Shown: one piece after another, positions 1 to 44,548 of the stretch
How the letters are laid out: the number at the start of each line of letters is the position of its first letter
Position numbering within the stretch: the first letter of the stretch is position 1
Notes under the pieces: model-generated
Databases searched by the model: none
Seen by the model: only the letters and a program-made list of their open reading frames with translations
Told to the model about the DNA's origin: nothing
Assembly (NCBI GenBank): GCA_009702965.1
Contig: WLHB01000008.1
Span: 1 to 44,548, forward strand
Length of the DNA: 44,548 bases
From: Actinomycetota bacterium
Lineage (GTDB): Bacteria > Actinomycetota > Actinomycetes > Nanopelagicales > Nanopelagicaceae
Direction: 5' to 3'
Position numbers and translations under genes: made by a program

Positions 1-51
1 AGTAAGAATCAGAGCTTCCTCGGCAAATTTAGAGAGTCATTTGGACGCTGA
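1..51 (+). CDS. dnaJ: C-terminal end of an upstream gene, probably DnaJ
   Basis: Only the last 16 codons lie in the window. Frame 1 reads SKNQSFLGKFRESFGR and stops at the TGA at 49-51, which overlaps the ATG of rsmE (TGATG). DnaJ tails in Actinobacteria often end in a short 'FxxKxxExF' helix, and dnaJ is the usual gene before rsmE in this phylum, so DnaJ is the likely identity. The peptide is too short to prove it. The overlap implies translational coupling with rsmE. Confidence 0.55.
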   Translation, partial: SKNQSFLGKFRESFGR

Positions 52-767
52 TGCGTACCCTCTTCTTTGTCTCTGATCTTCCTACACAAGTCGGTGCCAC
101 GTATACCTTCGATAATGAAGATGCTCTCCATGCAATTCGAGTTCTTCGTACCGGCCCTGGCGAAATTTTCTGGCTTAGCGATGGCAAAGGAACATTCTCA
201 ACGGTCAAGGCGTTAGAGGTGAGTAAGCGATCAATGCTTTGTGAAGTTCTTGAATCAGAATTTCAAGAACCACTTGATATCGAATACACCGTCATTCAGG
301 CCCTGCCAAAAGGTGATCGCCTCAAAGCATGCGCAGGGCTTTTGACTGAAGCCGGAGTTGATCGAATTGTTTTCTGGAGTTCGGCACGAAGTATAGGTAA
401 GGCAGATAAGACTTTAGATAAATTAGATGTGACGGTGCGTGAGGCAAGTAAGCAGGCGCGACGTTTTCGGATTCCTGAAATCATTGGACCATTAAGCACC
501 GCTGAAGTAATCGATGAGATTGCTAGAACAGATCTCGCGATCGTCTTTCATGAGAGCGCAACGAGCAAGCTTTCGGCGATCACTGCACAGTCTCCCAAGA
601 AGGCCCTGATCATTATTGGTCCAGAAGGTGGCATTACCGATGAAGAGTTAGATGCCTTTACTTCAAGTGGGGCAAAAATTGCGCTCATGGGTCGTCCTAT
701 CTTCCGCAGTGCACATGCAGGTATTGCAGGAATTGCCGCACTTCAAACACTTCTCAAGAGTTGGTAA
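51..767 (+). CDS. rsmE: 16S rRNA (uracil1498-N3)-methyltransferase RsmE
   Basis: A 238-aa protein of the usual RsmE length. It methylates N3 of U1498 in 16S rRNA of the 30S subunit using S-adenosylmethionine. The N-terminal PUA-like part (about 1-70) contains 'HAIRVLR', where the family usually has H.xxVLR. The C-terminal SPOUT knot contains 'IIIGPEGGITDEE' (about 187-199), the SAM-binding loop. The last knot element reads 'MGRPIFRSAHAG' where most family members have LGxRILRxETA, a local deviation in an otherwise clear match. The start overlaps the stop of the preceding gene. Confidence 0.93.
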   Translation: MRTLFFVSDLPTQVGATYTFDNEDALHAIRVLRTGPGEIFWLSDGKGTFSTVKALEVSKRSMLCEVLESEFQEPLDIEYTVIQALPKGDRLKACAGLLTEAGVDRIVFWSSARSIGKADKTLDKLDVTVREASKQARRFRIPEIIGPLSTAEVIDEIARTDLAIVFHESATSKLSAITAQSPKKALIIIGPEGGITDEELDAFTSSGAKIALMGRPIFRSAHAGIAGIAALQTLLKSW

Positions 768-784
768 GCCAGTACCCTTTTGCT

Positions 785-1132
785 ATGGCGCTAGATCCTG
801 ATTGCATATTCTGTAAAATCATTGAGGGAAAGATTCCCGCAGAGATTGTTTTCCGTAATGAAAATGTTGTTGCATTTAATGATCTCAATCCTCAAGCACC
901 GACACATGTATTGATCATCCCGACCTTGCACGCGGCAAATGCTGCTGAAATTTCAACTATCTCTCCAACGATTATCGCCGCCATGCATCGGGCTGCTGAT
1001 GAGATCGCGACCCAGAAGGGCCTCACGGGCTACAGGTCGGTCTTTAATACTGGTGCAGATGCTGGTCAATCAGTTTTTCACGCTCACCTTCATCTCTTAG
1101 GTGGTCGTGGACTGGCATGGCCCCCAGGCTAG
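785..1132 (+). CDS. HIT-family nucleotide hydrolase (HinT-like)
   Basis: A 115-aa histidine-triad protein. It begins 'MALDPDCIFCKIIEGKIPAE', the standard HinT opening, and ends with 'FHAHLHLLGG', which carries the HxHxH catalytic triad at about residues 100-104. HinT enzymes are cytosolic phosphoramidase/nucleoside-monophosphate hydrolases; the true substrate is often unknown. An upstream TTG in frame at 761 would add eight unconserved residues. ATG 785 is preferred because it starts at the conserved block and lies exactly 6 nt after a TANNNT element (TACCCT, 773-778), consistent with a leaderless message starting inside the end of rsmE. Confidence 0.9.
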   Translation: MALDPDCIFCKIIEGKIPAEIVFRNENVVAFNDLNPQAPTHVLIIPTLHAANAAEISTISPTIIAAMHRAADEIATQKGLTGYRSVFNTGADAGQSVFHAHLHLLGGRGLAWPPG

Positions 1133-1150
1133 GACTAGATTTATACACAT

Positions 1151-2134
1151 ATGGAACGCACTCTGATCACCGTCCCGCCTGCCATTCCCATGGTTGCCCT
1201 CATCGGAGTTGGCGATAGCAATATCAATATTATTGAAGCAGGATTTCCTTCCGTTGCCATGACAGTTCGCGGCAACGAGATCACATTGCGCGGGCCTCAC
1301 ATTGATTGCCTTGCACTCGAGAAATTATTTGCCGAGATGATGGTCGTTATTCGATCAGGACAAGCGCTCACCGCCGATGCAGTAAAGCGCAGCATTGAGA
1401 TGCTCTCCCATGATCCAATCGAGCATCCAGCTGAAGTTCTCTCACTCAATATTGTCAGTAACCGAGGCCGCACAATTCGTCCAAAGACTGCAAATCAGAA
1501 GCATTACGTCGATGCAATTGATGAGAACACGATCACCTTTGGCATCGGACCAGCAGGAACCGGAAAGACTTATCTTGCAATGGCAAAGGCTGTTGCTGCC
1601 TTGCAGGCAAAGAAAGTTAATCGCATTATCTTGACCCGCCCAGCAGTTGAGGCGGGGGAGAAGTTGGGATTTCTGCCAGGAACTCTTAATGAGAAGATCG
1701 ATCCATATCTTCGCCCGCTCTTTGACGCGCTGCATGACATGGTTGATCCAGATTCGATTCCCCGTTTGATGCAAAGTGGCGTCATCGAAGTGGCACCTCT
1801 TGCCTTCATGCGTGGTCGCACACTCAATGACTCTTTTATCATTCTTGATGAAGCGCAGAATACGACTCCTGAACAGATGAAGATGTTTCTCACTCGCCTT
1901 GGCTTTGGTTCCAAGATGGTCATTACAGGTGATGTGACGCAGGTGGATCTGCCTAATGGAGCGAAGTCAGGTCTTCGTATCATTCGCGACATTCTTGGCA
2001 CAGTTGATGACATCTCATTTATCGAATTAACAGCAGAAGATGTTGTGCGCCACCGCTTAATTGGCGACATCGTCAAGGCGTACGACGCATTTGATAGCGC
2101 AGCCCAAGCCCCTCGAAACATTCGACACAGCTGA
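1151..2134 (+). CDS. ybeZ: PhoH-like ATPase (YbeZ family)
   Basis: A 327-aa PhoH-like P-loop protein. The N-terminal ~100 residues form the KH-like lead domain of this family. The ATPase part has Walker A 'GPAGTGKT' (about 137-144), 'RPAVEAGEKLGFLPG' and Walker B 'FIILDEAQN' followed by 'TGDVTQVDLP'. YbeZ proteins act with the endoribonuclease YbeY in rRNA maturation and ribosome quality control, and ybeY follows 7 nt downstream, as in most bacteria. ATG 1151 has no clear Shine-Dalgarno; the gene probably belongs to the rsmE-led transcript or has its own start in the short gap. Confidence 0.93.
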   Translation: MERTLITVPPAIPMVALIGVGDSNINIIEAGFPSVAMTVRGNEITLRGPHIDCLALEKLFAEMMVVIRSGQALTADAVKRSIEMLSHDPIEHPAEVLSLNIVSNRGRTIRPKTANQKHYVDAIDENTITFGIGPAGTGKTYLAMAKAVAALQAKKVNRIILTRPAVEAGEKLGFLPGTLNEKIDPYLRPLFDALHDMVDPDSIPRLMQSGVIEVAPLAFMRGRTLNDSFIILDEAQNTTPEQMKMFLTRLGFGSKMVITGDVTQVDLPNGAKSGLRIIRDILGTVDDISFIELTAEDVVRHRLIGDIVKAYDAFDSAAQAPRNIRHS

Positions 2135-2141
2135 TAACGCC

Positions 2142-2576
2142 ATGACGATTGAATCCAACAATCGCTCAGGGGAACTTGTTCCAAGCGATGAGATCACTGC
2201 ACTCATTGAATACTCTTTGGGTGCCCTTAATCTCAATCCTGAATGCGAAGTAAGTCTGACTTTTGTTGATGAAAACGAGATGAGCGAACTTCACGTTAAG
2301 TGGATGGATGAACCAGGTCCTACCGATGTGCTCTCTTTCCCAATGGATATGCCAGAAAACCCAGGTGATGCTGTCACCCTCGGAGATATTGTGATTTGCC
2401 CAACCGTTGCAGTTCGCCAAGCAATGGCTGCCGGACATTCAAGTAACCACGAGTTCTTTATTTTGGCTGTACACGGATTACTGCATATCCTTGGTTATGA
2501 CCACGCAAATCCTGAGGATGAGAAAGTAATGTTCACCCTGCAGGAGAAGTTAGTTAAGGAATGGGGAGAGTCCTAG
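2142..2576 (+). CDS. ybeY: Endoribonuclease YbeY
   Basis: A 144-aa zinc-dependent endoribonuclease for 16S rRNA 3'-end maturation. The metal site is explicit: 'HGLLHILGYDH' near residues 115-125 (H-x3-H-x5-H), and 'DVLSFPMD' and 'LGDIVIC' upstream are also family blocks. The open frame reaches back to 2061 inside phoH, but conserved sequence begins only after ATG 2142, which is 7 nt past the phoH stop. The stop codon overlaps the GTG start of the next gene (TAGTG), so the three genes are tightly coupled. Confidence 0.94.
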   Translation: MTIESNNRSGELVPSDEITALIEYSLGALNLNPECEVSLTFVDENEMSELHVKWMDEPGPTDVLSFPMDMPENPGDAVTLGDIVICPTVAVRQAMAAGHSSNHEFFILAVHGLLHILGYDHANPEDEKVMFTLQEKLVKEWGES

Positions 2577-3850
2577 TGGACCTTGTCTCGGTCATATCAA
2601 TAATTCTTCTGATCGGATTCGCTGGTTTTCTCGCAGCCTCTGAATCAGCGCTGACCTCAATCTCTCGCGTTCTGATTGAAGAGCTTGAATCAAAGCGTGG
2701 TGGACACTTACTGAAGAAGTATTCGGCTCAGCCAGCACGCTTCCTCAATGTGATTTTGCTTGTGCGCAAAGTCTGCGAATTTACTGCAGCAGTATTAGTT
2801 CTTCGCGCATTCCTAGAATCGTTCTCTTCAGGATATGCCTATCTCTGGACCGTTGTAGTGATGGTTGTCCTCTCTTACGTTGTTATTGGCGTCGGACCAC
2901 GAACTCTTGGTCGACAGAATCCTCATCGCTGGGCTCGTGCCGGAATCGTTATCTCAGCATTCTTAGCAGTTGTTCTTGGTCCAGTTACTAAGTTGCTCAT
3001 CGCTGTTGGAAATGCGATCACACCAGGTAAAGGATTTAGATCAGGGCCATTTACCAACGAAGCAGAACTTCGCGACTTAGTTGATCAAGCGCACGAACGT
3101 GGCCTTGTGGAATCAGATGAACACGAGATGATCCACTCAGTATTTGAACTTGGTGACACTCTTGTCCGTGAGTTAATGGTTCACCGAACAGATATGGTCT
3201 GGATTGAACAAGATAAGACTCTGCGCCAAGGTCTTTCACTAGCCCTGCGTTCAGGATATTCACGTATTCCAGTTGTGGGTGAGAACCTCGATAACATTAT
3301 TGGCATCGCCTACGTTAAGGATTTGGCTAAGCGCGCACTCGATCACCACGAGGCTGAGACCACCGAACGTGTCGGTGAGTTGATGCGACCAGCTGTCTTT
3401 GTGCCTGAGATAAAGATCGCTGCAGAACTCTTGAAAGAGATGCAGCGCGACCAGATTCACTTGGCGATTGTTGTTGATGAATACGGTGGTACTGCCGGAA
3501 TCATCACGATCGAAGATATTATTGAAGAGATCGTCGGTGAGATTGCTGATGAATTTGATGATGGAATCGATGCCTTCTCGTGGATCACAGAAGATAAGGC
3601 GCGCGCAAAAGCCACGCTCCATATTGAAGATCTCGCAGATGAACTCAAGATTGATTTTGAAGATTCAGATTCAGAAGATGTCGACACCATTGGCGGTCTC
3701 ATGGCCCAGAAGCTAGGACGTGTACCAATTGCTGGATCTACCATCACTTTGAAGGGTTGGAAGATCACATCAGAGCGCCCGATTGGTCGCAGACGTCGTA
3801 TCAGCTCTGTCATCATCGAACGTTCTGATGAAGAAGATAACAATGAATAG
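2576..3850 (+). CDS. CNNM/CBS-domain transporter-like protein (CorC/HlyC family)
   Basis: A 424-aa membrane protein. An N-terminal CNNM/DUF21 domain with about four hydrophobic segments (1-150) is followed by a paired CBS module with the signatures 'RSGYSRIPVVGENLDNIIGI' and 'VVDEYGGTAGIITIEDIIEE' (about 220-330), and then the CorC_HlyC accessory domain, which contains 'EDVDTIGGLMAQKLGRVP'. The family is linked to Mg2+/Co2+ homeostasis; older annotations call it hemolysin. GTG 2576 is chosen over ATG 2561 because GGGGAGAG at 2563-2570 is a well-spaced ribosome site for it and the start overlaps the ybeY stop. Confidence 0.9.
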   Translation: MDLVSVISIILLIGFAGFLAASESALTSISRVLIEELESKRGGHLLKKYSAQPARFLNVILLVRKVCEFTAAVLVLRAFLESFSSGYAYLWTVVVMVVLSYVVIGVGPRTLGRQNPHRWARAGIVISAFLAVVLGPVTKLLIAVGNAITPGKGFRSGPFTNEAELRDLVDQAHERGLVESDEHEMIHSVFELGDTLVRELMVHRTDMVWIEQDKTLRQGLSLALRSGYSRIPVVGENLDNIIGIAYVKDLAKRALDHHEAETTERVGELMRPAVFVPEIKIAAELLKEMQRDQIHLAIVVDEYGGTAGIITIEDIIEEIVGEIADEFDDGIDAFSWITEDKARAKATLHIEDLADELKIDFEDSDSEDVDTIGGLMAQKLGRVPIAGSTITLKGWKITSERPIGRRRRISSVIIERSDEEDNNE

Positions 3851-4166
3851 TTTTGATAATCCAGAAGATCAAAAGCTTGCAACCCTGGCACTAGCAACCC
3901 AGAAACGTACGGGGGCACCACAATCGGCGGCGCTTCGTGATTCAACTGGCCGCACATACGTAGCAATATCGATTGCAACACCTGAACTCACACTCGATGC
4001 AATTCAGGCAGTTTTTACAGTCGCTATGGCATCACAGATTTCAGGGATTGAAGCTCTAGTTCTAGCGGGAAATTCAACAGGTGCAACGAGTGTCATTCAC
4101 ACACATTCACCCTCTGCTGCGATCTTTCACATCGATGAGTCAGGTGCGATCACTGCGCTAAGATAG
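3843..4166 (+). CDS. Cytidine-deaminase-fold-like protein without visible catalytic motifs
   Basis: A 107-aa protein beginning MNSFDNPEDQKLATLALATQ. Position (directly after the CBS protein, overlapping it by 8 nt) and sequence ('GAPQSAALRDSTGRTYVA') match the small actinobacterial proteins often labelled cytidine deaminase that sit between the CorC-like gene and era. A working cytidine deaminase needs a (C/H)AE motif and a PCxxC motif for zinc; neither is present here. It is therefore probably a non-catalytic relative. Era and RecO, which often follow, are not found downstream in this window. Confidence 0.7.
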   Translation: MNSFDNPEDQKLATLALATQKRTGAPQSAALRDSTGRTYVAISIATPELTLDAIQAVFTVAMASQISGIEALVLAGNSTGATSVIHTHSPSAAIFHIDESGAITALR

Positions 4167-4170
4167 TGCA

Positions 4171-4959
4171 ATGCGCATTGTTCGCTTCTCTCCTGGCCCT
4201 GATGCAGGGTTAGGTACCGACCCACTTTTTGGGATCCTAGATGAAGATAATCTGATCACAATTATTGATGGCGATCCGATTTATCAAGGAATTGTAAAGA
4301 CGGCAGCCCGTATCGAACTGACAAAGGTTCGCCTCTTGGCTCCAGTCATTCCTCGTAGCAAGGTTGTCGCGATTGGTAAGAACTACGCTGATCACGCTGC
4401 TGAAATGGGAAGTGTTGTTCCTGATGAACCGATCATCTTCCTGAAAGCGAATACAACAATTATCGGTCCTGGCGACACAATTGTCTGGCCAGAGATGGCA
4501 CCAACAATTGATTATGAAGCAGAACTTGCCATTGTTATTGGGCGAATTTGTAAGGATGTTCCGAAAGAGAAAGTAAATGATGTGATCTTTGGCTACACAC
4601 TGGCCAATGATGTGACATGTCGCGAACTCCAGAAAAAAGATGGTCAATGGACCCGCGCCAAGGGCTTTGACACGTTCTGCCCACTCGGGCCATGGATTGA
4701 AACAGAATTTGTTCCTGGTACTCAGCGCATTACCGCAACTCTTAATGGTGAGATCAAACAAGATGCCCACCTTAATGACATGATCTTTAAAGTTCCTGAC
4801 ATCATCAACTTTGTTTCCCAGGTAATGACGCTGCTTCCAGGAGATGTCATCATCACTGGAACACCTGCAGGAATCGGACCGATGCCAGCGAAATCAACGA
4901 TTGCTGTATCCATTGAAGGTCTGGGCCAACTAACAAATAGAGTGAGTGCACAACCATGA
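4171..4959 (+). CDS. Fumarylacetoacetate hydrolase family protein
   Basis: A 262-aa FAH-family enzyme. After an N-terminal ~60-residue lid it has the standard core: 'VVAIGKNYADHAAEMG', 'PIIFLKANT', 'IDYEAELAIVIG' (metal-binding glutamates), 'GYTLANDVTCRELQ' (metal aspartate) and 'PGDVIITGTPAGIGPM'. Family members cleave or decarboxylate beta-diketo acids (fumarylpyruvate, acylpyruvate, oxaloacetate); the substrate cannot be told here. ATG 4171 lies 6 nt after TAAGAT (4159-4164), so it may have its own leaderless promoter inside the end of the previous gene. Its stop overlaps gltX (ATGA). Confidence 0.9.
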   Translation: MRIVRFSPGPDAGLGTDPLFGILDEDNLITIIDGDPIYQGIVKTAARIELTKVRLLAPVIPRSKVVAIGKNYADHAAEMGSVVPDEPIIFLKANTTIIGPGDTIVWPEMAPTIDYEAELAIVIGRICKDVPKEKVNDVIFGYTLANDVTCRELQKKDGQWTRAKGFDTFCPLGPWIETEFVPGTQRITATLNGEIKQDAHLNDMIFKVPDIINFVSQVMTLLPGDVIITGTPAGIGPMPAKSTIAVSIEGLGQLTNRVSAQP

Positions 4960-6416
4960 GCACCAAAAAAGTAAAGGTTCGTTTTGCACCATCGCCAACA
5001 GGGGATCTGCATGTAGGAAACATTCGTACCGCGCTCTTTGATTGGGCATATGCTCGTCATACTGGCGGCACCTTCTTATTTCGCATCGAAGATACTGACA
5101 CCACTCGTGTCACTGATGAATACATCCAGGCAGCAATCGATACTCTCAAATGGCTCGGCCTTAATTGGGATGAGGGTCCTGAAGTTGGTGGCGACAACGG
5201 GCCATACCTTCAATCGCAACGTCTTGATATTTACGCCAAGTGGGCACAAACATTTCTCGATAACAAAGATGCCTATCACTGCTACTGCTCACCTGATGAG
5301 TTAGAGGCGGTACGCGAGGCTCAACGCAAAGCGAATGTGGCACCGGGATACAACGGACATTGCCGCGAGTTAACGCCAGAACAAATTGCTGCATATAAGG
5401 CAGAGGGTCGTGGCGCTGTTGTTCGTATGCGTATGCCAGAAGGCACAACTACCTTCACTGATGAAATTCGTGGCGATGTGACCTTTGATCACGCATTCGT
5501 TCCAGACTTTGTCCTTGTCCGTGCAGATGGATCACCGCTTTACACATTGGCAGTTGCAGTTGATGATGTTTTGATGAAAGTTACCCACGTTCTACGCGGT
5601 GAAGATCTCCTCTCATCAACTCCACGACAGATCCGCGTCTACCAAGCAATGGGCGTCGCGCCCGAAGATTATCCAGTCTTTGCCCACCTTCCCTTTGTGA
5701 TGGGCCAAGACAATGCCAAACTTTCAAAGCGCAACGGTGAAGTTTCTATCGCGTGGTATCGCCAAGCGGGTTATCTACCTGAAGCAATCTGTAATTACCT
5801 TGCACTTTTGGGATGGTCACCCGGGGATGATCGTGAAAACATCACAATGGCAGAACTCTGCGAGCTCTTTACCGTTGAGAAAGTTCACTCATCTCCTGCA
5901 CGTTTTGATATGAAAAAGCTAGAAGCAATTAATGGCGACAAGATTCGCGCACTGACAATCGATGAATTTCTCTCATGGTCGCTCCCATTCTTAAAAGATG
6001 CAGGAATCATCACAGGAACAGATAGCGAAATCGCTCTCGTTAAATCCGCCTTGCCGCTAATTCAGGAACGAATTGTCACCTTAAGTGAAGTTCCTGCGAT
6101 GCTGGCATTTCTCTTCACCAAGAATTTTGCAGTCGATGAGGCATCTGCCCCAAAGATCGCTGATGCAGAGTCAAAAAAGATTTTAAAGCGGGCCCTTTCA
6201 GATCTCACCCCGTTAGCATCATGGGATCACGCCTCTATCGAAGCCGCGCTACGTGCATCATTGATCGAAGAGATGGGGCTCAAGCCTCGTATTGCATTTA
6301 CCGCCCTGCGCATTGCAGCCACCGGCAGCACAATTTCTCCACCCCTCTTTGAATCAATGGAATTGTTGGGTAAAGAGGTCTGTCTTGAGCGAATTGCTGG
6401 GGCAATTTCACTCTGA
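4956..6416 (+). CDS. gltX: Glutamyl-tRNA synthetase
   Basis: A 486-aa class I synthetase. 'FAPSPTGDLHVGNIRTALF' carries the HIGH-type motif in the HVGN form seen in Actinobacteria, and 'NAKLSKRNGEVS' is the KMSKS-type loop (about residues 251-262). A C-terminal helical anticodon-binding domain follows. The length matches bacterial GluRS. Its two candidate substrates, tRNA-Gln and tRNA-Glu, lie directly downstream. In bacteria without GlnRS this enzyme charges both and GatCAB amidates Glu-tRNA-Gln; whether that holds here cannot be seen from the window. The gene overlaps the upstream hydrolase by 4 nt. Confidence 0.96.
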   Translation: MSTKKVKVRFAPSPTGDLHVGNIRTALFDWAYARHTGGTFLFRIEDTDTTRVTDEYIQAAIDTLKWLGLNWDEGPEVGGDNGPYLQSQRLDIYAKWAQTFLDNKDAYHCYCSPDELEAVREAQRKANVAPGYNGHCRELTPEQIAAYKAEGRGAVVRMRMPEGTTTFTDEIRGDVTFDHAFVPDFVLVRADGSPLYTLAVAVDDVLMKVTHVLRGEDLLSSTPRQIRVYQAMGVAPEDYPVFAHLPFVMGQDNAKLSKRNGEVSIAWYRQAGYLPEAICNYLALLGWSPGDDRENITMAELCELFTVEKVHSSPARFDMKKLEAINGDKIRALTIDEFLSWSLPFLKDAGIITGTDSEIALVKSALPLIQERIVTLSEVPAMLAFLFTKNFAVDEASAPKIADAESKKILKRALSDLTPLASWDHASIEAALRASLIEEMGLKPRIAFTALRIAATGSTISPPLFESMELLGKEVCLERIAGAISL

Positions 6417-6457
6417 TCGGTAAGGTAAACTTCTGCCAACAAGAGATGTGAATCTTT

Positions 6458-6529
6458 TGGGGTATGGGGTAATTGGCAGCCCTGCTGATTCTGGTTCAGT
6501 AAGTCTAGGTTCGAGTCCTGGTACCCCAG
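6458..6529 (+). tRNA. tRNA-Gln (anticodon CUG)
   Basis: A 72-nt cloverleaf. Acceptor TGGGGTA (6458-6464) pairs with TACCCCA (6522-6528) and the discriminator is G. The anticodon stem GCTGA/TCAGT encloses the 7-nt loop TTCTGGT with CTG at 6491-6493. The T-arm has the usual GGTTCGAGTCC. CCA is not encoded. It lies about 40 nt after gltX. Confidence 0.93.
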
Positions 6530-6578
6530 CGCAGTACCCTAAGCTCTACCGCACCACAGCAGTAAATGAATGTACTAG

Positions 6579-6651
6579 GGCCCCGTCGTCTAGCGGCCTA
6601 GGACTCTGGCTTCTCAAGTCAGCTACGAGGGTTCGAATCCCTTCGGGGCTA
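6579..6651 (+). tRNA. tRNA-Glu (anticodon CUC)
   Basis: A 73-nt cloverleaf. Acceptor GGCCCCG (6579-6585) pairs with CGGGGCT (6644-6650), with a G-U at the first pair, and the discriminator is A. The anticodon stem CTGGC/GTCAG encloses TTCTCAA, anticodon CTC, and the D-arm has the bacterial tRNA-Glu pattern TCTAGCGGCCTAGGAC. CCA is not encoded. It sits 49 nt after tRNA-Gln and probably shares its transcript. Confidence 0.93.
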
Positions 6652-6683
6652 CGCAGTATCGTTACAGCGCACTACCGTTTTTC

Positions 6684-7061
6684 TTAGTAGCTGTTGTAAT
6701 TGGAATCAAACTCGTTTACGAGATCATCCCAAAAGCTTGAATCTGTTGTTGATGCGATTCCAGCGAGCAATACGAGAAATCCAATCAGGAATAACCACGC
6801 AAATGCTGTTGATACCCAACCAATGATTACTCCAGAGACAGCCAAGCCACGGTTTTGATCACTGCCTGCCTTCTTCAACTTTGAAAGTGAGATATGGCCC
6901 AAGATTGAACCAATAAATGAGAAGAAGCCCGCTGTAAGAAAGAGCGTTGCAAGAGATGTTACAAAGGCGGCGATCGCTAATCCGCTACCGGACTTCGCAT
7001 CTTGTTCATTCTGACTCAGTGCAGCGGTCGGAGTATTTTGTCCAGGAATAAATTCACTCAT
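6684..7061 (-). CDS. DUF4190-type small membrane protein
   Basis: A 125-aa protein. A hydrophilic N-terminus (1-28) is followed by two long hydrophobic segments (about 28-55 and 75-102) flanking 'GHISLSKLKKAGSDQNRGLAVSGVIIGW', in which the loop motif GxxxLxxIKK...GRGLAxAGLIIG typical of DUF4190 is recognisable. It ends in an acidic tail, DDLVNEFDSN. Function unknown. It starts 1 nt after the stop of the RDD gene, so the two form an operon, a pairing common in Actinobacteria. Confidence 0.82.
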   Translation of the reverse strand: MSEFIPGQNTPTAALSQNEQDAKSGSGLAIAAFVTSLATLFLTAGFFSFIGSILGHISLSKLKKAGSDQNRGLAVSGVIIGWVSTAFAWLFLIGFLVLLAGIASTTDSSFWDDLVNEFDSNYNSY

Positions 7062-7062
7062 G

Positions 7063-7491
7063 TTACGCCTCGTTAATTACAGCAGTTTTGACCCAAAGGT
7101 CGCGAAGGGTGCGGTTATTTTTTGTAAAGTAGAAGACAATCTCAATAACGATCCAAACAACAGCGGCAATTCCTGCTGTGAGATTTGATGCGATGACTAC
7201 TGTCGTTGGTATGAGAAGTTCACGCACCGCCATATGACCCCAGGTTGCAACACCACCGGTTTCAAAGTGTCTCACTCTGATCTTAAGAATTTTCTTTGCA
7301 GGGGTCTGACCTTCACCCCAGACGATCATCGACCAGATGAGCCAACCGATTCCGAGAGTAAGTACTGCCAGCGTCGCATCGAGTGCGTAAGCGCCAAGAC
7401 GGTGCTGGAAGGAGGCATAGCGAAAAGAACCTTGACTTGATCCCTCGCCTGGAAGTGGAAGTGGCGGCCGGGGCCCGTTGTTATATGTCAT
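7063..7491 (-). CDS. RDD-family membrane protein
   Basis: A 142-aa protein. A Pro/Gly-rich N-terminus (PRPPLPLPGEG) precedes an RDD domain with 'RLGAYALDATL' (R..D pair), 'IVWGEGQTPAKKILKIRV' and a closing 'NRTLRDLWVKT', where RxLxD is the third signature. About three membrane segments. The RDD family is of uncertain transport function. A second in-frame ATG 6 nt upstream (7497) is possible; 7491 is preferred because TAAGGT lies at proper ribosome-site spacing from it. First gene of the operon with DUF4190, divergent from the next gene. Confidence 0.82.
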   Translation of the reverse strand: MTYNNGPRPPLPLPGEGSSQGSFRYASFQHRLGAYALDATLAVLTLGIGWLIWSMIVWGEGQTPAKKILKIRVRHFETGGVATWGHMAVRELLIPTTVVIASNLTAGIAAVVWIVIEIVFYFTKNNRTLRDLWVKTAVINEA

Positions 7492-7610
7492 ATCCATACC
7501 TTAAGTCATGAGAAAGGAATTTGTTATCACCTCCTGCATTTCTGCCCTGGGTTATCTTCTGTGAAGATAGCCTTGCGCTGTTGATAGCCAGAGAAGAGAG
7601 GGGGAGTGAG

Positions 7611-8696
7611 ATGGGTTTTCGATTCCGAAAGTCGATGAAGATCGCCCCCGGCTTGCGTCTGACCTTTGGAAAAAGATCTATCGGCATTTCGGCAGGGGTC
7701 CGAGGTGCGCGAGTAAGCCTGAACTCCTCAGGTCGAGTCACTTCATCGGCTGGAATACCAGGTAGCGGGCTTTACTGGACCGAGAGTGTTTCACTCAAGG
7801 GATCAAGGAAAAGTTCGGGGCGAACAGAAGAGACATTTGTTGATGGTGAGTCATACGTTGAAGACCTTCCAGCATTAGAGAAGCCAACGTCAATCACACG
7901 TCCACCGGCGAAGGCGACGATATTTTCAAGTAAGGAAGAGAAGGCGATGAGCGCTCTCTTCTACGATATTTATGGTGATGCACAGGCAAACCCTCCTGAG
8001 ACAGTCTTTAAGAAAGCTGGCGAGGTAGCAGATAAGTTTCCAGAGATCGCACTTGCGATGCAGGCAATCCAAATACTTCATGGAAGCACCGATGAGAAAC
8101 TGCATGCACAGGCATTCCCACTGGCAGATCAACTCTGGCCGCGTCGCCTTGAGTTATTCAAACTTCCCTTAGTGCAAGAGTATTTTCCTGGGATTATTCC
8201 CGCAGTTCAGATCACTCCTGGGATTCATGCCAATGAACGTTTTAACTTAACTGCGCTTGGATTAATTTATGCCGAGATATTGCAGATACAGGGACGATTT
8301 GAAGATGCTCTGGCGGTGATTGAAGAGATTGATTCTGATCAGATGACGGCAATTTCTATGGCCGATATCGAGATTTCATTGAAGCGATTTGATGATGCGA
8401 TCGCCACGACTGAGGATGTTGAAAACATTGATGATGCAACAGCGATGCTCTTGATCTTGCGTGGAATCGCTTTCAGAGAACAGAACTTCCTTGAGGCATC
8501 TCTTGAATGTCTTAAGCAAGCAATCGCTAAACGTACTCGCTCTGAAATGGTTCTCAACCGTGGCTTATGGGAACGCGCATACACGTATGAGCGCATGGGC
8601 AAAAAGGCGATGGCAAAAAAGGATCTGGAAAAAATCTTGTCACGTGAACCCGCATACTCAGGCTTGGCCGAGCGACTCTCTGCGTTGAATTCTTAA
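7611..8696 (+). CDS. DUF4236 domain protein with C-terminal TPR-like repeats
   Basis: A 361-aa protein. Residues 1-60 form a clear DUF4236 domain ('MGFRFRKSMKIAPGLRLTFG', then 'SAGVRGARVSLNSSGRVTSS' and 'GIPGSGLYW'). From about 110 onward the protein is helical, with TPR-like repeats such as 'AEILQIQGRFEDALAVIEE' and 'RAYTYERMGKKAMAKKDLEK'. DUF4236 is a small beta-rich domain of unknown role, often fused to other modules. ATG 7611 is chosen over earlier in-frame codons because it starts the domain and follows a purine-rich ribosome site (GAGAGGGGGAG). Confidence 0.82.
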   Translation: MGFRFRKSMKIAPGLRLTFGKRSIGISAGVRGARVSLNSSGRVTSSAGIPGSGLYWTESVSLKGSRKSSGRTEETFVDGESYVEDLPALEKPTSITRPPAKATIFSSKEEKAMSALFYDIYGDAQANPPETVFKKAGEVADKFPEIALAMQAIQILHGSTDEKLHAQAFPLADQLWPRRLELFKLPLVQEYFPGIIPAVQITPGIHANERFNLTALGLIYAEILQIQGRFEDALAVIEEIDSDQMTAISMADIEISLKRFDDAIATTEDVENIDDATAMLLILRGIAFREQNFLEASLECLKQAIAKRTRSEMVLNRGLWERAYTYERMGKKAMAKKDLEKILSREPAYSGLAERLSALNS

Positions 8697-8717
8697 CTAG
8701 ATTCAGAACTTAATTAC

Positions 8718-8738
8718 GGGGTAATCACCCCTTCTCGC
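8718..8738 (+). terminator. Weak hairpin after the DUF4236/TPR gene
   Basis: GGGGT (8718-8722), loop AATC and ACCCC (8727-8731) followed by TTCTCG. The stem is only 5 bp and the T-tract short, so termination is uncertain. It lies just before the -10-like TACGAT of the next gene. Confidence 0.35.
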
Positions 8739-8753
8739 AAGTACGATTCAGCC

Positions 8754-9191
8754 ATGGGTAAAAGAGCTCTTATCGTTGGGCTCATCACTCTTGCGCTCAC
8801 AGCGACTTCGGTCTTTTTCTTTGGAAAATCATATGCGCGCGATATCTATACCTATGATTGTGAAATCGCCGAGCAACGTCCATCACAGATCACCCGATTC
8901 TGCGCTGATGGTGGCGCTAGCGTTTATGACATCACGTGGGAAAGCTGGGGATATAACGGTGCGACAGGTAAGGGTATTTATACCGAAAAGCTCTGCGAAC
9001 CTAATTGTGCAGAAGGAGAGAGCGCCGAAGTTCCAGTCGATGTATATCTCTCTGGTGTTGAGATAATCGATGGCCGTAAGATCCTACGAAATCTCTCTGT
9101 GAATACACGAGATGGTGAATTGATGGCCAATGGCGATACTTATGCCTATTGGGATGTTGCCGAGTTTGCGATTGCGATGAGAGATAACTGA
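8754..9191 (+). CDS. Membrane-anchored or secreted protein of unknown function
   Basis: 145 aa. An N-terminal hydrophobic segment (about 5-25, after MGKRA) is a signal peptide or anchor. The rest is predicted extracytoplasmic, with four Cys residues ('YDCEIAEQ', 'TRFCADGG', 'KLCEPNCAEG') that could form disulfides. I do not recognise a family. ATG 8754 lies 6 nt after TACGAT (8742-8747), a leaderless-type start. Its stop overlaps the start of the phosphatidyltransferase gene (TGATG), so the two are co-translated. Confidence 0.7.
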   Translation: MGKRALIVGLITLALTATSVFFFGKSYARDIYTYDCEIAEQRPSQITRFCADGGASVYDITWESWGYNGATGKGIYTEKLCEPNCAEGESAEVPVDVYLSGVEIIDGRKILRNLSVNTRDGELMANGDTYAYWDVAEFAIAMRDN

Positions 9192-9937
9192 TGTCGAATT
9201 TAACTCCACGGTCAGCCCGTCGCGCCGGATACGCACTCCATGTATTGACGGCAAGTGGCGCGGTCATTGGCATGCTCGCTCTTCAAGGAGTTGTCGATGG
9301 AGAAATCCGAATTGCACTTTTGTGGCTCATTGCCTCACAAATTCTTGATGGCCTTGATGGACCAATTGCACGTGGCCTTGATGTCGAAATTCACGCACCA
9401 CTCATTGATGGTCACATACTTGATCTCGTAGTTGATTATGTGACATGTGTAGTCGTGCCAGTTATGTTCATGCTTAAGTTTGAAATGCTGCCAAGTAAAT
9501 ACGAAGCGCTGATAGCTGGATTTATCTTCTTAACATCGGCGCTCTGGTTTGCTCGCGCAGATCTTGAGACTGAAGATCACTGGTTCAACGGATTCCCAGC
9601 GGTCTGGAATCTTGCGGTTCCCACCTTCCTCGTCTTTGATATGACCCCGACGGAGGTAGCAATCTTTACAATGGTGCTTGGCATGTCACAGCTGACAAAC
9701 TTTAAAGTGCCTCACATTGTGCGGGTGGATCAATTACGCCGCATCACTTTGCCATTTGGCATGATCTATCTGGCAGACCTTACCTATCTCTCGTGGACTT
9801 ACTCCGACACACTGGGTGTGCAGAGCAACATAATCAGCGATGCGATTCTGATCGCCTTCCCGTTCTACTTACTCTGCTTTGGGGCCTACAAGACCTTCGA
9901 AGGTTGGCGGGTTCGAGAGAAGAAGTTATCTGAGTAG
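9191..9937 (+). CDS. pcs: CDP-alcohol phosphatidyltransferase, phosphatidylcholine-synthase-like
   Basis: A 248-aa integral membrane enzyme with about eight hydrophobic segments. The CDP-alcohol motif reads DG-PI-AR, then 12 residues, then G-HIL-D-LVV-D (about residues 56-80). The 12-residue gap, rather than the usual 8, is the form I associate with phosphatidylcholine synthases, which condense CDP-diacylglycerol with choline. Length also fits Pcs (about 240 aa). It is coupled to the preceding small secreted-protein gene. The substrate call is inference from the motif; a different head group cannot be excluded. Confidence 0.78.
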   Translation: MSNLTPRSARRAGYALHVLTASGAVIGMLALQGVVDGEIRIALLWLIASQILDGLDGPIARGLDVEIHAPLIDGHILDLVVDYVTCVVVPVMFMLKFEMLPSKYEALIAGFIFLTSALWFARADLETEDHWFNGFPAVWNLAVPTFLVFDMTPTEVAIFTMVLGMSQLTNFKVPHIVRVDQLRRITLPFGMIYLADLTYLSWTYSDTLGVQSNIISDAILIAFPFYLLCFGAYKTFEGWRVREKKLSE

Positions 9938-10026
9938 CGGCTTATCAGCCATTAATTGAACTTTAGTATAGAGATTTCACACTCGCTCAACGCGCGCCTT
10001 TTTATTCTCTGTTGTAGCCTTGCAAT

Positions 10027-10860
10027 ATGCGCAGACTCATCATCCTCGTGGCAGCATTTATGTCGTTTTCGCTTGTGCCAGCTAGCGCTCATCAACCTGT
10101 GGCCTTGCTTAATAGCGACACCACGGCAGCGCGTGGACCTCTCTTAGTTGATGGAACAGTTTCATTTGCAGTCACTGCCTCATTTAATAAAGCAGGTGAG
10201 CGCAAAGGATTTCGCGCCAACTTTGCTGCAGGAGATAGCGTTCAAGTACAGTATTTGATTATTGATAAACGCCCAGAGAATAAATTGAAGAATAATCAGT
10301 TGCCTACAGTCGTTGTGACATCTCCTTCGGGTAAGCGGCTTACTTTGCCGATTAATGAACGGACAAAATTCTTCGAACCTTATGGCGGGACTAACTATCT
10401 CTACTTGTCACGAATCTCAGCCGTTGCAGAATCTGGCATCTATTCATTTCTCATTACAGCTCGAGCCAAATCTTCAATTACTGTTGCAGTGGGCGATCGT
10501 GAAGTACCAGGAACTGTGACACGCGGGGCTCTTCCACAAACACCAACGCCAACAGCAACACCAACTCGCGCTGCATCACCAACTCCAACACCAACTCCGA
10601 GCCCAACACCAACGGTTGCAAAGAGCGGCTACACAATGGCTGATGTTCGCGCTAATGCAACGCCAGCAAAATGTTGGAGTGCTATCGATGGGAATGTCTA
10701 TGACCTTACGCGTTGGATTTCATCTCATCCAGGGGGCGCCTCACCTATTCGCTTCTTATGCGGAATAGATGGAACCAATGCCTTCAAGGCTCAACACGCT
10801 AATCAAAGTAGCCCCATGGCACGTCTCTCTTCTTACTTACTCGGCCCACTCACGCCGTGA
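10027..10860 (+). CDS. Exported protein with C-terminal cytochrome-b5-like domain
   Basis: 277 aa. A signal peptide (about 1-21, ending ASA) is followed by a ~150-residue beta-rich region of unknown family, a Thr/Pro linker of repeated TPTP units (about 172-198), and a b5-like heme domain (about 202-277) with 'YDLTRWISSHPGG' and 'AFKAQHANQSS', whose two histidines match the axial heme ligands. It would place a b5-type heme domain outside the membrane. ATG 10027 is 6 nt after TAGCCT (10015-10020), a leaderless-type start. The redox partner is not evident nearby. Confidence 0.8.
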   Translation: MRRLIILVAAFMSFSLVPASAHQPVALLNSDTTAARGPLLVDGTVSFAVTASFNKAGERKGFRANFAAGDSVQVQYLIIDKRPENKLKNNQLPTVVVTSPSGKRLTLPINERTKFFEPYGGTNYLYLSRISAVAESGIYSFLITARAKSSITVAVGDREVPGTVTRGALPQTPTPTATPTRAASPTPTPTPSPTPTVAKSGYTMADVRANATPAKCWSAIDGNVYDLTRWISSHPGGASPIRFLCGIDGTNAFKAQHANQSSPMARLSSYLLGPLTP

Positions 10861-10925
10861 GGGTGACGTTAGAAAATAAGTACTGATCTCCCTTGAATAA
10901 CGAAGTTCCGGGGTTAACCTTGGAC

Positions 10926-11408
10926 ATGGGAAAAGATCGCGAGCCAAACTCTTCAGAGCGGATTGAAACATCAATCATTCCTCTCAAATACGTGGACATG
11001 ATTGAAGATGTATTCCACGCATTGCTCGCCCTTGCGTTGCTGATTATTGGCATTGGGGCATTCTTTTACAGTATTGAACGCCTGATCACGACAGCCCCGT
11101 TTTTCCCAAATGGAATGATTCAGGGCGTAAACGACATTCTCTTCATCGTTATTATCTTGGAAATTCTTCGTACTGTGATCTCGCGATTTACTGATGGTGT
11201 TTACCAACTCGATAAATTCCTCATCATCGGCGTGATCGCAGCCGTTCGACATATTCTCACTGTTGGCGCATCTGTCACCCTGGAGTCTGGAAAGACTGAC
11301 CAAGCATTTGAGCGAGCAATTATTGAAATGGGACTCAATGCCTTGATTGTTATTGCATTGGTCTTTGCCATCTTTATGTCAAAGATGGCGCACCGAAAAA
11401 AGGTTTAA
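10926..11408 (+). CDS. PsiE-like membrane protein
   Basis: A 160-aa protein with four hydrophobic segments (about 26-50, 66-85, 98-115 and 133-152). The pattern 'VNDILFIVIILEILRTVI' followed by 'FLIIGVIAAVRHILT' matches the phosphate-starvation-inducible PsiE family, whose molecular role is unknown. An in-frame TTG at 10893 lacks a ribosome site. ATG 10926 lies 5 nt after TAACCT (10915-10920) and is preferred. Confidence 0.82.
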   Translation: MGKDREPNSSERIETSIIPLKYVDMIEDVFHALLALALLIIGIGAFFYSIERLITTAPFFPNGMIQGVNDILFIVIILEILRTVISRFTDGVYQLDKFLIIGVIAAVRHILTVGASVTLESGKTDQAFERAIIEMGLNALIVIALVFAIFMSKMAHRKKV

Positions 11409-11424
11409 GCAAGAAAGCTTAGCC

Positions 11425-11547
11425 TTACTCGAAATCCCCACCGCGTCCTGTAATCCGTGGATTCTTTTTGCGGGGACGATCAAAACGTGTGGCTATAACG
11501 AGTACTAGGACTGCATACGCCACGACGATGAGGATTTCGATTGGCAT
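11425..11547 (-). CDS. 40-aa single-pass membrane peptide
   Basis: A short ORF, MPIEILIVVAYAVLVLVIAT..., with one hydrophobic helix (3-20) and a basic tail (RFDRPRKKNPRITGRGGDFE). It starts 3 nt after the stop of the 124-aa membrane protein gene on the same strand, which supports translation as a coupled small membrane protein. The tail charge predicts it faces the cytosol. No family is recognised. Confidence 0.6.
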   Translation of the reverse strand: MPIEILIVVAYAVLVLVIATRFDRPRKKNPRITGRGGDFE

Positions 11548-11550
11548 CAA

Positions 11551-11925
11551 TTAACCTAAAATCGCCCAGGTAACGAGAGCAAACATTGCAATATCAAAGG
11601 CGATAATCGCAATTGCTGAAAGTGAGAGAAGTCCACGTGAGTCAGCGATCTTGCTGGTAAGAGCTGTTGGCTTATCAACTTTCCGAAGATCAATAAGTAG
11701 CGCTTCCGCCTCACGGATTGCTGCATATTGGCTGATTGTTGCTAAAAATCCTGTTACAGCGGCAACGCCGAGTGCAAAGAACTTCGCTGAGTCAGATGCT
11801 GTATCAAATTTGTCATAGGCGGCGACTACCAAAATCGCGATGAGTACGAGTGCAGGGGCAACTTGTGATGTGATGATTTGTGATCTCATCTCGTTCCACT
11901 GCCTGATTAGCGCTTTTTCATCCAT
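11551..11925 (-). CDS. Small membrane protein of unknown function
   Basis: A 124-aa protein. An N-terminal amphipathic stretch (MDEKALIRQWNEMRSQIITS) is followed by three hydrophobic segments (about 22-36, 50-67 and 98-122). The start at 11925 is preferred over 11958 because AAAGGA lies 8 nt upstream. It is followed immediately by a 40-codon membrane ORF. No domain recognised. Confidence 0.68.
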   Translation of the reverse strand: MDEKALIRQWNEMRSQIITSQVAPALVLIAILVVAAYDKFDTASDSAKFFALGVAAVTGFLATISQYAAIREAEALLIDLRKVDKPTALTSKIADSRGLLSLSAIAIIAFDIAMFALVTWAILG

Positions 11926-12019
11926 GTAAAAATCCTTTGTTAGCAGATCAATCCCCAATGGATTACGTAAAGGCTAGAGCCTGATCTGGCAGATTTCTAC
12001 CCCAAATTATGAGTTTCAC

Positions 12020-13156
12020 CTAGCCAATTGAGACAAAGAGCAGCTTCCCACTATCGGTTGTCGCGATCATCTCACCTTGTGCGCCGATTTCCAGATCGCG
12101 AATGCGCTCATTGACTGGGTGGATTGTTCTCTCGCCAACACGTTTAGCATCGATCAACTCTATGAAGATTAACGACTCTTCTCGAAGGGTTCCCATCACA
12201 ATCTGTCCAGCCCATGACCCCCATTGAGAACCGTTGAGTTGAACTAATTCTGTCGGTGCAACAGAAGGAACCCAGTAGGTGAGAGGTTTTCTATAACCAT
12301 CGTGGCTACCGGTTTCTTTCGGCCTTACATAATCTCCAGAGCTATATGGCTCACCGTAGGTAACTGCCGGCCAACCATAATCAACGCCCTTTTCAATAAT
12401 GTTCAATTCATCGCCACCGCGTGGTCCGTGCTCTGATGTGTAGAGATCTTTACCAATCAAGAGAATTCCCTGTTGATTGCGGTGACCTGTTGAAATCTTT
12501 TCGCGAGTGGTTGCACTGACTTTAAATACTGATCCAAGATCTCCGCGACGATTTACATTATCGATCTCTGAATATCCAAGATCTCCGATTGTTAGATAAG
12601 CGCTCTTCTTATCGATTACTGCAAGTCGACCTGCTGCATGCTGTACCGCACTCACTGGGACGCATGGATTGCTCTTAAACCAGAGCTTTCCTCGGGTGAG
12701 AGATATCTTTGAAGCAAGATTGAGCGTGTAGCGATAGAGATGAACGCTCACGCAATCCTTCGCCCGGTTATAGGTTGGAAATGAGATTAAGAGATCAGCC
12801 TTTGTCGCACTTTCTGCAAGTATTCCGATATCTGTAATTGCAAAGCGAGAATCATTAAGTCGCTCGGTTGCCTTGATTGCTCGTCCAGCCAAAGTCGTGC
12901 GCTTTTTGACTGGGTCATAGATAAAAAGTGATGATCCATTTCCACCGCCACCAAGTAAGAGTCGCCCATCTGCCATGACCGCAAGTGCTGCACCGCGCTC
13001 ACCATTTGGCGCAAGAACTTTCACTTGAGGTGTATCAATTGCAGTAACCGTTAGCCCTGGAACAGCTGACTGTGCGGGATGTAGCGAAGGGATGGTTAAA
13101 CCAATACTGATGAGAGCAATAATTAAAGGTCTTTGGCTACGGACCTTTACTTTCAT
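12020..13156 (-). CDS. Exported PQQ-dependent sugar dehydrogenase-like beta-propeller (GSDH family)
   Basis: A 378-aa protein. A signal peptide or anchor (about 1-34, ending AQSA) precedes a six-bladed beta-propeller of the glucose/sorbosone dehydrogenase type. Family blocks are 'GHRNQQGILL', 'SEHGPRGGDELN' and 'DYGWPAVTYG', which form the PQQ and Ca2+ site in soluble aldose dehydrogenases. It would oxidise sugars outside the membrane if PQQ is available. The start at 13156 overlaps the stop of the old yellow enzyme gene by 4 nt; the frame extends further upstream but without conserved sequence. Confidence 0.85.
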   Translation of the reverse strand: MKVKVRSQRPLIIALISIGLTIPSLHPAQSAVPGLTVTAIDTPQVKVLAPNGERGAALAVMADGRLLLGGGGNGSSLFIYDPVKKRTTLAGRAIKATERLNDSRFAITDIGILAESATKADLLISFPTYNRAKDCVSVHLYRYTLNLASKISLTRGKLWFKSNPCVPVSAVQHAAGRLAVIDKKSAYLTIGDLGYSEIDNVNRRGDLGSVFKVSATTREKISTGHRNQQGILLIGKDLYTSEHGPRGGDELNIIEKGVDYGWPAVTYGEPYSSGDYVRPKETGSHDGYRKPLTYWVPSVAPTELVQLNGSQWGSWAGQIVMGTLREESLIFIELIDAKRVGERTIHPVNERIRDLEIGAQGEMIATTDSGKLLFVSIG

Positions 13157-14220
13157 TTCTCTATTTTGCCACGCTGAAGCGGAAGTGGCCATGTGAGATC
13201 TACACCAAGAGTCTGCGCAGCTGCTAACGCCCAACGTGGATTACGTAACATTGCCCTAGCAAGAAATACTGCATCTGCTTCACCCGTTGCAACAATGTGT
13301 TCGGCCTGTTCTGCCTCAGTGATTAAACCAACGGCAACGGTTGCGATCTCGGCTTCAGTCTTGATTGCAGTTGCAAAGGGAACCTGAAACCCTGGCTTAG
13401 GATCGATCTTTGCATTATGAATGGCGCCGCCACTTGAGACATCGATGAGATCAACGCCGAGTGCCTTGAGCTTGATCGATAGCTCTACAGAGTCGATCAC
13501 GTTCCATCCTGAATCAACCCAGTCGGTGGCAGATATGCGAACAAATAACGGAGTCTGATCACCAATGACTGCGCGAACAGCAGTGGCCACCTCGAGCAAG
13601 AAGCGAATTCGATTGTCAAAGTTTCCTCCATACTCATCGGTGCGCTGATTCATGATGGGGGAGTAGAACTGATGGAGTAGATAACCGTGCGCTGCATGGA
13701 TTTCGATCACATCAAAGCCAACCGCAACTGCCCGCTTAGCAGCGGATGCAAAGTCACTGATAAGGCTAGCGATCTCTGTTTGGGTTAACTCACGCGGAAC
13801 TGGATATCCCTCAAAGGCTGTCGCCGATGATGAAACCGCTTGCCAACCACCTTCGTCAGCAGATGCGATGCGATGGTCATCCCATGGAAGCATTGTTGAT
13901 GCCTTACGTCCTGCATGTGCTAATTGAATTCCGACCTTTACGCCATGTGAATGTGCGAATTCAATCATTGGCTTAAATGCATCTGCATGCGCTTGATCTT
14001 CAATTGATGGACAGCCAATTGAGATTCGTCCTTCGGGGACAACTCCTGTTGCCTCAACCATAATCATTCCGGTACCACCAGTTGCAAATGAACCAAGGTG
14101 TACCTGATGCCATGCACCTACGACGCCATCGGTTGCCATGTATTGGCACATGGGTGAAACCCAGATGCGATTACTAAAGGTGGTGCCGCGGATAGTTAAA
14201 GGGCTAAAGAGTGTGCTCAT
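13153..14220 (-). CDS. Old yellow enzyme family NADH:flavin oxidoreductase (YqjM-like)
   Basis: A 355-aa FMN-binding TIM barrel. 'RIWVSPMCQYMATDG' holds the active-site Cys of the YqjM/thermophilic-like class; 'GIQLAHAGRKAS', 'VIEIHAAHGYLLHQF', 'SPIMNQRTDEYGG' and 'FLARAMLRNPRWAL' are further family blocks. Such enzymes reduce activated alkenes with NAD(P)H; the physiological substrate is unknown. ATG 14220 lies 6 nt after TAACAT (complement of 14227-14232), a leaderless-type start. First gene of the operon with the sugar dehydrogenase. Confidence 0.93.
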   Translation of the reverse strand: MSTLFSPLTIRGTTFSNRIWVSPMCQYMATDGVVGAWHQVHLGSFATGGTGMIMVEATGVVPEGRISIGCPSIEDQAHADAFKPMIEFAHSHGVKVGIQLAHAGRKASTMLPWDDHRIASADEGGWQAVSSSATAFEGYPVPRELTQTEIASLISDFASAAKRAVAVGFDVIEIHAAHGYLLHQFYSPIMNQRTDEYGGNFDNRIRFLLEVATAVRAVIGDQTPLFVRISATDWVDSGWNVIDSVELSIKLKALGVDLIDVSSGGAIHNAKIDPKPGFQVPFATAIKTEAEIATVAVGLITEAEQAEHIVATGEADAVFLARAMLRNPRWALAAAQTLGVDLTWPLPLQRGKIEK

Positions 14221-14246
14221 AGAGCGATGTTACTCGTTTATTCAGG

Positions 14247-14918
14247 GTGAGCCATAAGATCAACCCTGTGAGCAAGATTAATGGACTTCGATTGGCATCA
14301 CATTTCGGGCCAACTGTAATTGTCACTTCTATCTCTTTAATCCTCTCCTTTTTCTATACATCGTGGCAGAGCGCGATCGCGATCGCCTTCGGAGTCATGC
14401 TTGGTCAACTCGTTGTCGGTTGGAGTAACGATTTATATGACTATGCCGATGACCTGGCGCATCAACGTTTGAATAAACCTTTGATTCAGGGAAGCATCTC
14501 GCGGGAGCTTCTCACTCGTTGCCTATTTGTTACGGTCCCACTTTCTTTTCTGGCAAATCTGCTCGGCCCTTTAGGAATGAGAGGCGGACTTGTCTACATG
14601 TTTGGAATCGCATGTGGTGTCGCCTACAACTTCTACTTTAAATTCAACATCTTTTCACCATTGCCTTTTGCTTTGGCCTTTGCCGCCCTTCCCTCATCAA
14701 TTGTGATTGCGCAGGACCAGACACCTCCGGTCTGGATGTGGCTTGGAGGTGCACTCTTTGGAGTTGCAGCACACTTCATTAATGTCCTCAAAGATATTGA
14801 TGAAGATCAGATCAGTGGGATCGGTGGCCTGCCACAGCGCATGGGAATGCGAAATTCAATTATCTCCGCCGCCGTACTTATTACCCTCGGCATCATTCTT
14901 CTGATTGTTCTTCTCTAA
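14247..14918 (+). CDS. UbiA-family prenyltransferase
   Basis: A 223-aa protein with about seven membrane segments. The first Asp motif is 'NDLYDYADDLAHQRLNKPLI' (NDxxDxxxD), and the second, 'NVLKDIDEDQISGIGGLPQRMG', is DxxDxxxG-like. These bind Mg2+ and the prenyl diphosphate. The protein is shorter than typical UbiA/MenA (about 290 aa), like the small UbiA paralogs in many Actinobacteria; the acceptor is unknown. The GTG start at 14247 is tentative: a second GTG at 14268 is possible. Divergent from the old yellow enzyme gene with a 26-bp gap. Confidence 0.82.
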   Translation: MSHKINPVSKINGLRLASHFGPTVIVTSISLILSFFYTSWQSAIAIAFGVMLGQLVVGWSNDLYDYADDLAHQRLNKPLIQGSISRELLTRCLFVTVPLSFLANLLGPLGMRGGLVYMFGIACGVAYNFYFKFNIFSPLPFALAFAALPSSIVIAQDQTPPVWMWLGGALFGVAAHFINVLKDIDEDQISGIGGLPQRMGMRNSIISAAVLITLGIILLIVLL

Positions 14919-14982
14919 CTCTTTGCGCACTGTTCCCATAAGAGAACTATCAGACTAGCCTTGACCAAAGGGGTTTGAGGCC

Positions 14983-15396
14983 ATGAAAAATATTCGCATT
15001 GCAGGGCAGATACTGCTCGGTGCTGCGCTGATTTATGCCGGCATCACTCACCTGACAACAAGTCGACTTGAGTTTCAAGCACAAGTTCCCACGTGGGTTC
15101 CACTATCGGCAGATTTTGTAGTTCTTGCATCAGGTGTTGTTGAGATTTGCTTAGGTATCGCACTCGCATCGTTGCAATATCGACGCTATGTAGGGTGGAT
15201 TACAGCAGCATTCTTTGTCGCTATCTTTCCTGGAAATATTTCGCAGTACATAAATGGCATCGACGCATTCGGTTTAGATACCGATCAAGCACGGCTCATT
15301 CGTTTATTCTTTCAGCCACCTCTTGTCTTATGGGCGCTGTGGGCAACAGGGATCTTTCCTCGAAGAGATCAGAAGAGGCAGATCTTTAGGCGTTAA
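14983..15396 (+). CDS. DoxX-like membrane protein
   Basis: A 137-aa four-helix membrane protein. 'AGQILLGAALIYAGITHLT' at the N-terminus, 'ASGVVEICLGIALA', 'FPGNISQYING' and 'LFFQPPLVLWALWATG' match the DoxX/MauE-like fold. The role is uncertain, sometimes linked to thiol redox complexes. AAGGGG and GAGG precede the ATG. It converges with the YqhA-like gene 6 nt downstream. Confidence 0.82.
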   Translation: MKNIRIAGQILLGAALIYAGITHLTTSRLEFQAQVPTWVPLSADFVVLASGVVEICLGIALASLQYRRYVGWITAAFFVAIFPGNISQYINGIDAFGLDTDQARLIRLFFQPPLVLWALWATGIFPRRDQKRQIFRR

Positions 15397-15402
15397 GGTC
15401 AA

Positions 15403-15885
15403 TTAAGACTTTGGTGGCTTACCTTTGACTTCTTTCTTTGTCGCAAAAGCAAATATTGCAAGACCAACAACGAGTGCACCCGCGCCGACACCGTAAGAGA
15501 TCACATCGGCTGAACGGTTAGCATCAACAAAAATACCAACGAAGACCACAGCAATGATCGCAACAACGACACCGATCAACTTAGATTTCAAGTCATCGAG
15601 ATCATCTACGCGAAGCCAGAGCGGTACATCTAGATCCGCATCGATAAATAGCTCGTAAAGTCCATACCCGATAACAAGAAGAACGGTTCCAAGAAGAATT
15701 GCATCGACTGCAGTGAGAACATAAACGATTGATTCCTTGAGCGAAGATTCACTTGAGACCGCATCAATGATCACTAGAATCATTTCATAAGATCCTTGTG
15801 CCATCAGCAGTAGCGCTCCGAGAATTGATGCTAGCGCTGGAACAAGTACGGCATATCGAGTGTAGCCAAGGACTTTTTTCATCAT
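15403..15885 (-). CDS. YqhA family (UPF0114) membrane protein
   Basis: A 160-aa protein with four hydrophobic segments. 'LTAVDAILLGTVLLVIGYGLYELFID' is the UPF0114 signature, followed by 'LWLRVDDLDDLKSKLIGVVVAIIAV'. Function unknown. The start at 15885 is chosen because TAGAAT (complement of 15893-15898) lies 7 nt upstream, a leaderless-type arrangement; a further ATG 3 nt later is equally possible, and the frame extends to 15912. Confidence 0.82.
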   Translation of the reverse strand: MMKKVLGYTRYAVLVPALASILGALLLMAQGSYEMILVIIDAVSSESSLKESIVYVLTAVDAILLGTVLLVIGYGLYELFIDADLDVPLWLRVDDLDDLKSKLIGVVVAIIAVVFVGIFVDANRSADVISYGVGAGALVVGLAIFAFATKKEVKGKPPKS

Positions 15886-15934
15886 AGGCCTTATTCTATC
15901 GCGCCATATCACTTGTATGCCTGAAGCAGATTGG

Positions 15935-15949
15935 TAGATTAGTAATCTA
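15935..15949. promoter_or_regulatory. Palindrome TAGATTA-G-TAATCTA in a divergent promoter region
   Basis: A perfect 7-bp inverted repeat with a 1-nt centre lies between the YqhA-like gene (minus) and the amidohydrolase gene (plus). Its position 50 bp from one start and about 70 bp from the other suits an operator. No regulator is identified. Confidence 0.35.
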
Positions 15950-16017
15950 TCTTCCGTTGGTCAGGCTCATCAGAGATAAATTCGGACTAGCAAGATGAGC
16001 ATGGAAAGAGGGACCAG

Positions 16018-17613
16018 ATGGCTACATATTTCAGTGGCGGAACAATCTGGTGTGGTCTTGGTAGAACTGCGCAATCGGTCCGCGTCAGTGACGGCAGAAT
16101 TGCTGCGATTGATTGTGCAGCAGAGCCTGACGATGAAGTCATTCACTTAGGCAATCATTTCTTAGCACCAGCCTTTATGGATGGCCATGCGCACCCACTC
16201 TTTGCAGGGCGTCAATCACAGGGCCCGCTTGTTAATGGTCTTGATTCCGTGGATGCAATCCTTGCTGAAGTAAAAAGATATGCCGATACGAATCCTGATC
16301 AACCTTGGATTATCGGTGGTGCATACGAAGCAGTGATTGTGGAACGTGGAGATTTCCTTGCAACGTGGCTCGATCAAGTCGTACCCGATCGCCCCGTAGT
16401 TCTGCGCGCAGTTGATCATCACACCATCTGGGTAAATACCAAAGCGCTTGAACTTGCAGGCATTACAGCAAAGACACCTGACCCTGAAGGTGGATCCATC
16501 GCTCGCAATTCAGATGGAAGCCCACGAGGCACACTGCGCGAACCCACTGCAATGGATTTAGTTACACGCCATGGTCCACCAACAACAATTGAAAGTGATG
16601 TGAAGGCGATTGCTTGGGCATCAGATCGTTACGTTGAACATGGTGTGACTGCGGCAACGGATGCATGGATCGAACCAGGAATGGCTGAGGCATACATTGC
16701 AGCAGATGCTGCTGGCGTACTTGCAATTGATATGAACATCTTCTTTCTCGCCCAACCCGATTCATGGCGCTCACTCAAAGATGACTTCTTAACACTGCGA
16801 GAGCAGATTAATAACCTCGGTGCGGATTCACATTTGACGGGGCGAACAATCAAAATAATTCTAGATGGGGCTCTCTCTGCCGGTACTGCAGCACTTCTTT
16901 CTCCGTACCTTGATGACCCCACATCACACGGGCTATATACATGGAACGATGACGAACTCTTAGATGCCGCCGCATACTTTGATGCCGAAGGATTTCAACT
17001 GCATATCCACGCAATCGGTGATGGCGCGATCCGCCAAGGGTTGGATGTGATTGAGAAAGTGATTCGAATCAACCCGCTACGTGATCGTCGCCCAGTAATT
17101 GCCCACGCACAATTAATCGACGGAGATGATCTCCCACGATTTGCCGAGCTTGATGTGATTGCAAATTACCAACCATTGTGGACATACCTAGACCCCATGA
17201 ACAAGATACTTATCGCACCTCGCATCGGTGATGATCGAAATAACCGCCAATACCAATTAGCATCAATGCTTAAATCAGGGGCGCGTATCGCATATGGAAG
17301 TGATTGGCCGGTCACCTCACAGGTTCCGCTCGAAGCTCTGGCTGTTCCGACACATCGTCAATCACCAGATCGCCAGCCAAAGGGTGGATGGAGCCCACAC
17401 GAGGCAATTAGTGTTGAGCAGAGCTTAAGTTTTTACACCCACGGTGTTGCCTATCAGAACTATAAAGAAGAGCGCTATGGTGAAATAAAAGTCGGCGCAG
17501 AGGCGGATCTCATAATCTTAAGTCAGAACCCACTTACCTGCGACCTGCATGATGTCTCCAAAATCTCAGTCGTCACCGTTTTTAAGCGCGGCAAAGTGAT
17601 CAAGAGCCAGTAG
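16018..17613 (+). CDS. Amidohydrolase family protein (YtcJ-like)
   Basis: A 531-aa Amidohydro_3-type metallo-hydrolase. 'PAFMDGHAHPLFAG' gives the HxH metal pair (about residue 60), 'IKIILDGALSAGTA' and 'LHIHAIGDGAIRQGLD' supply further ligands, and 'AYGSDWPVTSQVPLEAL' the catalytic Asp. YtcJ-like enzymes hydrolyse amide or related bonds, often with unknown substrate, and lack an evident signal peptide, as here. The start follows AAGAGGGAC at good spacing. The next gene is 46 nt downstream. Confidence 0.9.
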   Translation: MATYFSGGTIWCGLGRTAQSVRVSDGRIAAIDCAAEPDDEVIHLGNHFLAPAFMDGHAHPLFAGRQSQGPLVNGLDSVDAILAEVKRYADTNPDQPWIIGGAYEAVIVERGDFLATWLDQVVPDRPVVLRAVDHHTIWVNTKALELAGITAKTPDPEGGSIARNSDGSPRGTLREPTAMDLVTRHGPPTTIESDVKAIAWASDRYVEHGVTAATDAWIEPGMAEAYIAADAAGVLAIDMNIFFLAQPDSWRSLKDDFLTLREQINNLGADSHLTGRTIKIILDGALSAGTAALLSPYLDDPTSHGLYTWNDDELLDAAAYFDAEGFQLHIHAIGDGAIRQGLDVIEKVIRINPLRDRRPVIAHAQLIDGDDLPRFAELDVIANYQPLWTYLDPMNKILIAPRIGDDRNNRQYQLASMLKSGARIAYGSDWPVTSQVPLEALAVPTHRQSPDRQPKGGWSPHEAISVEQSLSFYTHGVAYQNYKEERYGEIKVGAEADLIILSQNPLTCDLHDVSKISVVTVFKRGKVIKSQ

Positions 17614-17659
17614 TCTTACCCTCGTATCAACACCATCACACTATTAAAAGGAGAAAACC

Positions 17660-17806
17660 ATGGGCGCTTGCGGTTGCGGATACACAACAGATCCAGAGAA
17701 GAATTGCAACGGAACACATAAAGTTGTTAAGGCTGTTAAAGAAGACATCATCGCAAAGCTTGAAGCTGAAGGCTTTGCCGATGCTGCAGCACATCTCAAG
17801 GCTTAA
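17660..17806 (+). CDS. 48-aa CDGSH-like iron-sulfur or zinc peptide
   Basis: An ORF too short for most gene finders but with a strong ribosome site (AAAAGGAGAAAACC before the ATG). It reads MGACGCGYTTDPEKNCNGTH followed by a Lys/Ala helix. C4, C6, C16 and H20 reproduce the three-Cys/one-His ligand set of CDGSH domains (CxC...CDG[ST]H), with CNGTH at the end and two extra residues between the proline and the third Cys. It may bind [2Fe-2S]; this is inference. It lies 46 nt after the amidohydrolase and 32 nt before a DCC-family thiol protein. Confidence 0.75.
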   Translation: MGACGCGYTTDPEKNCNGTHKVVKAVKEDIIAKLEAEGFADAAAHLKA

Positions 17807-17838
17807 TTAAAGACTTTATTCAAGTCAATGCTCTCCAG

Positions 17839-18192
17839 GTGATTACCGTAATCTACGACGGTCAATGCCAACTATGTCGTGCCAGCATTAATTGGTTGCA
17901 GTTGCGGTCAGAAGTAACTGCCCACTCTTTCCATGAAATAGATCCCGAGAGCTATAGCCTCACGCTAGAGGATTGCCAGAAGCAAGTAATTGCAATTCAA
18001 AGTGAGCGGATATTTAAAGGTGCAGCTGCTGTCGCCTTCTTACTCAAGCATCGAGGCAACACCGCGACAGCGCGATTTATCAGAGCAACCGGCCCACTAG
18101 GACGCTTTGGCTATCACTGGGTATCAACTCATCGAAACTCAGCACCTGTAAAAGCTCTCACGCGCATTCTCGAGAAAGCGATAAAGCAATGA
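17839..18192 (+). CDS. DCC family (DUF393) thiol-disulfide oxidoreductase-like protein
   Basis: A 117-aa protein. 'ITVIYDGQCQLCRASINWL' holds the defining DxxCxxC motif (D7, C10, C13), and 'IFKGAAAVAFLLKHRG' and 'GPLGRFGYHWVSTHRN' are further family blocks. Predicted thioredoxin-like fold; in vivo role unknown. Start GTG 17839 has no good ribosome site, so the start is tentative. The neighbouring Cys-rich 48-aa ORF suggests a shared redox or metal theme. Confidence 0.82.
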   Translation: MITVIYDGQCQLCRASINWLQLRSEVTAHSFHEIDPESYSLTLEDCQKQVIAIQSERIFKGAAAVAFLLKHRGNTATARFIRATGPLGRFGYHWVSTHRNSAPVKALTRILEKAIKQ

Positions 18193-18223
18193 CAGCTATT
18201 TCCTTCTCTGTTAAAGTTTACGC

Positions 18224-18352
18224 ATGAGTAAAAATACCGTCGCATCTAAAGAGTCAATCTCTGCCTATCGACTAATGGGATGGATTCCTCTTCTTGTCAC
18301 CGTTATTGGTGCAACATCTGTAGTTATTTTCAGCGTACTCCGCGACATCTAG
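18224..18352 (+). CDS. 42-aa single-pass membrane peptide
   Basis: MSKNTVASKESISAYRLMGW begins a 42-codon ORF with one C-terminal hydrophobic helix (about 19-38) ending VLRDI. TAAAGT at 18212-18217 lies exactly 6 nt before the ATG, giving a leaderless-type promoter and start. No homolog recognised; the arrangement supports expression. Confidence 0.55.
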   Translation: MSKNTVASKESISAYRLMGWIPLLVTVIGATSVVIFSVLRDI

Positions 18353-18479
18353 AGGTCTTATCACACGCTTTATGTGAAGAAGAGATCATGGCTTAGGGCG
18401 ATTACTGGGAGTCTTTGTCGTTACTACCTAAATCCAATTTCCAGATGGATACACCTCTTGGTGACTAGAGGGCAATCAG

Positions 18480-18556
18480 TCAACGGGGAGAAAAGTTTTT
18501 TAAACACATGCAACTTTTCTGACCTGTCATGCGTCTAAGCATGTGATAGCCGTTGA
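18480..18556 (+). ncRNA. Candidate structured leader RNA (three-way junction) before the deacetylase gene
   Basis: An outer stem TCAACGG (18480-18486) / CCGTTGA (18550-18556) encloses two hairpins: AGAAAAGTT (18489-18497) / AACTTTTCT (18512-18520), and CATGC (18528-18532) / GCATG (18539-18543). All pairs are perfect. The element ends 48 nt before the TTG start of the histone-deacetylase-like gene. It matches no riboswitch class I can recall. The right side of the first hairpin overlaps a TGAC-NN-GTCA site, so part of the symmetry could be protein binding rather than RNA. Confidence 0.45.
18520..18529. promoter_or_regulatory. TGAC-NN-GTCA site (TGACCTGTCA) upstream of the deacetylase gene
   Basis: One of five exact TGAC-NN-GTCA inverted repeats in the window, all intergenic. 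It lies 75 nt before the start at 18605. Likely operator of an unidentified regulator. Confidence 0.45.
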
Positions 18557-18604
18557 ACCTGAGTGCCCTCATGCCCCTGAACGCTGCCCGAAAGGATCCG
18601 CCAC

Positions 18605-19504
18605 TTGAGCCCGATGAAGCGAAAAGTCGCGATAGTTCACTCAGACCGGTACGCCAACTGGGTCTTTTCCGATGCGCATCCCACTCAAGGTCGCCGTTTC
18701 ATCAATGGCTTCACCGCAATCACCGGCAAGCCACGCGTTCTCGAACCACGACATGCAACCAAGGAAGAGCTCAGACGCGTCCATGGCGATAACTACATCA
18801 AGGAAATCTGCGAAGAACACATCTCTGATGAGTGGGACGGCAAACGTTCAGACTTGGCAGGCACCGCAACACTCTTTGCTGGTGGAACCTTGGTCGCTCT
18901 CGAATCGCTCTTAGATAAAAGCGCAGAACTGGCCATTCACTTACCCGGTGCCAAGCACCACGCACAACGCGATTACTCATCAGGTTTCTGCGTCTTTAAT
19001 GATTTTGCAATTGCTGCAGATATCGCAACAAAAGATTTCAATCTCAAGGTTGCAATCATTGATATCGATGCCCACCACGGTGATGGAGTCGAAAACCTCA
19101 CACGAGCAAATCCACAGGTGCTTACCTTCTCGATTCACGAATCTGGAATCTTTCCTGGAACAGGTGATACGAGCGAGCCAGAGAACAACGTATTCAATTA
19201 CCCACTGAAACGAGAAGTCACTGGATTTGGCGATACCGCACTGCTTGCAGGAGTCAATAAATTCCTACCGATCGCCCGCCACTTTGAGCCAGATCTTCTC
19301 TTTCTTACATGCGGTGCCGATGGACTTAAAGCAGATCCACTCACACATCTTGAATACTCTATTGCGGGCTACAAAAGCGCGGCCCAATTGATCCGCGAAA
19401 CATTCCACTCAACTCCAATTCTGATGGGTGGAGCCGGTGGCTATCTTCCTGATTCTGGAACACCAAAGGTCTGGGCAACGGTCGCTAAGGCGCTAACCCT
19501 TTGA
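18605..19504 (+). CDS. Histone deacetylase superfamily protein (AcuC/HDAC-like)
   Basis: A 299-aa arginase/deacetylase-fold enzyme. 'IHLPGAKHHAQRDYSSGFCVFND' region (about 115-137) carries the catalytic His pair, 'AIIDIDAHHGDG' supplies zinc ligands D and H, 'LTFSIHESGIFPGTG' follows, and 'LTCGADGLKADPL' gives the last zinc Asp. Bacterial members remove acetyl or related acyl groups from proteins or polyamines; the substrate is unknown. TTG 18605 is chosen because AAAGGA (18591-18596) is 8 nt upstream; ATG 18614 would be 17 nt away. Preceded by a structured leader. Confidence 0.9.
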   Translation: MSPMKRKVAIVHSDRYANWVFSDAHPTQGRRFINGFTAITGKPRVLEPRHATKEELRRVHGDNYIKEICEEHISDEWDGKRSDLAGTATLFAGGTLVALESLLDKSAELAIHLPGAKHHAQRDYSSGFCVFNDFAIAADIATKDFNLKVAIIDIDAHHGDGVENLTRANPQVLTFSIHESGIFPGTGDTSEPENNVFNYPLKREVTGFGDTALLAGVNKFLPIARHFEPDLLFLTCGADGLKADPLTHLEYSIAGYKSAAQLIRETFHSTPILMGGAGGYLPDSGTPKVWATVAKALTL

Positions 19505-19525
19505 ATCGTTAAAACTCAGTTTTTC

Positions 19526-19535
19526 TGACCATTCA
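19526..19535. promoter_or_regulatory. Near-match to the TGAC-NN-GTCA site (TGACCATTCA)
   Basis: Nine of the ten positions, and seven of the eight fixed bases, agree with the family version TGACCAGTCA. It lies 75 nt before the lipoprotein start at 19610, the same distance as the exact site before 18605. Weak on its own; supported by position. Confidence 0.25.
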
Positions 19536-19609
19536 ATGCACCCTAGCCAATGTTTTAATCGGCACAGATTCACTATTCTTCTGCCATTTCCAATTGAGAG
19601 GATCATGCA

Positions 19610-20038
19610 ATGTTTACTGCAAGGAAAAAGGTCATCACCCTAGTCATGCTCCTCCCACTCATTCTTGCTGGATGTTCGAGTTCGAGTGATGAATCGTTTG
19701 ATGACCCATTTACAGATTTCTCAGACATTTTTTCTGAGTCAGCAAACGTCTCCTCAGTCAAAGATGCCTATCTAGGTTCTTGTCCCACAGCAACATTGGG
19801 GGAGATGGCTGATGCATTTATGTCAGGAGTGAGCTGGACTGACTTCCCATCCTCTGGAGGAACAATCGTCGAACTTACCGGTGAGATCTCCTATGACGGC
19901 TACCCAGCAACGGCACAGATTCAATTCGAACTGAGCGGTGGCTCTTTTGAAGCGGTTTATCTAGGGATCAACGATGTCGATCAAAATCGCCTGACGCTGA
20001 GTGCACTCTTAGGGAAAATGTGTGACGCGACTTATTAG
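19610..20038 (+). CDS. Lipoprotein of unknown function
   Basis: A 142-aa protein. Basic N-terminus (MFTARKK), hydrophobic segment and lipobox LAGC (C22) followed by a Ser-rich spacer define a lipoprotein signal. The mature part is acidic ('DESFDDPFTDFSDIFSESA') with a ~95-residue domain containing two Cys (in 'GSCPTATLG' and 'GKMCDATY') that could form a disulfide. No family recognised. GAGAGGATC precedes the ATG. Confidence 0.78.
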   Translation: MFTARKKVITLVMLLPLILAGCSSSSDESFDDPFTDFSDIFSESANVSSVKDAYLGSCPTATLGEMADAFMSGVSWTDFPSSGGTIVELTGEISYDGYPATAQIQFELSGGSFEAVYLGINDVDQNRLTLSALLGKMCDATY

Positions 20039-20050
20039 TTAAAGGCCTGA

Positions 20051-20112
20051 GGGCGCTCTCTGACCAGTCAACCCACCCAGGATCGCCCCTTTCCCGGACT
20101 CGGGTCTGGTCA
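20051..20112 (+). repeat. Interleaved inverted repeats before the vWA/tubulin-like operon
   Basis: GGGCG (20051-20055) can pair with CGCCC (20084-20088), and TGACCAG (20061-20067) with CTGGTCA (20106-20112). These stems cross, so they are either alternative folds or a pseudoknot. CCCG-GACT-CGGG (20093-20104) is a small hairpin inside the second. The GC-rich block stands out in an otherwise AT-rich gap. RNA structure or protein-binding site cannot be told apart. Confidence 0.35.
20061..20070. promoter_or_regulatory. TGAC-NN-GTCA site (TGACCAGTCA) upstream of the vWA/tubulin-like operon
   Basis: Exact copy of the shared inverted repeat, about 115 nt before the first gene of the operon at 20184. 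It lies inside the GC-rich inverted-repeat block. Confidence 0.5.
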
Positions 20113-20183
20113 AGTTCGGCTTAATCTAGAAGACTAAGCACCCTCTCAGGAAACATTCAGTTCTATTTGGCGTGAAAGGTGAT

Positions 20184-20537
20184 GTGGGGTCGACTACCAA
20201 CATGGCAAAAAAAACGTCTAAGGCTTCGTTCTTGCCTCTGCTGGTCGCCGCTATTGCGATTTTGATCAGCGTCGCCATTTTCTTTCTCACGCGTTCAATG
20301 GCAGACGCTTTTCTTTGGCACCTCATCGCCTATGTACTTACGCCGTTGGTAGTTGCACTCTGCCTTGGTTGGGATTCGATCGCCCAACGTGTAGGTAAGG
20401 GAAATGACCCCTGGTTTTCAGCCAACGCTTCCTATTCACTGATCCTACGTATTCTCACTGGCGCATCCTTCATAGCCGCCTTTCCCCACATTGTCTCCAT
20501 GGCAACTGATATTGCTGAGATTTTGGCGAGCAAATAA
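20184..20537 (+). CDS. Small membrane protein, first gene of the vWA/tubulin-like operon
   Basis: A 117-aa protein with three hydrophobic segments (about 17-36, 43-60 and 85-105) and a basic N-terminus (MAKKTSKAS). No domain recognised. The start is uncertain: GTG 20184 has AAAGG a few bases upstream, ATG 20202 starts at the basic segment, and GTG 20172 is also in frame. Its last codon overlaps the ATG of the vWA gene (TAATG), so the two are coupled and the product probably works with the vWA protein in the membrane. Confidence 0.7.
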   Translation: MGSTTNMAKKTSKASFLPLLVAAIAILISVAIFFLTRSMADAFLWHLIAYVLTPLVVALCLGWDSIAQRVGKGNDPWFSANASYSLILRILTGASFIAAFPHIVSMATDIAEILASK

Positions 20538-23311
20538 TGAAACGTTTTGCTGCTTGGGCATTGGCTCTCATTCTTTCCACAGGCACACTAAGTGCGATTG
20601 TAATTTCAACTCCGGCCGCTAATGCGATCCCATCCATTGATGGTGCATTCGAAGATTTAGGGCGATGTCTTCAATCACAGGGCAAGAATAAAATCCTAGA
20701 TGTTTTTTATCTAATCGATGAATCTGGAAGTTTGAAAAAGACTGACCCAGGGAATGCTCGTGCGGATATCTTAAGTTCCAGTTTGCAGCAGCTGGCTTCT
20801 TTTAGAAGCGATGTGACTGTTAATTACTCAGTTGCTTTCTTCGCGCAGTCATATGGAGTGTGGCAACCGTGGCGTACTGTGAATAAAGGTGGCATTGTTC
20901 CTGAATCGGGGCGGCTAAATGCTGAGGTGAGAAAGCGTAACCAAGGGAAAAATACCGATTGGTTACAGGGAATCAATGGTGCAATCAACGAACTTAATGC
21001 TCAGCACGAGCGTACAAATGGATGTAGCACGCTCATCTGGCTCACTGACGGTGGGATAGACCTATCCCAGGTAGAAAAGACTAAAGAAGCTGTCGATCAA
21101 CTCTGTGAGAATAGATTTGATGTCCTACGTAAGAATGGCGTGACTGTTCTAGGGGTGCTCCTGAAAAATGAAACAGCCTTGGCTAACCTTATTCAGAGCG
21201 AACGTGACTATCAGAAGGTTTGGATGCCATGGATGGAACCGCTAGTAACGGGCCAGGGCGTCTTAGCAGATGGCACAGAAATTCAATGTGGAACTTTCCC
21301 TATCCCAAAGAATTATCGTCAAGGTGCGCTCTTTGTAGCATCTAATCCACAAGAATTAGCATATGAGTTTTTAAAACTTCCCCCACGAATTGAAGGTTGT
21401 GCTGTAGTAAATAACCTCGCAAAAGGTCAATTCGAGATCGAACCTGGAATTAGCGAATTTCAGATAGTAACCACAGCTAAGGATTGGAGTCTGATTGACC
21501 CAAGCGGTAAATCTATTACGGCAACAAGTAGTGACCTAGACAGATTTGAAACCGCTGGAGCGACGCGGATAAAGAGGGGCACAACTAATTCGGGGCGCGG
21601 AGCTTGGAAGTTCAATGGAGCTGGTGGGGAATCTAACCTCTATTACTGCAGCGGACTCGACATTCGAATTGATCCTGGAACAGAATTTATTTCAGGAAAG
21701 GCGGGTTTGCTCTCAGGAAAAGTTATTTCACAATCTACCGGCCTACCTGCAGATTTGACTGAGTATGATTCTGATCATCCGATTACGATTGAATTGATAT
21801 CGGGTGGCAAGAGTGGTCCAAAGAAAGAAGCTGAGCAGAGCAATCCTGCGAGTTTCTTACTTAAGAATTTCACACCAGGTAGCGATAGCGCCGAAGCAGA
21901 GGTGCGGATAACACTTTTCTTGAAGACTAAGGGTGGGATTCCGTTAGCACCTGTTTCAATGTCACAGAAAATTGATGTGCGTCTCCTGAGTAACTACCCG
22001 ACACTAAAGAATGAGCCAATTGAACTCTCAACTTTGGAATCATTGGAAAATCCTGCTGCCGGCACCGTTGTTTTCAAGGGCCCTGAGCGGGCAGATGGAA
22101 AGATTTGTATCGATAAGAATGTAAAACCTGTGGTGATTCAAGATAAATTCTCTCGCGCAGATGGTTATAAAGTTTCAACGACAGGCGTGGATGTAGACGG
22201 TTGCATGCCAATTCGCCAAGGGGAAGAGAGTTCACTGCAGCTCACTGTCGGTAATCCAGTAACTGATCCATCAGATGTGATTCTTGGTCTGCCGATTTCA
22301 TATTACTCAGAGGCTGAGCCGGGTAAAAATTTCACACTGAATGCTCAAGTTAACTTTAGGACAGATCCAGCGGGTGATCCTTTGCTTTGGATCATAATTC
22401 TTACAATCCTTGGAATAGGACTACCGCTTGGATTGATCTATCTCATGCTCTGGTGGGCAACACGAATAGCATATGGACGTCAGTTGCAGAGAGCTGAATA
22501 CCCGATAGCGATTACAACTGAGGGTCGAATCACCAATCGCGATGGCGGTGCAATACCTACTCATGGTGAAAACTATCAGGGTCGGCCACAGCAAGCCGAT
22601 GTCCGTGTCCTCCAAGATGGAAATACAACCCTCAGCGCCAAGTTACCTAAATCAATATTCGCAGAACCTTGGTATGAGATAAAGGCACCAGAAGGCTCTC
22701 GTGTGATTTCTGTAGGAAATATTGCGCCACGAGTGAAGAGTAAGAAACGCTTCGCCACAGGAAAACTTGCTCCAATTGTTGGAGACCTTGGAAAAATCTG
22801 GTACATCATCATTAGCGATTCTGCTTTGGGTAATGCTGCGAAGGCAGAGAAGGGGTCCTTGATTGAGGGCAAACTTGTCATCTTCAATCGCCGAGATCTC
22901 ACCAATCTAAATCAGCATCGCGACTCATTGAATAATGTTTCAAGTAAGCCAGGGTTGGGTGCAGATGTAGAGCGCCTGATTACGATCGTTAAAAACGAAA
23001 AACCCGCAGGCGGAACTGGCGGAACTGGCGGAACTGGCGGAACTGGCGGAACTGGTGGAACTGGCGGAATTCCACCACGTCCTTCAATTGGAGGTCCAGG
23101 TCGCCCTAACGGTCCCGGCACTCCCGCAGCAACAACGCGTCCCAATATGCCGGGTGCGCCAACGAGATCAGGAAATCCAATTCAACCCAGCACGACCACT
23201 CCTGCTGGTCCAGCACGTGTAACACCACCGTCAACTCCAGGAGGTGCGCCAAGCAGACCATCTGGTCCTGGCGCTCCAACGCGAAAGGGTGGCCCTGGAT
23301 CACCGCCGTAG
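20537..23311 (+). CDS. Membrane-anchored von Willebrand factor A domain protein
   Basis: A 924-aa protein. Signal peptide 1-30; vWA domain about 52-260 with MIDAS start 'LIDESGSLKK' (D61, S63, S65), a Thr in 'GKNTDWLQG' and 'LIWLTDGG'; then an extracytoplasmic beta-rich region to about 610. One transmembrane helix lies at about 615-640 ('LLWIIILTILGIGLPLGLIY'), then a ~180-residue cytosolic domain. A low-complexity tail (about 825-924) has seven Gly-Gly-Thr-type repeats and then Pro/Gly/Thr-rich sequence. The sensor-like vWA part is outside and the tail inside, where it could meet the tubulin-like protein encoded next. Confidence 0.85.
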   Translation: MKRFAAWALALILSTGTLSAIVISTPAANAIPSIDGAFEDLGRCLQSQGKNKILDVFYLIDESGSLKKTDPGNARADILSSSLQQLASFRSDVTVNYSVAFFAQSYGVWQPWRTVNKGGIVPESGRLNAEVRKRNQGKNTDWLQGINGAINELNAQHERTNGCSTLIWLTDGGIDLSQVEKTKEAVDQLCENRFDVLRKNGVTVLGVLLKNETALANLIQSERDYQKVWMPWMEPLVTGQGVLADGTEIQCGTFPIPKNYRQGALFVASNPQELAYEFLKLPPRIEGCAVVNNLAKGQFEIEPGISEFQIVTTAKDWSLIDPSGKSITATSSDLDRFETAGATRIKRGTTNSGRGAWKFNGAGGESNLYYCSGLDIRIDPGTEFISGKAGLLSGKVISQSTGLPADLTEYDSDHPITIELISGGKSGPKKEAEQSNPASFLLKNFTPGSDSAEAEVRITLFLKTKGGIPLAPVSMSQKIDVRLLSNYPTLKNEPIELSTLESLENPAAGTVVFKGPERADGKICIDKNVKPVVIQDKFSRADGYKVSTTGVDVDGCMPIRQGEESSLQLTVGNPVTDPSDVILGLPISYYSEAEPGKNFTLNAQVNFRTDPAGDPLLWIIILTILGIGLPLGLIYLMLWWATRIAYGRQLQRAEYPIAITTEGRITNRDGGAIPTHGENYQGRPQQADVRVLQDGNTTLSAKLPKSIFAEPWYEIKAPEGSRVISVGNIAPRVKSKKRFATGKLAPIVGDLGKIWYIIISDSALGNAAKAEKGSLIEGKLVIFNRRDLTNLNQHRDSLNNVSSKPGLGADVERLITIVKNEKPAGGTGGTGGTGGTGGTGGTGGIPPRPSIGGPGRPNGPGTPAATTRPNMPGAPTRSGNPIQPSTTTPAGPARVTPPSTPGGAPSRPSGPGAPTRKGGPGSPP
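23009..23071 (+). repeat. 9-bp tandem repeat (GGCGGAACT x7) in the vWA gene
   Basis: Five exact GGCGGAACT units, then GGTGGAACT and GGCGGAATT, encoding (GGT)n-GGI. Units are in frame, so copy-number change would alter the length of the flexible linker without a frameshift. Confidence 0.9.
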
Positions 23312-23371
23312 TAAGAAATAAATAACTTCAGTACATTACTTACAGTTCAAGACAATCGAAAGGTCACAAAA

Positions 23372-26300
23372 ATGTTATCTAAGTTTCTTCTCATCGGTGT
23401 CGGTGGTTCGGGCGGAAAAACTCTGCGCGCACTCAGAAACAATCTTGAACTCAAGTTAAGTCAAGCCAATTGGGCGGATGGTGTGCCTATGGGATGGCAG
23501 ATGCTTCATATCGATAGCCCAGTGATTCAAGATGGCACTGGTTTTCCAGCACCAATGTTGCCGCCTGCCGATTACAAGGGTCTATCTAGATCTGGCCAAA
23601 AGTATTCTGACGCTTATGCGAATTCATTTAACTTTGTCGAAGCCCAGGATAAAGAAGACTATAAGAGATTCCTCCCTGATGAGAAGGAGGTAGATGTAGA
23701 TATTACAGTCGGCGCTGGTCAATTCCGCGGAGTTGGTCGTGTATTGGCTCTTTCAGCTCATGAACAAATTAAGCAAGCTCTTCGCGGAAAACTGGATTTA
23801 CTCTTGCGCGCAGAGGCCGAACCAGAATTAAAGCGACTAGCCCGTCAATTGGGGCTTGACGATCAAATTCAAGCTTCTCCAACAATTATTGTAATCTCAT
23901 CTATTGCGGGTGGTTCCGGTGCAGGTCAATTTCTTGAGATTTCAGAGATGATCAAAGGTTTGCATCCGTCCAAAAACTGGGTTCATGAGATCTTTAATAT
24001 GCTCTATGCGCCAGATGTATTTACTGAAGTAGATCCTGAACTTCTTGCAGGTAACGCACTCTTCTCGATGGGCGAGATTATGAGTGGGTTGTGGTCTACG
24101 CCAACTAAGGGAACTATGCGTATGACAGAGCTTATGGGAGACAATATTCCGTATCACGATGCAAACTATAAAACTGGTGCTAAGTATAACTTTATGATCG
24201 GAAAGGGTGGTTTTTCAAAGCAAGAAGATGTCTATCTTGCGGTGGCTACATCCCTTACTACTTGGATGACTGACCAAGAGGTTAATGACAAGATTACGGC
24301 TTTCTCACGTGGCAATTATCAGGCCTCAACTTTAGAAACAAATCTGCCAGACAAATCTGGTTTAAAAACTGCAAATAAAGATGCAACTCCATTCATGGCT
24401 CTTGGTTTCGGTCGCGTCGGTTTAGGTAAAGAACGATTCGTTGCATATGCAGCACAGAGGCTAGCGCGTTCAGCGATAGATCGAATGCTCTATGCTCACA
24501 CGATCGAAGATCCTAAATTTGCAATCAAAACTGAAGATGAATGGGTGACCTTCTTCGCTGAAAAGAACCTCTTCGATTTTATTGATACTGTGAAACTAAA
24601 TGAAGAGACCGAACAGCACAATGACATTATTGATGCGATTCGTCCTAATCGCGATGCAATGTATGCAAATTTGAAGAGCCAAGTTCTGGCGGTAGCCTCA
24701 CAGACACTCAACCCAAAAACCAATGCTCAGTCATTAATTGAATGGGATGACAGTCTTCGAGCCGGCTTCAACAATTACATTGAGCAATTTTTAGATGAAG
24801 AGGCAACGGAGCGCAATTCAATTATGCGCCCATGGGTAAAGCAGAAAAAGAATGATTTACTCTCATTAACTTCGAAGTATGTCTCTCAGCATGGAATTAA
24901 AGTCACGTGCGAAATTCTTCATAGACTATCTACAAAGCTGGTTGCTGTCGCTGATGAGCTTCGTGCTGAGTCTGATTTGCAACTTAAGTATGCAGCTGAC
25001 TTATCTTCATACATACGTGGTGAACTTGGAAAGTTCCCTGAGAAGAATCAGAATGAGATTCCATCAGGACATGAGGTTGTAGAGGGGGCACTGGGAGAAG
25101 TTGCTTACTCCTTCTACTACCGTTCAGAAGCAGCGCTCAAGCAGAGTGCTTCAGCACTGGTAGCGGACATGGCTGAAAACTTCATCGAGCCATTGCGCTC
25201 GGATCTTATGAGTATCTACCGCGGGCTCCTTGGCGCTAAGAAAGAGTTTATGGATTGGTCAACAGAAGACTCGATTTCTGTTCCCCGTCACTTTGAACCA
25301 TCTAAAAATGAGAAGTTATTAATAGAGACGACGGACTACCCCGCTCAATTTGCAGAGTTGGTAAATAATTCTGTAGTTTCAGAAAAGCGAACGAATGCGA
25401 TGCGGCAGGTTGTCGATGAAGTAATCATGGGTGGCCTAGCGCTTCCAAATCTGGATCGTAGAAACTATTGGGAGTTCATCACCACTACAAGAGATTGGGT
25501 ACCAACACCTCGAGAGGCACGCGAAGACCGTCAGCAGAATGCACAGTCAGCGAAGTTTGAGGTCTCGATTTACCCAGTTGATTATCTTGAGCGTGCTCAA
25601 AAATGGATGAAGCAGATGGGCACCCCATTCGCAGGATTCGTCAATGAGAGTCTCTCTTCTTATCTGACAAACGAGAGAGATAAATCAGTCCTCAAGGAGC
25701 GCCAGGATAAGTTCCTTGCAAAACTTGAGGAGGCGATTACTGATGGGGCACCTCTAGTGAATATCAATGATGGGCTTTCATCCTCAATACATATGTCAAA
25801 AGCTAAAGTAGATGTCGTAGTCTCAACGATCCCGTTGGATTCAACACACCCATTGTTTGGCAAAGTTGGTGAAATTCTAGAACGTAAAGACTTAACCGGT
25901 GCGGTCAGTGGAAAAACATTTGATCCGCAATCCTCTAATCAGAGTATCGATTTCTTCAGCGTTCACCAGGGTGTTCAGCCGATGGTTTTGGATTCGATAA
26001 TTGGGCCAATTTCACAGTACTGGAATTCCCATAACTCTCTGTCTACTACTCGTGCAGGGTTGATGCTTCATCGTCGCCCTCGATATCTATATGAATCGAT
26101 TCCCGCATCAGGAACAGTTAAGCTCGATATCTTAAAGGGATACTTTGTTGCGCGGGCGCTTAAGAACTTCCGATCTGATAAAGAACTCACAAAAGATGAG
26201 AAGAAGAAAAAGGGTCCAAAACTCTCGATTTCTTCTAGTGATGGATCTAAGTACCACGCATTTCCTTATCCATTGCTCATCACGGATGAAATCGAAGTGA

Positions 26301-26731
26301 TGGATTATCCAGGCGGGCTAATTTCCTCACTCGCAATTGCGATCGTCGCCTGCAACGGAACACAGTCACTGGAGCCATTAGAATCCTACAAACGACTCCA
26401 GGAACTTGCCGATCTCAAGAGTTCTGCTTCAGAACTTAAACACTGGCTAGAAACTGGAGATAGTGGTCGCGGTCCAGTTCCTGATCCAGAGCGCGCAGGA
26501 AGAAAAGAGGACTCTGCAGAGGTAAGACGCGAAGTTCTACTTAAGTACATTTCAGATAATGTCAGTAAGTATGAAGCACGTTTTGCAAAGCAGAGCCTTC
26601 CTTCAGATCGTGATGATGCCCAAGACAAAGATTTAACTTGGGAAATCAGAGAGCCACTGTTGGAGGCTCTCAAGAGTCTTCATAAAGACGTTGCAAAGAT
26701 GGACTTTGATGCCGGTGAGGATGAAGATTAA
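23372..26731 (+). CDS. Tubulin-like (Tubulin_2) FtsZ/tubulin-superfamily protein
   Basis: A 1119-aa protein. The N-terminus 'KFLLIGVGGSGGKTLRALR' is the first nucleotide-binding loop, followed by 'GWQMLHIDSPVIQDG', typical of the Tubulin_2 family. 'IVISSIAGGSGAGQFLE' (about 172-188) is the tubulin/FtsZ signature loop (GGGTGSG in FtsZ) as AGGSGAG. The remaining ~800 residues are helical and unrecognised. Predicted GTP-binding and possibly polymerising. Large proteins of this family sit next to vWA genes in diverse prokaryotes, as here. Ribosome site GAAAGGT precedes ATG 23372; the stop abuts the next ATG. Confidence 0.82.
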   Translation: MLSKFLLIGVGGSGGKTLRALRNNLELKLSQANWADGVPMGWQMLHIDSPVIQDGTGFPAPMLPPADYKGLSRSGQKYSDAYANSFNFVEAQDKEDYKRFLPDEKEVDVDITVGAGQFRGVGRVLALSAHEQIKQALRGKLDLLLRAEAEPELKRLARQLGLDDQIQASPTIIVISSIAGGSGAGQFLEISEMIKGLHPSKNWVHEIFNMLYAPDVFTEVDPELLAGNALFSMGEIMSGLWSTPTKGTMRMTELMGDNIPYHDANYKTGAKYNFMIGKGGFSKQEDVYLAVATSLTTWMTDQEVNDKITAFSRGNYQASTLETNLPDKSGLKTANKDATPFMALGFGRVGLGKERFVAYAAQRLARSAIDRMLYAHTIEDPKFAIKTEDEWVTFFAEKNLFDFIDTVKLNEETEQHNDIIDAIRPNRDAMYANLKSQVLAVASQTLNPKTNAQSLIEWDDSLRAGFNNYIEQFLDEEATERNSIMRPWVKQKKNDLLSLTSKYVSQHGIKVTCEILHRLSTKLVAVADELRAESDLQLKYAADLSSYIRGELGKFPEKNQNEIPSGHEVVEGALGEVAYSFYYRSEAALKQSASALVADMAENFIEPLRSDLMSIYRGLLGAKKEFMDWSTEDSISVPRHFEPSKNEKLLIETTDYPAQFAELVNNSVVSEKRTNAMRQVVDEVIMGGLALPNLDRRNYWEFITTTRDWVPTPREAREDRQQNAQSAKFEVSIYPVDYLERAQKWMKQMGTPFAGFVNESLSSYLTNERDKSVLKERQDKFLAKLEEAITDGAPLVNINDGLSSSIHMSKAKVDVVVSTIPLDSTHPLFGKVGEILERKDLTGAVSGKTFDPQSSNQSIDFFSVHQGVQPMVLDSIIGPISQYWNSHNSLSTTRAGLMLHRRPRYLYESIPASGTVKLDILKGYFVARALKNFRSDKELTKDEKKKKGPKLSISSSDGSKYHAFPYPLLITDEIEVMDYPGGLISSLAIAIVACNGTQSLEPLESYKRLQELADLKSSASELKHWLETGDSGRGPVPDPERAGRKEDSAEVRREVLLKYISDNVSKYEARFAKQSLPSDRDDAQDKDLTWEIREPLLEALKSLHKDVAKMDFDAGEDED

Positions 26732-28297
26732 ATGTCATTCAAATGGGTTAACAACTCGGTAAGTATTGTCTTGCTTCCCAGTGAAGCACGGTATCCAAAG
26801 CTGCATGAACAGCTGAAAGAATGGATCGGTGATGGTCTTCTAGGTAATTTTATTTGGATGACGGCAGACGACATTACGAAAGAGGGTTTTGGCCCCCCAA
26901 CTACGCGTGGAATAGTGTGGGGTCTTGATGAAGATCGTGAACTTGTTGGCATTGAGGTCAATCCGTTTGATGAATTGGCCAGAAACAAATTCAAAACAGT
27001 TCGACTAGTTGCAGTTCGAGTTCTCTCAAACACCTTCCAGCCTGATGAAGAAGAATATGAGAAATTCGATCTTCTCTCCGAGACGATCAGACTCTCTCTT
27101 CCGCTTGCCCTGAGCGAGGACCGGCCAGGAGACAAAACTAATCTGCGCCGCATTAACTTAGTTGTGTTTCCTACTGAGCTCAAAAGTAATGAATATTCAA
27201 CTGTCTTTAAGGGGCAGTGGGATCATCACGTGATTGCTTCACCAGAGGATCGCAAGACTCCGCTGTCAGCAGACCGGTTTGTCAAAGAAGACGCTAGATA
27301 TCCAAAGTTTATTGCCATGCACGTTGCTGCAACCGGTGGACTGTGGAATGGAATTGCAAGAAGCCCATTTGATGATCTTGCTAAACCGGAGAGTGGAGCG
27401 CACTCCTATCAACTCTCCCGTGTATTTGTAAACTCTGTACTCACTGATGGACTTTCACGACGAGTTGCTGCTTCTGTCCTATCTGATCTTGCTGATCCAA
27501 ACATAGATCTCCATGCAAAGGGATTAGTCGCTGAGATTGACAACACTTACTTTATTGAAGATTTAGATATTGAACATGTTGTTGACGAGATGGTGGAAAT
27601 CGTCTTCAACTCCGATAATAAAGTGCTTCGTTTTGCAGAACCAGATCCCGAGGAAGAACTTAAGCAGCAACGTTGGACTGAGTGGCAGAGTATTAGTGAT
27701 TTCTTGAAATTCTGCGGCCAACGTTTTCTCGCAATGCCAAAATGGTGTTGGATCTGGATTCGGAGACGAATCGGCAAGAAGTTACAAGATTCATTGATCG
27801 GTCCAGATGGCGGCGTCATGATTGGTATAGATCAGTACGATGCCGAGGACATTCGTGATCGCCACCTATTCGGCCAATTGGAAACAATTGGAAACAATGT
27901 GCGTGAAGCAGAAAAAGCCTTGGTAATGCCATTCCGACGTACGAGCACAACGTCACGAGGGGCACTTTGGTCTGATTTACGACAACTGATTTATGGTTTC
28001 CTCGAGGGAGGGGATCTCTCTAAATTTGGAGTTAAAGATTCAAACGGGCGATATCCGATCTTCTCGAAAGTTTCAGATGTCATTCAGGATCCCAAGGAAT
28101 GCTGGACTATAGGAACAGAGCTAGAAGGATTGAGTGAAATCAAAGTAGTCGGATGGTCAAATATTGATCAGGCACCCGAGTTAGTTGAGATTCATACTGC
28201 ACATGTCTCTGAAAGACGTCGAGAGCTCGATGCGAGGCTGAACAAGCTGGTTGAGATCGATACCAAGATTAGAGAATTAACGGAGGGCACTCGATGA
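26732..28297 (+). CDS. Unrecognised 521-aa protein of the tubulin-like operon
   Basis: Starts directly after the stop of the tubulin-like gene and overlaps the next gene by 4 nt, so it is a fixed operon member. I see no signal peptide and no P-loop. A Trp-rich, hydrophobic-basic segment 'AMPKWCWIWIRRRIGKK' lies at about 332-348 and may associate with membrane. The N-terminal ~300 residues look mixed alpha/beta; the C-terminus ends in a charged helix ('RRRELDARLNKLVEIDTKIR') likely to form a coiled coil. It may bridge the tubulin-like and membrane coiled-coil proteins (inference from order only). Confidence 0.75.
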   Translation: MSFKWVNNSVSIVLLPSEARYPKLHEQLKEWIGDGLLGNFIWMTADDITKEGFGPPTTRGIVWGLDEDRELVGIEVNPFDELARNKFKTVRLVAVRVLSNTFQPDEEEYEKFDLLSETIRLSLPLALSEDRPGDKTNLRRINLVVFPTELKSNEYSTVFKGQWDHHVIASPEDRKTPLSADRFVKEDARYPKFIAMHVAATGGLWNGIARSPFDDLAKPESGAHSYQLSRVFVNSVLTDGLSRRVAASVLSDLADPNIDLHAKGLVAEIDNTYFIEDLDIEHVVDEMVEIVFNSDNKVLRFAEPDPEEELKQQRWTEWQSISDFLKFCGQRFLAMPKWCWIWIRRRIGKKLQDSLIGPDGGVMIGIDQYDAEDIRDRHLFGQLETIGNNVREAEKALVMPFRRTSTTSRGALWSDLRQLIYGFLEGGDLSKFGVKDSNGRYPIFSKVSDVIQDPKECWTIGTELEGLSEIKVVGWSNIDQAPELVEIHTAHVSERRRELDARLNKLVEIDTKIRELTEGTR

Positions 28298-30042
28298 GCA
28301 CCGACGAAGATTTCAAGAGCAGTAATCCAAATGGAGAAAACGTTGATCCTGAGAACTCTGATTCGAATGGACCTGTAGAAGAGCCTACGACTCCGGTCGT
28401 CACTCCACCAGAAGAGACTCCACCTACTCCACCAGAAGAGACTCCACCTACTCCACCAGAAGAGACTCCACCTACTCCACCAGAAGAGACTCCACCTACT
28501 CCACCAGAAGAGATTTCGCACTCTAAAGTGGAAGAGGAATTAAAGCGTGCTGCTGAAAATGCAGAGGCCTTACGTCTTGCTGAAGAAAAAGAGAGAGAAG
28601 AACGGTTGGAAGCGCTACAAAAAGAGCGTGAACTGATTCATGCAGAGGTGCAGGCTCTGACCGATGAAATAGATATCAAGGAAGAGAAAGCTTCACAGTT
28701 TGCTATCTGGGTAGAGCGCCATCGTAGAACATTCCTATGGAAGATGTTTGCTCGGATGCGGGGGGAGCGAGACGCGGTCATCGCTAAACGAGATTCATAT
28801 GTATCTACTATGGAGAATTTGCAGTTACCTGAACCAGGTGAACTAGTTCGCCTTCGTAAGCGTTTTCATAAAACTATCTTGAGCGTTTTTGGCATCAGTT
28901 TCTTTTTGTGGTTGGCATATTTCTTAGTAACAACATTCTTGCCATTCGCCTGGGTTATCAGGTTAACTAGTTTTGGTTCTACAATATTCAGGTACGTGTT
29001 AGCCGCTTCGATTATCACAATATTTAGTGCCCTCATTCTTTATTATCGCGACTGGCGTCGCTTTGATTGGAGAGTGAAAACTTTGATCAAAACACTTGAA
29101 AATGTCGCAAAAGGTTTCGATAAAGTTCGTCAAGAAGAGGTGCGACTCTTCTCGCTTTATCCTCAGGTCGTTGACTGGCTTGAAATACTGGGTTATTCCC
29201 TCAATCGCCCATGGACCATGAATGACCGTTGGTTTAAGTCATATCTCTCTGACCTCAATCAAGATGAATTTCCATTTTCATTACGTATCGCTCAAGCCCA
29301 AGAGAGCGATGCCTCATCTATGAATAAGCTTCAAGGTCGGGCCATGAAGAGCTTTGCTATCCGTGGATGGAGAAGCAAGGTACTTAAAGATCAAGTGACA
29401 GCAATCGCACACACTGTTGGGTTACCGAGTGAGCGGATGAATATTGATGGCCTAGATGCTGACATTGCCTATTCACCAGGAGGACCACGGAGTGAGATGC
29501 GCAAAGGGTTGGAAAACCAAGATGCTCTTGAGCTTGTAGCTCGCCGACAACTTGTACCCCTTACATTCAAAGTTCAAAGTGAAGGCATAACTAAATCACG
29601 TCCGCCTGTTAAGGAAAATCGGACCAATGTCTTGGACCCAATTCAGGCAGATCAAGCAGGTCTGGAAGAAGAAGAGCGAGTAGATTGGGATGACTTCTTG
29701 CGGGAACCGATCGGGCCTTTCGATGGTTTAGTGACGCCATTTAGCATTGCTTCACTCACTCAAGGGCAAGTTGGCTACGGTTATCACGAGAAAATGAAAT
29801 CTCACTTTGTCGTTCCAGAAAGACTCGAGGGGGATTCCAAAAAGAATCCAGATGCTCGCGTTGAGACATATCCTGAGACCGCAAATCTTCCAATGGATAT
29901 AGTCATTCGGATGGATCTTTCAGACCCAATGCCTCCAAAAGCGATCAAGATCAATTCAAAGGCAGGGTTGGCAGAAACTTCACCGCCTGAAGATGAAACT
30001 CGCCCAGGTGCACGTCCAGTAGATGACGAAGAGGAAGACTAA
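28294..30042 (+). CDS. Two-pass membrane protein with Pro/Glu repeats and coiled coil
   Basis: A 582-aa protein. Acidic N-terminus, then PPEETPPT repeats (about 38-73) and a long charged coiled coil (about 78-180, 'EELKRAAENAEALRLAEEKE'). Two hydrophobic segments follow at about 193-217 and 229-250, then a ~250-residue soluble region and an acidic tail ending DDEEED. Both ends are predicted cytosolic, so it could anchor a cytosolic assembly, for example of the tubulin-like protein. GGAGGG lies before the ATG, which overlaps the upstream stop. Its last 4 nt overlap the end of the convergent AAA+ gene. Confidence 0.78.
   Translation: MSTDEDFKSSNPNGENVDPENSDSNGPVEEPTTPVVTPPEETPPTPPEETPPTPPEETPPTPPEETPPTPPEEISHSKVEEELKRAAENAEALRLAEEKEREERLEALQKERELIHAEVQALTDEIDIKEEKASQFAIWVERHRRTFLWKMFARMRGERDAVIAKRDSYVSTMENLQLPEPGELVRLRKRFHKTILSVFGISFFLWLAYFLVTTFLPFAWVIRLTSFGSTIFRYVLAASIITIFSALILYYRDWRRFDWRVKTLIKTLENVAKGFDKVRQEEVRLFSLYPQVVDWLEILGYSLNRPWTMNDRWFKSYLSDLNQDEFPFSLRIAQAQESDASSMNKLQGRAMKSFAIRGWRSKVLKDQVTAIAHTVGLPSERMNIDGLDADIAYSPGGPRSEMRKGLENQDALELVARRQLVPLTFKVQSEGITKSRPPVKENRTNVLDPIQADQAGLEEEERVDWDDFLREPIGPFDGLVTPFSIASLTQGQVGYGYHEKMKSHFVVPERLEGDSKKNPDARVETYPETANLPMDIVIRMDLSDPMPPKAIKINSKAGLAETSPPEDETRPGARPVDDEEED
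28405..28512 (+). repeat. Perfect 24-bp tandem repeat (4.5 copies) coding for PPEETPPT
   Basis: Four identical 24-nt units (28405-28500) plus the first 12 nt of a fifth. Absence of any third-position difference between copies indicates very recent expansion or ongoing homogenisation. The unit is a multiple of three, so length variation keeps the reading frame. Confidence 0.95.
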
Positions 30043-31313
30043 ACAAATCCAAACTTTGGTTTATTAGGATCATCTTTTGGTTTGTTTGGAATCTTTGGGA
30101 CATCTGCGACTGCAAAAGCATCAAGTTCGTGAGGATCAATGATGCCGTCTGCCATTGCGCGCGTTGTCAGGTTGAGAAACATTTTTTCAAAGAGGTTGCG
30201 TGCAAAGCGTCCGTTGCCGTCTTCACCTGAAGGCCTGTAGTCATTTATGTAGTCTCGAAGTGCCTGTTCAACTTCTTCGGTGACCTGAACCGGTGTACCC
30301 GCACTTATCAGTTTAAAAATCTTAATTAAATCTTCGGTGCCATAATCTTCAAATTCAATAAAAGTTTGGAATCGTGACTTAAGACCTTGGTTTGATTTGA
30401 TAAATTGATCCATATCTTCCCTATAACCTGCAACAACTATGGCCAGACTATCTCGCTTATCTTCCATGGCCTTTACCAGCGTTGATATGGCCTCATCGCC
30501 GAATCCATGACTGGACCCAGTGTCACTGGCTAGGGAGTAAGCCTCATCGATGAAAAGAACGCCACCGTCTGCTGAATTGATTGCATCCTGAGTTCTTATT
30601 GCCGTTTGGCCAACGTACCCAGCGACCAAATGCGAGCGATCAACTTCAATGAGCTGACCACCACTGAGTAGTCCAATTGCCTTGTATAAACGTCCGATCA
30701 AACGTGCGACCGTTGTCTTTCCTGTTCCGGGGCTGCCGGTAAAGACTAGGTGTAGACCAACAGGAACCGCAGCGCGATTTTGCTGAGCAAGGACGGTATT
30801 GGCACGATGCAAGGAAATGAGTGAACTGACTTGTTGCTTCGCTTTTTCTAGACCAACAAGTTGATTCAATTCAGCAAGAACATCGTCAAGAGACTCCGAC
30901 TTTCCACCTTGGGGCTTGTTCTGCTTAACAGCAGGCTTTTTTGGCTGTACAGGTTTACGTGGCGTGTCATTTCTTGGACGATCTTTTGTATCTGGCGGTA
31001 GCTCTGGATCCTCGTCATCAGGTTCTTGAGGGTTGAAGATAAAGTCAATGACGGCATCTCTGACTTCGATCGGATCTCCCGCCTCTAACTCATTGAGGAT
31101 CTCCATTGCAGCCTGGCTAATACTTATTGATGCATTTCGGACTACGGGAATTTTGTCTAATTCTTTGTCAATGGATTTGATAGTGAGATCGGTGCCTTGC
31201 GTTCCAATCTTGCTCAGCATCGCACGAAGAATATGTAACTCAGTAATTTGCGCATGCGAATGACGCTTGCACACCTCAACGGCAATTTCTTCGATAGCTA
31301 CGCGGAGTTTCAT
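30039..31313 (-). CDS. CbbX/EccA-type AAA+ ATPase with N-terminal Clp-N-like domain
   Basis: A 424-aa protein. Residues 1-90 ('AIEEIAVEVCKRHSHAQITELHILRAML') resemble one Clp-N substrate-binding unit. A Pro/Lys-rich linker (about 98-140) leads to a CbbX/SpoVK-type AAA+ core: Walker A 'GSPGTGKTTVARLIG', pore/loop 'LVAGYVGQTA', Walker B 'GVLFIDEAYSLA', sensor 'VVAGYREDMDQFI' and 'GLKSRFQTFIEF'. Such ATPases remodel protein complexes, including type VII secretion (EccA). The C-terminal tail is basic and Pro/Asp-rich. Convergent with, and overlapping by 4 bp, the plus-strand operon, which is probably its functional partner. Confidence 0.87.
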   Translation of the reverse strand: MKLRVAIEEIAVEVCKRHSHAQITELHILRAMLSKIGTQGTDLTIKSIDKELDKIPVVRNASISISQAAMEILNELEAGDPIEVRDAVIDFIFNPQEPDDEDPELPPDTKDRPRNDTPRKPVQPKKPAVKQNKPQGGKSESLDDVLAELNQLVGLEKAKQQVSSLISLHRANTVLAQQNRAAVPVGLHLVFTGSPGTGKTTVARLIGRLYKAIGLLSGGQLIEVDRSHLVAGYVGQTAIRTQDAINSADGGVLFIDEAYSLASDTGSSHGFGDEAISTLVKAMEDKRDSLAIVVAGYREDMDQFIKSNQGLKSRFQTFIEFEDYGTEDLIKIFKLISAGTPVQVTEEVEQALRDYINDYRPSGEDGNGRFARNLFEKMFLNLTTRAMADGIIDPHELDAFAVADVPKIPNKPKDDPNKPKFGFV

Positions 31314-31379
31314 ATAGGTTCTTATACTAGCCCCGACTCAAGAATCAGTACAGATTGCCTCCGGATTCAACGAGGAAGG

Positions 31380-31565
31380 TTACTTATTCTGCGAACCAGC
31401 AGCAAAGATCATACTTCCCATACCCATTGCAATCCAATGAGAATAGTTATAGATCGCATCGGGAAGATAAATGCCAAACCAGTCGTAATAAACGTCTGTC
31501 CCTGAACCGCTCATAATCCAATCAAGACAGCCCCACATGAATAACAAAGTTCCGAACCCTTGCAT
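31380..31565 (-). CDS. Small membrane protein upstream of the AAA+ gene
   Basis: A 61-aa protein with two hydrophobic segments ('FGTLLFMWGCLDWI' and 'WIAMGMGSMIFAAG') separated by 'GTDVYYDWFGIYLPDAIYNY', a pattern I associate with small conserved bacterial membrane proteins of unknown role. The start at 31565 is preferred over 31577 because GGGGGA lies just upstream. It ends 66 nt before the AAA+ start and may be co-transcribed with it. Confidence 0.65.
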   Translation of the reverse strand: MQGFGTLLFMWGCLDWIMSGSGTDVYYDWFGIYLPDAIYNYSHWIAMGMGSMIFAAGSQNK

Positions 31566-31645
31566 CACTTCCCCCATTCGATATCGGGAAAGAGTATTCC
31601 TACTTGAGTTTATGAGACAGGTTCTACGAAGGAAAACTGCACGCC

Positions 31646-31655
31646 TGACTGGTCA
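31646..31655. promoter_or_regulatory. TGAC-NN-GTCA site (TGACTGGTCA) upstream of the small membrane protein and AAA+ genes
   Basis: Exact copy of the shared inverted repeat, about 80 nt upstream of the start at 31565 on the minus strand. It would link control of the AAA+ gene to that of the plus-strand vWA/tubulin-like operon. Confidence 0.5.
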
Positions 31656-31667
31656 TGAAATCAAGGA

Positions 31668-32885
31668 CTAAAACTCACCCCACACATATGTCGTTCTATA
31701 CGTCGTCGTTGTTTTGTAGTGCTTAGAAATATCGTGCACAACATCGGAGATGTATACCGGGTAGTGGTCGGCCAACTTAGGCAGCGTTGAATTCAAAGCG
31801 GTATTCAACTTCTTCTCCGCAGTTCTTCTATCCTCATTGAGGAATCTAAAGAGCGTAAATTCATCCCCATTGGTCGTTTCCACCGTCATGTAAAGATAGA
31901 ACTGTTCAAATTGTGTGACGCCATCAGTTGATCGTCCGTTGTACGCCTCACCAAAAGTTAGACCCTTGATGTTTTGCTTCGGGATCCATCGGGGGAGGGC
32001 ATTAGGGATTAAATCCAATTCCAGAATTCCATCTTCGCAGAGATGCCAATGCATATCTCCAACAGTCTGCATCTCGCTACTTAGATTTCGGAAAGAATGG
32101 AGCAATGGTTTGTTCAAGACAAAAGGAAGATAGTGCTCGACCATTCGAGTCACACTCGCCATTCCAAGATTGCCTTTGAGCCATACATTGTTCTCGTGGT
32201 CATACATATCCATAGTTCGGCCAGCGCCGATAGTGTCCTCACTTAAGGCAACTGCAACTATCCGACCTTCAGAACCACCTTTTGTATTCATACGCTTTCT
32301 ATAGCTCTGAAATTTGCGCTCTGCTACCTCTTCTAATTTTGGAAAGAAGACATTTGGAAAATGTTCTTCCTTATACTCACGGTGCCATTCGTAGATATTG
32401 GTGGTTGATCCAGCATCGAAATACAAGTGAATGTCGAACCCTGAAGCCTCTTGCACCATTTTTTCTAAGATCGCTTTATAGAGATCTTGGCTGATTACGG
32501 TATCCGTATCAACGATGAAGTCCAGGATTGTGTCTAAAAAGCTCACCGAGATAGATCCCTTAAGCTGCATGATGTCAGCGTCAAATTTCTCGCCGAAGAT
32601 AATGTTCAGGAACTCACGTTCCTTCTCAACAACGGCCGTCAGCTCAGCCATCTCCTTTGCTACAGCTTCAGGGCGTGAGTTTGCAAGGTCGATTGTCGCT
32701 ACATGTGATCTTCCGAGGTACTTTGTAATGAGACTTCTAACAATTATGGATGATTCCACTTCTCCGCATAGAGGAAAGCTTGCGAGCGTTTTGACAATCT
32801 CAGTCACTTTTCGGCGCTCATTCATATCCGAAATACCTTGCTTAGCTTCAGATATCTTCGCTTTCGCGCCATCAAAAAATCCCAT
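31668..32885 (-). CDS. Unrecognised 405-aa cytosolic protein
   Basis: Starts MGFFDGAKAKISEAKQGISD, an amphipathic helix like those of membrane-binding or stress-associated proteins. The rest is mixed alpha/beta without a P-loop, signal peptide or membrane segment. An acidic Trp-containing central part and a Thr/Tyr-rich end ('KTTTTYRTTYVWGEF') are notable. AGGGG precedes the start. Its place between zinc-ribbon genes and the AAA+ set suggests membership of the same accessory locus, but I cannot assign a role. Confidence 0.72.
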   Translation of the reverse strand: MGFFDGAKAKISEAKQGISDMNERRKVTEIVKTLASFPLCGEVESSIIVRSLITKYLGRSHVATIDLANSRPEAVAKEMAELTAVVEKEREFLNIIFGEKFDADIMQLKGSISVSFLDTILDFIVDTDTVISQDLYKAILEKMVQEASGFDIHLYFDAGSTTNIYEWHREYKEEHFPNVFFPKLEEVAERKFQSYRKRMNTKGGSEGRIVAVALSEDTIGAGRTMDMYDHENNVWLKGNLGMASVTRMVEHYLPFVLNKPLLHSFRNLSSEMQTVGDMHWHLCEDGILELDLIPNALPRWIPKQNIKGLTFGEAYNGRSTDGVTQFEQFYLYMTVETTNGDEFTLFRFLNEDRRTAEKKLNTALNSTLPKLADHYPVYISDVVHDISKHYKTTTTYRTTYVWGEF

Positions 32886-32912
32886 GACCGCCCCTATCTG
32901 TTCTAGCTACTA

Positions 32913-33467
32913 CTAAAAGAAGTCTCCGAGTGAATCCATGAAACCACCTTCTGAATCTCCTGAATCGCCACCGGAAGCTTCATCTAGATTCTCATTGAGT
33001 TCAGCTATCTGAGCGCGGATAGCAGTTGTGCCTACGAATACACCGAGGGCGGTTGCAGCTGCCTGAGAACTCGCAAGACCATTAATGTTTGGTTGCGCTT
33101 TAGGATTGGACTCCACTCGAGCCACTTGATGCTTCCACTCAGGTTGCATGGCGCGCCACTCTTGATAAGCGATTTCTTCCAGCTCTAGCTTAAGGCGATT
33201 CTTAAATTTTTTTACATTCTCTGGGCCAATGGATTTTTCATATTTAACTCGCTCGTCCTCTGCAATTTCAGCGGCAGTTTTGGTTGGGGTATAGAGCTTG
33301 ATTCGATTCGCCTCGTCGATTTCAGAGGGTGTCCTTGATGAGAAACCTGGATCGTTAATTGTTCCGACGGTGTAAAACTTTGAATCGCACTTAGGGCAGT
33401 GACCAAAGTGCTTGGCATCTTGATCGGTGTATTCACTCTTGCAATCTAGGCAGGTTTTGAGATTCAT
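32913..33467 (-). CDS. Zinc-ribbon protein with low-complexity acidic tail
   Basis: A 184-aa protein. An N-terminal zinc ribbon 'KTCLDCKSEYTDQDAKHFGH' continues to 'CPKCDSKF' (C-x2-C ... C-x2-C, about residues 6-28). A charged helical middle (about 60-115) follows, then a hydrophobic Ala-rich helix ('SSQAAATALGVFVGTTAI') and a Gly/Asp/Ser tail. Possibly a membrane-associated adaptor. AGGTG lies 5 nt before the ATG. It ends 27 nt before the 405-aa gene, so the two form an operon. Confidence 0.75.
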   Translation of the reverse strand: MNLKTCLDCKSEYTDQDAKHFGHCPKCDSKFYTVGTINDPGFSSRTPSEIDEANRIKLYTPTKTAAEIAEDERVKYEKSIGPENVKKFKNRLKLELEEIAYQEWRAMQPEWKHQVARVESNPKAQPNINGLASSQAAATALGVFVGTTAIRAQIAELNENLDEASGGDSGDSEGGFMDSLGDFF

Positions 33468-33578
33468 ATCAGCACCTACTCACAGAACCATCGAATTAAT
33501 TGACTGTGGATACTCTTTCGAAATCATGCTCGGATGGTATAAAGAGAGAGCGCCAGATACAAGACTCAAACACCTGTC

Positions 33579-33794
33579 TTATTCATCTTCACGCATTCCT
33601 TCCCACCCACAAATCCGACATTTCACTTCGGGGTCAACACCCTGACCATTCATGCAACATCCACCAACTGCATACTTTTCAAAATCAAAAGTTTCAGGAT
33701 CTGGCATCCCATACACAATCGTGCGCAGCGTTCCAACCGCTGAACACCCGGGGCATACTAATACGCTCAATCGCTTCCGTCGCTTTGTGACCAT
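33579..33794 (-). CDS. 71-aa double-CxxC zinc-ribbon protein
   Basis: 'VLVCPGCSAVG' (CxxC near residue 14) and 'VKCRICGWEG' (CxxC near 59) bracket 'IVYGMPDPETFDFEKYAVGG', a pattern I recall from small conserved zinc-ribbon proteins. A CC pair in the middle ('GGCCMNG') may add ligands. TACTTT (complement of 33801-33806) lies 6 nt before the start, a leaderless-type promoter. Role unknown, perhaps regulatory. Confidence 0.75.
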   Translation of the reverse strand: MVTKRRKRLSVLVCPGCSAVGTLRTIVYGMPDPETFDFEKYAVGGCCMNGQGVDPEVKCRICGWEGMREDE

Positions 33795-33883
33795 AGGTTT
33801 AAAGTAACCAACTGCACTGACAATCCCGTTCCTATCGACTCACACTGAGTTTCACGAATTTCGAAAGCGTAAATTCCGAGGAT

Positions 33884-33895
33884 CTGACTAGTCAG
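33884..33895. promoter_or_regulatory. TGAC-NN-GTCA site (CTGACTAGTCAG) between the zinc-ribbon and LemA genes
   Basis: A perfect 12-bp palindrome containing the shared motif. It lies about 90 bp from the zinc-ribbon start (minus) and about 127 bp before the LemA start (plus), so it could serve either gene. Confidence 0.5.
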
Positions 33896-34021
33896 GGGCC
33901 ACGTTCACCTCACTATTTAAGATTTCCGAGAGCAGCCCTTGCTCGTTGAAACGGGTCGTAGATAGAATTTTCGTCTGGTCGGAATCTTTCCGCCAATTCG
34001 AATGCAGTATTGGGGTACAAA

Positions 34022-34765
34022 GTGGGAAACGAACTCGATGAGATCACTGGTCCAGTTAATCCAGATGGCCGCGACACGAATGTAATTGATAAGCAACTCA
34101 AGGTATCAATTGGTGCTGGAACCAAATTCTTCGAGCTTGCACTGTGGGTCGGCGGAATTCTTATCTTCGGACTCATTGGAATCGCTGCAACAGGCGATCC
34201 AGCGATGGCCGCACTCTTTGCGATTGCTGGAGTTATCCCAGGATTGATTTTCCAATTCTTGAAGCAGAACGCACTCGCATATTTCCGCAAGTTACAACAG
34301 AAGATTCAGGCAGATGCTTCACAGATTGATAACTTCCTTGAACAGAGAGTCATTATTCTGCAGAACCTCACGCGCCTCCTCGATAAGTCCATCGACTTAG
34401 ATAAGGACGTTATGAAGACTGTCGCTGCTTACCGTAGCGGTGTTAATCCAAATGCTGATCAAGTTCGTAACGAAGCTTCAGCTCTCATGGATGGAATTCA
34501 GGCACGAATCAACCTTGCCTTCGAGGCGTACCCAGAACTTAGAGCGCAGGAAAACATCAATGATGCGATGCGCCAGAATTCAACGCTCCAGAAGGAAATT
34601 ACAGCCGCACGCGTGCTCTATAACGACACTGTAAGTATGTGGAATCAGGATATCTTCTCATGGCCAACAAAGATCATCGTTGCGGCCAAGGAAGGATACA
34701 CAACACGTATTCCTTACACAGCGTCAGCTGAAACTAAAGCACAGGCTCGCGGAACATTCTTCTAA
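34022..34765 (+). CDS. lemA: LemA family protein
   Basis: A 247-aa protein. The N-terminal ~40 residues are hydrophilic; a hydrophobic pair of segments (about 38-78) anchors it; the rest is a long helical LemA domain with 'IDNFLEQRVIILQNLTRLLD' and the family's 'AFEAYPELRAQENI', 'ITAARVLYNDTVSMWN' blocks. Compared with ordinary LemA (about 190 aa) it has an extra N-terminal membrane hairpin. GTG 34022 is chosen over TTG 34010 because GGGG lies 6 nt upstream. Its last base overlaps the next ATG. Confidence 0.85.
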   Translation: MGNELDEITGPVNPDGRDTNVIDKQLKVSIGAGTKFFELALWVGGILIFGLIGIAATGDPAMAALFAIAGVIPGLIFQFLKQNALAYFRKLQQKIQADASQIDNFLEQRVIILQNLTRLLDKSIDLDKDVMKTVAAYRSGVNPNADQVRNEASALMDGIQARINLAFEAYPELRAQENINDAMRQNSTLQKEITAARVLYNDTVSMWNQDIFSWPTKIIVAAKEGYTTRIPYTASAETKAQARGTFF

Positions 34766-36510
34766 TGCCAGAGTTTGATGAGCCGATCGAAGATTACGCA
34801 TCCTTTTTTAAGGATGAACATGCGCGCAATGTAACTGAGTATTTCGAAGACTTAGTTCGATCTTCGGGCGTTGATGAACAGCTCAACATCGAGACGATGA
34901 CCGAGCTTCGCTCATTGCAGCAGAATGTTTCGGCAAGTTCTAAATCACGCGGTTGGTGGAAGGCAGGCCGAATCACAGCAATCATCGCTGCGGTGGGACT
35001 CGTTGCCCTAGCGATCACAATGCAATCCTTTTACTATCTCGCGATCATCCCGGCTATAGCCTTCATTGTTCTAGTTTTCATCAAGATTAACCCCGAGATC
35101 TCTAGCCTCAACGAGAAAGTTGCCGAATTAGAGAAGTTTAGGGATGCAAAATCTAATGAAGCGTGGGTCCAAATGGAGCCGCTTAACGATCTCTACCGTT
35201 GGGATACTGCTGCAAAACTCTTCATGAAGACTTTCCCGCTCATGACTTTAGACGGATTCTTTTCTTCAGATCGACTCATTGATCTGACCAATAACTATGA
35301 CCTTTCACCAAGCTTTAATGACGGGCGCTCAGTTTTTGTCACTCAAAGTGGCGCTTTCAAGGACAACCCTTTTGTAATCGCTCGATATAAAGAACATTGG
35401 ATGGGTAGCAAGACCTATGTGGGTTCGATCGTCATTCAGTGGGTTGAGTCTGTGCGTGATGCAAACGGCAACTGGGTGAATATCACGAAAACTCAAACTC
35501 TGACGGCATCTGTTGTTAAGCCTTTCCCGGAGTACAACGTTCGTTCGACAATTATCTACGGACATGAGATTGCTCCAAACCTTTCTTTCAGTAGAAATCC
35601 ATCAAACCTTTCTGGTCTGGAAGATGGTTTTTTCAATAACCGACGTAAAGAAAGTGCGATCAAGAAGGTAGAGAAGAAAGCGCGCAAAGACATTAAAACT
35701 GGCTCGGGTGAGCTCACTGTGATGTCTAACAAAGAGTTTGAAGCGCTCTTCAATGCAACAGATCGCGATCACGAAGTTGAGTTCCGTCTGCTCTTCACTC
35801 CGCTTGCTCAGCAAGAGATGGTCAAATTACTCAACGACAAGAGCGTTGGATTTGGAGATAACTTTTCCTTTGACAAGCAGGGAATGGTCAACTTCGTTGA
35901 ACCTGGCCATCTTGCCAATATAGAGTTCGATGGAAATCCTCATCGATTCAAGTCGCAAGAATTGGCAGCAGCACGTGCCTTCTTTAACGATTTTCACAAT
36001 CAATACTTCAAGGCTTTGTATTTTGGTTTCGCGCCTCTCTGGACGATACCGATGTACCGCGAAAAGCGCACTATGTCTCTTCGCAGTGAAAAGTCTCACG
36101 ATTCTTCCTTCTGGGAGCACGAAGCCATGGCCAATGCAATCGGCCAGGATAACTTCCGCCATCCAGAGTCAGTGACTGAGAATATTCTCAAGACACGAGC
36201 AAGCGGTAACGGTACGACAAAAAATGTCACAGTCACGGCCCATGGTTATGAAGGTATTCCTCGCACTGACATCATTCCAATGCTCGGGGGAGATGGAAAT
36301 ATGCACCCTGTTCCAGTGCATTGGGTTCAGTACATCTCTGTTTCTCAGGACACAACCATGGTTGTTGGCGCAGTCACTAACAATGTTCATGGCGACGATA
36401 GTGATGATGAGGGGCTCGATAAGGGCTGGAAGGGTGCGATGAATCAATACGGCATCTCACCTGAGAACGTTGTAGTTAATGGCGCATTAGCAGCCGCTCT
36501 ACTTCGTTAA
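34765..36510 (+). CDS. LemA-partner membrane protein of unknown function
   Basis: A 581-aa protein. The N-terminal ~65 residues are cytosolic, then two hydrophobic segments (about 70-85 and 90-108), a coiled stretch 'ISSLNEKVAELEKFRDAKS', and a ~450-residue domain with 'ARYKEHWMGSKTYVGSIVIQWVESV', 'TQTLTASVVKPFPEYN' and 'EFRLLFTPLAQQEM'. I recall similar LemA-plus-large-protein pairs in Mollicutes and other monoderms, but no function is known to me. Overlap with lemA by one base indicates a two-gene module. No signal peptide. Confidence 0.72.
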   Translation: MPEFDEPIEDYASFFKDEHARNVTEYFEDLVRSSGVDEQLNIETMTELRSLQQNVSASSKSRGWWKAGRITAIIAAVGLVALAITMQSFYYLAIIPAIAFIVLVFIKINPEISSLNEKVAELEKFRDAKSNEAWVQMEPLNDLYRWDTAAKLFMKTFPLMTLDGFFSSDRLIDLTNNYDLSPSFNDGRSVFVTQSGAFKDNPFVIARYKEHWMGSKTYVGSIVIQWVESVRDANGNWVNITKTQTLTASVVKPFPEYNVRSTIIYGHEIAPNLSFSRNPSNLSGLEDGFFNNRRKESAIKKVEKKARKDIKTGSGELTVMSNKEFEALFNATDRDHEVEFRLLFTPLAQQEMVKLLNDKSVGFGDNFSFDKQGMVNFVEPGHLANIEFDGNPHRFKSQELAAARAFFNDFHNQYFKALYFGFAPLWTIPMYREKRTMSLRSEKSHDSSFWEHEAMANAIGQDNFRHPESVTENILKTRASGNGTTKNVTVTAHGYEGIPRTDIIPMLGGDGNMHPVPVHWVQYISVSQDTTMVVGAVTNNVHGDDSDDEGLDKGWKGAMNQYGISPENVVVNGALAAALLR

Positions 36511-36575
36511 CCGAGGCCTCACCCAGAGATTTCAATCTGTCTTATGTATCCTTATGCTCCTAATAAGGAGAATCG

Positions 36576-37346
36576 ATGAAGCCACAAACAACGCTCGGTC
36601 GCAAGCTACAAACCTTTAACCGAATCGCAGGTGTCACTCACCTGATCCAAGGCATAACACTCGCCTTCATCCTCAACGCCGAGACCACAATTCCGGTCAT
36701 TACCCGCTTCTTCGATGAGACAGAAGATGGCGTAATGCCGGTCAGCCAAACACTCTTTGAATTCCCGATCGCACTGATCGCACCAATCTTCTTACTTCTT
36801 TCGGCCTTCGCCCACCTCTTTATCTCTTCGCCCATGTACGTGCGCCGCTACGAAGCAAATATCTCAAAAGGCATCAATCCTGCACGTTGGTGGGAGTACG
36901 CAATCAGCTCTTCCCTCATGCTCGTTGTTCTCTTGATGCTCGGCGGCCTTATCGAACTATCAAGTATCGTCTTTATCTTCACACTTAACTTCATCATGAA
37001 TCTCATGGGGTTAATGATGGAGAAATACAATCAACTTACCGATAAGACATCATGGCTTCCATTTAACATCGGTGTCCTCGCCGGCATCGTCCCTTGGATT
37101 ATGGGCGCTCTCTACTTCGTAGTCTCAACTAACAACATCGCCGATTCCATTCCCGTATACGCACAATTTGGTTTCCTTCTCACCTTCTTATTCTTTAACA
37201 GCTTTGCCATCAATATGTGGCTGCAATATAAGAAGGTAGGAAAGTGGAAGGACTATGCATATGGCGAGAAGTCATACATCGTCTTAAGTCTTGTATCTAA
37301 GTCAGCACTCGGCTGGATTATTGTGCTGGGTACGTTAGGGATTTAA
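36576..37346 (+). CDS. Heliorhodopsin
   Basis: A 256-aa seven-helix retinal protein. Helix 7 'YIVLSLVSKSALGWIIVLGT' holds the Schiff-base lysine K242; 'RWWEYAISSSLM' holds the counter-ion glutamate E107; H22 and H80 match the conserved inner histidines. 'NRIAGVTHLIQ', 'LLSAFAHLFISS', 'WLPFNIGVLAGIVPWI' and 'FFNSFAINMWLQYK' are heliorhodopsin, not type-1 rhodopsin, signatures. Topology is inverted, with the N-terminus inside. Heliorhodopsins have slow photocycles and are thought to be sensors or to regulate partners rather than pump. AAGGAGA lies before the ATG. A strong terminator follows. Confidence 0.97.
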   Translation: MKPQTTLGRKLQTFNRIAGVTHLIQGITLAFILNAETTIPVITRFFDETEDGVMPVSQTLFEFPIALIAPIFLLLSAFAHLFISSPMYVRRYEANISKGINPARWWEYAISSSLMLVVLLMLGGLIELSSIVFIFTLNFIMNLMGLMMEKYNQLTDKTSWLPFNIGVLAGIVPWIMGALYFVVSTNNIADSIPVYAQFGFLLTFLFFNSFAINMWLQYKKVGKWKDYAYGEKSYIVLSLVSKSALGWIIVLGTLGI

Positions 37347-37398
37347 CGCACACATCTGCACTCAGGGCTTGCCCGCTGGAGCTATTGGACGAAAGAAG

Positions 37399-37426
37399 AA
37401 AACCCGCAGATTACTCTGCGGGTTTT
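37399..37426 (+). terminator. Strong bidirectional rho-independent terminator after heliorhodopsin
   Basis: AAAACCCGCAG (37399-37409), loop ATTACT, CTGCGGGTTTT (37416-37426): a perfect 11-bp stem with A- and T-tracts on both sides. Confidence 0.93.
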
Positions 37427-37537
37427 CCTATAACTGCACTGCTGTGACGTTAGTGCAAATCTATCACCAAATCTCATCCACACCTAGATATTCAAATTCA
37501 AGAGTGGTAATTAGAGCGAGTAATTTTCGCACCGCGT

Positions 37538-37611
37538 GCCTCTGTAGCTCAACGGATAGAGCACTGCTGTGACGCAGCCAGAGGTTGCGGGTTCGAATCC
37601 CGTCAGGGGTA
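37538..37611 (+). tRNA. tRNA with non-canonical anticodon arm (best reading Val-GAC)
   Basis: Acceptor GCCTCTG (37538-37544) / CAGGGGT (37604-37610), D-arm GCTC-AACGGATA-GAGC and T-arm GCGGG-TTCGAAT-CCCGT are normal; the discriminator is A. The anticodon arm has 18 nt instead of 17. The best fit is CTGCT/AG..CAG with a bulged C, and loop GTGACGC giving anticodon GAC after T33. A GTG (His) anticodon can be placed only without a 5-bp stem, and the -1 G of tRNA-His is absent. The D-loop resembles tRNA-Arg. It may be a working odd tRNA, or a decaying or recombined copy. Confidence 0.6.
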
Positions 37612-37624
37612 CGCACACTCAGAT

Positions 37625-37658
37625 GCCCCAGGGTTCGTCGCCTGGGGCTTCTTTGTTT
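37625..37658 (+). terminator. Rho-independent terminator after the tRNA
   Basis: GCCCCAGG (37625-37632), loop GTTCGTCG, CCTGGGGC (37641-37648), then TTCTTTGTTT. Perfect 8-bp GC-rich stem with T-rich tail. Confidence 0.9.
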
Positions 37659-37700
37659 ATGTGAAGTGTGGGTATCCTGCAGGAACCACCATCAGAGTTA

Positions 37701-37751
37701 TCAGAGGTAGCGCTGGAATGGATTTTCGTGTTGGGCACGTTGGGGATTTAA
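37701..37751 (+). pseudogene. Remnant of a second heliorhodopsin 3' end
   Basis: Seventeen codons read SEVALEWIFVLGTLGI-stop and align without gaps to the end of the intact gene upstream (SKSALGWIIVLGTLGI-stop): 12 of 16 residues and 38 of 51 bases agree. Differences in the last ten codons are mostly third positions, as if the copy diverged under selection before decay. The retinal-lysine codon AAG is GAG here. No further homology is visible before 37701, which follows the tRNA and its terminator. It is a decayed copy or the scar of a recombination between heliorhodopsin alleles. Confidence 0.65.
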
Positions 37752-38002
37752 CTAGCTGAATGTGACTTTTCTACATGCACTGCGAACAAGTTAACCACCT
37801 GATACAGAAGTGATGAAAATAGCAAGGCAGCAAATCCAGTTGCGATCATTGTTGGACTCGTTACGTACACTGCCAATGAATCATATTCGCAATCCTCAAT
37901 ACATTCACCGCGAATTCCGAGAATGATGAAAATTACACTTCCGAGGACTGAAAGCAAGTAAATAACCAAATTTGTAGTCTTTAGTTGAGCAACTTCACGC
38001 AT
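37748..38002 (-). CDS. Two-pass small membrane protein
   Basis: 84 aa, two hydrophobic segments ('LVIYLLSVLGSVIFIILGI' and 'MIATGFAALLFSSLLYQVV') with a Cys pair in the loop ('ECIEDCEYD') likely to form a disulfide outside. GAAAGGAT lies at proper spacing before the ATG. Its stop overlaps the end of the heliorhodopsin remnant. No family recognised. Confidence 0.68.
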   Translation of the reverse strand: MREVAQLKTTNLVIYLLSVLGSVIFIILGIRGECIEDCEYDSLAVYVTSPTMIATGFAALLFSSLLYQVVNLFAVHVEKSHSAS

Positions 38003-38241
38003 TGTTCATCCTTTCAATAGGTTTATGCAGATTAATCCGCAACAGCGAGCAGTTCTTGTGCAATCACTGATGACATAAATTTACGGTTCGAGCTTTAGGG
38101 TTCGCTGGAATCCCCTTAGTCATGACTGATCAAATCGAGTGAATAGGGATAGCAAAAGATAGTAGAACTAATCTTAGATTCAGAATCACTAGCAACTAGA
38201 GCTAAGTAAGTTAAAATGACAACAAACGTAGGGGAGAGAAA

Positions 38242-38655
38242 ATGAAAATTAGTGCAGGGGCTACAGATTCCCAATTCATACTTCATGGAGCGCTGGCGGA
38301 AGCTCAGCAAGTCGTCGCAAACGCCCTCACAAAGTTAGGCGGCATCAAAAGTTCTTCCCCTGGAAAGATTAAGGGCTGGGGAAAATACGGCCTCAATAAA
38401 GTCTCAGTTGAAATTTCGTTTCTCGACCAAGGCAGTGAAACTTTGATGACAATTAACGCCAAGAATGGAAGTGTTTATTCTGGGCCAAATAAGTCATTCA
38501 TTACGCGCTTAGTCGATGCAGTTGCCAACTCTAACAACGCTTCATTTGTTCCCGATAAGCAGGGAATCGGTACTGGGCCACTAATAGCTAGTATTGGTGG
38601 ATTGATAATCGTCCTGCTTATCGTTGTGCCGTTTGTCGTCAACATTCTGCTCTAG
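38242..38655 (+). CDS. Tail-anchored protein of unknown function
   Basis: A 137-aa protein. The soluble N-terminal ~110 residues (beta-rich, starting MKISAGATDSQFILHGALAE) are followed by a C-terminal hydrophobic helix ('LIASIGGLIIVLLIVVPFVV'). Such proteins insert by their tail. The ribosome site GGGGAGAG before the ATG is strong. Preceded by about 240 nt without genes, in which I see only AT-rich promoter-like sequence (TTAAAAT near 38212). Confidence 0.72.
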   Translation: MKISAGATDSQFILHGALAEAQQVVANALTKLGGIKSSSPGKIKGWGKYGLNKVSVEISFLDQGSETLMTINAKNGSVYSGPNKSFITRLVDAVANSNNASFVPDKQGIGTGPLIASIGGLIIVLLIVVPFVVNILL

Positions 38656-38704
38656 TCAGCAGCGTGTTAATCACAACCTAACATCTGGGATCCATACCTC
38701 GATT

Positions 38705-38716
38705 GTGACTAGTCAC
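38705..38716. promoter_or_regulatory. TGAC-NN-GTCA site (GTGACTAGTCAC) upstream of a lipoprotein gene
   Basis: A perfect 12-bp palindrome with the shared motif, about 73 nt before the start at 38788. GATAAT at 38730-38735 could be the -10 element, which would put the site over the -35 region. Confidence 0.5.
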
Positions 38717-38787
38717 TAGTTCCCAAAGTGATAATCCTGCTGCAGTATGTTCTTGAACATTGACACGTGTAATGGAACGATCTCCTC

Positions 38788-39171
38788 ATGAGTAATCAAA
38801 GGTTTAGTAAAAAGGCTAGTTTCCTAGTAGCCGCGTTGCTATCAGTGTCGGTCCTGACTTCATGTTCGAGTGAAAGCGCCGATGATGTCCAAGAGTCAGC
38901 AGTTTCAGTAAACCCACTTGCGGAAATGACCTTTGCTACAAGTTCAAGCGATGCCTACAAGCGATCCTGTTACTGGGGCAGCCAAGGTGACAATATCTTT
39001 ATGCTTCAACGAATGACAGAGGGCAATGAGTTAGCGGTTCAGGAGGGCAAACTTCCTTTAGCTGGACTAGAACAAGCGATGGAAATAGTTCTGCAAGAAG
39101 GAGAGCCGCAGGCCCCGGAGGAGTACGCAATGATTAAAGATTTCTGCAGTAATTTAGGGTTTCAGTTTTAA
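38788..39171 (+). CDS. Small lipoprotein
   Basis: 127 aa. Signal with lipobox LTSC (C26, 'SVSVLTSCSSESADD'). The short mature part has two further Cys ('RSCYWGSQ' and 'DFCSNLGF'), likely a disulfide. Similar in build to the 142-aa lipoprotein at 19610, and both have TGAC-NN-GTCA or near-match sites at similar distances. Family unknown. Followed 28 nt later by a secreted protein gene. Confidence 0.75.
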   Translation: MSNQRFSKKASFLVAALLSVSVLTSCSSESADDVQESAVSVNPLAEMTFATSSSDAYKRSCYWGSQGDNIFMLQRMTEGNELAVQEGKLPLAGLEQAMEIVLQEGEPQAPEEYAMIKDFCSNLGFQF

Positions 39172-39199
39172 CAACTAGTCGGGGATATGGGTGGACGCA

Positions 39200-39703
39200 A
39201 TGAATAAGAGAAAAACACTCTCAATCCTATTGACCGCATTTTTAGCCGTCTCATTACTCACACCTACCGCCGCTAGTGCTGCATACACAGTTGCTCCGAA
39301 GGTGGGTCAGTGCTTCCAGTACACGAAGGCTCAAGTATCAGCTAAGTACGCTCCAAAGAATCCCATTAACTGTTCATCGAGTCACAATATGGAGACCTTT
39401 GCCGTAAAGACTTGGCCGGTCAATACCAATCCAGTCGATATGGATCGGCAGACGACGCTAGATCTTGTTTCTGAGCTTTGCGATTTCTGGGGAACATTCC
39501 CAAATGCATACGACAGCAGAATGAAAACTTCAGAGTTCAACTATTGGGCTTGGTACACACCTAGCCGTGCAGGATGGGCTAAGGGGCAAAGATGGCTCCG
39601 TTGCGATGCGATGATCGGCAAATTCGCATCAACCGAACAATGGCCACCAGCAACATACGTATCCTGGAAAGGCTTGAAGCTCTACACCGGTTCGAATGTG
39701 TAA
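39200..39703 (+). CDS. Secreted protein with septum-formation-like domain
   Basis: A 167-aa protein. Signal peptide about 1-27 (ends ASAAY). 'VGQCFQYT', 'INCSSSHNMETFAV' and 'GQRWLRCDAM' follow the spacing of Cys and aromatic residues in actinobacterial Septum_form (DUF) secreted proteins: GxCF, C.xPHxxEV and RxxxC. The role of that family is poorly known. ATG 39200 is preferred over an in-frame GTG at 39191 because GGTGGA lies upstream. Probably in one transcript with the lipoprotein gene before it. Confidence 0.72.
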   Translation: MNKRKTLSILLTAFLAVSLLTPTAASAAYTVAPKVGQCFQYTKAQVSAKYAPKNPINCSSSHNMETFAVKTWPVNTNPVDMDRQTTLDLVSELCDFWGTFPNAYDSRMKTSEFNYWAWYTPSRAGWAKGQRWLRCDAMIGKFASTEQWPPATYVSWKGLKLYTGSNV

Positions 39704-39730
39704 GGCAATCGATAACCTCACTCATTCCAT

Positions 39731-40279
39731 CTATCCCCGCCGCATGAGTACCTGCCACAAATCCTCAACACCGTAGTAGGCCGCAAACGCAGCACGCGAG
39801 TGTTTCTTAGAAGCCTTGAACTTCTTCTCCCACTCAATCACCGTAATTACTTTGCGATCAGCCCACGCCGGCACAGATTCAAAGAGCGCACGCGTCTGCA
39901 AATGACCCCAATCAGAGAGCGCCATGCTCTTCTGTGAAAAGGCAATCAACGCAGTTGCCCCAGCCTCAAACTCAGGCCGCGTTGCCGATAACGGAATCCC
40001 AATTCCATTCATGATCGAATGTCGCCCAAGTGGCAGACTCACACCCAACCACTGCGACATCCCTGAGTTCACTGTCCGACATGACTTACACGCATTCCAC
40101 GAATACCGCCCAAACCCACCTGCAACAGCACGTGCACAGATGTAACAAAGAACGAGTCCACTCGGACAATCAAGCATTCCGAGATTGACCGGAATTTGTT
40201 CTTCACATCTACAGCGTTGACTCGATTGCTTAGATAGATCACTTAACGCAAAACAGTTTGTACATAATGAAAGAGACAT
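39731..40279 (-). CDS. Cys-rich protein of unknown function
   Basis: 182 aa. Six or more Cys in the first half arranged as CxxC-like groups ('LCTNCFALS', 'RCRCEEQ', 'LCYICARA' and 'ACKSCRTVN'), suggesting two zinc fingers, followed by a helical second half without Cys ('IEWEKKFKASKKHSRAAFAA'). No DNA-binding family recognised. The start at 40279 is preferred over 40303 because AGGGT lies upstream and the first finger starts there. Confidence 0.68.
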   Translation of the reverse strand: MSLSLCTNCFALSDLSKQSSQRCRCEEQIPVNLGMLDCPSGLVLCYICARAVAGGFGRYSWNACKSCRTVNSGMSQWLGVSLPLGRHSIMNGIGIPLSATRPEFEAGATALIAFSQKSMALSDWGHLQTRALFESVPAWADRKVITVIEWEKKFKASKKHSRAAFAAYYGVEDLWQVLMRRG

Positions 40280-40309
40280 GACACATACCCTGACTGGGCC
40301 CATGAAAAA

Positions 40310-40377
40310 GACCCGCTACTTCCGACGGTGTCTTTCATCGCCGGCAGGTATTCCTTGAGGGCCACCGAACGCGGGTC
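40310..40377. repeat. Nested inverted repeats
   Basis: GACCCGC (40310-40316) pairs with GCGGGTC (40371-40377), and inside it CGGTG (40326-40330) pairs with CACCG (40363-40367). The nested order would give one long imperfect hairpin. It lies upstream of the Cys-rich gene (minus strand). Could be a small RNA, a leader or chance. Confidence 0.35.
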
Positions 40378-40507
40378 GTACATTGCGCGGAGGGCACTAA
40401 GCATGCTCAAGGGCTTATCGCTTAGTTCTTTACCTATGAAAAGAATAGCAGAGGGGAGTGATCTCTTTGATTTAATAACCAATCGGTCCGGCAGTTAAAT
40501 AGCCAGA

Positions 40508-40870
40508 TCAATACTCGAGATCAAAATTTTCAAACTCCCACGTATCTAATACGATGTCCCCATCCACTAGATACTCAATTTTATAGGGACCATTCCCCAA
40601 AGGAATATCTCTAAATGAAGCCGAGAGCTCACACATGCCTGTTGAATATCGATCGGTTGATTCCTTAACATCAAGGTTGTCCTCTGTTGAGACGAGCTCT
40701 CCATTTGCGTCATACAACCTTGCTTCATAGTTTTGGAATTCAAAATTTGGAACAGTAAAACAGTAGAAAGAGCCTTCTCTAGTTTTGAGCCCGTACTCGG
40801 GTCCTGAACTGCAGGCGGTATTGGTAGCCAGGATCGAGAGGGCAACCACGAGCCAGGTAAATTTCTTCAT
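40508..40870 (-). CDS. Small lipoprotein
   Basis: 120 aa. MKKFTWLVVALSILATNTAC gives a signal with lipobox NTAC (C20). The mature domain is ~100 residues, beta-rich, with two Cys ('FYCFTVPN' and 'GMCELSAS'). TAAACT (complement of 40877-40882) is 6 nt before the ATG, a leaderless-type start. Family unknown. Confidence 0.72.
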   Translation of the reverse strand: MKKFTWLVVALSILATNTACSSGPEYGLKTREGSFYCFTVPNFEFQNYEARLYDANGELVSTEDNLDVKESTDRYSTGMCELSASFRDIPLGNGPYKIEYLVDGDIVLDTWEFENFDLEY

Positions 40871-40924
40871 CTGGAAAGTTTAGAGTTCCTAGGCTCAAAA
40901 GCGGGGGAACGTGGCCGTCCCAGC

Positions 40925-40938
40925 CGAACACCTGTTCG
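40925..40938. promoter_or_regulatory. LexA-like SOS box (CGAAC-ACCT-GTTCG)
   Basis: CGAACACCTGTTCG with a following A matches the actinobacterial/Bacillus-type LexA box (CGAAC-N4-GTTCG). TACTCT at 40949-40954 fits a -10 element; with a 17-nt spacer the -35 hexamer (40926-40931) falls inside the box, so LexA would block this plus-strand promoter. The target would be the TPR-like gene at 41059. Confidence 0.6.
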
Positions 40939-41058
40939 AATTCTGTGCTACTCTGCGCTTCCCCCAAAATCCCCACATGAGCGTGACTGGCAGAGATGTC
41001 AGTGACTATCTGTAACTTTCCACCCGTCCGAAGCAACACTCCTACAAGAAGGGAAACG

Positions 41059-41988
41059 GTGAGCGCCGAAAAAAACCCGAACGACACCCGAGAGCAGGAA
41101 CTCTGGGAGCGCATCAGTACATCCGAAGGTGCAGAGCGAGCTGAAGTCCTTGATGAACTCAGCCACATTGCATACAACCGCAGTAGCTATACCCAATGCT
41201 TAAATTTGATAGAGAGTTCACTCGATATCTACTACAAGTTAGGCGGAGCTGAGAATTATCTTCCAGAGATGACTCACCTCTACGAAGGTAAAGCCCACTG
41301 CTTAGAAAATCTCAAACGAATGCAAGACGTCGCAGAAACTTTTGAGATCATCGTTCAACTCAAAGCGCTAGCTCAAGATGACGAAGGTCAGATTGAAGCC
41401 ACACGATCAGCAGCCCGTGCCTGGTATGACGTGAAAGAGTGGCAGAAATCCCTTGACGGCCACACCGCGGCAATAGCCATGATTGATCCCGATGCAACAC
41501 CATTCTCACGCGGAATAGATCTCATCAACGTAGGAATGGCACAAGCGAAACTTGAATTATTTGATGAAGCAATCGCAAATTATTTAAGCGCTCGCTCCCA
41601 CTTCAAAGAAGCTAAGAATCCCGAATACGTCAAGTGGTGCGATAACTATCTCGCACTTGCTTACATCGAAGTAAAGAATGGGCAAGAAGCCAAGTTCCAT
41701 TCTCTTCACTACTTGAACTATACAAAAGTCGCAATGGATCCGATCATGGAAGGGTACGCACGGTTCCGGCTCGGGCTATCGCATCTGCTCTGCCAAGAGT
41801 ATGCAGAAGCCGAAGAGCATCTCGCTCGATCTTTAGAACTGCTCACATTTGAGTCAGATAAAGATTGGGAAGACATTGTGGCAATTAACAAGGGACTCGC
41901 CCAGGTCCTGACCGCTCTCGGCCGAGAGAACGAAGCCAGCGAGCGCCTTGAGCGGATTTCAACGATAGAGGAGACGATTTCCGTGTAA
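41059..41988 (+). CDS. TPR-like helical repeat protein
   Basis: A 309-aa all-helical protein with TPR-like units, for example 'INVGMAQAKLELFDEAIANY' and 'FRLGLSHLLCQEYAEAEEHL'. No signal peptide or catalytic domain. GTG 41059 is chosen because AAGGGA (41049-41054) is 5 nt upstream; the frame opens at 40996 but without a ribosome site. Lies behind the LexA-like promoter, which suggests DNA-damage induction (inference). Confidence 0.75.
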   Translation: MSAEKNPNDTREQELWERISTSEGAERAEVLDELSHIAYNRSSYTQCLNLIESSLDIYYKLGGAENYLPEMTHLYEGKAHCLENLKRMQDVAETFEIIVQLKALAQDDEGQIEATRSAARAWYDVKEWQKSLDGHTAAIAMIDPDATPFSRGIDLINVGMAQAKLELFDEAIANYLSARSHFKEAKNPEYVKWCDNYLALAYIEVKNGQEAKFHSLHYLNYTKVAMDPIMEGYARFRLGLSHLLCQEYAEAEEHLARSLELLTFESDKDWEDIVAINKGLAQVLTALGRENEASERLERISTIEETISV

Positions 41989-42052
41989 ACGGTTCGAATC
42001 TGTAATTTGGACGATTTTCGGGTTAAATTTGTCTTCAATTACTTGTTAAGCG

Positions 42053-42128
42053 AGTTGCGAGAGGGTGGTTAAGTTGAGGAATACCTTGAAACGCCTAGTT
42101 TGTGTAAACCTCACCCCACCCTGCAACT
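42053..42128. repeat. Long inverted repeat before the 399-aa gene
   Basis: AGTTGC (42053-42058), a 3-nt bulge GAG, AGGGTGG (42062-42068); then CCACCCT (42116-42122) and GCAACT (42123-42128). Thirteen pairs with one bulge enclose 47 nt. Ends 54 nt before ATG 42183. Could be a leader-RNA stem, or the ends of a lost short element. Confidence 0.4.
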
Positions 42129-42182
42129 TGAACTTACCGTTGATGCCACACGCATGGGATCTTCCATTTTTTGCAAAACTAA

Positions 42183-43382
42183 ATGAGCACTCATATGGAT
42201 GAACAATTTTCAGAGCATCTTAGAAACATCTATCTTGAGCTTAGAGATTTTGAGCCGTCCCGACAGATGTACACAGCCGAGGATATTTACAACGAGGATG
42301 AGATAGTTTCATTTAGTCAATTTGTGCGAACTTTCTATGCTGCAACTGAAATCTCTACCAATCATTCGCTGATAAATAATGAAGTTTTCTTTGATGACTT
42401 CTACGATCAAGATTTTTTCTACGAGCAACATGAAGCAAATCTTCTACCGTACGGGCCAGCTTTTTTGGCGTTGCTCGGAGATGATGTTTACGTTGAGAGA
42501 TTTAAACTTCATCTTCACGAAAATGCCGGAGTTCGATTGATTGTGGCAAATTTAACAAAGCGTGAGGATTGGCTTGACTTACTCTCTTATGACCGCTGCT
42601 GCATGGTAAGAGCAGAAGTTGCAGACAATCTAAATGTGAGCGAGAGAGCACTGGGTATGTTGGTCCAGGATCCTTTCTCACATGTGCGAGATATTGCAGA
42701 ACAAAGGCTGATGCGGACCCAACCGGTTCAGACAGACTTTATTAAAAACTTTGATATTAGTGATTGTGTCTGTAGTCCGCAGGCAAAAGAAATTTTGATT
42801 GGAGATTTTTTCCTGAGCAATGGCCTTGATATACCTGTCGTTACTCAGGCTTTTGAAGAGGAAGCATCTGAGTTTCGTCCATGGCATTGGGCAACACAGC
42901 CTTTTCCGACGCCGTGGCAGGATTATTCCCTGGTTGAGTCGGTTGAATATCTAAAAGGTCCGATACCTGATCAATATTCACTTAATCACGCCGGCCACGG
43001 GATTAATTCATACTCACTCAATTTTAGATATGCTCTTGGAGATATTGCAGTCTTTGCCCAAAGTGCTTGGGGTGGGGCTTATCAAAGTGCCAGTGCTCAA
43101 GCGGATGCGTGGGACGAGCTTCAAAGCCGATTGTCGAGTCTCATGATCAGAATGCCCGTAGATGGTCTGGATTCAAGCTATGTTCGAAAGTATTTGATTG
43201 TCTACTCTAATTTTAGAATTGGAGACAAGGTTGAGTTTTGGGAACAGAGTAATGGGACCTGGACTCAACTTGAAAAACTAAATACTTTTGACCTAATTGT
43301 TGAGTATCTAAATATGTCCTACGGACTGGAAAAAGATAGACATTACTACCATGGCTTACTAGATGAAAGTGATGAGGATTGA
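42183..43382 (+). CDS. Unrecognised 399-aa protein with HEAT/LRV-like segment
   Basis: Acidic, soluble-looking protein. Residues about 115-180 contain two LRV/HEAT-like helical repeats ('RCCMVRAEVADNLNVSERAL' and 'DPFSHVRDIAEQRL'). The second half has Trp-rich stretches ('WHWATQPFPTPWQDYSLVE'). No catalytic motif is seen. Its codons look more AT-rich than those of the neighbouring sigma-factor gene, so it may be a recent arrival. No ribosome site lies at ATG 42183; ATG 42195 is an alternative. Confidence 0.65.
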   Translation: MSTHMDEQFSEHLRNIYLELRDFEPSRQMYTAEDIYNEDEIVSFSQFVRTFYAATEISTNHSLINNEVFFDDFYDQDFFYEQHEANLLPYGPAFLALLGDDVYVERFKLHLHENAGVRLIVANLTKREDWLDLLSYDRCCMVRAEVADNLNVSERALGMLVQDPFSHVRDIAEQRLMRTQPVQTDFIKNFDISDCVCSPQAKEILIGDFFLSNGLDIPVVTQAFEEEASEFRPWHWATQPFPTPWQDYSLVESVEYLKGPIPDQYSLNHAGHGINSYSLNFRYALGDIAVFAQSAWGGAYQSASAQADAWDELQSRLSSLMIRMPVDGLDSSYVRKYLIVYSNFRIGDKVEFWEQSNGTWTQLEKLNTFDLIVEYLNMSYGLEKDRHYYHGLLDESDED

Positions 43383-43426
43383 GTAATTGAATCACTACAT
43401 CAACCTCGTATGAGAGGCTTCCAACT

Positions 43427-43954
43427 ATGAGCTGGCAAGACGACGTAACGGCCCAAGAGTGGGATGAATGGCAGAACCTTGCTCGCCGCCTCTCTAAGTC
43501 AAAGAAGCAGGTAACAAGTCTTGGCCCGGAAGATTACGCATCACAGGCGATCGAGAAGTTGTTGCAGCAAGAGGTTCGCCCTAACAACATCGAAGGCTGG
43601 CTCGCCCTGACCATTAAGCGCCAGTACATCGATCGATTTAAAAAGATCGAAGCTCGCGGAGGTGGCTCCAATCGAAATCTCACCGACGAACAGTGGGAGA
43701 TGGAGATGATCAGCCACGCTGTGCGCTCGCCTAGTCTTCTAGTTGGACGCAGAGAACAAGTCGAAGAAGTTCTTAACGTGCTCAACCAGAAAGAGAAAGA
43801 GATCCTCATCCTCTCTGTTGCAGGCTATGACAACCATGAGATCGCCATGCACCTTGGATACAAGACAAATAAAATCGTCGCTACACGCCTTGCCCAGATC
43901 GTTAAGAAGGTAAATGAAACGTTAGAAAGCACCTTCACTCAATACTCTCGGTAG
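43427..43954 (+). CDS. RNA polymerase sigma-70 family (ECF-like) factor
   Basis: A 175-aa protein. Region 2-like part 'YASQAIEKLLQQEVRPNNIEG' and 'WLALTIKRQYIDRFKKIEAR' (about 38-85), and a C-terminal region 4-type helix-turn-helix 'LNQKEKEILILSVAGYDNHE' followed by 'IAMHLGYKTNKIVATRLAQI'. No anti-sigma factor lies next to it. It is followed by an unusually structured leader and a vWA gene, a possible target. Divergent from typical ECF: region 2 is weak, so it may be a degenerate or specialised factor. Confidence 0.75.
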   Translation: MSWQDDVTAQEWDEWQNLARRLSKSKKQVTSLGPEDYASQAIEKLLQQEVRPNNIEGWLALTIKRQYIDRFKKIEARGGGSNRNLTDEQWEMEMISHAVRSPSLLVGRREQVEEVLNVLNQKEKEILILSVAGYDNHEIAMHLGYKTNKIVATRLAQIVKKVNETLESTFTQYSR

Positions 43955-43969
43955 CTTGTCAGTCACGCA

Positions 43970-43978
43970 TGGTATAAT
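43970..43978 (+). promoter_or_regulatory. Extended -10 promoter (TGG-TATAAT)
   Basis: TGGTATAAT has both the TGn extension and a perfect -10 hexamer (43973-43978). No good -35 lies at 17 nt, which extended -10 promoters do not need. The predicted start is near 43985, giving a ~270-nt leader before the vWA gene at 44257. Confidence 0.65.
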
Positions 43979-44008
43979 TACTTCATCACAGAAACTAAGG
44001 GGGTAAAA

Positions 44009-44059
44009 ATGTTACAGACTCGCATTTCCCCACGCTCAACTAGCCTGATAACCGGCTAA
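44009..44059 (+). CDS. Candidate 16-aa leader peptide
   Basis: ATG preceded by AAGGGGGTAAAA, a strong ribosome site, then MLQTRISPRSTSLITG and stop. It begins about 24 nt after the predicted transcription start and ends before a series of hairpins, the layout of a regulatory leader ORF. Too short to prove. Confidence 0.45.
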   Translation: MLQTRISPRSTSLITG

Positions 44060-44071
44060 CCCGCTACACGC

Positions 44072-44238
44072 AAGGCCGCCAAACCAGGCCTTACCTCCAG
44101 ATTCACCGCCAATCATCAGCGTTTGGATTCCCAAACGCGTTTTACCCCTCCGTTCGTGTACACGAACGCTCACAAAACTCATCCATTGACTTTTGCCCAC
44201 TTTTTTCGTTTACCACTATGAGGGAGAAAAACTCCCTC
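44072..44238 (+). ncRNA. Multi-hairpin leader of the vWA gene
   Basis: From 5' to 3': AAGGCC (44072-44077) / GGCCTT (44087-44092); GCGTTTGG (44119-44126) / CCAAACGC (44131-44138), an 8-bp stem followed by GTTTTA, terminator-like; an 18-bp palindrome (44151-44168); and GAGGGAG (44220-44226) / CTCCCTC (44232-44238) with an AAAAA loop, 7 bp, just before the ribosome site. Four perfect stems in 170 nt suggest attenuation or a structured 5' UTR. Confidence 0.55.
44151..44168. promoter_or_regulatory. 18-bp perfect palindrome in the vWA leader
   Basis: CGTTCGTGTACACGAACG equals its own reverse complement. As DNA it is a likely dimer-binding operator; as RNA it would form an 8-bp stem only with a very tight loop. 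It is not the LexA consensus, since the half-sites are GTTCG...CGAAC in the opposite order. Confidence 0.5.
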
Positions 44239-44256
44239 GAAGAACTGGAGATCCAC

Positions 44257-44548
44257 ATGAATGTAAAAGCCCTACTTGATGTCGACATGGTTGCCCTCGA
44301 GGCAACGGACAACCTCACGCTGATGCTCGACCTCACCGCACCCGCCAACCCCAAGCACGCTAGCCGCCCGGGCCAAGCAGTACAGGTTGTCCTTGATCGC
44401 TCAGGATCAATGCAAGGTGAGCCACTAGAAGCCGCCAAAGGCTCACTTCTCAAGCTCATTGATCGCCTTGCCCCGCAAGATTCATTCGGTCTTGTCGCAT
44501 TCGATGACACCGCACTCGTCATCGTCCCCACACTGACCATGGCAGATC
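44257..44548 (+). CDS. vWA domain protein, N-terminal part (truncated by window end)
   Basis: Ninety-seven codons are visible. 'VQVVLDRSGSMQGEPLEAA' (about 42-60) is a vWA MIDAS (DRSGS), and 'LIDRLAPQDSFGLVAFDD' continues the Rossmann-like fold. No signal peptide precedes it, so it is cytosolic, unlike the vWA protein at 20537. ATG 44257 follows TGGAGAT. Its codon use is more GC-rich than its neighbours. Preceded by a long hairpin-rich leader and a sigma-factor gene. Confidence 0.9.
   Translation, partial: MNVKALLDVDMVALEATDNLTLMLDLTAPANPKHASRPGQAVQVVLDRSGSMQGEPLEAAKGSLLKLIDRLAPQDSFGLVAFDDTALVIVPTLTMAD

What the first reader, a model, noticed from the sequence alone, without database searches (positions are those of the whole stretch)
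20184..31313. vWA / tubulin-like / coiled-coil / AAA+ multi-gene system, possibly an undescribed membrane-remodelling machine
Seen: an operon with 1-4 nt overlaps or short gaps encodes a small membrane protein, a vWA protein with one TM helix, a 1119-aa protein with the tubulin/FtsZ nucleotide loop (AGGSGAG), an unknown 521-aa protein and a two-pass coiled-coil membrane protein. It converges on a CbbX/EccA-type AAA+ ATPase. Known: Makarova and Koonin (2010, from memory) proposed that an FtsZ-like family with vWA partners forms a membrane-remodelling system. Inference: the vWA protein senses outside, the tubulin-like protein assembles at the membrane through the coiled-coil protein, and the AAA+ protein disassembles it. 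The 521-aa protein, the coiled-coil protein and a CbbX-type AAA+ look like lineage-specific parts.
Basis: partly seen in the sequence, partly recalled or inferred. Interest (0 to 1): 0.85.

Follow-up and report, generated by a model that had tools for sequence, protein, structure and literature searches.

The report
Tubulin pair wired to membrane sensor
A small freshwater bacterium carries a conserved gene cassette joining an outside-facing sensor-like protein to an internal tubulin relative and to a membrane protein that may be a second, inactive tubulin cut into two genes; it resembles predicted but untested conflict systems and can be tested directly.

Summary
Five genes (20172-30042, +) encode a small membrane protein, an exported vWA protein, a Tubulin_2 (FtsZl1) protein and proteins of 521 and 582 aa; an AAA+ gene converges on them. 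The tubulin's AlphaFold model (pLDDT 92.5) matches CetZ and tubulins (Z 22.3) into a second domain beyond a long helical insertion. In 84 loci (window included) the tubulin comes with the 521-aa family in 81 and the vWA in 79. The 521- and 582-aa genes are core and form one gene in 60. The model of a fused homolog aligns to the tubulin fold from its first to its last part (Z up to 10.4); sequence support is weak. I read the pair as a membrane-anchored pseudotubulin without nucleotide loops, split here into two genes. The AAA+ is lineage-specific. Some relatives carry GAP1/DO-GTPase genes (Kaur 2020 conflict systems) or an exported nuclease or protease gene downstream; the window's genome shows no GAP1. 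Best reading: a patchily inherited envelope-surveillance module rather than a division machine. Function is inferred; the paper searches listed no experiment on such a cassette. Novelty: new variant of a known kind, with a possibly new split pseudotubulin.

The parts
20172..20537 (+). P1: small membrane protein, 121 aa, 3 hydrophobic segments (start may be 20184 or 20202)
   Evidence: detected in 57 of 84 loci
20537..23311 (+). P2: exported vWA protein, 924 aa: signal-like N-terminus, vWA, long middle region, one TM, C-terminal part, Pro/Gly-rich tail
   Evidence: 79 of 84 loci; D61, S63, S65 of the metal site and five cysteines (C44, C163, C190, C251, C556) invariant in 41 rows
20708..21052 (+). 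vWA domain of P2 (residues 58-172)
22382..22438 (+). TM helix of P2 (residues 616-634)
23372..26731 (+). P3: Tubulin_2/FtsZl1 protein, 1119 aa
23372..24502 (+). P3 nucleotide-binding tubulin domain (about residues 1-377), with loops GVGGSGGKT and AGGSGAG
24533..25441 (+). P3 mostly helical insertion (about residues 388-690)
   Evidence: secondary structure of the model
25442..26110 (+). P3 tubulin-type second domain (about residues 691-913; limits approximate)
   Evidence: VIA-align model ranges ending at 888-1001 for CetZ and tubulins (first and last aligned residue only)
26732..28297 (+). P4: 521 aa, N-terminal half of the proposed pseudotubulin
   Evidence: fold from a fused homolog
28294..30042 (+). 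P5: 582 aa, coiled coil, two TM regions, C-terminal half of the proposed pseudotubulin
   Evidence: fold from a fused homolog
28873..29040 (+). TM regions of P5 (residues 194-222 and 231-249)
30039..31313 (-). P6: AAA+ ATPase with AAA_lid_6, 424 aa, convergent; lineage-specific accessory
39191..39703 (+). SEP: exported Septum_form-like protein, 170 aa; in two genus relatives its homolog directly follows P5, so perhaps a displaced exported partner (weak)

Best explanation
A horizontally inherited envelope-surveillance module. An exported vWA protein (P2), with a small membrane partner (P1), senses outside the cell. Inside, a GTP-binding Tubulin_2 protein (P3) assembles against a membrane-anchored pseudotubulin (P4+P5), which keeps a two-domain tubulin fold, has lost the nucleotide loops and carries a coiled coil and two TM helices between its halves; in this window the gene is split there. 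The signal switches P3 assembly at the membrane. The output in relatives is an exported protein encoded next door (HNH nuclease, trypsin-like protease, Septum_form-like protein) or a GAP1/DO-GTPase module; the window's AAA+ would reset or disassemble the complex. Shown: gene order, domains, predicted fold of P3, invariance of the P3 loops, absence of conserved glycine loops in P4, lineage distribution. Supported but not proven: P4+P5 as a tubulin fold. Inferred: GTP-driven assembly, direction of signalling, effector role of the exported genes, role of the AAA+.
For: P3 model pLDDT 92.5, pTM 0.85; CetZ 3zid_A Z 22.3, rmsd 3.5, 306 of 360 residues aligned, model 2..893; all 50 rows shown come from tubulin or CetZ entries. 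Loop glycines invariant in 60 of 60 rows. In 84 loci, window included: P3 84, P4 81, P2 79, P5 67, P1 57; P4-P5 in one ORF 60, split 7, P4 only 14; order kept in 55 of 55. P4 in 5 of 396 phylum genomes, all 5 among the 17 of 396 with Tubulin_2 (own genome counted). Fused homolog model: 42 of the 50 VIA rows are tubulin, gamma-tubulin, CetZ or FtsZ entries by title, best Z 10.4, rmsd 4.6, 256 aligned, ranges from about 6 to 1019-1040; gamma-tubulin 1z5w Z 9.7, 271 aligned; the 8 other rows lie within the helical part, 305-763. C-domain of the fused protein vs C-domain of P3 by hhalign: P 0.0087, 0 of 240 shuffles reach it. Downstream first genes: GmrSD_C 8 and Trypsin_2 6 of 44, while 8 such genomes hold only 14 GmrSD_C genes. 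GAP1-N2, DO-GTPase2 and TerD beside the cassette in Williamsia L105. Patchy: 3 of 61, 5 of 121, 17 of 396 genomes (own genome counted). FtsZ_C present once in 7 of 7 cassette genomes. Kaur et al. 2020 passages.
Against: No functional data. For the fused model Foldseek has no row at E 0.001, and the first probable tubulin chain stands at E 1.5; VIA only re-aligns Foldseek's candidates, and tubulins are very common in the PDB. The viral library gives SMC-like coiled coils. hhalign's own probability for the C-domain match is only 4.6% over 37 columns, the best block shuffle came near (22.2 against 23.4), and it is one of 13 real profile comparisons made, uncorrected. The N-domain of P4 shows no profile similarity to P3 (P 0.23-0.28) and none to PDB tubulins. 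P4 and P5 of the window were not folded; a 1047-aa homolog was. No GAP1-N2 in the window genome, which is 76% complete. The window's exported gene SEP is 8 kb away; G032 has the cassette without SEP, and 5 of 9 genus genomes with SEP show no cassette gene on the stretch fetched. 30 of 74 loci gave no downstream first gene by the rule used: 3 lack P4/P5, 20 had no fitting ORF, 7 had no room.
Confidence: 0.45

Rival explanations
1. Membrane-remodelling or vesicle machine as proposed by Makarova and Koonin: P3 filaments held to the membrane by P5 deform it; vWA and AAA+ control assembly.
For: FtsZl1 with vWA and membrane partners is their proposal; P5 has TM helices and coiled coil.
Against: No remodelling component recognised; a reviewer of that paper doubted the reading; patchy presence even within a genus; exported nucleases and proteases among the neighbours.
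Confidence: 0.2
2. Export or surface-display system: the tubulin pair with vWA positions or releases the exported protein encoded next door (nuclease, protease, Septum_form-like protein).
For: Such a gene directly follows P4/P5 with near-zero gaps in many loci; P2 is exported with invariant cysteines.
Against: No channel or secretion ATPase recognised in the cassette; the neighbours examined carry their own N-terminal hydrophobic segments by eye.
Confidence: 0.2
3. P4+P5 is an unrelated or SMC-like coiled-coil membrane protein, and its likeness to tubulin is a common alpha/beta arrangement.
For: Foldseek ranks other proteins first; Z 10 is moderate; no sequence signal in the N-domain.
Against: Tubulin-family alignments start in P4 and end in P5 and hold 220-275 residues, and no other alpha/beta fold is among the 50 rows; C-domain profile match; downstream genes in four other Tubulin_2 loci have the same architecture, two with partial Tubulin_2 matches.
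Confidence: 0.22

Closest known systems
FtsZl1 family with vWA partner (Makarova and Koonin 2010, PMC2875224; parts 1-3 of 5 of the text read)
   Same: Tubulin_2 protein of about 1100 aa with a T4-like loop, coiled coil and helical part; neighbouring membrane vWA gene
   Different: They could not place T6-H7 or a known C-terminal domain; the model here aligns to tubulins beyond the helical insertion. No OmpA-like, kinase or P-loop GTPase gene among the cassette proteins scanned; a conserved P4/P5 partner is described here
Actinobacterial tubulin theme of GAP1-N2 GTPase-centric conflict systems (Kaur et al. 2020, PMC7159879; passages found by search words read, not the whole text)
   Same: One recognised tubulin gene with a helical part and a membrane vWA protein; the same P1-P5 cassette stands directly beside GAP1-N2 and DO-GTPase2 genes in Williamsia
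   Different: No GAP1-N2 in 9 of 10 cassette genomes searched, the window's included; P4+P5 as a possible second tubulin is not mentioned in the passages read, which give actinobacteria a single tubulin gene and firmicutes two
CetZ, FtsZ and tubulin
   Same: Fold of P3; Z 22.3 to CetZ 3zid_A
   Different: About 300-residue helical insertion between the domains; 9-15% sequence identity in the rows
SpoVK / EccA / CbbX AAA+ proteins
   Same: AAA with AAA_lid_6
   Different: About 42-56% of each equivalog cut-off; in the genus found in 3 of 121 genomes, two of them beside the cassette and the third on a short contig

Membership tests
FtsZl1 / Tubulin_2 protein family (P3) | Pfam PF13809 above the curated cut-off | tested here: met
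   118.2 bits against 27, E 6.3e-34, residues 6-370
FtsZl1 / Tubulin_2 protein family (P3) | glycine-rich nucleotide loops | tested here: met
   AGGSGAG and GVGGSGGKT; G9, G11, G12, G14, G15, G180, G183 in 60 of 60 rows
FtsZl1 / Tubulin_2 protein family (P3) | tubulin/FtsZ fold | tested here: met
   Foldseek E 2.1e-4 to CetZ1; VIA Z 22.3, rmsd 3.5, 306 aligned
FtsZl1 / Tubulin_2 protein family (P3) | GTP hydrolysis and filament formation | not testable with these tools
   needs purified protein
Tubulin superfamily (P4+P5) | two-domain tubulin fold | tested here: inconclusive
   Homolog model: 42 of 50 VIA rows from tubulin-superfamily entries, Z 8.0-10.4; Foldseek E 1.5 at best; C-domain profile P 0.0087 but probability 4.6%; N-domain none
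Tubulin superfamily (P4+P5) | GTP-binding glycine loops | tested here: not met
   In the N-domain of 38 fused rows only G33, G201 and G205 reach 70% among glycines, no glycine-rich loop. Hence 'pseudotubulin candidate', not a tubulin GTPase
GAP1-N2 GTPase-centric conflict system | GAP1-N2 protein | tested here: not met
   No match in G000 (76% complete), G051 (99%), G317 (100%); 1 of 10 cassette genomes positive, G445
GAP1-N2 GTPase-centric conflict system | DO-GTPase | not tested
   No genome-wide search; no such Pfam hit among the six cassette proteins and four downstream proteins scanned
GAP1-N2 GTPase-centric conflict system | tubulin plus membrane vWA protein (tubulin theme) | tested here: met
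CbbX / EccA / SpoVK equivalogs (P6) | NCBIfam equivalog cut-off | tested here: not met
   193.9 of 459.25, 203.9 of 466.65, 237.5 of 422.95 bits

The most novel reading that the evidence does not exclude
Actinobacterial vWA/tubulin systems run on an asymmetric tubulin pair: a GTPase tubulin and a membrane-embedded pseudotubulin whose coiled coil and two TM helices are inserted between the two tubulin domains. In this lineage the pseudotubulin is encoded as two polypeptides, a split tubulin. The pair couples an extracellular vWA sensor to an internal polymer and to exported nucleases or proteases.
Probability: 0.4. Interest if true: 0.85.

Novelty: new variant of a known kind. Interest (0 to 1): 0.62.

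Why it matters
In what I read, the FtsZl1 proteins have a proposed but untested function. If P4+P5 is a membrane-anchored pseudotubulin, the question of how FtsZl1 meets the membrane becomes directly testable: one fixed partner, one interface, one lost active site. It would also be a bacterial counterpart to tubulin heterodimers or gamma-tubulin-like caps, inside what looks like a surveillance system.

Tried and rejected
Cell-division role: rejected as the main reading because FtsZ_C is present once in 7 of 7 cassette genomes examined and the cassette is missing from most relatives sampled.

Phage or plasmid origin: no match in the collection of 50,697 phage records; none of 100 pattern stretches in viral contigs was confirmed; 2 Rhodococcus megaplasmids among 72,556 plasmid records.

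Known defence system: PADLOC gave no hit for P1-P4, one weak row for P5 (2TM effector, E 0.028) and generic AAA rows for P6.

Solved-structure sequence searches: the P3 profile gave mostly helical proteins and one weak Asgard tubulin row, E 0.54; P4 one response regulator, E 0.28; P5 only membrane-helix rows; P2 vWA proteins.

Empty-site comparison: matches to the upstream flank in genus genomes are short pieces at scattered places (34 of 41 genomes, own included); I did not analyse them further and defined no insertion site. The downstream flank was not compared.

Exclusive link of SEP to the cassette: SEP was in 5 of 6 cassette genomes (not in G032, another genus) and in neither of 2 genus genomes without the cassette; the wider search found it in 9 of 121 genus genomes, of which 5 (G567, G513, G594, G459, G475) show no cassette gene on the stretches fetched. 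The exclusive link is dropped.

SMC-like reading of P4+P5: the coiled-coil rows lie within residues 305-763 only. Viral Foldseek library: SMC-like rows, uninformative.

Profile comparisons that failed: full fused P4P5 or P4 against P3; N-domains; the four neighbour pseudotubulins against the P3 domains (best P 0.10) and against the P4 N-domain.

Rows dropped: L025 and L094, the same places as L100 and L026; eleven duplicate or similar loci, chosen by me; eight such loci, and rows under 93% model coverage, in the tree. Some of the 44 downstream ORFs look like false ORFs in GC-rich DNA. The rule there also misses real neighbours: L037 counted as 'none', yet one search shows a GmrSD_C gene next to its cassette. 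L056 and L057 count as fused although the end of P5 runs on in a second ORF. One term was misspelt. In one search only up to 4 candidates a genome were scored in the rows shown, so weak P4 homologs may be missed.

Full report
What is there. The window is G000:C59, a contig of a 1.12 Mb, 76% complete genome. A same-genus relative (G593, contig C117 of 11,898 bases) has the length and gene layout of the record titled Candidatus Planktophila (L093), so the window is probably from that freshwater actinobacterial group; the name is inference. Genes P1 to P5 run on the plus strand from 20172 to 30042 with overlaps or short gaps, and P6 converges on them with a 4-nt overlap. Pfam finds VWA_2 in P2, Tubulin_2 in P3 and AAA with AAA_lid_6 in P6, and nothing over a cut-off in P1, P4 and P5. 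NCBIfam places P6 nearest SpoVK, EccA and CbbX at 42-56% of each cut-off. P2 has a signal-like N-terminus and one TM helix; P5 has two TM regions.

Conservation. A profile of seven P3 proteins brought 79 named loci from genome contigs, the best 80 of 142 confirmed relatives among 201 stretches, so the sample leans to near relatives. With six earlier loci and the window, two duplicates removed, 84 loci remain. HMMs built here find P3 in 84, P4 in 81, P2 in 79, P5 in 67, P1 in 57 and P6 in 2, the window included. Some misses are contig ends. P1 to P4 are all detected in 55 loci and stand on one strand in the same order in 55 of 55; P4 follows P3 within 400 nt in 81 of 81, and P3 follows P2 within 400 nt in 77 of 79. 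P4 and P5 share one ORF in 60 loci, are two ORFs in 7 (the window, L093, L100, L053, L058, L070, L074), and 14 loci show P4 only. Among 396 genomes of the phylum, 17 have Tubulin_2 and 5 have P4, all 5 within those 17 (the handles are those). P6 occurs in 3 of 121 genus genomes, next to the cassette in the window and L093; the third contig ends inside the gene. These counts include the window's own genome.

Distribution. In a family sample 3 of 61 genomes have a P3 homolog; in an order sample 5 of 121. This fits more than one acquisition in one genus. The tree has long branches and the window is flagged for unusual composition, so this is not firm.

Fold of P3. The model of P3 on 60 sequences has pLDDT 92.5 and pTM 0.85. 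Foldseek's first row is CetZ1 (E 2.1e-4). VIA-align gives CetZ 3zid_A Z 22.3, rmsd 3.5, 306 of 360 residues aligned, model range 2..893, and all 50 rows shown are from tubulin or CetZ entries by title. The alignments therefore reach past the helical stretch at about 388-690 into a second domain. Makarova and Koonin 2010 could not identify T6-H7 or a known C-terminal domain in this family (parts 1-3 of 5 of the text read), and a 2023 study of the FtsZ/tubulin family says these proteins lack the FtsZ_C and Tubulin_C Pfam domains (PMC9871819, three passages read). The model suggests that a tubulin-type second domain is present but displaced by the insertion. I could not inspect coordinates, so the position of the T7 loop is open.

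Fold of P4+P5. I predicted the natural fused homolog of L101 (1047 aa, 38 sequences): pLDDT 85.0, pTM 0.70. Foldseek finds nothing at E 0.001; its first probable tubulin chain stands at E 1.5. In the VIA second look 42 of the 50 rows are tubulin, gamma-tubulin, FtsZ or CetZ entries by title; the best has Z 10.4, rmsd 4.6, 256 residues, range 6..1031, gamma-tubulin 1z5w Z 9.7 over 271 residues; the other 8 rows lie within the helical part, 305-763. The tubulin alignments begin in the P4 part and end in the P5 part; how many residues fall in each was not given, and the halves were not folded apart. The C-domains of the fused protein and of P3 align by hhalign with P 0.0087; none of 120 column and 120 block shuffles reaches the score, though the best block shuffle came near (22.2 against 23.4), hhalign's probability is only 4.6%, and this is one of 13 real comparisons. 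The N-domains show nothing (P 0.23-0.28), and full-length comparisons are not significant. No glycine-rich loop is conserved in the P4 part. In other Tubulin_2 loci (L028, L030, L035, L043) the gene after the tubulin has a GLGxxG-type N-terminus, helical stretches, two TM-like segments and a further domain by eye; matching stretches in the genomes of L043 and L028 gave partial Tubulin_2 hits of 7.2e-8 and 7.4e-5, the latter under the cut-off. The fused profile aligns with these four over the coiled coil and TM part (P 0.0084, probability 4.8%; 0 of 240 shuffles), where composition may inflate the score; the P3 domains do not align with them significantly (best P 0.10). I therefore call P4+P5 a pseudotubulin candidate, split in the window, at about 0.65 for the fold.

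Neighbours. Of 74 loci listed, 44 have a same-strand ORF starting within -60 to 150 nt of the P4/P5 end; 23 do not (3 of them lack P4/P5) and 7 have no room. Of the 44, 8 match GmrSD_C, 6 Trypsin_2 and 1 Excalibur; no other family matches more than 3 apart from the overlapping Trypsin model. Eight genomes examined hold 14 GmrSD_C genes in all, and in each one of them lies at the cassette; seven were chosen because of it, G317 was not. In Williamsia L105 the cassette is followed by an 813-aa gene without Pfam hit, a GAP1-N2/GAP1-M gene, a gene with a vWA-TerF-like match under the cut-off (E 0.021) and a DO-GTPase2 gene (29.0 bits against 27), and preceded by TerD. Relatives of that GAP1 gene by BLAST occur in 13 of the 75 loci clustered, window included; these are 13 of the 14 rows of one tree clade, the fourteenth (L095) ending soon after P4/P5. 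GAP1-N2 itself is found in 1 of 10 cassette genomes searched, G445, and not in the window's genome. In the genus relatives G522 and G508 a homolog of the window's Septum_form-like gene (39191-39703) directly follows P5; in the window it lies 8 kb beyond P6. Five of nine genus genomes with this gene show no cassette on the stretches fetched.

What is known. Kaur et al. 2020 (passages read) describe actinobacterial GAP1-N2 systems with one tubulin gene with a helical part and a membrane vWA protein, as predicted conflict systems. The cassette here looks like the same core without GAP1. In those passages no second tubulin is described for actinobacteria. Searches of the paper library listed no experimental study of such a cassette among the rows shown; most subscription papers and preprints are outside that library.

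How it most likely works. Shown: order, domains, loops, predicted folds, distribution. Inferred: the exported vWA protein senses outside; P3 binds GTP and assembles; P4+P5 anchors, nucleates or caps it at the membrane; the exported or GTPase neighbour is the output; P6 resets the assembly in this lineage. The membrane-remodelling reading stays possible at about 0.2.

Noticed in passing
window 34010-36510: A LemA-family gene (PF04011, 3.3e-21) followed by a MAG1210-family gene (NF046000, 1.3e-178) stands downstream of the cassette.
   Followed up: no
L042 and L041 (G190, G378): Two neighbouring short Tubulin_2-like genes of about 500-570 aa beside a gene that looks like a CobW-type GTPase by eye; another divergent tubulin pair in a different family of the phylum.
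   Followed up: no
L038 1683-8272: The Tubulin_2 gene of this locus stands beside two large genes on the other strand that look like a nuclease-helicase pair by eye.
   Followed up: no
L087: Contig titled Bifidobacterium breve MAG with tubulin genes or pieces at both ends and a whole one in the middle, so the tubulin part seems duplicated in tandem, without a detected P4; the title looks doubtful.
   Followed up: no
L054: Record titled Planococcus sp. APC 4015 groups with Microbacterium in the P3 tree; label or assembly may be wrong, or a transfer.
   Followed up: no
window 28402-28512: The N-terminal part of P5 holds TPPEE-type repeats, and P2 ends in GGT and Pro/Gly-rich repeats.
   Followed up: no
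L121, L105, L108, L109 upstream of the cassette: TerD-like genes lie upstream of the cassette in four Nocardiaceae/Gordoniaceae loci; L105's is confirmed by Pfam (4.6e-80), the others belong to its BLAST cluster.
   Followed up: partly
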